A stretch of DNA of 23,428 nucleotides from a virus, in the IMG/VR virus record IMGVR_UViG_3300034061_004561, positions 1-23,428 of that record; one strand, 5' to 3'. The translations under genes were made by a program, and so were the position numbers. The notes beneath the pieces are model-generated. The model was not told where the DNA came from. It was given only the letters and a program-made list of their open reading frames with translations, and ran no database searches. This document shows, piece by piece, positions 1 to 23,428 of this stretch (position 1 is the stretch's first letter; each line of letters begins with the position of its first letter).

Positions 1-127
1 GATGATCCTTGACCGTCGTGACCACCATGAACTCGCTGAAGAACTCCCGGTTGTACGGAAGCGTCAGAGCGAGGATGTCGGCGTAGTCGACGCAGACGGT
101 GATGCCTCGGGGCTTGATTGCTGTCAT
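1..127 (-). CDS. Glycosyltransferase-like protein, N-terminal fragment (runs off left edge)
   Basis: Only the first 42 codons are in the window; the gene continues beyond base 1. The reading starts at an ATG (bases 125-127) that overlaps the TGA of the preceding methyltransferase gene in a 4-bp ATGA, so translation is probably coupled. The visible peptide opens with a short basic segment and then ITVCVDYADILALTLPYN, followed by FMVVTT. A beta strand, a YADIL-type turn and a second strand ending in VTT resemble the start of GT-A-fold nucleotide-sugar transferases (glycosyltransferase 2-like) found in phage genomes. No catalytic DxD is visible because the fragment is too short. The neighbours are glycosyltransferases and methyltransferases, which fits. 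The family call is resemblance plus context and could be wrong. Confidence 0.5.
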   Translation of the reverse strand, partial: MTAIKPRGITVCVDYADILALTLPYNREFFSEFMVVTTVKDH

Positions 128-660
128 AGTTCAATCCACCAGGACGGAACGTCCTCTTGAGTGACATGGAACTGCAGTGAGCGGTTCCTGCAGAATTCCA
201 GAACCGCATGGATCACTCCATGGTTTTCAATTGCGAAATCATGCCCAGCGATAATTCCGCCCTCAACGACCTTTGTTTCCCAGCGTTTCATGTCCTGAAT
301 GACAGACTCGTAGTCGTGCAATGCGTCGATGTAAACCAAGCCAACGCTGAAGTCATCGAGTAGCATTGCTGCTTCTTCGCTTCGCATTCGAAGAAACTTG
401 TGCCGATCCGGGAATGCCATCATCGCCATTCTTGCGATCTCGAAATCATCGTCTCGATTCGTTGTCTCCTGAACCATCGGGTAGAAGACATCACGGACTC
501 CGTCGTACCCCTCCCACGGATCGATCATCGTCAGTGTGCCGCGAAACCGCTCAAGAAACTCAACGGCAAACACTGCCTGATGAGTCCCGATCTCAACTGC
601 AGTCGTAAGTCCCTTTGCGTTGGCGATATCCGCTAATGCAGCACGACTTTTCAGAATCAT
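124..660 (-). CDS. Class I SAM-dependent methyltransferase (Methyltransf_24-like)
   Basis: A 178-aa protein with the layout of a Rossmann-fold methyltransferase. Motif I is AVEIGTHQAVFA at residues 21-32. An acidic residue after strand 2 (MIDPWE, D47) would bind the SAM ribose. VYIDALHDYESV at 109-120 and GGIIAGHDF at 134-142 match the Methyltransf_24 pattern of a strand-4 ID..H.Y motif and a downstream G.HD. This subfamily includes enzymes that methylate sugars and small molecules; the substrate here is unknown. The ATG (658-660) overlaps the stop of the upstream radical SAM gene in an ATGA, and its own stop overlaps the next start, so it sits inside a coupled operon. Its place in a glycosyltransferase cassette suggests sugar or glycan O-methylation, which is inference. 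Confidence 0.75.
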   Translation of the reverse strand: MILKSRAALADIANAKGLTTAVEIGTHQAVFAVEFLERFRGTLTMIDPWEGYDGVRDVFYPMVQETTNRDDDFEIARMAMMAFPDRHKFLRMRSEEAAMLLDDFSVGLVYIDALHDYESVIQDMKRWETKVVEGGIIAGHDFAIENHGVIHAVLEFCRNRSLQFHVTQEDVPSWWIEL

Positions 661-1577
661 GTCCCGAGATACTCCGTAACAATGCGTTTCGATTCCGGAA
701 CAATGTCGTCGACACTATCCACGATCTGGAATGTGCCGCCCGCTTTCAGCTTCAGGTGAGAATACTCTTCTGTCACCTGAGTCTTCTTGTCGGCCTGAGC
801 GAGTGCTCCATGCCCGTTCAGTGGGACTAAGCACCGATGACAGTGGAAGTCGACTTGGGCGCCGTATTCCGGCATTGCTTTCTTCCACCACCCTGATTCT
901 ATCCTCACGCCGGTATCAGGGTATTCAGGATTGTCCTGGTTCAACATCGCCTGCCCGCCGGCAATCTCGCAAAAGTATCCTCGCAATTCGCCACGAAACT
1001 GACAGATCATTGCCGACCAGTTTTGGTTTATCGCGCAGTTGCCTATGAGATCCCATCGCCGCGATTCATCAGGAACCAGTTTCTCCAGCGATCCATATAC
1101 CGGGGAGTGACGCGAGTCGTGATGAAGGCCGAACGGCTCTGACTCCGGCCAGTCGCGTTTGAATTCGTCGTAGGCTTCCTTGACAAGATGTACATTGAGA
1201 TTCGATACCTTTGGATTGAAAATCCTCCGCATCAGCTTTCCGTATCCTCGAGGATTGTTGCACCACAGCCCGCGACGATTCTTCGGGATGTGTTTTTCAA
1301 GGATCCGGCAAAGCTGTTCGAAGTTAGGAGCGAGCGCCGCGTTGCCTCCGAAGATTCCGACAACTCCGAAGTAATCCTTCAGGCTGACGACTGCCGCCTC
1401 GAAGTTCTCTTCGGTGATGAACGATGCTTTGCCACCAAACTGAGATCCCTGCGTGCAATTGGAACAGGCGAGATCGCAGGCGCGGGTTACGTGAATCTGG
1501 ATGATGCCTTTCAGCCAGGCAGTCTTCCGCTTCTGGACCGGGGCGACCATCTTTGCAAGTGCTTGTTCTCGGTTCAC
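657..1577 (-). CDS. Radical SAM enzyme with C-terminal SPASM-like cysteines
   Basis: A 306-aa protein read from a GTG at 1575-1577. This start is chosen because the GTG forms a GTGA overlap with the upstream stop and has GAGGT five to six bases before it. Residues 34-41 hold the CxxxCxxC cluster (CDLACSNC) that binds the [4Fe-4S] cluster generating the 5'-deoxyadenosyl radical. The SAM-binding GGE region appears as FGGNAALAP (76-84), with N in place of the usual E. C-terminal cysteines at 181, 192, 203, 246 and 249 resemble the auxiliary-cluster ligands of SPASM/twitch enzymes, which often modify peptides or sugars. The substrate is unknown. Radical SAM enzymes are uncommon inside phage tail operons. 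The family call is firm; the SPASM assignment is tentative. Confidence 0.8.
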   Translation of the reverse strand: MNREQALAKMVAPVQKRKTAWLKGIIQIHVTRACDLACSNCTQGSQFGGKASFITEENFEAAVVSLKDYFGVVGIFGGNAALAPNFEQLCRILEKHIPKNRRGLWCNNPRGYGKLMRRIFNPKVSNLNVHLVKEAYDEFKRDWPESEPFGLHHDSRHSPVYGSLEKLVPDESRRWDLIGNCAINQNWSAMICQFRGELRGYFCEIAGGQAMLNQDNPEYPDTGVRIESGWWKKAMPEYGAQVDFHCHRCLVPLNGHGALAQADKKTQVTEEYSHLKLKAGGTFQIVDSVDDIVPESKRIVTEYLGT

Positions 1578-2290
1578 AGCGACCTCACTGCATCGTAAAC
1601 GTAATCCCGATTGCTCCATACAGCGAATCGATCGGAGTCCGGATGCGTACCGCGAGGATAGAAGACTCGTGAAGGATTCTCCGCGATCTTCTTCATGTCG
1701 AATTTCTTGAAAGCCGCAGCGACGATCTCGTCGTTCAGGACGTGTGGTTCAGTGACTGTTGGTGCGTGGTAGTGGATGTCCATTCGGATTTCTCCGTCAG
1801 CATCGCAAACCGCTTCACAAACTTTGATTGCATTTACAAAACTGTCCACATGATCAATTGCGTTCACAGAAATGACAGCATCATAGCCATTCAACCCTAG
1901 TGATCCGTAATCTTCAATCCTGCATTCTACAGAGCCAGATACTCGCCTGTATCCGCATTCAGAATACCACGAATGCAATGGGTCCAGATAATGCACTTCC
2001 GCGCCAGCAAAGAACCGGCTGAGACCCAGCGGCCCAGATCCAACTTCTAGAACCTTTTTTCCAGAGAAGTATGTCGGCTCGACGTGCAGCCTTTTGCAGT
2101 ACCGCCACTTGTCAGCGTTGATCCACGTTTCTATGGCGTTTAGTTCTTCAGAGGAGAATCGCTGAATCTTCTCATGCTGCTTCGGACAAGGGATTCCGTA
2201 CAGTTCTTTGATTCTTCCATGAAACCACCGGACGTAGAATGAGATCTCATCCTTCCAGAACCGCTTCTCTTCATCGTACTTCGTCGTCAT
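1574..2290 (-). CDS. Class I SAM-dependent methyltransferase
   Basis: A 238-aa protein. Motif I is KVLEVGSGPLGLS (residues 79-91), the strand-2 acidic residue is in YLDPL (D103), and YDAVISVNAIDHVDSF (136-151) is the motif IV/post-motif region typical of Methyltransf_11-like enzymes. A roughly 75-residue aromatic and charged N-terminal extension (FWKDEISFYVRWFHGRI) precedes the fold and may bind substrate. I start it at the ATG at 2288-2290, which has GGGAG six bases upstream, rather than 14 codons earlier. It overlaps the end of the glycosyltransferase gene by 20 bp in another frame. Sugar or lipid-linked glycan methylation is plausible from context only. Confidence 0.75.
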   Translation of the reverse strand: MTTKYDEEKRFWKDEISFYVRWFHGRIKELYGIPCPKQHEKIQRFSSEELNAIETWINADKWRYCKRLHVEPTYFSGKKVLEVGSGPLGLSRFFAGAEVHYLDPLHSWYSECGYRRVSGSVECRIEDYGSLGLNGYDAVISVNAIDHVDSFVNAIKVCEAVCDADGEIRMDIHYHAPTVTEPHVLNDEIVAAAFKKFDMKKIAENPSRVFYPRGTHPDSDRFAVWSNRDYVYDAVRSL

Positions 2291-3761
2291 ACCAATCTCC
2301 CTTCCAAGATCGATCATTGACATGGTCCCCAATCTTCAAGCTGAATGGATGATTCGCAACTCTGAATTCGCCGTCAGACTTTGCGACATCCTTCCACTTC
2401 TCATAATCCTTCACGGTCCATGAGAAATGTTCATTCCCATAAGGCGACGAAACCGCATACGGATTCCACCCCATCGCAATCGGGTCAGCCTCGCTGATCT
2501 TCGCGTCTCGTAGTTTCTTTGCAAGTCGCAGGTCTTCTCCCAAAGAAACAGAATCGAACCCGCCTACACTCCAGAACGCCGAACGAGTTACTCCCCAAGT
2601 ACACTGGAACGCTTTATCAGCTTTGTCTTCGCGCCAGTACGTTTTGCATCGCGTCAAATCTCGAGATCCACGGACGAGTACCTGACTTGCCCTGCACCAG
2701 TCTGACCGGCTCAATGCATTCTCAACCGCAGACAAGGCATCCGGGAGGAAGATGTCGTCGTCATCCCAGAATACAAAGGCATCGACCGAATCACCGAACA
2801 TCTGAGCAATTGCGTTTCTTTTCTTTCCCAGAGAGGAATGAGGCTCGTTGATGCTTACGATTCTCCATCGATCGCCAGACGACTCTTGGATCTCCCCATG
2901 GTCGTCATACGCGATCAGGAGCCGGTCTTCGTAATTCTGACTTTCGAAGCAGGAGATCAAATGCCCAAGAAGTTTCGGCCTACGGAATGTCGGAACGCAA
3001 ACGCCGATCCTCATTTGATTCTGAGATGATCTGCTTTTGCTGAAGATCTTGTGAATCGTTAGCTTTGAGTCCTGCGATCGTTTCTTAAACGACGCATTCT
3101 CGTGACCTGCAGACCTCATTTCTCCAGCATACTTCCTCGTCATAAGAGAATGATTCAATCCAATAGCGACTGACTGATCCGGAGCCTTCCACGGAGAACT
3201 GCTAAAAAACCGCTGGACATCTGTGTCGATCTCTATTGGGAGGAATGTCGCCAAAGGCCAGTTGATCGTGTTTTCGCTGGAATCAACGGCAGGAGTCAGG
3301 CACCTCTCTCCAAGATCAGTCCATCCATGCTTTCCCTGCTCGAGCATCGCATTGATATTCGCAACCCACTTCTTCGCGACTTCGCTGCCTGGGCAACAGT
3401 AGATGTAACCAGCGATTACCCGTCGCGGCGGAGTCGACCACGTCATGAATCCGCATTCATACCCTGTGTCGAGTTCCTTTGGCGATCGCAGCATCAGCGT
3501 ATCTGCGTCAACGTAAAGCCCACCGTACTGCATCAACACTGCAGCGCGGACGCAATCGGACTTCACTCCGAGTTCTTTGATATCCTTCCATGACGGATGA
3601 AGGATACCGTCTGGGATGTACTTCTCGATATTCGCTGATGTGATGTGGTGGAACAAGCAGCCATCGAGACACTTTGATCGGATAGTGTCGAGGCAAAACT
3701 CAATGTAAGGCCAACGGCGAGCTTTTGGGGCATGCTCCCAATAGGTGAAAACATTGAGCAT
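2271..3761 (-). CDS. Two-domain glycosyltransferase (GT32-like plus GT2-like)
   Basis: A 496-aa fusion of two sugar transferases. Residues 1 to about 215 are GT32/Gly_transf_sug-like: a NVFTYWEH opening and the signature MQYGGLYVDADTLMLR (77-92), whose DxD (D85, D87) binds metal and nucleotide sugar. Residues 250 to 496 are GT2-like: MRIGVCVPTFRRP (250-262), a strand ending in AYDDHG, and FWDDDDIFLP (331-340) with the catalytic metal site; a later GED (SLGEDLRL) fits the GT2 acceptor-side acid. A Ser/Lys-rich linker at about 220-249 joins them. The internal ATG at residue 250 has no ribosome binding site, so this looks like one bifunctional polypeptide. GAGGA precedes the start. It probably adds two successive sugars to an unknown acceptor. 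Confidence 0.82.
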   Translation of the reverse strand: MLNVFTYWEHAPKARRWPYIEFCLDTIRSKCLDGCLFHHITSANIEKYIPDGILHPSWKDIKELGVKSDCVRAAVLMQYGGLYVDADTLMLRSPKELDTGYECGFMTWSTPPRRVIAGYIYCCPGSEVAKKWVANINAMLEQGKHGWTDLGERCLTPAVDSSENTINWPLATFLPIEIDTDVQRFFSSSPWKAPDQSVAIGLNHSLMTRKYAGEMRSAGHENASFKKRSQDSKLTIHKIFSKSRSSQNQMRIGVCVPTFRRPKLLGHLISCFESQNYEDRLLIAYDDHGEIQESSGDRWRIVSINEPHSSLGKKRNAIAQMFGDSVDAFVFWDDDDIFLPDALSAVENALSRSDWCRASQVLVRGSRDLTRCKTYWREDKADKAFQCTWGVTRSAFWSVGGFDSVSLGEDLRLAKKLRDAKISEADPIAMGWNPYAVSSPYGNEHFSWTVKDYEKWKDVAKSDGEFRVANHPFSLKIGDHVNDRSWKGDWYDDEVR

Positions 3762-3762
3762 C

Positions 3763-4497
3763 TCATTCCTCCGTAAACCGACCTCTCAGCCAATCTCGCA
3801 TGGTCGGCCTCCATACGTTGCTCTGATAATTCAGTACATTGGCATCAATCTCATTCAACTGGCGAATCATCAAAGGTCTCAGCAGTCTCTTGAGAAACTG
3901 CGGATACTGAACGCCTTGCCAATTGCCTCCGTAAGGTATCGGCGTACGATCCAATTGCCAATGGTTTTCGTACAGTATTTCGAACAGGTACAAGTTATTC
4001 GGAAACCCGTATTCGTCGAACATCTGCCGCAGCTTCTCTTTCTCGAACACATGCGGAAGATGAGTGCCGGCTTGAAAGTTTCCTCGACCATTCGCTGCTA
4101 GCGCGCCGAACGTCATCTTAATCAGTCGATGCCACTCTCGCTTCGAATTCGTCCGATACCACGGGTCGTACCGGAAGACCTTGAGATCCTCCAGCGACGT
4201 TGGTTTTAGGAAGAACTGGTCGTCCATCATCCAGACGAACTCTTCGTCAATTTCCGAATGAGACGCCGCATGCATGATCTTTGCCTGCGTGTCGCGGAAT
4301 GCCATTCGCCCTGGGAGTTCCCGCATTTTCGTCAGGCGATTCGCTGGGATGTAGTGCCCGTCGTACCACGATGGCTTTTCGCCGATCACAGTGAACTCCG
4401 GATTCCCGACGAAGTTCTTGCGAACTGATGCCATCGACAGGCGGAGTTCTTCACCGTTGTCAGGACCAACAATGTTCAGGTAGACAAACTGCGTCAT
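3763..4497 (-). CDS. Glycosyltransferase-like protein with WMMDDQFF motif
   Basis: A 244-aa protein beginning MTQFVYLNIVGPDNGEELR, with two basic-aromatic stretches and a central WMMDDQFFLKP (residues 89-99). The hydrophobic-DD-x-FF pattern resembles the DDxFF/DDxMF metal-binding site of Stealth-type and other capsular glycosyl- or sugar-phosphate transferases, so I read it as a GT-A-like transferase. It lies one base upstream of the double glycosyltransferase, whose ribosome binding site overlaps this stop codon. The tail gene cluster is 13 bp upstream, so the cassette is in one transcription unit with tail genes. The acceptor is unknown, and the Stealth versus GT question is open. Confidence 0.6.
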   Translation of the reverse strand: MTQFVYLNIVGPDNGEELRLSMASVRKNFVGNPEFTVIGEKPSWYDGHYIPANRLTKMRELPGRMAFRDTQAKIMHAASHSEIDEEFVWMMDDQFFLKPTSLEDLKVFRYDPWYRTNSKREWHRLIKMTFGALAANGRGNFQAGTHLPHVFEKEKLRQMFDEYGFPNNLYLFEILYENHWQLDRTPIPYGGNWQGVQYPQFLKRLLRPLMIRQLNEIDANVLNYQSNVWRPTMRDWLRGRFTEE

Positions 4498-4510
4498 AGA
4501 TTACGCCAAA

Positions 4511-4684
4511 CTATTTCAAAGCGACGGCATCAGCGATCGCAAGGATTTCGGCTTTCTCTTGGGACCATCTGTGCTCGTCAGCTTGTCTTTGGCGATCCTG
4601 TACCACGCTGCCCAGCGCAGAAACTGAACACAGCCCAACAAAGAGAATAAACAGCAGTGAGGTGATTGTCGCAGCCTCTTCCAT
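4511..4684 (-). CDS. Small single-span membrane protein
   Basis: A 57-aa protein starting at the ATG at 4682-4684, which shares its A with the TAA of the upstream gene (TAATG). Residues 6-28 form one hydrophobic span (ATITSLLFILFVGLCSVSAL within it). The C-terminal 29 residues are charged and helical (QDRQRQADEHRW...). Position after the tail-tip genes, together with one helix and a charged tail, would fit a small holin or spanin-like lysis component, but nothing specific identifies it and no endolysin is visible nearby. Earlier in-frame ATGs are rejected because they would lie inside the upstream gene and add a low-quality His-rich leader. Confidence 0.55.
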   Translation of the reverse strand: MEEAATITSLLFILFVGLCSVSALGSVVQDRQRQADEHRWSQEKAEILAIADAVALK

Positions 4685-5184
4685 TACCCGCACTCCACAG
4701 TTATTGTGATGGTGATGTTCCAGGGGAATATGACCAAGCCTCCCGATGTCTCGCATGCGTCATAGGCAACAAAAGAGAACTCTCCAGTCACCAGAGAACC
4801 CGCTGGCTCGTCGCCGCAGGATGGACAAATGAATGTGACTCCGGTGTCAGTCCATACCTGATTCGTTGCGTCGGACTTGTACTCGACCTTCCAGTTTGAA
4901 TTCGTCATGTCGCAGTACAGGCGAACAGAAAGGCTCAAGGCGACTAAGACACTGTAGGTATTATTCGCCGCACTAATCAGATCCACGCAGGAAAACCCTA
5001 TTTCCTGAAGGTAGTCTGATCCTTCCCCCGGAGGCTTTCCGCAATCTGTTCCGCCTTCGCCTGCAGTCGCAACAAGAATTCCTGTGACCGAAGAAATCAC
5101 TCTTCTCCAGCAGTCAGGACAGCAGGGGCAAGGGCAGTCGATGCATGTGCAGCATTCCAGCCACTTCTTCTTCATCATGCCCAT
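4684..5184 (-). CDS. Cysteine-rich tail-region protein of unknown function
   Basis: A 166-aa protein. The start is the ATG at 5182-5184, which overlaps the upstream TGA (TGATG) and has GGAG/GAGAG eight to nine bases before it. Residues 10-25 hold eight cysteines (ECCTCIDCPCPCCPDC), a density seen in metal-binding or heavily disulfide-bonded segments. The rest is predicted beta-rich: SVLVALSLSVRLYCD, WKVEYKS, an FICPSCGDEP knuckle with CPxCG, then GEFSFVAYDA and NITITITVECG, a pattern of strands like tail-tip or fibre modules. It sits between the Ser-linker tail protein and the membrane protein. I do not recognise a family. Confidence 0.55.
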   Translation of the reverse strand: MGMMKKKWLECCTCIDCPCPCCPDCWRRVISSVTGILVATAGEGGTDCGKPPGEGSDYLQEIGFSCVDLISAANNTYSVLVALSLSVRLYCDMTNSNWKVEYKSDATNQVWTDTGVTFICPSCGDEPAGSLVTGEFSFVAYDACETSGGLVIFPWNITITITVECG

Positions 5185-6227
5185 CAGACGCTCTCCGACG
5201 TTGGGCAAGGATTCTCTGATCCGGCGCAAGCCACCCCTTCCACGATGACTCGAGTGCAACTGATCTGCCTGAACTCCTTTGACCCATCAGGAAGTTCGCA
5301 GCACTCGTAATCCGGGAATGGCAAAGAAAGCAGAGGCTTTTCGGAATTCACAACGTCGTAGAGTTTGTTCGAAATTGGATCATCCGAAACACTCAATGAA
5401 CTGCTGGCAGATGCGCTGACCGAGGCACTCAATGAATCGCTGGCCGACTCTGGAGCCGCCCTCTTGATCATTTTTACGAGACTACCCTGCTTCAATGGAA
5501 TCGTTTCTGCCGTGTGAGCGTAGACGATCTGGCCAGTCCCGTTGCCAGCATTCCTTGTAACTTCGTAATCCTCGACCGATTCGCAGCTTGACTCCGCGCC
5601 GAAGTCTACGAACGCGCACATGTCGCAAGCATCGTATGGCTCATCCGATCCAGACGTGGACACCGAGGACGAAGCAGACTCCGACGCAGACCCAGGAATC
5701 GGTGGCTGCTCGTCCCAGTCGCTGAGTTCTACCTCGTACCAACCGTCGCCCAGGCATGTGCCGACGATCCCGTATTTCAGCTTGATCCCTGCACTCTGCA
5801 GAATCTCCCACCGCTTCGAGTCTTCGTTGTAAACGACGTAGAAGAACTCGCCTGCAACCTTCTGCACCTGATCGTTGAGCCCGCCGAGAACGTCGTATCC
5901 CCGGAACGGAGTCGACAAAGTGTCCTCGACGTGGATGCCTGATTTCTTATTGAGCCGGAACCACTGGCAAAGGCCCGACGGAACGTCGTCCAGGGCTTCT
6001 GCGAGGTCGGTCTTTGCGTCCTGAACTGCGAAGTCTTCAATTGCCACAGCGAGTCGCGTGAACGACTTCCGCATGTTGGCCGACTGGTTCCCCAGAGTCT
6101 CGTTGACCATCGACGAACCGTTGGTAAGGGCGATGTCCCGGCGCGAACGCAGAGACTCGGCCTGCTCGACATTAAGTCGATCGGCAGTCAGCGGGTCTCC
6201 CGGAATCCATTGTCGTGGTCGTGTCAT
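5184..6227 (-). CDS. Tail-region structural protein with two Ser-rich linkers
   Basis: A 347-aa protein. The opening TRPRQWIPGDPLTADRLN (residues 2-19) is the kind of start seen in phage tail-fibre or tail-tip-associated proteins. Residues 20-80 look helical. Two low-complexity linkers, at 178-194 (GSASESASSSVSTSGSD) and 259-282 (rich in SAS/SVS), separate three small folded parts; the middle and last parts contain Cys pairs (CDMC, ECC). The C-terminus ends PTSESV. The linker DNA contains a 22-bp direct repeat at 5390-5411 and 5426-5447 (about 36-bp period), so the linker has probably grown by duplication. The start overlaps the upstream stop in ATGA. Function beyond virion structure is not known. 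Confidence 0.6.
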   Translation of the reverse strand: MTRPRQWIPGDPLTADRLNVEQAESLRSRRDIALTNGSSMVNETLGNQSANMRKSFTRLAVAIEDFAVQDAKTDLAEALDDVPSGLCQWFRLNKKSGIHVEDTLSTPFRGYDVLGGLNDQVQKVAGEFFYVVYNEDSKRWEILQSAGIKLKYGIVGTCLGDGWYEVELSDWDEQPPIPGSASESASSSVSTSGSDEPYDACDMCAFVDFGAESSCESVEDYEVTRNAGNGTGQIVYAHTAETIPLKQGSLVKMIKRAAPESASDSLSASVSASASSSLSVSDDPISNKLYDVVNSEKPLLSLPFPDYECCELPDGSKEFRQISCTRVIVEGVACAGSENPCPTSESV

Positions 6228-7423
6228 AGGACTGGGTAGAAGATGTCAGAGAATGATTTCAGTTCGAACAACGGCTCGCCTGTCGCTTCGACAACAACTC
6301 GCATCCAGTCACCAGTGCCGTCTTCCGGGCCTTCGCGATCCAGAAACAGGTGATTCCATCCGTAGGCTTCGTCGTTGTCGTCCGGACATTCGTCGCTGTC
6401 AGAATACGAAGCTGATGTCGGCTTTTCAATTCGCTTCTGTTTGAAGATCAACTTCAGCGTTGTCGTATTCATATTATTCGTCGGATCGCCAGCATTCAAG
6501 AAGTTTCCGCCGAAAGCGTCCGTCCTCTTCGATCTGTCTTCCTGAAAATCGATAAACATGATTGTCTCTGGCTCGTACTGCCCGCAACCGCATGCAGTCG
6601 GATCAACAGGGGCCGCGTCACATTGCATGACATCTCCCCATGGCTGATCGTTTACCGATCCTCGAAAACCTCTCAGGTGATTCTCGATCGCACAGAGATT
6701 CCTCACAGGGACGTTATGCCAGTGAACGATAATGTCGGCCTTTGGGATGATCTTGTAAGCGTAAGAGTCAGGCTTCAACTGCCGCTCTGCAGAGCCAGCG
6801 GGAAGATCCTCCCATGACAATCCACCGTTCGGGAGCGTGAACATCTCATACGATGGATTCCGCTCAGCGCTGATGCATGTCCCCGGAAGAATATACTCGT
6901 TAACTACCCATTGACGGTATGTCTGACTCAGTACGTTCTGATCGTACCCGCAACAGTCGCACGGATTTTCTTCGTATGTCAGTGTCACGACGCATTCGCA
7001 GCAATCGTTGACTGAAGTGTCAAACGGATCTTCTGGATCGTCCTCTGCTGGAGTCGGAGTGAAGTATAGAGCCATCGTGTCGATGTCTGCAGGGTCTGAA
7101 ATAATCTCTCGACCTTCTCCAAGATTATTCCCGAAGCAGGCGGCAGAGAAAGGCTCAATTGAAAACCCCGATGCCACCAAATTCATGCGACCATATTTTC
7201 TCGCCTGACCGTCCGATCCGTCGAACGGAAACGGAACCGGAAGCACAGGACTCGGCGCAGCAGCAGTCCAGAACTTCCCCATCTGCCGAAGCGCGAACTC
7301 CTCGGCATGCTCGCATGACATCTTGAACTTCAGCGATGATGATGCCTTACCAGACTGGTAATTCAGGAATCCAGACGGATCAACTGCGATGACATCAAAA
7401 TCGTAATCGTTGTACATGCTCAT
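6224..7423 (-). CDS. Minor tail protein immediately after the tape measure (distal-tail position)
   Basis: A 399-aa protein encoded directly downstream of the tape measure gene with an ATGA overlap, the position normally held by distal tail or baseplate hub proteins. The N-terminus (MSMYNDYDFDVIAVDPSG) and long beta-rich body fit a virion protein but no signature confirms a Dit or Tal family. Residues around 140-160 carry a dense cysteine group (CCECVVTLTYEENPCDCCG) and further on CGCGQYEPE, suggesting metal or disulfide stabilisation. A short SASYSDSD segment near the C-terminus echoes the Ser-rich linkers of neighbouring tail proteins. Confidence 0.55.
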   Translation of the reverse strand: MSMYNDYDFDVIAVDPSGFLNYQSGKASSSLKFKMSCEHAEEFALRQMGKFWTAAAPSPVLPVPFPFDGSDGQARKYGRMNLVASGFSIEPFSAACFGNNLGEGREIISDPADIDTMALYFTPTPAEDDPEDPFDTSVNDCCECVVTLTYEENPCDCCGYDQNVLSQTYRQWVVNEYILPGTCISAERNPSYEMFTLPNGGLSWEDLPAGSAERQLKPDSYAYKIIPKADIIVHWHNVPVRNLCAIENHLRGFRGSVNDQPWGDVMQCDAAPVDPTACGCGQYEPETIMFIDFQEDRSKRTDAFGGNFLNAGDPTNNMNTTTLKLIFKQKRIEKPTSASYSDSDECPDDNDEAYGWNHLFLDREGPEDGTGDWMRVVVEATGEPLFELKSFSDIFYPVL

Positions 7424-10287
7424 TGTGCCACCGCTCCCACATTCAATTTCTTGACGGCTTCCGTCGTTTGCCCCTGCGCGCCGACAACTGGCACGACGAA
7501 TTCTCTCATCGCCTCACGGAAAGCCATATTCAATGCCCCAGAAATCGCATTCGCAGTCGCATCCGGCATCGCCTGTGTGTTGAAATTCTCTGGCCGGATC
7601 TGCGACATGGATTCCAGTGCAAACCCAAGAGCGTTGAAATTCCCGAATCCACCCAGAGGAGTCGCACGCAGTGCCTGCTCCGGGGATCCGCCCAGTCTCA
7701 TATTCGCGTTTAGTTCGGAAATCGCCGCCGTTAGTGTGGCTAGTTCCTGAGTGTTCTTGTCAAGCGGATCAAAAGAAAGTGCGTTCTTCTGGAGACCCTG
7801 AACGTACTGCTCAAAATTCGTGATCGACGACTTCCCAGATCCCTTTGCAATCTCGTCACGAACTTCTTTCTGACGTAGGAGAAGTTCTGTCTCTGTCTCA
7901 ATTCGCAGTGCCTCGCGAGCGGCATCAGCCTCCCTGTTTACCAGATCTCGAAGATCTTGTGTTGGAGCCAACGCCAGCTTCGCCTCGCGGATCTTCTCAA
8001 TGAGCGTCTGGAATTCCTGCGCAGACTTCTGAACCTCCATAGTAAACAATGTCTGATCGTTTGCAGTTCCGGCAATCGTTCTACGAATCACTTCCTGAAT
8101 GTCAGTGAACTCTTCGATCTTCTTCTGCGCTGATGTCAACCCATCAGTCAACTGGTTAGTGAATGATTCGATCTCCTGAGCCGCCTGCGACAATTCAGTG
8201 ATTACGTCCTGGACTGATGAAAGAGTCGATGCAAATGTTTTCGACGCTTCCTCATCGGCAAGGTCCATGTCCTTAAATGTTTTCTCGACAGTTTCTTTGA
8301 GTTCCTGAAAAAGTCTTACCGTGAGTTTTAACTGGCTCGCGTCAGAGTTTCCTGTAAGTCCGTTTTCTCTGGCAATACGAAGGTTGTTGTATAGCCCGGA
8401 TACATTATCGACCTGCCCTTCGAGATCCCTCAATAACGCGATGTCTTTCTTTAACTGCTCGTCTGCTTTTTCCGAATTCAAAGGACCAGTAGCACGGTCA
8501 TTACCAGGAAACTTCGAAGTAATGTCGACGATTTCTTTCAGGGCATTCCTTCTGTCTCTGAATAGTTTTTCACCTTCTCGAAGCTGATTCAGGTTTCGTG
8601 AAAGCGATTCGCCTTCATCCAATCCCTCGAACAACTTCTTCAGGTCGTCGGATTTATCTGCGGAGTTTTCAGCAACTTCACCTAACTTCTGCAGTACGTC
8701 ACGAAGCTCCTTTGCCTTTTCAATTGATCGGGCAAAGTCTCTCTCGCCACCAAGAAGCCCAACACTAAATTTCACGTCAGAAAACTCTCGACTCACCAGA
8801 TCGGAAATGTCCGTGAATCTGGTTTCGATATCATTCAGGCTCTCAAGCCATTCGACAATTTTCGGAACAACAATGATTGCTAACGCTGATCCTATGCCTG
8901 CGACAAGCGGCAGCGCAGTAGAAAACTTTTCTGCCATCTTCGCCGCTTGATCTGCCGGGATGTTCCCCTTCAGTGCGATAAACTGCTTTGTGAGAGCCTC
9001 GGTGAACACCTTGCTCTGAGACAGACTGTTCAGAAGGAACGCGACGTTATTCGCAGCGCCGCGAATACCACCAGCGATTCCATTCAAACTGTATCCGACC
9101 GCGAAGTCTTCGAATGCCTGCCCAAGCTGATAGGCATTGTTGCTCAGCGTGTTCATCGACACTGCCGCTGTCTGTGCGTCCTCGTATAGCAGTTTTAGTC
9201 CAAGCTGAGCGTTAGCCAACTCCTGCACCGCGACCTTCAACCTGTCGACGCTATCCTGCTGCCCGTCGTATGCCTGAGAGAGTCGCCTGACGTTAAGTTC
9301 AGCCAACTCGAGAGCTGCCTGTTGCTTCGCAATATTCTGACGTTGTTCGCCAGACGGCAACCCCTGCACCAGAGAGGCCTGCAGTTTATTTTCAATACGC
9401 GACTTCGAAATCATTTCCTTCGCATTATCTGCGATGTAATCGAACTGCTCCTTCAACGCAGCTTGATCAGCCTTGACCTGCAGATCCACAACAATCTTCG
9501 CTTCGGCCTTAATGCGAAGTGAGTCGATGTCGTCTGTGATTCGCTGAATGCGTTCTCTGGCTTCAGTTACGTCGATCAGGTTCTCGGCGCGCAGTCCCTG
9601 CGATAGTCTTAACTTCGCTGAGTCGAGCAGATCGTTGAGTACCTGAAATTGACGAATCATGCCGCTGTCGCCAGATGCATTGATCGTCTTTCCAACTCCT
9701 TTCACTCCCAGCAGGGACGATTCAACAGCATCTCTCTGCTCGCGGAATCCCTGACTGCGGTCGAACGCCGACGCCACAAGACCGGCAGCGCGAAGTTGCT
9801 CATCAGTGTTCTGACGTAAAACGGCAAGTTCCTGCGTCCGAAGATCGATGATCCTCTGGATTGCTGCAGCCTGCTCGTTCTCATCATCGGTCGTGCGGAA
9901 GATCCCTGCCTCCCCCGCGACAGCGGAAGTCAGATTCTTCAGTCGCAATTGCAGGTCTTTGTCGTTCGCAATACGAACGTCGACTTCAAGGAATGCCTTG
10001 TCTCGCTGGAACTCGAGGATTGCCTGGCGAAGCTGATTCCGAAGGTCATTGGCTGCTTGGTTGGCCGGATTTCCGCCGCCGCCAGAAGACCCCCCACCTC
10101 CGCCTCCCGATCCCCCGCCACTAACATTCGGAGGACCGATCCTTGGAGATGGGATGGACGCTGTGGAGAAGATGCGAGCGTACTCTGCAATTGCCTCATT
10201 CGCTGACGTGCGGATGATGTCCTGAAAGTTCGGATCTGGACGGATGTTGACAAACACGTCCAGCAGTGATTCGTCGCCGTCAGCCAC
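7420..10287 (-). CDS. Tail tape measure protein
   Basis: A 955-aa protein, the longest in the window, read from a GTG at 10285-10287 with AGGAG nine bases upstream. It overlaps the end of the frameshifted chaperone reading (stop at 10280), the classic arrangement of chaperone G/T genes followed by the tape measure. It is mostly long amphipathic helix with heptad-like Leu/Ile and many charged residues, as tape measures are. A Gly/Ser-rich spacer lies at about residues 57-72. A hydrophobic stretch at about 452-475 (VAGIGSALAIIVVPKI) fits the membrane-inserting segment common in siphovirus tape measures. At roughly 0.15 nm per residue, the known scaling for such proteins, the tail would be about 140 nm long. 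That length is an estimate. Confidence 0.85.
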   Translation of the reverse strand: MADGDESLLDVFVNIRPDPNFQDIIRTSANEAIAEYARIFSTASIPSPRIGPPNVSGGGSGGGGGGSSGGGGNPANQAANDLRNQLRQAILEFQRDKAFLEVDVRIANDKDLQLRLKNLTSAVAGEAGIFRTTDDENEQAAAIQRIIDLRTQELAVLRQNTDEQLRAAGLVASAFDRSQGFREQRDAVESSLLGVKGVGKTINASGDSGMIRQFQVLNDLLDSAKLRLSQGLRAENLIDVTEARERIQRITDDIDSLRIKAEAKIVVDLQVKADQAALKEQFDYIADNAKEMISKSRIENKLQASLVQGLPSGEQRQNIAKQQAALELAELNVRRLSQAYDGQQDSVDRLKVAVQELANAQLGLKLLYEDAQTAAVSMNTLSNNAYQLGQAFEDFAVGYSLNGIAGGIRGAANNVAFLLNSLSQSKVFTEALTKQFIALKGNIPADQAAKMAEKFSTALPLVAGIGSALAIIVVPKIVEWLESLNDIETRFTDISDLVSREFSDVKFSVGLLGGERDFARSIEKAKELRDVLQKLGEVAENSADKSDDLKKLFEGLDEGESLSRNLNQLREGEKLFRDRRNALKEIVDITSKFPGNDRATGPLNSEKADEQLKKDIALLRDLEGQVDNVSGLYNNLRIARENGLTGNSDASQLKLTVRLFQELKETVEKTFKDMDLADEEASKTFASTLSSVQDVITELSQAAQEIESFTNQLTDGLTSAQKKIEEFTDIQEVIRRTIAGTANDQTLFTMEVQKSAQEFQTLIEKIREAKLALAPTQDLRDLVNREADAAREALRIETETELLLRQKEVRDEIAKGSGKSSITNFEQYVQGLQKNALSFDPLDKNTQELATLTAAISELNANMRLGGSPEQALRATPLGGFGNFNALGFALESMSQIRPENFNTQAMPDATANAISGALNMAFREAMREFVVPVVGAQGQTTEAVKKLNVGAVAQ

Positions 10288-10926
10288 CGATCGTCGCTCC
10301 TAACGCAAGATAAGCCTCAACCAATGACAGACTCATTGCCTCCCGGAGTCCGATCCCGGAGTTCTTTGTCACTGCGAGCGCCAGCATCTTATACCGATTT
10401 CCGTCAACCACATCCACCGGAGCTTTCTTCTCTACGGTGATGGTTGTGGATTTTGTGGCCCCAGCGTCTGGCTTTGTTCGCTCGGGCCATTTGAGTTTCC
10501 CAGCGTGTTCGACTCATCCGTCGCAAACAACGCCAGCTTTAACTGGGCCTGTTCTTCCGGAGTCGCACGGTCCCAGAGATCCTTGATTCGCTGGATCCCT
10601 TCCTCCCACGTCTCTTCACGGAACCCTTTCGCAGTCTTAATCTTCCGCTTGTTGCATCGCCAAACGTCGAAGAAAAAGCCTTCCAGCGATCGGTCGTACT
10701 GCAATTCTTCCTCGATCGAAACCGCTGAAGAATTGCAGTACACCTGCTTCATCGCTATCCCGACGAGAATTTTGTAATTCTCCTCGGTCATTTCCTTGGG
10801 GAAGCCGGAGATCAGATTCCACGGTTTGTCGCGACGAGACTTGATGTGCTCGAGCTTCTCAACGTAGTTCAATAATCTCTTCGGCCTCACCTCAATCGTT
10901 GTTCCGCCAAGAACGACTGAGATCAT
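10280..10926 (-). CDS. Tail assembly chaperone, -1 frameshift product (G-T fusion)
   Basis: If ribosomes slip back one base on GGGAAAC (10495-10501), residues 1-144 of the chaperone continue into a second open frame of 71 codons ending at TGA 10280-10282, giving about 215 aa. The extension begins LKWPERTKPDAGATK and includes NRYKMLALAVTKNSG and LREAMSLSLVEAYLALG, a helical segment with real coding character, unlike the low-complexity zero-frame tail. This -1 frame is closed just upstream (TGA within the GATGAG at codons 137-138), so the shift must happen downstream of that; the heptamer lies there. There is no ribosome binding site for an independent start of the extension. This matches the lambda G/GT arrangement, where the T part recruits the tape measure. 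Confidence 0.72.
10432..10926 (-). CDS. Tail assembly chaperone, zero-frame product (G-like)
   Basis: A 164-aa protein between the major tail protein and the tape measure, where siphoviruses encode the tail assembly chaperone that holds the tape measure during tube assembly. It starts at ATG 10924-10926 with GGAG six bases upstream. Residues 1-130 are folded and charged; residues after 140 (TLGNSNGPSEQSQTLG) are a Ser/Gln/Pro tail that looks unstructured, as expected where most ribosomes read on after a slippery site. A GGGAAAC heptamer at codons 143-144 would shift a fraction of ribosomes into a longer product. The family call rests on gene order and the frameshift signal, not on a motif. 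Confidence 0.75.
   Translation of the reverse strand: MISVVLGGTTIEVRPKRLLNYVEKLEHIKSRRDKPWNLISGFPKEMTEENYKILVGIAMKQVYCNSSAVSIEEELQYDRSLEGFFFDVWRCNKRKIKTAKGFREETWEEGIQRIKDLWDRATPEEQAQLKLALFATDESNTLGNSNGPSEQSQTLGPQNPQPSP
10457..10501 (-). promoter_or_regulatory. Programmed -1 ribosomal frameshift signal
   Basis: Read on the minus strand, the signal is the slippery heptamer G GGA AAC (10501-10495) in the chaperone zero frame. A 6-nt spacer (TCAAAT) follows, then a stem-loop with arms GGCCCGAGCG (10488-10479) and CGCTGGGGCC (10466-10457). The arms pair in 9 of 10 positions with one G-G mismatch around a 12-nt loop. XXXYYYZ heptamers with a hairpin 5 to 9 nt downstream are the established -1 frameshift architecture; lambda uses GGGAAAG in the same gene position. 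Confidence 0.78.
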
Positions 10927-10940
10927 GCCTCACTCCTCAA

Positions 10941-11405
10941 TTACTGGTTTTCTTCACCCTGTGTCGTTGGCTCATGCAGCCACTCGTCCACTTCGAATCC
11001 GTAGTTGTAAATGACCGGAGAGTTGCCGGCGATGTCGAAGTCGACCGGAACCGAAGTGATGCGAATGTTCGCTTCGTAGTACGGATCCGTCGGCGACTCC
11101 AGAATGTTGTCGCAGTTGACCGACCACATGATGTGGTAAATGCCATTGATCGCAAACGGAGCCGGAGCCGTTCCGTCGTGGCAGGCGATTGCCAGATTGC
11201 CAGTGTTCGAGACCGTTCCGCAGGCAGTCTTTTCGTTGCCGTTGGTCGATGACGTGACAAGCTTCTTGACAGCCGATGTCTTCGTGAACGCGATTCGCGT
11301 TACGTGCGGGATCGTGTCCCAGGACGCCGCGCTTTCATTTGTGTTCGTATCCAGCAACACGCAGGCTTCCGATGGGCAGCACAGTTCACCAGCAGAAAAT
11401 GGCAT
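10941..11405 (-). CDS. Major tail (tube) protein
   Basis: A 154-aa protein encoded just upstream of the tail chaperone, the conserved slot for the tail tube subunit. GGAG lies seven bases before the ATG. Residues are strand-forming throughout (HVTRIAFTKTSAVKKLVTSS, GNLAIACHDG, VDFDIAGNSPVIYNYGFEV), consistent with the beta-barrel tail tube fold, and the size fits small siphovirus tube proteins. Several cysteines (CCPSEAC near the N-terminus, later single ones) follow the Cys-rich habit of this virion. Assignment is by position, size and composition. Confidence 0.65.
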   Translation of the reverse strand: MPFSAGELCCPSEACVLLDTNTNESAASWDTIPHVTRIAFTKTSAVKKLVTSSTNGNEKTACGTVSNTGNLAIACHDGTAPAPFAINGIYHIMWSVNCDNILESPTDPYYEANIRITSVPVDFDIAGNSPVIYNYGFEVDEWLHEPTTQGEENQ

Positions 11406-11417
11406 TTCAACTCTCCA

Positions 11418-11852
11418 TCAAACAGATTCAGACGCGGATACGGAATCTGAAGACTCCGACTGCTTGTACGTCCCACGAAAAACAAGACTATAAACGATCA
11501 CGCCACCAGTGCCACTCCGAATCGACGAAGTTGCGTTGCCACGCTGGCAAAAACATCCACAGCTTCCAAGATCAACACACCCCGCCGCAAACAACCAGTC
11601 CTCGACGAGACTCCGGTATTCCTGGGCCTTCTTCTGCATCGTATCAGAAAAGTAGGCCTTGATGTCCACCGTGTGACTCTTCTGAACTGAGGACGATGTC
11701 CGCAGCCCAGACTGGGTATCGATCTTGACCACGACATACGGAAGACAGTCCGAACATCGCTTCTCATTCAGGAAGTGATTCTCGCTCTTGATGGTCGTGC
11801 AGTTCAAACCCCGGAGGGTTTCAAGAACTGCGTCTTCGATGCAACATGACAT
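11418..11852 (-). CDS. Probable tail terminator or tail completion protein
   Basis: A 144-aa protein located immediately upstream of the major tail protein, where the tail terminator is usual. AAGGA precedes the ATG by six bases. The fold outline (N-terminal helix CIEDAVLETLRGL, then strands PYVVVKIDT and HTVDIKAYFSD, helix AQEYRSLVEDWLFAAG, and a final strand VIVYSLVFRGTYK) is compatible with tail terminator proteins. Extra features are a CGCFC cluster and a C-terminal SSDSVSASESV tail that mirrors the Ser linkers of other virion proteins. It overlaps the 53-aa gene upstream by 32 bp. The function is inferred from position. Confidence 0.5.
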   Translation of the reverse strand: MSCCIEDAVLETLRGLNCTTIKSENHFLNEKRCSDCLPYVVVKIDTQSGLRTSSSVQKSHTVDIKAYFSDTMQKKAQEYRSLVEDWLFAAGCVDLGSCGCFCQRGNATSSIRSGTGGVIVYSLVFRGTYKQSESSDSVSASESV

Positions 11853-11982
11853 CTGACTTCCTTACGACAACCAAATTCTCAAGTGCCACTCCATGATCTC
11901 GGATCACGACGGCTTCAGCGATCTCCGGACTCAAGGCTTCCACCTCAATTGGAGATCCTGCGCCGTAAACAATGTACTTCAT
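11821..11982 (-). CDS. Small hypothetical protein (53 aa)
   Basis: A short gene recovered from the junction between two longer ones. Its ATG (11980-11982) overlaps the TGA of the upstream gene as ATGA, with GGAA about eight bases before it. The product begins MKYIVYGAGSPIEVEALSPE and continues with AEAVVIRDHGVALENLVVV, a plausible small alpha-beta fold. It fills the otherwise empty 126-bp gap between its neighbours and uses the coupling typical of this operon, which supports it being real. The last ten or so codons overlap the next gene. Position suggests a small head-tail joining or tail-completion component; no family is recognised. Confidence 0.55.
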   Translation of the reverse strand: MKYIVYGAGSPIEVEALSPEIAEAVVIRDHGVALENLVVVRKSDVMLHRRRSS

Positions 11983-12434
11983 CGATTCAGTTCCATCAGT
12001 TTCGTTTCGAAGACTCGGATCATGTCGCCTCGCGACGATTCAAAGACTGGTTTTACCCATGGCCGGCCCGTTCGGTCGTGTTCCAACAAGTAATTCTGAT
12101 CTCTGCTCGTAACGTGGCTGGGCATGAATCCTACATAACCGTCGACATCTCCGAAAACGTATTCAGCCCCACCCTCGATATAAGTGGCCAGAAAATCTTG
12201 TTGTTCTGATGAAAAACCAGTTTCAGGCCGATTATTTGGAATTCCACCCTCTTGACCAAAGAACATATACGGGATACGTCCTAATTTTGAATGAGGCGGA
12301 GCCCGCTGTCTCATTAACTGCTTTTTGTAATTCTCTGCCAACTTTTCGGCTGTTGCACGGATAGCAACAGCAAGCCGCTTTGCAATCATCTTGCTGACTT
12401 CGTCGCTATGATCCTCGAACCGAGCAGTCAGCAC
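11979..12434 (-). CDS. Head-tail joining / tail completion candidate (HK97 gp10-like position)
   Basis: A 151-aa protein. I start it at a GTG (12432-12434) because GGAG lies seven bases upstream; alternatives are an ATG 14 codons later (weak ribosome site) or a GTG 18 codons earlier. The N-terminal third is a long basic amphipathic helix (KRLAVAIRATAEKLAENYKK), and the C-terminal half has strand-turn features (AEYVFGDVDGYVGF, GRPWVKPVFES). A helix followed by small strands with a late RPW.KP segment resembles HK97 gp10-family neck or tail-completion proteins. The start overlaps the preceding gene by 29 bp. Moderate to low certainty on function. Confidence 0.5.
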   Translation of the reverse strand: MLTARFEDHSDEVSKMIAKRLAVAIRATAEKLAENYKKQLMRQRAPPHSKLGRIPYMFFGQEGGIPNNRPETGFSSEQQDFLATYIEGGAEYVFGDVDGYVGFMPSHVTSRDQNYLLEHDRTGRPWVKPVFESSRGDMIRVFETKLMELNR

Positions 12435-13089
12435 TTTCCTTCTCCAATCCAACTTTGAACGGGACAAACTTTCCCTGATCCGACACACTCGTGATCTTGT
12501 AAGATCCTGTCTTGGTCTTCAGTCGATGTCGAGACGAGGGTTTGTCACTGAGAGGCCACTTGACCAAATCTCCAGAATACTGGTACACCAGATCTCGCCC
12601 GTCGTTCCTCGACTGAATCTGCCCTGTCTCTGCGTAAATGCTTCCCTTGACTCTCGCAACTCGCCGGTAAACCGTTTCCTGACTGCAGTCGCAGTTTTCA
12701 CAGTCTTCTTCGAGTACATTGATCGTCTCCGTCAGCAGGAAACACGCCGCAACCGACCGAGCCCATAACTTCCAGACGCAGAACGATGCCAGATACTCAG
12801 TCGCGTAAACGACCCACTCACCACCGTCAGCATCCGTAATCACCGCTCCCGCGCCGACCTCGATCGCATTTTCCTGAGTCGAAACTCGGAAGATCCGATC
12901 ACTCATATGCACGTTCGTGAGATTGTTCTGCGACTCGAACTTCACGCCCTTTGATCTGGCTGACAAAAACTCTGTGGTCTCGCCGCAATACTCGTAAGTC
13001 AGCGGAACGTAGTCACAGAATGCCGTCAACCAACTCGTGCATCCGCACGGGATCTCCAGACAACACGATTCCGAAGCTGACTCGCTCAT
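12406..13089 (-). CDS. Neck or head-completion region protein, Cys-rich, unknown family
   Basis: A 227-aa protein starting at the ATG at 13087-13089 that overlaps the upstream TGA in ATGA. It opens MSESASESCCLEIPCGC, combining the Ser/Glu motif and the Cys clustering seen elsewhere in this virion, and has a second Cys cluster EEDCENCDC at about residues 150-158. The central part has strand character (GAGAVITDADGGEWVVYATEYL), and the C-terminus includes TGSYKITSVSDQGKFVPFKV. Position between capsid and tail genes suggests a head-tail connector, but sequence alone gives no family. Confidence 0.5.
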   Translation of the reverse strand: MSESASESCCLEIPCGCTSWLTAFCDYVPLTYEYCGETTEFLSARSKGVKFESQNNLTNVHMSDRIFRVSTQENAIEVGAGAVITDADGGEWVVYATEYLASFCVWKLWARSVAACFLLTETINVLEEDCENCDCSQETVYRRVARVKGSIYAETGQIQSRNDGRDLVYQYSGDLVKWPLSDKPSSRHRLKTKTGSYKITSVSDQGKFVPFKVGLEKESADCSVRGS

Positions 13090-13394
13090 CGGCGATACCT
13101 GCGATTCCTCCGAATCAACGGAGTCGAAATGCAGACATCCCCAATACAACTCACCGGAGTCACGCACGGAACATGCACAAACTCGAACAAGTCTGTGGAC
13201 GAGCCACACTTCTTCGCTGTGTACAAATCCGTGTACGTCTTCATCAGGTCAATCTTCGCGTTCAGGCCGGGAGTTCTGTCCTCGAAGGTGTCGCCCTCTT
13301 TCGTGATCGATGCCGTGCAGGAGGCTGCTGTGATCTCTTCTGAAAGATCACAGATCTTCTGCTCTAGCTCTTCACACGAAAGACAGCTTGCCAC
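13086..13394 (-). CDS. Small Cys-rich head-tail region protein, unknown function
   Basis: A 102-aa protein read from a GTG at 13392-13394; the strong AAGGAGG six bases upstream decides this start. The N-terminal half is a coiled-coil-like helix (CLSCEELEQKICDLSEEITA) and the middle includes GLNAKIDLMKTYTDLYTA; the C-terminal third is Cys- and Pro-containing (VPCVTPVSCIGDVC) and ends in a basic RRNRRYRR. The latter overlaps the next start. Located in the connector region after the capsid gene. It is similar in size to small head completion proteins, but no motif supports a specific call. Confidence 0.5.
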   Translation of the reverse strand: MASCLSCEELEQKICDLSEEITAASCTASITKEGDTFEDRTPGLNAKIDLMKTYTDLYTAKKCGSSTDLFEFVHVPCVTPVSCIGDVCISTPLIRRNRRYRR

Positions 13395-13405
13395 CGCAGA
13401 CCTCC

Positions 13406-13669
13406 TTAGACTTCAACGATTCGCCATTCCCGACCACTGCTCGGAGACGGGGCACAAACCTGTGCGAATTCCTTCTGGAATTCCGTCTCGTCAATCGGTT
13501 TCAGGATTGGCCACTTCAACTCTTTATCCTTGTCGACTTCCGTCCGAATCTTCGAAAACGATTCAAGGTAGGCTTCCTTGACAGTGTTCTCGCTGATCGG
13601 CTTCTTGGACTTCACGACCTTCGTTGGCCCGCCAGGACAACGAACAGCCCACATCGTGCTACTTGCCAT
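13406..13669 (-). CDS. Small hypothetical protein after the capsid gene (87 aa)
   Basis: An 87-aa protein starting at ATG 13667-13669, with GGAAGG about six bases upstream; a further in-frame ATG lies inside the terminator region and is less likely. The sequence has a basic turn (PTKVVKSKKPIS), a charged helix (TVKEAYLESFSKIRTEVDKDKE) and an aromatic C-terminus (EWRIVEV). It lies directly downstream of the terminator hairpin that follows the major capsid gene, so it is the first gene of the neck segment. No family recognised. Confidence 0.5.
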   Translation of the reverse strand: MASSTMWAVRCPGGPTKVVKSKKPISENTVKEAYLESFSKIRTEVDKDKELKWPILKPIDETEFQKEFAQVCAPSPSSGREWRIVEV

Positions 13670-13697
13670 TCTACACCTTCCTTCAGGAACTGGAAAC

Positions 13698-13732
13698 AAA
13701 AAGAGCGGCGACGATCACTCGCCGTCGCTCTT
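13698..13732 (-). terminator. Intrinsic terminator after the major capsid gene
   Basis: On the minus strand, arm AAGAGCGACGGCGA (13732-13719) pairs with TCGTCGCCGCTCTT (13714-13701) around a GTGA tetraloop, with one A-C mismatch and one G-T wobble, followed by a T run (TCTTTTTG). It begins 26 bp after the capsid stop codon. The next gene starts only 29 bp beyond it, leaving no clear room for a new promoter, so partial read-through that tunes capsid versus neck expression is likely. Confidence 0.8.
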
Positions 13733-13757
13733 CGATGCGTCATCTGCTCACCGCAGA

Positions 13758-14978
13758 CTATGTTGATTCGCTGGAATCGCCGGTCAACCAAACAGCCTTC
13801 TGTGGCTCCTTGATGTAGGCGTATCCCTTGCTGATGCTGTCGTACTGAGCCACGATTCGACGACGCTGAGATTCTTCGCTCAGGTTCAGTCGCGTGACCG
13901 TTGGCCGGATCTGGAAGACCCACGCCATGAACTCAGGAATCTTGCCGAAGAAGATCCACTCGCGAGCCTGAGTCAGCGTCAAACTGTATCGGGCCGCAAT
14001 AGCCGAAGTCAGTCGCTGATATTCGACAGGAGCGAAAGTCATCCCGTTGGCGACTTCCGGAGTCATGAAGAAGTGTGTCAGGTCGCCTGATCCCGGACAG
14101 GTCGATTCTCGCTCAACGCTGGTTGCGTTAAGCAGTGGCAGAATCCGGTCCCGAGTTCGCTGACTCGTGAACACGTTCAGATTCGTCACGTCGACCGACA
14201 TCGGACGACCGTGAACCAAGTCCGTCATGTCGTAGAACAGATTCTTGACAGTCTGCAGGTCTTCGCCGCAGGTCAAAGTCAGTGAAGCTGCATTGATCCA
14301 AGGTCCACCGGAACCGTCGTCGAACGGAGTGCCTGTCGCGCCATCTTCGTAGAAGATGTCGTACAGAGTTCCGCTGCGGTCGTAAGTCACGTTGTAGCCG
14401 ATCAGAGCGTCGACCAACTTTTCTTCGCGGTACAGGTTATGAGCGTCAGCGATCTTTGGAACCTGCTGCAACGCAAATCCGTTCGGATCTTTGCAGAGTG
14501 CTTCGCGAGTGAACGCCAAGCCGAGCCCAACAGTCTTGCCGTTTGGATGTTCCAGATAATCACTGGCAACACCGTACAACGGGCTGGCTTCAAGTTCGCA
14601 CAACTCGTGGGCCTTCATGTCGCTGAAGACACCCCAGTCCTTGAAGGACTCTTCGCACTCACCACGAGTCTCGACAGGAGTGATCGCGGAGAGCTTGTAC
14701 TCTTCACGAGGGTTTTCCTGCAGCGAGTAGCGGATGGTTCGCTGAACCATCTTGTTGAACGTGCCGCTGGTCACGATGGCTTCCATCGCATCAGCATCCA
14801 TGTTCAGGATCTTTTCTTTGAAGTTCGGCCCGAAGTCCTGCTCAACGCAGAAATTCAAGTCGATATCAAAAGGCTTGATCTGCTTGGACTCGAGAGCTTC
14901 ATCGAATTCTTCGAAGACCTGCTCGCCGTGCTTTTTGTAAGCGTCAACAACCTTTTTCGTGAGTTGGCGATTCGCCAT
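13758..14978 (-). CDS. Major capsid protein
   Basis: A 406-aa protein in the canonical capsid slot, after protease/scaffold and a decoration candidate and before the connectors. Start ATG 14976-14978 has AAGGA seven bases upstream. The N-terminal 60 residues are charged and helical (VVDAYKKHGEQVFEEFDEALES), like the delta domain of HK97-fold capsids. The body alternates strands and helices (VGLGLAFTREALC, DALIGYNVTYDRSGTLYDIF, MSVDVTNLNVFTSQRTRDRILPLL). The C-terminus has a conserved-looking YDSISKGYAYIKEPQKAVWL. The strong terminator directly after the gene is typical for highly expressed capsid genes. No cleavage site can be placed with certainty. Confidence 0.75.
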   Translation of the reverse strand: MANRQLTKKVVDAYKKHGEQVFEEFDEALESKQIKPFDIDLNFCVEQDFGPNFKEKILNMDADAMEAIVTSGTFNKMVQRTIRYSLQENPREEYKLSAITPVETRGECEESFKDWGVFSDMKAHELCELEASPLYGVASDYLEHPNGKTVGLGLAFTREALCKDPNGFALQQVPKIADAHNLYREEKLVDALIGYNVTYDRSGTLYDIFYEDGATGTPFDDGSGGPWINAASLTLTCGEDLQTVKNLFYDMTDLVHGRPMSVDVTNLNVFTSQRTRDRILPLLNATSVERESTCPGSGDLTHFFMTPEVANGMTFAPVEYQRLTSAIAARYSLTLTQAREWIFFGKIPEFMAWVFQIRPTVTRLNLSEESQRRRIVAQYDSISKGYAYIKEPQKAVWLTGDSSEST

Positions 14979-15017
14979 TTTACTGTCCTTGTCTGAACCT
15001 CGGAATCACCACACAAA

Positions 15018-15551
15018 TTACGATTCGAATTCAACGAGAGCGTAAGCCTGACTTTCGGCTCCGCTGTCATTCACTGCCTGGAAGATTTTCAGGTTCGCAG
15101 TGTCAGTCTTCTGGATCGTGTCGTTGCTTAACAGATTTGATCCGGAAACCTTACCGAACGTGAATCCCTGACCACGAGTCCATGTTGTCGGAGCAGCAGC
15201 CCCGTCAGCGTCAACGATCTTGTACGCTCGTTGAAAGGTTGACCCTTCGCGATACAGAGCAAACGGAATACAATCCGGAGCGTCGTTGCAAACGCCGTCA
15301 TCCGAATCGATTTCCTGCAGGTTCACACCCTGAAACTTCAACTTCGCAGCGGCCTGAGTCGTTGCGAGGTTCGTGTCCCATGCCTGATCCGTCTGGATCA
15401 GTGCAGCCTTGAGAACTCCCGTGGAGCTATCGCTGCCAAGAAAGTCGCCAGGGCACATATCGACCAAAGTGTCCGGCGGAGTCATATGACGGATGTCAGT
15501 GACCGCAGGAACCTGACCGTACTGGTGCATTACATTCAAACAGCGTGGCAT
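15018..15551 (-). CDS. Probable head decoration / capsid-associated protein
   Basis: A 177-aa protein between the protease/scaffold gene and the major capsid gene, the usual place for decoration (gpD-like) proteins. AAAGGG precedes the ATG. The sequence is Gly/Ala/Asp-rich with few long helices: LVDMCPGDFLG, GVLKAALIQTDQAWDTN, an ALYREGSTFQRAYKIVDADGA stretch and a beta-rich C-terminus (SQAYALVEFES). This composition suits a small beta-rich capsid surface protein. It lies 39 bp upstream of the capsid start. The call depends on gene order. Confidence 0.5.
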   Translation of the reverse strand: MPRCLNVMHQYGQVPAVTDIRHMTPPDTLVDMCPGDFLGSDSSTGVLKAALIQTDQAWDTNLATTQAAAKLKFQGVNLQEIDSDDGVCNDAPDCIPFALYREGSTFQRAYKIVDADGAAAPTTWTRGQGFTFGKVSGSNLLSNDTIQKTDTANLKIFQAVNDSGAESQAYALVEFES

Positions 15552-15592
15552 GTCTCGCCCTTTTCAAACAAACGAACCGAAACGGTCAGTGA

Positions 15593-16063
15593 TTACTTCT
15601 TCAGGCCGAGTTCTTCAAGCAAAGAACCCTTCTTGTAGCCAGCCTTGTTCCCTGGCGTCGGACGGTAGGCAGGCTTCTTCGGCTGCTCTTCCTCTTCCTT
15701 CACTGGGGTTTCCTCTGTGTCGTCCGGATTGTCGTCGATCAGCATCGGGCTGATCTTGGACAGAACCGAATTGAATTTCTTGCGAGCACCTTCCTGCATT
15801 TCGCAGGCGCACTCGACGATTTCTTTCATCAGGTCAGCTTCGATGGTCACACCTTCGAAGACCTTTGTGAACTCGGCAGACACTTCGCCTCGCAACTTCT
15901 CAGTCGCTCGCTCGGCTTCCAATGCGTCCAGACGAGCTTTCAACTCGTCCTTCTCTTTCTTCGCCTGAGCGAGCGCGGCTTCGGTCGCGTCGGTCGCAGT
16001 GGCTTCTTCGAGAATTGACTTCACGAGTTCTGGATGCTTGTCGCGGAGTGTCTTCAGGTCCAT
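15593..16063 (-). CDS. Possible nested scaffold protein (internal in-frame start)
   Basis: The ATG at 16061-16063 (residue 171 of the protease-scaffold gene) is preceded by a purine-rich GAGGAAGAAGAG ending four bases upstream, and starts exactly at the protease-scaffold boundary (MDLKTLRDKHPELVKS). Initiation here would give a 156-aa coiled-coil scaffold without the protease, like lambda Nu3 nested in gene C. The purine run also encodes the Glu-rich linker, so the ribosome site may be a by-product of coding. Confidence 0.35.
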   Translation of the reverse strand: MDLKTLRDKHPELVKSILEEATATDATEAALAQAKKEKDELKARLDALEAERATEKLRGEVSAEFTKVFEGVTIEADLMKEIVECACEMQEGARKKFNSVLSKISPMLIDDNPDDTEETPVKEEEEQPKKPAYRPTPGNKAGYKKGSLLEELGLKK

Positions 16064-16573
16064 GATCTCTTCTTCCTCTGATTCGAAAATGCCAGCAGTT
16101 GTTGCCGGCTTCGTAACAATGTCGACAGACCGGAGAACCTCGATGGACTCAACAATCACGTCCCCGTCGGAACCGACTTTTCCGGACTTGATTGAGGAAT
16201 TGATCGACATCCCCAACGACTTCGGAGCGTTCACAACATCCCACAAGAACTGTTCTGCAACAGCATGTTTCGGGTTAAAATGCACGTCCCCGAAGTAACC
16301 TTCGCCTGGACGGTACTCAACCTTCTGGCCGACAACAGCGAATTTGTCACGATAGGAGCGATTGGTTGTGGCTGTCGCTGGATGGTCGATGTAAATCGAT
16401 GTCCCCGGCAGTAACTTCATCGCTGACTTCTGGACTCCGGGTGTGTCGTAGTTGCGTTTGTTGAGACTTCTCAACCCCAGCAACTTGACTCCCCGGATGA
16501 TTCCCCGCTCTCGATCAATTCGATCTTCGGCAATGGCTTCGAACGCATCTTCTGTTACGAGGATGTCACTCAT
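15593..16573 (-). CDS. Prohead protease fused to a scaffold-like C-terminal region
   Basis: A 326-aa protein. Residues 1-165 resemble prohead proteases of the T4 gp21/HK97 fold. IYIDHPA (60-66) carries a candidate catalytic His64, KSLGMSINSS (118-127) carries a candidate nucleophile serine, and RSVDIVTKPATTAGIFES (148-165) matches the conserved VDxVTxPAT segment of this family. Residues 171-300 are a charged coiled coil (AQAKKEKDELKARLDALEAE) typical of scaffolds, ending in a Lys/Pro/Glu-rich tail (EEEEQPKKP) and LLEELGLKK. The protease matures the capsid after assembly around the scaffold. The start overlaps the 19-aa micro-ORF stop in ATGA. Catalytic residue choice is tentative. Confidence 0.75.
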   Translation of the reverse strand: MSDILVTEDAFEAIAEDRIDRERGIIRGVKLLGLRSLNKRNYDTPGVQKSAMKLLPGTSIYIDHPATATTNRSYRDKFAVVGQKVEYRPGEGYFGDVHFNPKHAVAEQFLWDVVNAPKSLGMSINSSIKSGKVGSDGDVIVESIEVLRSVDIVTKPATTAGIFESEEEEIMDLKTLRDKHPELVKSILEEATATDATEAALAQAKKEKDELKARLDALEAERATEKLRGEVSAEFTKVFEGVTIEADLMKEIVECACEMQEGARKKFNSVLSKISPMLIDDNPDDTEETPVKEEEEQPKKPAYRPTPGNKAGYKKGSLLEELGLKK

Positions 16574-16629
16574 TTTGTTCCGCCCTTGCCGCCCTTCGGT
16601 TTCTTCTTACTTCCGCAGCCACATCCCAT
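16570..16629 (-). CDS. 19-aa Cys/Lys/Gly micro-protein
   Basis: A very small gene between portal and protease. The peptide is MGCGCGSKKKPKGGKGGTK. AAAGGAG lies seven bases before the ATG (16627-16629), one of the best ribosome sites in the window. The stop TGA overlaps the protease ATG as ATGA, so it may serve as a leader that couples and boosts protease translation, or the basic peptide itself may act, for instance in capsid or DNA binding. The GCGCG start with a Lys/Gly tail is striking for so short an ORF. Its reality rests on the ribosome site and overlap, not on homology. Confidence 0.55.
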   Translation of the reverse strand: MGCGCGSKKKPKGGKGGTK

Positions 16630-16641
16630 GGCAAACTCCTT

Positions 16642-16692
16642 TTGTCAAATCGCCAAATTGACAATAAGTCATTTTGTACGAACTTGACAAGT
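16642..16692. repeat. Cluster of three TTGWCAA sites upstream of the micro-ORF
   Basis: The 78-bp gap between portal and micro-ORF holds TTGTCAA at 16642-16648, TTGACAA at 16658-16664 and TTGACAA at 16684-16690, the last inside the near-palindrome ACTTG-A-CAAGT (16682-16692). The first two form an inverted repeat with a 9-bp spacer. They may be an operator, a weak hairpin or chance; TTGTCA at the third site could also act as a -35 element on the minus strand, but I see no good -10. Confidence 0.3.
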
Positions 16693-16707
16693 CCCGTGCA
16701 ACCGAAT

Positions 16708-18312
16708 TTAAGCGTTTCGAGTCGGATCTTTCTTCGAAACACCCTTTTCTTTCATTGGATCGGCTTTATTGCCCGCAACTGGACCCGGAGTGCCCATGTT
16801 TTGCGGCGATTGCGGCGATCCAGCTGGCAACGGAAGCTCCGTTACGAGTTCTGACTTCCGCTGAGCATTCTCGGCCACCGATTCCAGCCCTTCCGGAGCC
16901 AGAACTGTCTTATTCCCCAGCAGCCCACGATCCCACCAGTCTTTCATCACTTCGTGATCTTCCTGGCGGTTTCTCGTCTGAACTCGTGGCGGCTTGATCT
17001 CCAGCACAACCTGCAACACGTCAGCCGTTGTGATGTCGTGCTGTCCTGACTCCGCAGCGTACCACAGAGCCTGCTTCAGAATCCGCAGGTCTTCCTGCAC
17101 CATAAGAGACTGCTCGAACCGCATCGACTTGTGGAACGGTCCCTCCGAAACCAGCGTTGACGCGAAATTCCCCTCGCTGACGTTCGCTGTCAGCATGAAC
17201 TCCGGCAGTTTCATGCCCGCAGCGCACGACCGAAGCAGCGATACCAGAGTTTCAATGTGGTTACTGTTACCGGCGCCCGTCTCCGGGAACTCGTACTTAA
17301 TCTGCGACGGGATTGTGACAACCGCTGCCGACGGAAAGTCGTATGTTTCTGATTGCCCGCTGCTCGCGCCGCCATTTTGCTGCGTATTCAGGTAACTCTT
17401 GACCGAATCGCTCGACGGATTCCCCATGATCGTCCGGATCGCACCGAACGCAGCCTGAAACGAACTCGTTCGCATCAGATTCGCCAGCAACTTCTTCGCG
17501 AAGATCAGTTCTTCACGGACAGGCCAGTACAGCGTCAATCCCCGGGGATCCGCCGAAAGTACGTTTCGCTTGCGATGCTGAACCAGAATACGATCCTGAC
17601 TTTCTTCCATCAGCGGGATGGTGTCGCCACGAAAATTCGCAAGACTACCGTCCTTCGTCATTTTCGTGACAAATCGCAGGTCCGGATACCAAACATCCTT
17701 CAAGAAGTACGCGACCGGCTGAGCGCGGAGATCATTTGTCTTCCGGACGCCCAGCGAATCAAAGTATTCCTTCGACGCGTCGTCCGGATCCACAAAACTG
17801 CTCTTCGGGTCATCGTCGAGATCCTGTGGCTCGCCAAAATAAACCCGGACCATCCCGTCGTCGTCATAACTCAGCAAGTCGAACACCTCACCGTGCCGAT
17901 CGCACCGTTGACTGACTTCCGACTGCCGCATTTGCCACTGATTCTCAGCCGTCCACAGCTCAATGAACGCCTCAATCCGCTTCACCGCATCAGAGTTCGG
18001 CTGATTCTCATCCCTCGGCTTTACCGTGATCGCGTGCCCTGTATCAGCGATGTAATAACTGCGATTGTCCTTCGCATTTGTCCCCCAGGGCAACCTGCCA
18101 AGCTGATCTCCGAGAACAATTGCCTCCCGGACATCCTGAATTGTCTCAAGCGGCTCGTCGCCACCGAACGGAAGCTGATCGCCGTTCGCGTTCACTCCGC
18201 CGCAACTGACTCCAAGTTCCTCGAAGATCCGCGCAGCAGCCTTCGTGGCCTCGATTGCCAGTTTCTCGTTCTCAATCACCCAACTCGTCGGTAAACCGTT
18301 CGCATATGCCAT
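16708..18312 (-). CDS. Portal protein
   Basis: A 534-aa protein placed between terminase/nuclease genes and the prohead protease, the portal slot in tailed phages, and of typical portal length. GGAG precedes the ATG by seven bases. Portal-like features include an N-terminal helix region (IENEKLAIEATKAAARIFEE) and central strands with charged loops (GMVRVYFGEPQDLDDD, RILVQHRKRNVLSADPRG). Long helices (VREELIFAKKLLANLMRTS) precede GMKLPEFMLTANVSEGNFA, similar in arrangement to the stem-wing region, and a disordered Pro/Gly C-terminus follows (GSPQSPQNMGTPGPVAG). It would form the dodecameric DNA channel. No single diagnostic motif; position and length carry the call. Confidence 0.75.
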   Translation of the reverse strand: MAYANGLPTSWVIENEKLAIEATKAAARIFEELGVSCGGVNANGDQLPFGGDEPLETIQDVREAIVLGDQLGRLPWGTNAKDNRSYYIADTGHAITVKPRDENQPNSDAVKRIEAFIELWTAENQWQMRQSEVSQRCDRHGEVFDLLSYDDDGMVRVYFGEPQDLDDDPKSSFVDPDDASKEYFDSLGVRKTNDLRAQPVAYFLKDVWYPDLRFVTKMTKDGSLANFRGDTIPLMEESQDRILVQHRKRNVLSADPRGLTLYWPVREELIFAKKLLANLMRTSSFQAAFGAIRTIMGNPSSDSVKSYLNTQQNGGASSGQSETYDFPSAAVVTIPSQIKYEFPETGAGNSNHIETLVSLLRSCAAGMKLPEFMLTANVSEGNFASTLVSEGPFHKSMRFEQSLMVQEDLRILKQALWYAAESGQHDITTADVLQVVLEIKPPRVQTRNRQEDHEVMKDWWDRGLLGNKTVLAPEGLESVAENAQRKSELVTELPLPAGSPQSPQNMGTPGPVAGNKADPMKEKGVSKKDPTRNA

Positions 18313-18362
18313 CTAATGTCTCCTCGACAGCAGATTACACAGGAAAACACGACGAAACAATC

Positions 18363-18701
18363 TTAGTAAGACTTGTATGCCGCCATTCCGGCCTGAACGA
18401 GCAGGTCATTCACGCAAATATCGTCCTTGAACACCTCCGCCAGATATCTGCCATACTTCTCCTGACTGTCCTTGATCGTCCTCACGTCGATCTCAGAGTC
18501 GACCGGCATCAGGGCAATCAAATAGTCCCTCGCCGCAATCCCCTGCTCTCGCTGCGGGCCTCTGACTTCCGGTGTGTTGATCCGCGCCAGTCTCAGTTTC
18601 TGCTTCGTGTGCGACCCAAACCCAAGGTCGACCATCACAGTGATCGTGTCGCCGTCGTAAATCGAAATGACGGTCGCCGAATACTGGTATTTCGCGATCA
18701 T
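18363..18701 (-). CDS. Staphylococcal nuclease-like (SNase) endonuclease
   Basis: A 112-aa single-domain protein. The start at ATG 18699-18701 is chosen because GGAGG lies eight bases upstream and the ATG overlaps the previous gene's TGA. The family motifs are present: IYDGDTITVMVD (14-25), LRLARINTPEVRG (36-48) containing the catalytic Arg40 and Glu45, and EKYGRYLAEVF (81-91) with the second catalytic Arg85. D16/D18-type acids for Ca2+ are also there. No signal peptide is visible, so it acts in the cytoplasm, not secreted. Its position between terminase and portal suggests a role in packaging or DNA processing rather than host DNA scavenging, which is inference. Confidence 0.85.
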   Translation of the reverse strand: MIAKYQYSATVISIYDGDTITVMVDLGFGSHTKQKLRLARINTPEVRGPQREQGIAARDYLIALMPVDSEIDVRTIKDSQEKYGRYLAEVFKDDICVNDLLVQAGMAAYKSY

Positions 18702-18865
18702 CGAAGAAACCTCCACCACCAAAACGTCGATCTCACCGCGCGCCGGTAAATCCCGATGTTCGCGTTCTGCTGAAACGATTGGTCGACGACCATCGAGATC
18801 GTCTGAATCGCAAATTCCACCGGATCTGACTTTTCGCGGCAATGACCGCATCCTCGCTTACTCAC
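18698..18865 (-). CDS. Small CxxC protein between terminase and nuclease (55 aa)
   Basis: A 55-aa gene starting at GTG (18863-18865), preceded seven bases upstream by AGGAG that sits within the terminase stop region. Its TGA overlaps the SNase ATG as ATGA. The peptide begins MSKRGCGHCREKSDPVEFAI with a CGHC knuckle, then a helical AIQTISMVVDQSFQQN segment, and ends in an aromatic-basic FWWWRFLR. Spacing, ribosome site and coupling all support a real gene filling the 165-bp gap. No family recognised; the CxxC may bind zinc with other ligands or be redox-active. Confidence 0.65.
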   Translation of the reverse strand: MSKRGCGHCREKSDPVEFAIQTISMVVDQSFQQNANIGIYRRAVRSTFWWWRFLR

Positions 18866-18866
18866 G

Positions 18867-20300
18867 TCACTTCTCCTTCCTCAGATTCTCCCAGTATTCC
18901 ATCTCATATCGCGGCAACTGAGTACACATCGCCAATGCGTCCGGCCCGTCGTCGTGTTTCCCGACGCCCGGGATGCCGTCGAACTGCTTAATCTGCTGCA
19001 GCAAAAGCGTCGTTCCCGGATTCTCCAAGAACCGGAACTCTCGCTGCGTCAGCCGTTTGTCCAGACCTCTCCGGATCCTCATTTCCTTCTTCAGCATGTC
19101 CTCGACTGGAATGATAATGTTCCCGGACATCAAATATTTCGACAGCGCATACTCCTGATGAGTCGCCGCGTAGTTCATGATCAAGTCGCGGAAAATACTC
19201 TGAAACTGCGTCGATTCAATCCCAATCAAGTCGCCTGATCTGATCCTGTGGTGATCCTGCTCGCAGAACAGGAACAAGTCCTCAATGATCTCCGACGGCG
19301 ATCGTCGTTTTAAGTCCGCATCGACATACGCCAGTTCTGATGTTTGTGCCATGCAAACCAAGGCACTGTAGTCGCCTTTCTTTACTGATTTCCCTTTACT
19401 TGGATCTACACAAAACATCCGCACAACATCGTTGGCGTGTTTCGGGATGGGAAACTTTTCCAGCGGGATGTAGACGTTAACAAACAAGTCTCTGTGCCAT
19501 TCAGATCCCGTCTGCGATGATCCGAGCCATGAACCCTCTAGAAATCGCTGACGGTCCTGTTCAGACATCTGCTCCAGTCGTTGCCTGTATCCGGGGTCCG
19601 ACTTCTGGAGATGCTCGTTATCCTTCAACGTCGCGCCGATGAATGTGGCCGACGTTGTGACGCATTCCTCTTCGCCGGTCGTCTCATTGATCTCATACTG
19701 CGGACTGTCGTACCAAATGAACTCTGGCTCGACGTATCTGAAGTAGCGAATGACTCCTGATCTCTCTGGAATCGGGAACCCAGTTTCAGGGTCGATCCAC
19801 CAGTACAAAAATCGATAAAGCCACGACATTGAATCTGGATTACAAGACAATCTCAGGCGGGGTTTTACTCCAGATTTACTACGACAGCGACCCCACAAAT
19901 ATTGCACGAATTGCAGGGGCCACTGAGTCGCTTCGTCGACTGCCAAATAGTCGATCTGGCTCCCCTGATAATCGTCGAGGTTCTTTTGAAACTGGCATGT
20001 CCCGAGAGCGATCTTCGCACCGCACGGAAAAGTGAACTCAGCGCGAGTGTGATTGTATGTCGCTCCGTATGGCGAATACATAGACTTGCAGTGGTCGAGC
20101 AGAGCCCCAGGCTGACTCAACTGCGGGAATGTGCGGCGAACGATCAACCCCCTGAAATCCGGGTTCGAATGCGGTCCCTGAGTATGCCTCAGAAAGTCCA
20201 GCGTCAGGATATGAGTTTTGCCGCATCCGGCCCCTGAACCGAAACACAACCACTCTGCTTCGGATGTCAAGAATCGATACTGAGGATCTGAGAGTTTCAT
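18867..20300 (-). CDS. Terminase large subunit (packaging ATPase-nuclease)
   Basis: A 477-aa two-domain packaging motor. ATPase domain: Walker A GSGAGCGKT (21-29), Walker B IDYLAVDEA (116-124) with the catalytic Glu123, and the coupling motif SCNPD (152-156). Nuclease (RNase H-like) domain: FCVDPSKG (296-303, Asp299), LIGIEST (358-364, Glu362) and KHDDGPDALA (448-457, Asp450/451/454), which coordinate the metal that cuts concatemeric DNA. Length is typical for TerL. The ATG overlaps the HNH gene stop in ATGA. No obvious small terminase is next to it; the small helix-turn-helix gene further upstream is a possible but unproven TerS. Confidence 0.93.
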   Translation of the reverse strand: MKLSDPQYRFLTSEAEWLCFGSGAGCGKTHILTLDFLRHTQGPHSNPDFRGLIVRRTFPQLSQPGALLDHCKSMYSPYGATYNHTRAEFTFPCGAKIALGTCQFQKNLDDYQGSQIDYLAVDEATQWPLQFVQYLWGRCRSKSGVKPRLRLSCNPDSMSWLYRFLYWWIDPETGFPIPERSGVIRYFRYVEPEFIWYDSPQYEINETTGEEECVTTSATFIGATLKDNEHLQKSDPGYRQRLEQMSEQDRQRFLEGSWLGSSQTGSEWHRDLFVNVYIPLEKFPIPKHANDVVRMFCVDPSKGKSVKKGDYSALVCMAQTSELAYVDADLKRRSPSEIIEDLFLFCEQDHHRIRSGDLIGIESTQFQSIFRDLIMNYAATHQEYALSKYLMSGNIIIPVEDMLKKEMRIRRGLDKRLTQREFRFLENPGTTLLLQQIKQFDGIPGVGKHDDGPDALAMCTQLPRYEMEYWENLRKEK

Positions 20301-21157
20301 AGCGGTCTTTCAGTTCCGTGATTCTTGTGGTAGCCCAATCTGTTCTCCTCTGCTTTGCGAGCCTCAGCCGCCTGCTCAAGAGTGTCGTACTGGCCGATGT
20401 ATTTAAGTTTTCCACAGTCTACTATCGTGGCAATAAACTTCCTTTTCCTTTTGTCGAGTCTCACTCCATTTACTCCACTGGTATTGTCAGCGCGGAGCCT
20501 TCTGTTCTTCGCATTCGAAAGATTTGTCGCCTCGCATAGATTCGAGAACCGATTGTTCAGTCCATTTCCATCCTCGTGGTCGATCTGATCCAGCGGGTCA
20601 GCACCGGTCATGTAAAGCCACGCAAGCCTGTGGGCTCGATACATCTTTCCATCAATGTGAATCCGGATGTACTTCTTCCCCGAATGATTTTCGTGAACGC
20701 ATCCTGCAACAGTCCCAATTCTGTCCTTCACTGGACCTTTTGCAACCTTCCAGACGAACAGGCCCGTCTCAGGATCGTAATCCAGAATCTGTTTCAACCA
20801 TTCCTGCGTTGGCTTTTCGTCTTTCTTGAAGCGAACGTCAGGAGAATCATAAAGATTCTCCCACTTATTGTTCCTCGCGTCTTTGTCCCTGTGCAGGACG
20901 ACACCATCAGGCATGCGACCCTCAACGATCAGAAATGCCAGCTTGTGCGCGGCATACTTCTTGTCGAACACGTTAATTGCTATTGAGGATGGCTTTCCAT
21001 TTCTCGAAGTCACGTTCCCGGCGATAGTCCCTGCCATCGCCTTGCCTTTTCTATTGACCTTCCATGTAAAGACTCCCGTCTCCTTGTCGTACACCAGAAG
21101 GCTTCGCAACTGCTCCACGAAAACAGAAACATCTTCACTCGCTACTGAAACTACCAT
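20297..21157 (-). CDS. HNH endonuclease with two tandem HNH units and an AP2-like end
   Basis: A 286-aa protein started at ATG 21155-21157 (GGAG seven bases upstream; a TTG ten codons earlier lies in the terminator). It contains two copies of one module. Copy 1 (18-105): LLVYDKETGVFTWKV, AHKLAFLIVEG, VVLHRDKDARNNKWENL. Copy 2 (121-207): ILDYDPETGLFVWKV, AHRLAWLYMTG, DQIDHEDGNGLNNRFSNL. Each ends in the HNH metal-finger pattern; copy 2 is canonical HNH_3, copy 1 has LH in place of DH. Residues 226-272 resemble an AP2-type DNA-binding domain (SGVNGVRLDKRKRKF). Such proteins are often homing endonucleases, but HNH proteins beside terminase also assist packaging in cos phages. It is coupled to TerL by ATGA. 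Confidence 0.85.
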   Translation of the reverse strand: MVVSVASEDVSVFVEQLRSLLVYDKETGVFTWKVNRKGKAMAGTIAGNVTSRNGKPSSIAINVFDKKYAAHKLAFLIVEGRMPDGVVLHRDKDARNNKWENLYDSPDVRFKKDEKPTQEWLKQILDYDPETGLFVWKVAKGPVKDRIGTVAGCVHENHSGKKYIRIHIDGKMYRAHRLAWLYMTGADPLDQIDHEDGNGLNNRFSNLCEATNLSNAKNRRLRADNTSGVNGVRLDKRKRKFIATIVDCGKLKYIGQYDTLEQAAEARKAEENRLGYHKNHGTERPL

Positions 21158-21170
21158 CCCAAATCTCCAC

Positions 21171-21216
21171 AAAAAAACCGCCGACAAACTGGTGCAAGCA
21201 GCTCATCGACGGTTTT
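21171..21216 (-). terminator. Intrinsic terminator between the regulator pair and HNH/terminase
   Basis: On the minus strand, AAAACCGTCGA (21216-21206) pairs with TCGGCGGTTTT (21184-21174), 11 bp with one T-G wobble, and the T run continues for seven T in total. The loop is 21 nt. It starts 30 bp after the helix-turn-helix gene and ends 13 bp before the HNH start codon, partly overlapping that gene's leader, so late gene expression must pass through it. Confidence 0.75.
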
Positions 21217-21246
21217 AGTCCAGGGTTTAACCCGGATGTTTCGTTG

Positions 21247-21543
21247 TCACCTTGCACGCGACGATGATTTCATTTTATCAGAGTTCTCCGACTCTTCAAG
21301 CATCATCGCCAGCAGGCAATACGTCTCCCACGAGATCCTCTGCTTCCGGTTCTTCACCTGACTCAAATATGTCGGCGATCTCTTCACTTTACGAGCAACC
21401 TGACGGAGGGAGAGAGTCTCGGTCAGCAGGTCGATGATATCCGGAGCGTGGTTCACCAGAATCTGGTTGATCTGCTCCGTGTCGTTCGTGATCTGCTCGA
21501 TCTTGTGTCGAACGTGAGTGTGGGGGGCTCGGGATGATCTCAT
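21247..21543 (-). CDS. Helix-turn-helix DNA-binding protein (XRE/Cro-like)
   Basis: A 98-aa protein whose ATG (21541-21543) overlaps the stop of the alpha-CTD-like gene in ATGA. Residues 44-70 (LSLRQVARKVKRSPTYLSQV within) give a clear helix-turn-helix: helix SLRQVARKV, turn KRSP, recognition helix TYLSQVKNRK. The N-terminal 30 residues are a basic then polar helix (VRHKIEQITNDTEQINQ), and the C-terminus is Ser/Arg-rich. It is a candidate phage transcription regulator acting with its coupled partner. Because small terminase subunits also carry an N-terminal helix-turn-helix and lie near TerL, a TerS role cannot be ruled out. Confidence 0.7.
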   Translation of the reverse strand: MRSSRAPHTHVRHKIEQITNDTEQINQILVNHAPDIIDLLTETLSLRQVARKVKRSPTYLSQVKNRKQRISWETYCLLAMMLEESENSDKMKSSSRAR

Positions 21544-22043
21544 TGTGCGAACCCCATCAGAGATTCCTGAATAGCCATCAATTCTCGGATAGTTGTTTCG
21601 CCGCAACCTCTGAGTCTTGATAGATTCCACTCGGTAACTTCAGACAGATAAGTGAGTTTGCTTTTTCTCAAAGCAGTACGGGCTCTTGCCGAAAGCTGCA
21701 CATGCAAATACAGGTCTTCTATCCTAATATCTCGAGGTGGGGACTTGAATACGAGCAGCATCCCATCAGACGGTTCTGATTCCTTCTCTTTGGCCGATAG
21801 ATCCATGACACATTCGGTTAGTCTGGCTACCCGCCTAATTAAAGCGTTATGCGACTCAATCAGACTCTGTATCTGCTGAGGCAAGAGAATATCTCTTGCG
21901 TATATCTGCTCTTGTTTTCTGCGTTCCGCTCGGATCTTTTCCTGCTCGCTTTCAGAAGCTAATCTGGCGCGATCCTCCCTCGCCTTTGTTATGCCGAGAG
22001 AATCAAGCAACTGCTTGTCAACAACCGCAAACTCTGTCGCCAT
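21540..22043 (-). CDS. Protein with RNA polymerase alpha-CTD-like C-terminal domain
   Basis: A 167-aa protein started at ATG 22041-22043 with AAGGA nine bases upstream. Residues 20-90 are a long charged helix (AREDRARLASESEQEKIRAE and on), probably a coiled coil. Residues 107-165 resemble the C-terminal domain of RNA polymerase alpha. IEDLYLHVQLSARARTAL corresponds to the DLELTVRSANCLK region of alpha-CTD (with about four extra residues), LTYLSEVTEW to HYIGDLVQRT, and LSRLRGCGETTIRELMAI to the helix-hairpin-helix LLKTPNLGKKSLTEIKDVL region. This domain binds UP-element DNA and activators in bacteria. A phage version could redirect or tether transcription. The residue equivalent to the DNA-contacting Arg265 is uncertain in my alignment. 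Confidence 0.7.
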   Translation of the reverse strand: MATEFAVVDKQLLDSLGITKAREDRARLASESEQEKIRAERRKQEQIYARDILLPQQIQSLIESHNALIRRVARLTECVMDLSAKEKESEPSDGMLLVFKSPPRDIRIEDLYLHVQLSARARTALRKSKLTYLSEVTEWNLSRLRGCGETTIRELMAIQESLMGFAQ

Positions 22044-22061
22044 GGTTCTAATTCCTTCAAA

Positions 22062-22102
22062 CAAAACAAGCAGCCAGCGACTCGGGGGAATCGCTGACTG
22101 CT
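22062..22102 (-). terminator. Intrinsic terminator-like hairpin before the regulator pair
   Basis: On the minus strand, AGCAGTCAGCGA (22102-22091) pairs with TCGCTGGCTGCT (22080-22069), 12 bp with one wobble, around a 10-nt C-rich loop, followed by TGTTTTGTTT. The first base of the stem is 13 bp after the 89-aa gene stop and the hairpin ends 18 bp before the next start codon. The interrupted T run makes it a weaker terminator than the other two. Confidence 0.65.
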
Positions 22103-22115
22103 TTCGGGGAGAGAC

Positions 22116-22385
22116 TTACTGGTCGCGTTCGGTTACGTCGATCGTTTCTGACTCGTCGATTGTTCGCGGCGTCATCGAACGGACATTGGAGTCCACCCGG
22201 AACCTCGGCTGATCAATGCTTACCCCTGTAATCGTCGCCTTCACATCCGATGACGGACGACCCCGCTTCTTCTCCGACTGCATCTGAGTTAGCAGAGCAA
22301 ACGCTGCGGTTCTGGCAATCGACTCGGAATCCGCGTTCTGAACGTCGCACTCGACGTTAATCCTGAAACGAAACTGCTTCGACAT
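22116..22385 (-). CDS. Hypothetical protein (89 aa)
   Basis: An 89-aa protein with AAGGA six bases before its ATG. It begins MSKQFRFRINVECDVQNAD, then ESIARTAAFALLTQMQSEKK, a basic KRGRPSS turn (AT-hook-like GRP core), strand-like VKATITGVSIDQPRFRVDSN, and an acidic end. A strand, a helix and two strands suggest a small alpha-beta fold. The KKRGRPSS stretch could contact DNA, but one such motif is weak evidence. It ends just before the hairpin that precedes the regulator pair. Confidence 0.55.
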   Translation of the reverse strand: MSKQFRFRINVECDVQNADSESIARTAAFALLTQMQSEKKRGRPSSDVKATITGVSIDQPRFRVDSNVRSMTPRTIDESETIDVTERDQ

Positions 22386-22430
22386 TTGTGATCCTTCGGC
22401 TTGTGGTTGTTGAACTGACGCACTTCAAAA

Positions 22431-22520
22431 CTAATCACCAAACAGCGACGAATCCTCTCCGCCGCTGCAAATTACACATAGAAACAAGACGACGAGCAAT
22501 ATTTTCACATGAACGTCCAT
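22431..22520 (-). CDS. Tiny hydrophobic signal-peptide-like protein (29 aa)
   Basis: A 29-codon ORF starting one base after the preceding stop (TAAGATG). The peptide is MDVHVKILLVVLFLCVIC followed by SGGEDSSLFGD: a hydrophobic core ending in a cysteine and a short acidic tail, like a small lipoprotein or toxin/lysis peptide. The residue before Cys is Ile, which is poor for a lipobox. No clear ribosome site precedes the ATG; a GTG four codons later has GGA seven bases upstream. It overlaps a possible promoter, so either reading could be wrong. Confidence 0.35.
   Translation of the reverse strand: MDVHVKILLVVLFLCVICSGGEDSSLFGD
22471..22499 (-). promoter_or_regulatory. Possible sigma-70-type promoter
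   Basis: On the minus strand, TTGCTC (22499-22494) and TGTAAT (22476-22471) are separated by exactly 17 bp; the -10 matches 5 of 6 and the -35 matches 3 of 6 of the E. coli consensus. It lies in the only sizeable non-coding or weakly coding gap of the right-hand end (22386-22521) and would drive the 89-aa gene and the regulator pair. Planctomycete promoter rules may differ. Confidence 0.3.
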
Positions 22521-22521
22521 C

Positions 22522-22752
22522 TTATCGCCCAATTCTACACGGTTTGCACCGCGTTTTCATCCCGACACACTCCCCCGCCTCGTTCCAGTAATAAACACCG
22601 TCGAACTCCACCTTCTGCGGCGCAGATCGCTGAGCACGATGACGAGCCTGATCAGCGAGGTACAGCTCTCTCGGTGTCGGCTTCTTGGTGGCGGAGAGGG
22701 AGGTTTGTGATGCTGTGAGCAGAATGGCGATCGCGAGGAAAATGCGAATCAT
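22522..22752 (-). CDS. Small secreted protein with signal peptide (76 aa)
   Basis: A 76-aa protein started at ATG 22750-22752, which has AGGAGT about seven bases upstream and overlaps the preceding TGA as ATGA. Residues 1-21 are a signal peptide (MIRIFLAIAILLTASQTSLSA), so the mature part is exported. That part is basic (TPRELYLADQARHRAQR) with an aromatic VYYWNEAGECVG and a CKPC near the C-terminus, where three cysteines could form a disulfide. Exported small proteins near a phage end may alter the envelope or block superinfection; nothing here proves that. Confidence 0.65.
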   Translation of the reverse strand: MIRIFLAIAILLTASQTSLSATKKPTPRELYLADQARHRAQRSAPQKVEFDGVYYWNEAGECVGMKTRCKPCRIGR

Positions 22753-22964
22753 CGTTGGACTCCTGAACTGTCGATTGTGGTTGTGGAATGGGCCGGACGG
22801 GTGAAACCATGCAGTGGGCAATGGCCCGAGTGGATGAATGTGTATTTGCCGTCGCCAGAGGGGCGACCGTTGCCCTGATGGTTGTCCATAATCGGGCAAA
22901 GACAGCCGGAGGCGATGGCGGCGGGGGAGCCGGGGGTTGGGTGGATCATTGGTTTGGTCTCCAT
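22749..22964 (-). CDS. Small phage-type Cys/His protein (GCxCPxxDN...CPLH)
   Basis: A 71-aa protein. I prefer ATG 22962-22964 because GAGG lies seven bases upstream; an ATG five codons earlier has no site. The core PGSPAAIASGCLCPIMDNHQ (residues 11-30) and SGHCPLHG (46-53) match, from memory, a short protein recurring in diverse phages with the pattern PGSPxAIxxGCxCPxxDNxxGxG...CPLH. Two CxC/CPxH pairs (C21, C23, C49, H52) probably bind a metal. Its role is unknown. Flanking genes overlap it on both sides (19 bp upstream, ATGA downstream). Confidence 0.7.
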   Translation of the reverse strand: METKPMIHPTPGSPAAIASGCLCPIMDNHQGNGRPSGDGKYTFIHSGHCPLHGFTRPAHSTTTIDSSGVQR

Positions 22965-23137
22965 GCGTCTTCCTCGCATCGCGATTCGTAAATCTTATTC
23001 ACGATGCCTCTCAAAAACTTAATCAGCGGATCGTCGGCTTCCGTGGATGTTGGATTCGAAGTGATCTCTGAAATCCGGTCTAACGCTCGCTTCAGAAGCC
23101 AGTCGAGTTCGTTGGGGGTGAAGTGGATTGGGGTCAT
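22946..23137 (-). CDS. Hypothetical protein (63 aa)
   Basis: A 63-aa reading from ATG 23135-23137: MTPIHFTPNELDWLLKRALD then a helix and LIKFLRGIVNKIYESRCEED. Both segments look like amphipathic helices, and composition is protein-like. No ribosome binding site precedes this ATG; the stretch before it (CTTATCCTTCT) is pyrimidine-rich, so it could be leaderless, or start further upstream at ATG 23231-23233 through a less protein-like Asn/Lys stretch. It overlaps the next gene by 19 bp and is the first gene of the leftward unit. Confidence 0.5.
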   Translation of the reverse strand: MTPIHFTPNELDWLLKRALDRISEITSNPTSTEADDPLIKFLRGIVNKIYESRCEEDAWRPNQ

Positions 23138-23241
23138 AGAAGGATAAGTGTAGACGAATGGTTGGAGAAATGGAAGTGGGAAGTTGTTTTTTTTATTTTT
23201 GGAGTAGTTGAGTGACATCGTTAATGCGCCCATCGCCGCCC

Positions 23242-23428
23242 CTACGATTTCGTCGCAAGATCGAATTCGATGCGCAGCCGGGAGGCGACCTTCATCCGGT
23301 CCAGCCGGGAGGCGACCTTCATCCGGTCCAGCCGGGAGGCGACCTTCATCCGGTCCAGCCGGGAGGCGACCTTCATCCGGTCCAGCCGGGAGGCGACCTT
23401 CATCCGGTCCAGCCGGGAGGCGACCTTC
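23242..23428 (-). CDS. Repeat-encoded protein C-terminus, (DRMKVASRL)n (runs off right edge)
   Basis: The minus-strand frame through the tandem repeat reads DRMKVASRL over and over and ends RIEFDLATKS followed by TAG at 23242-23244. It enters from beyond the window. Five of six frames through the repeat are open, including a plus-strand ORF from ATG 23224 encoding (QPGGDLHPV)n, so openness alone proves little. I favour the minus frame only because I associate MKVASRL repeats with annotated planctomycete proteins; translation is unproven. Confidence 0.25.
   Translation of the reverse strand, partial: KVASRLDRMKVASRLDRMKVASRLDRMKVASRLDRMKVASRLDRMKVASRLRIEFDLATKS
23275..23428. repeat. 27-bp perfect tandem repeat (5.7 copies, truncated by window end)
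   Basis: Units begin at 23275, 23302, 23329, 23356, 23383 and 23410; five are complete and identical, and the sixth is cut at 19 bases. The unit contains CCGGGAGGCGACCTTCATCC. Its 27-bp length keeps frame. Identical copies imply recent expansion or ongoing homogenisation, and a repeat at the very edge may be where an assembly stopped. There are no variable spacers, so it is not a CRISPR array. Confidence 0.97.

Follow-up and report, generated by a model that had tools for sequence, protein, structure and literature searches.

A glycosyltransferase, methyltransferase and radical SAM gene cassette with an exchangeable centre behind the tail genes of related phages

A cassette of six genes (G1 to G6), encoding glycosyltransferase-like proteins, methyltransferases and a twitch-type radical SAM protein, follows the tail genes in a virus record of 23,428 bases. 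This record, probably a fragment, is the whole stretch of DNA that was analysed and is referred to here as the window. The gene set, the constraint upon it, the predicted fold of the radical SAM protein G4, the linkage of its gene with the glycosyltransferase gene G6 and the exchange of the cassette centre among near-identical phages are all direct observations. There is, in our judgement, an even chance that the cassette is a modular island that glycosylates virion proteins, has an interchangeable centre and lies among the late genes concerned with host interaction.

A six-gene cassette in the tail region

The main genes of the window all lie on the minus strand, running from terminase through portal, probable capsid, probable tape-measure and tail-region proteins to G1-G6 (Table 1). 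That the cassette belongs to the tail region is indicated by the gene for the 955-residue probable tape-measure protein. G1 to G5 are complete, and G6 is truncated by the contig end. Open reading frames were called with a simple greedy script, and many of the records used for comparison are fragments. The earlier note had described a six-gene set with tight spacing, and this description holds: orf81 and G1 are 13 bp apart, G1 and G2 are separated by a 1-bp gap, and the remaining genes overlap (G2/G3; G3/G4 by GTGA; G4/G5 and G5/G6 by ATGA). Only two start codons needed refinement. G4 probably starts with GTG at 1577, and G3 probably with ATG at 2290, as its relative in L015 aligns from this position, making a TTG start at 2332 less likely.

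From this layout, the cassette would be transcribed together with the tail genes. Where the tail genes give way to the cassette, promoter and terminator scans gave no signal above chance. A hairpin of 11 pairs with T-rich bases behind it, resembling a terminator, is present at 4777-4801 (minus strand), inside orf191 upstream of the cassette, where it could attenuate cassette transcription; the number of such hits is at chance level. At the other end of the window, a short repeat encoding the peptide EGRLPAGPD occurs in at least five tandem copies (22946-23428), runs off the right contig end and is possibly an assembly-end or repeat artefact. An HNH-like protein, recognised by eye and with an apparently duplicated domain, is encoded at 20297-21187, between the terminase and a group of small genes.

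Table 1. Features of the window discussed in the text (all on the minus strand).
Feature	Coordinates	Strand	Assignment	Basis or remark
Terminase large subunit	18867..20300	-	terminase large subunit	phrog_979, E 3.7e-84
Capsid gene	13758..14978	-	probable major capsid protein	assigned by position; no PHROG match
Tape-measure gene	7420..10287	-	probable tape-measure protein, 955 aa	by size and position; no convincing PHROG match
orf399	6224..7423	-	hypervariable tail-region protein upstream of the cassette	55-78% identity in capsid-matched phages
orf347	5184..6227	-	tail-region protein, candidate glycan acceptor	serine-rich tracts at 5646-5690 and 5385-5447; no PHROG match
G1	3763..4497	-	putative glycosyltransferase with DD motif, 244 aa	phrog_7999 (function unknown), E 1.7e-9, weak; no Pfam family
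G2	2271..3761	-	double glycosyltransferase, GT32-like and GT2-like domains, 496 aa	Pfam and motifs
G3	1574..2290	-	SAM-dependent methyltransferase, 238 aa	motif I VLEVGSGPLG at 2024-2053
G4	657..1577	-	twitch-type radical SAM protein, 306 aa	GTG start; CX3CX2C at 1455-1478
G5	124..660	-	methyltransferase, 178 aa	Methyltransf_24, 54 bits against cut-off of 26, Pfam 2.9e-14
G6 (partial)	1..127	-	GT-A fold glycosyltransferase with DAD motif	ATG at 127; 42 aa in window, cut by contig end

Near relatives keep every gene of the cassette, and comparison with the window indicates purifying selection on G1 to G5, with dN/dS values of 0.03-0.10. For G6, a value of 0.055 was obtained between two relatives. 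Thus, taken together with the linkage between G4 and G6 described below, the six-gene set is not a product of chance.

The assignments of the individual proteins differ in strength. A profile of G1 found no match in the PDB; the gene forms the conserved upstream edge of the cassette, with 89-98% identity across cassettes with three different centres and a dN/dS of about 0.1. In G2, the N-terminal domain matches Caps_synth (8e-7) and Gly_transf_sug (2e-6), both over the cut-off, and has a DxD motif at 3498-3518, while the C-terminal GT2-like domain carries DDDD at 2754-2777 and matches Glycos_transf_2 at 5e-4, which is under the cut-off. An ORF in L013 with a 27% match to G2 was left out of the evidence. 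G3 scores 19.3 bits against Methyltransf_11, just below the Pfam cut-off of 21.2. For G5, a PHROG family match to DNA methyltransferases was rejected as an assignment, since it spans only part of that profile. G6 is complete in L002 and L004, where it encodes a glycosyltransferase of 247 residues. A model of this protein (m0116bea90728, pLDDT 91.6) has the K4 chondroitin polymerase K4CP, SunS and other GT-A enzymes as its nearest PDB structures; these Rossmann-like fold matches, together with a metal-binding DxD (D91/D93) that is invariant in 23 sequences, place it among the GT-A enzymes. The transferases and methyltransferases identified by Pfam, motifs and the fold of G6 agree with the earlier proposal that the set is able to build and methylate a glycan.

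G4 and its largely viral family

G4 matches the radical SAM family PF04055 at 27 bits, just below the cut-off of 29.5, and its relative in L040 scores above it. Membership of the superfamily is indicated by the cysteines C34, C38 and C41, invariant in 41 sequences, and by partial TIM-barrel fold matches. An AlphaFold model made from 41 family sequences (pLDDT 95.2, pTM 0.92) finds its best PDB fold match (Foldseek E 6e-8, Z 17.4, 256 residues, 3.5 A) in SpeY, an entry whose title names a twitch radical SAM dehydrogenase. SpeY acts on a sugar of spectinomycin. The second fold match is BtrN (Z 12.5), with subsequent matches at Z of about 10, and BtrN is also the best sequence match of the G4 profile in the PDB (E 0.0018). 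BtrN oxidises an aminocyclitol and has an auxiliary cluster with four cysteines (PMC9012708). Four further cysteines are likewise found in G4 (at 1017-1040, 966-974 and 831-842), of which C181, C246 and C249 are invariant and C203 nearly invariant among the 41 sequences. The twitch assignment draws on these residues and on the alignment of the model to SpeY over residues 15-306, the cluster itself being invisible in the model.

As identity to SpeY and BtrN is only 13-14%, the reaction of G4 can only be inferred; judging from the predicted structure, it is somewhat more likely than not to act on a sugar hydroxyl. Cys106, directly after a barrel strand, is invariant in clade A of the family but is not conserved across both clades, being replaced by Thr in a clade B protein (L097). 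In HygY, a single cysteine is reported to separate epimerase from dehydrogenase activity, according to a title cited in PMC10991966, and it is a guess that Cys106 plays a HygY-like epimerase role. Epimerases of the NeoN/HygY type are characterised by an additional cysteine in the active site that donates a hydrogen.

The G4 family comprises two clades, A and B, with about 34% identity between them. Relatives were found in 17 viral stretches in a first scan and in 102 in a later one, 80 of which were kept, against three cellular assemblies in genome_contigs (L099, L100 and L101), all of which fall among the viral clade A sequences in the tree. The earlier note had considered that these genes might sit in host polysaccharide loci next to which phage genes had merely been inserted. 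Since the family is almost wholly viral, this is not borne out. L099 is a phage-like contig with matches to tail-protein PHROGs, and in L100 the relative lies near a contig end beside a transposase. In L101, a Chromatiaceae assembly, the homologue is found inside a flagellin glycosylation island (3996-16000), together with two flagellins, an MptE-like/Maf-like protein, a GT2 and a Methyltransf_24 protein; this radical SAM gene was possibly acquired from a phage. No further members were found at E 1e-20 in samples of 274 genomes from the class of the Chromatiaceae assembly and 392 from the phylum of the Schlesneria assembly, and a search of 50,697 cultured-phage records found nothing related to G2, to G6 or to G4 of either clade. 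A search for the terminase large subunit in 392 Planctomycetota genomes at E 1e-50 found none and, having had no working control, supports no inference about the host.

A phage-encoded radical SAM step in glycan or peptide modification had been described beforehand as unusual. This needs qualification, as radical SAM genes are in themselves nothing out of the ordinary in phages (PMC7029224). The unusual feature is that twitch proteins with a carbohydrate-dehydrogenase-like fold form a virus-specific family and are kept with transferases.

Linkage with G6 and exchange of the cassette centre

Counting the window, 36 viral loci belong to clade A, and in 34 of them the radical SAM gene is followed by G6 on its own strand, mostly within 1.5 kb; these 34 loci are not independent events, as they are related and partly near-identical. 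In the two exceptions, the contig ends 400 bases past the gene (L006) or the radical SAM protein forms one ORF with a methyltransferase (L040). Fusion ORFs, each seen in a single contig, join the radical SAM protein to a G6-like GT2 (L042), to Methyltransf_24 (L040) or to a GT47 (L097); the first of these was exposed when single-linkage clustering merged the radical SAM proteins with the G6 proteins.

An extension of the cassette to the left, which the earlier note had called for, is provided by the relatives, which complete G6 and then carry two more transferase-like genes. Upstream of G1, L004-L007 have a cytidylyltransferase, two further transferase-like genes and a large ORF that contains a Rhamno_transf domain and weakly matches a methyltransferase. 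Other viral cassettes add LicD, cytidylyltransferases, FkbM methyltransferases, an NAD-dependent epimerase and a sulfotransferase-like protein. Genes of clade B adjoin a GT2 and an NAD-dependent epimerase, with terminase and portal-like genes next to them in most loci. In some cassettes the twitch enzyme is accompanied by a second, different radical SAM protein with a CDCSCFGCDR-type motif, encoded at L043:9622-10434, L044:6511-7323, L049:2974-3729 and L018:15104-15817. At L015:8684-10004 and L016:6933-7607, CMP-sugar synthetase-like genes, joined in L015 by one for an MptE-like protein, are present beside the twitch radical SAM gene, which suggests acidic-sugar donors in some phages.

The probable capsid protein was used as the yardstick of phage relatedness, and phages in which it is 91-100% identical were compared. 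The contigs of this set carry three different cassette centres: the two ends, G1 on one side and the genes from G6 on at the other, are retained, and the region between them is exchanged. In the window and in L002-L007, the centre consists of G2, G3, the twitch radical SAM gene and G5. L107/L154, L115 and L116 instead have genes for a methyltransferase, for a SPASM-type radical SAM protein (in L115 the domain was confirmed with Pfam) and for a GT2, while in L149 an extra transferase-like gene and a methyltransferase are followed by the same SPASM protein and GT2. G2 is therefore among the genes replaced in the alternative alleles. The SPASM-type protein of these alleles also has BtrN as its best PDB match (E 5e-5). 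Thus, with alternative centres at the same place, the radical SAM slot is kept and is filled by two distinct types of enzyme. The pairing of the twitch enzyme with G6 is not obligatory, as the alternative alleles keep G6 without it.

Divergence is also seen within a single type of centre. The twitch protein of L113 is only 60-62% identical, with G2 and G6 at 95-96%. Between G3 and this diverged gene lies an ORF of 206 residues (L113:15943-16563), HNH-type-like by eye and with no Pfam match. G5 is 50-92% identical in contigs whose G4 stays at about 95%, as in L003-L007 (G5 50%, G4 94-95%). In the capsid-matched contigs, the head genes mostly show dS values of 0.05-0.9 (capsid 0.04-0.56), whereas the identity of tail-region proteins is 33-83% overall, with 33-71% for the tape-measure protein and 55-78% for orf399. 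Since the head genes are conserved and the tape-measure gene, orf399 and orf347 have diverged, the cassette adjoins the most variable, and probably host-interacting, part of the late genes.

Possible targets of the glycan and known systems

In the mechanism we propose, the transferases at the edges of the cassette (G1; G6 and the two transferase-like genes that follow it) would start and extend a glycan, whilst the exchangeable centre, here G2, G3, G5 and G4, would set its identity. G3 and G5 may cap or mark sugars with O-methyl groups. G4 would use SAM to generate a 5'-deoxyadenosyl radical, which would take a hydrogen from the carbinol carbon of a sugar; either an electron would then pass to the four-cysteine auxiliary cluster, resulting in oxidation to a keto sugar, or a hydrogen would be returned from the other face, resulting in epimerisation. 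The most likely place for the finished glycan would be the serine-rich tracts in virion proteins of the tail region, for instance orf347. A change of centre would alter the surface chemistry of otherwise near-identical phages.

By its position, orf347 would be a virion protein. It contains a run of 21 residues with Ser (or Thr) at every second position, which was reached by none of 2000 shuffles of the proteins of the window, and its orthologues in L004-L007 and L107 have long poly-Ser/(SSSA)n stretches. S/T-rich tracts, which are suggestive of an acceptor role, precede the radical SAM gene in just eight of 38 clade A loci, four of them from near-identical phages, and follow it in none of the 38; their scarcity counts against a virion target. 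Nevertheless, the serine-rich tail-region proteins and the homologue in a flagellin island tilt the balance towards protein glycosylation, and we place the prospects of a virion target at about evens. Other observations weigh against glycosylation of virion proteins by the cassette, namely that G1 belongs to no recognised family, that the Pfam score of G3 falls short, and that G6 is retained where the twitch enzyme is absent.

The earlier note had favoured virion decoration or late remodelling of host glycans over an early function. The genes do lie in the late or tail region of related phages and not in a host polysaccharide locus, but sequence alone does not decide between virion and host surface. 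Late remodelling of a host surface glycan such as O-antigen, capsule or S-layer sugars, which would leave the virion unmodified and might block superinfection or the adsorption of progeny to debris, is possible but on balance doubtful. Phage transferases have often been interpreted in this way, including those in the host-recognition clusters of pelagimyophages, where they occur with radical SAM genes and where modification of the host O-chain has been proposed by the authors (PMC7029224). In addition, G2 resembles transferases of capsule synthesis, and the nucleotidyltransferase and LicD genes of related cassettes fit envelope polymers. Glycosylation of virion proteins accounts at least equally well for the late position among tail genes, the co-variation with tape-measure and distal-tail genes, the serine-rich proteins and the flagellin-island homologue; moreover, no membrane anchor, flippase or polymerase genes were noticed in the cassettes in a non-systematic look.

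That G4 instead modifies a virion or cassette peptide, by RiPP-like or protein-maturation chemistry, with the transferases glycosylating that peptide, we consider improbable. SPASM/twitch enzymes often act on peptides, the peptide enzymes anSME and SuiB match the G4 model with Z 9.6-10.3, and the radical SAM protein is found fused to or beside methyltransferases, all of which favours this reading; the low identity to SpeY and BtrN weighs against a role on sugars. Yet the structures that match best, those of SpeY and BtrN, are of carbohydrate dehydrogenases and score well above the peptide enzymes, and a non-exhaustive look recognised no short precursor-like ORF next to the radical SAM gene. 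That the transferases and the radical SAM enzyme take part in hypermodifying the phage DNA is a very remote prospect. Phage glycosyltransferases can modify DNA, and proteins of the thymidylate synthase family are encoded in four of 32 viral records of the G4 family; the other 28, including a close relative of 55.7 kb, have no such gene, although the records may be fragments. A Tet/JBP search, run with no working control, found none in the 32 records, and the content of the cassette varies along with the tail region. Returning to the glycosylation of virion proteins, we suggest tentatively that virus-specific twitch radical SAM sugar oxidases or epimerases tailor the glycans of the particle, with exchange of whole centres, two distinct radical SAM types among them, acting as a serotype-like switch of virion surface chemistry.

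Few phages are known to glycosylate their virions, and those that do use simple sets of enzymes. If correct, serotype-like cassette exchange coupled to radical sugar chemistry would make the evolution of phage surfaces much like that of bacterial O-antigens, and biochemistry would gain access to a family of carbohydrate-active radical SAM enzymes confined to viruses.

Flagellin glycosylation islands likewise have variable sets of transferases beside the protein to be glycosylated, and one of them (L101) contains a G4 homologue. Serine-rich repeat glycoprotein loci similarly carry variable transferase sets beside the acceptor protein. Both are cellular systems, whereas the acceptor in the phages is only proposed. 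G4 itself resembles SpeY, BtrN and the related epimerases HygY and NeoN in its CX3CX2C motif, its near-full-length fold match (to SpeY and BtrN) and its four further cysteines for one auxiliary cluster (PMC9012708); unlike these enzymes, which belong to antibiotic pathways, it is viral and is encoded with phage transferases and methyltransferases. The host-recognition cluster of pelagimyophages is, by description and not by gene families, a comparable hypervariable tail region with cassettes of transferases and radical SAM genes (PMC7029224). In Corndog and other cluster O mycobacteriophages, an O-methyltransferase (gp35) and glycosyltransferases (gp36-38) are encoded inside the virion structural operon (PMC4351075); proteins of the capsid and the tail tube are reported to be modified by these enzymes (PMC11600133, citing Freeman 2023). 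The cassette of the window and its relatives resembles this arrangement in following tail genes, with its transferases in what would, if co-transcribed as the layout suggests, be the virion operon. It differs in that the Corndog genes lie between the portal and protease genes, and neither a radical SAM enzyme nor exchange of a central block is mentioned in the passages cited. The cluster O mycobacteriophages are the nearest precedent.
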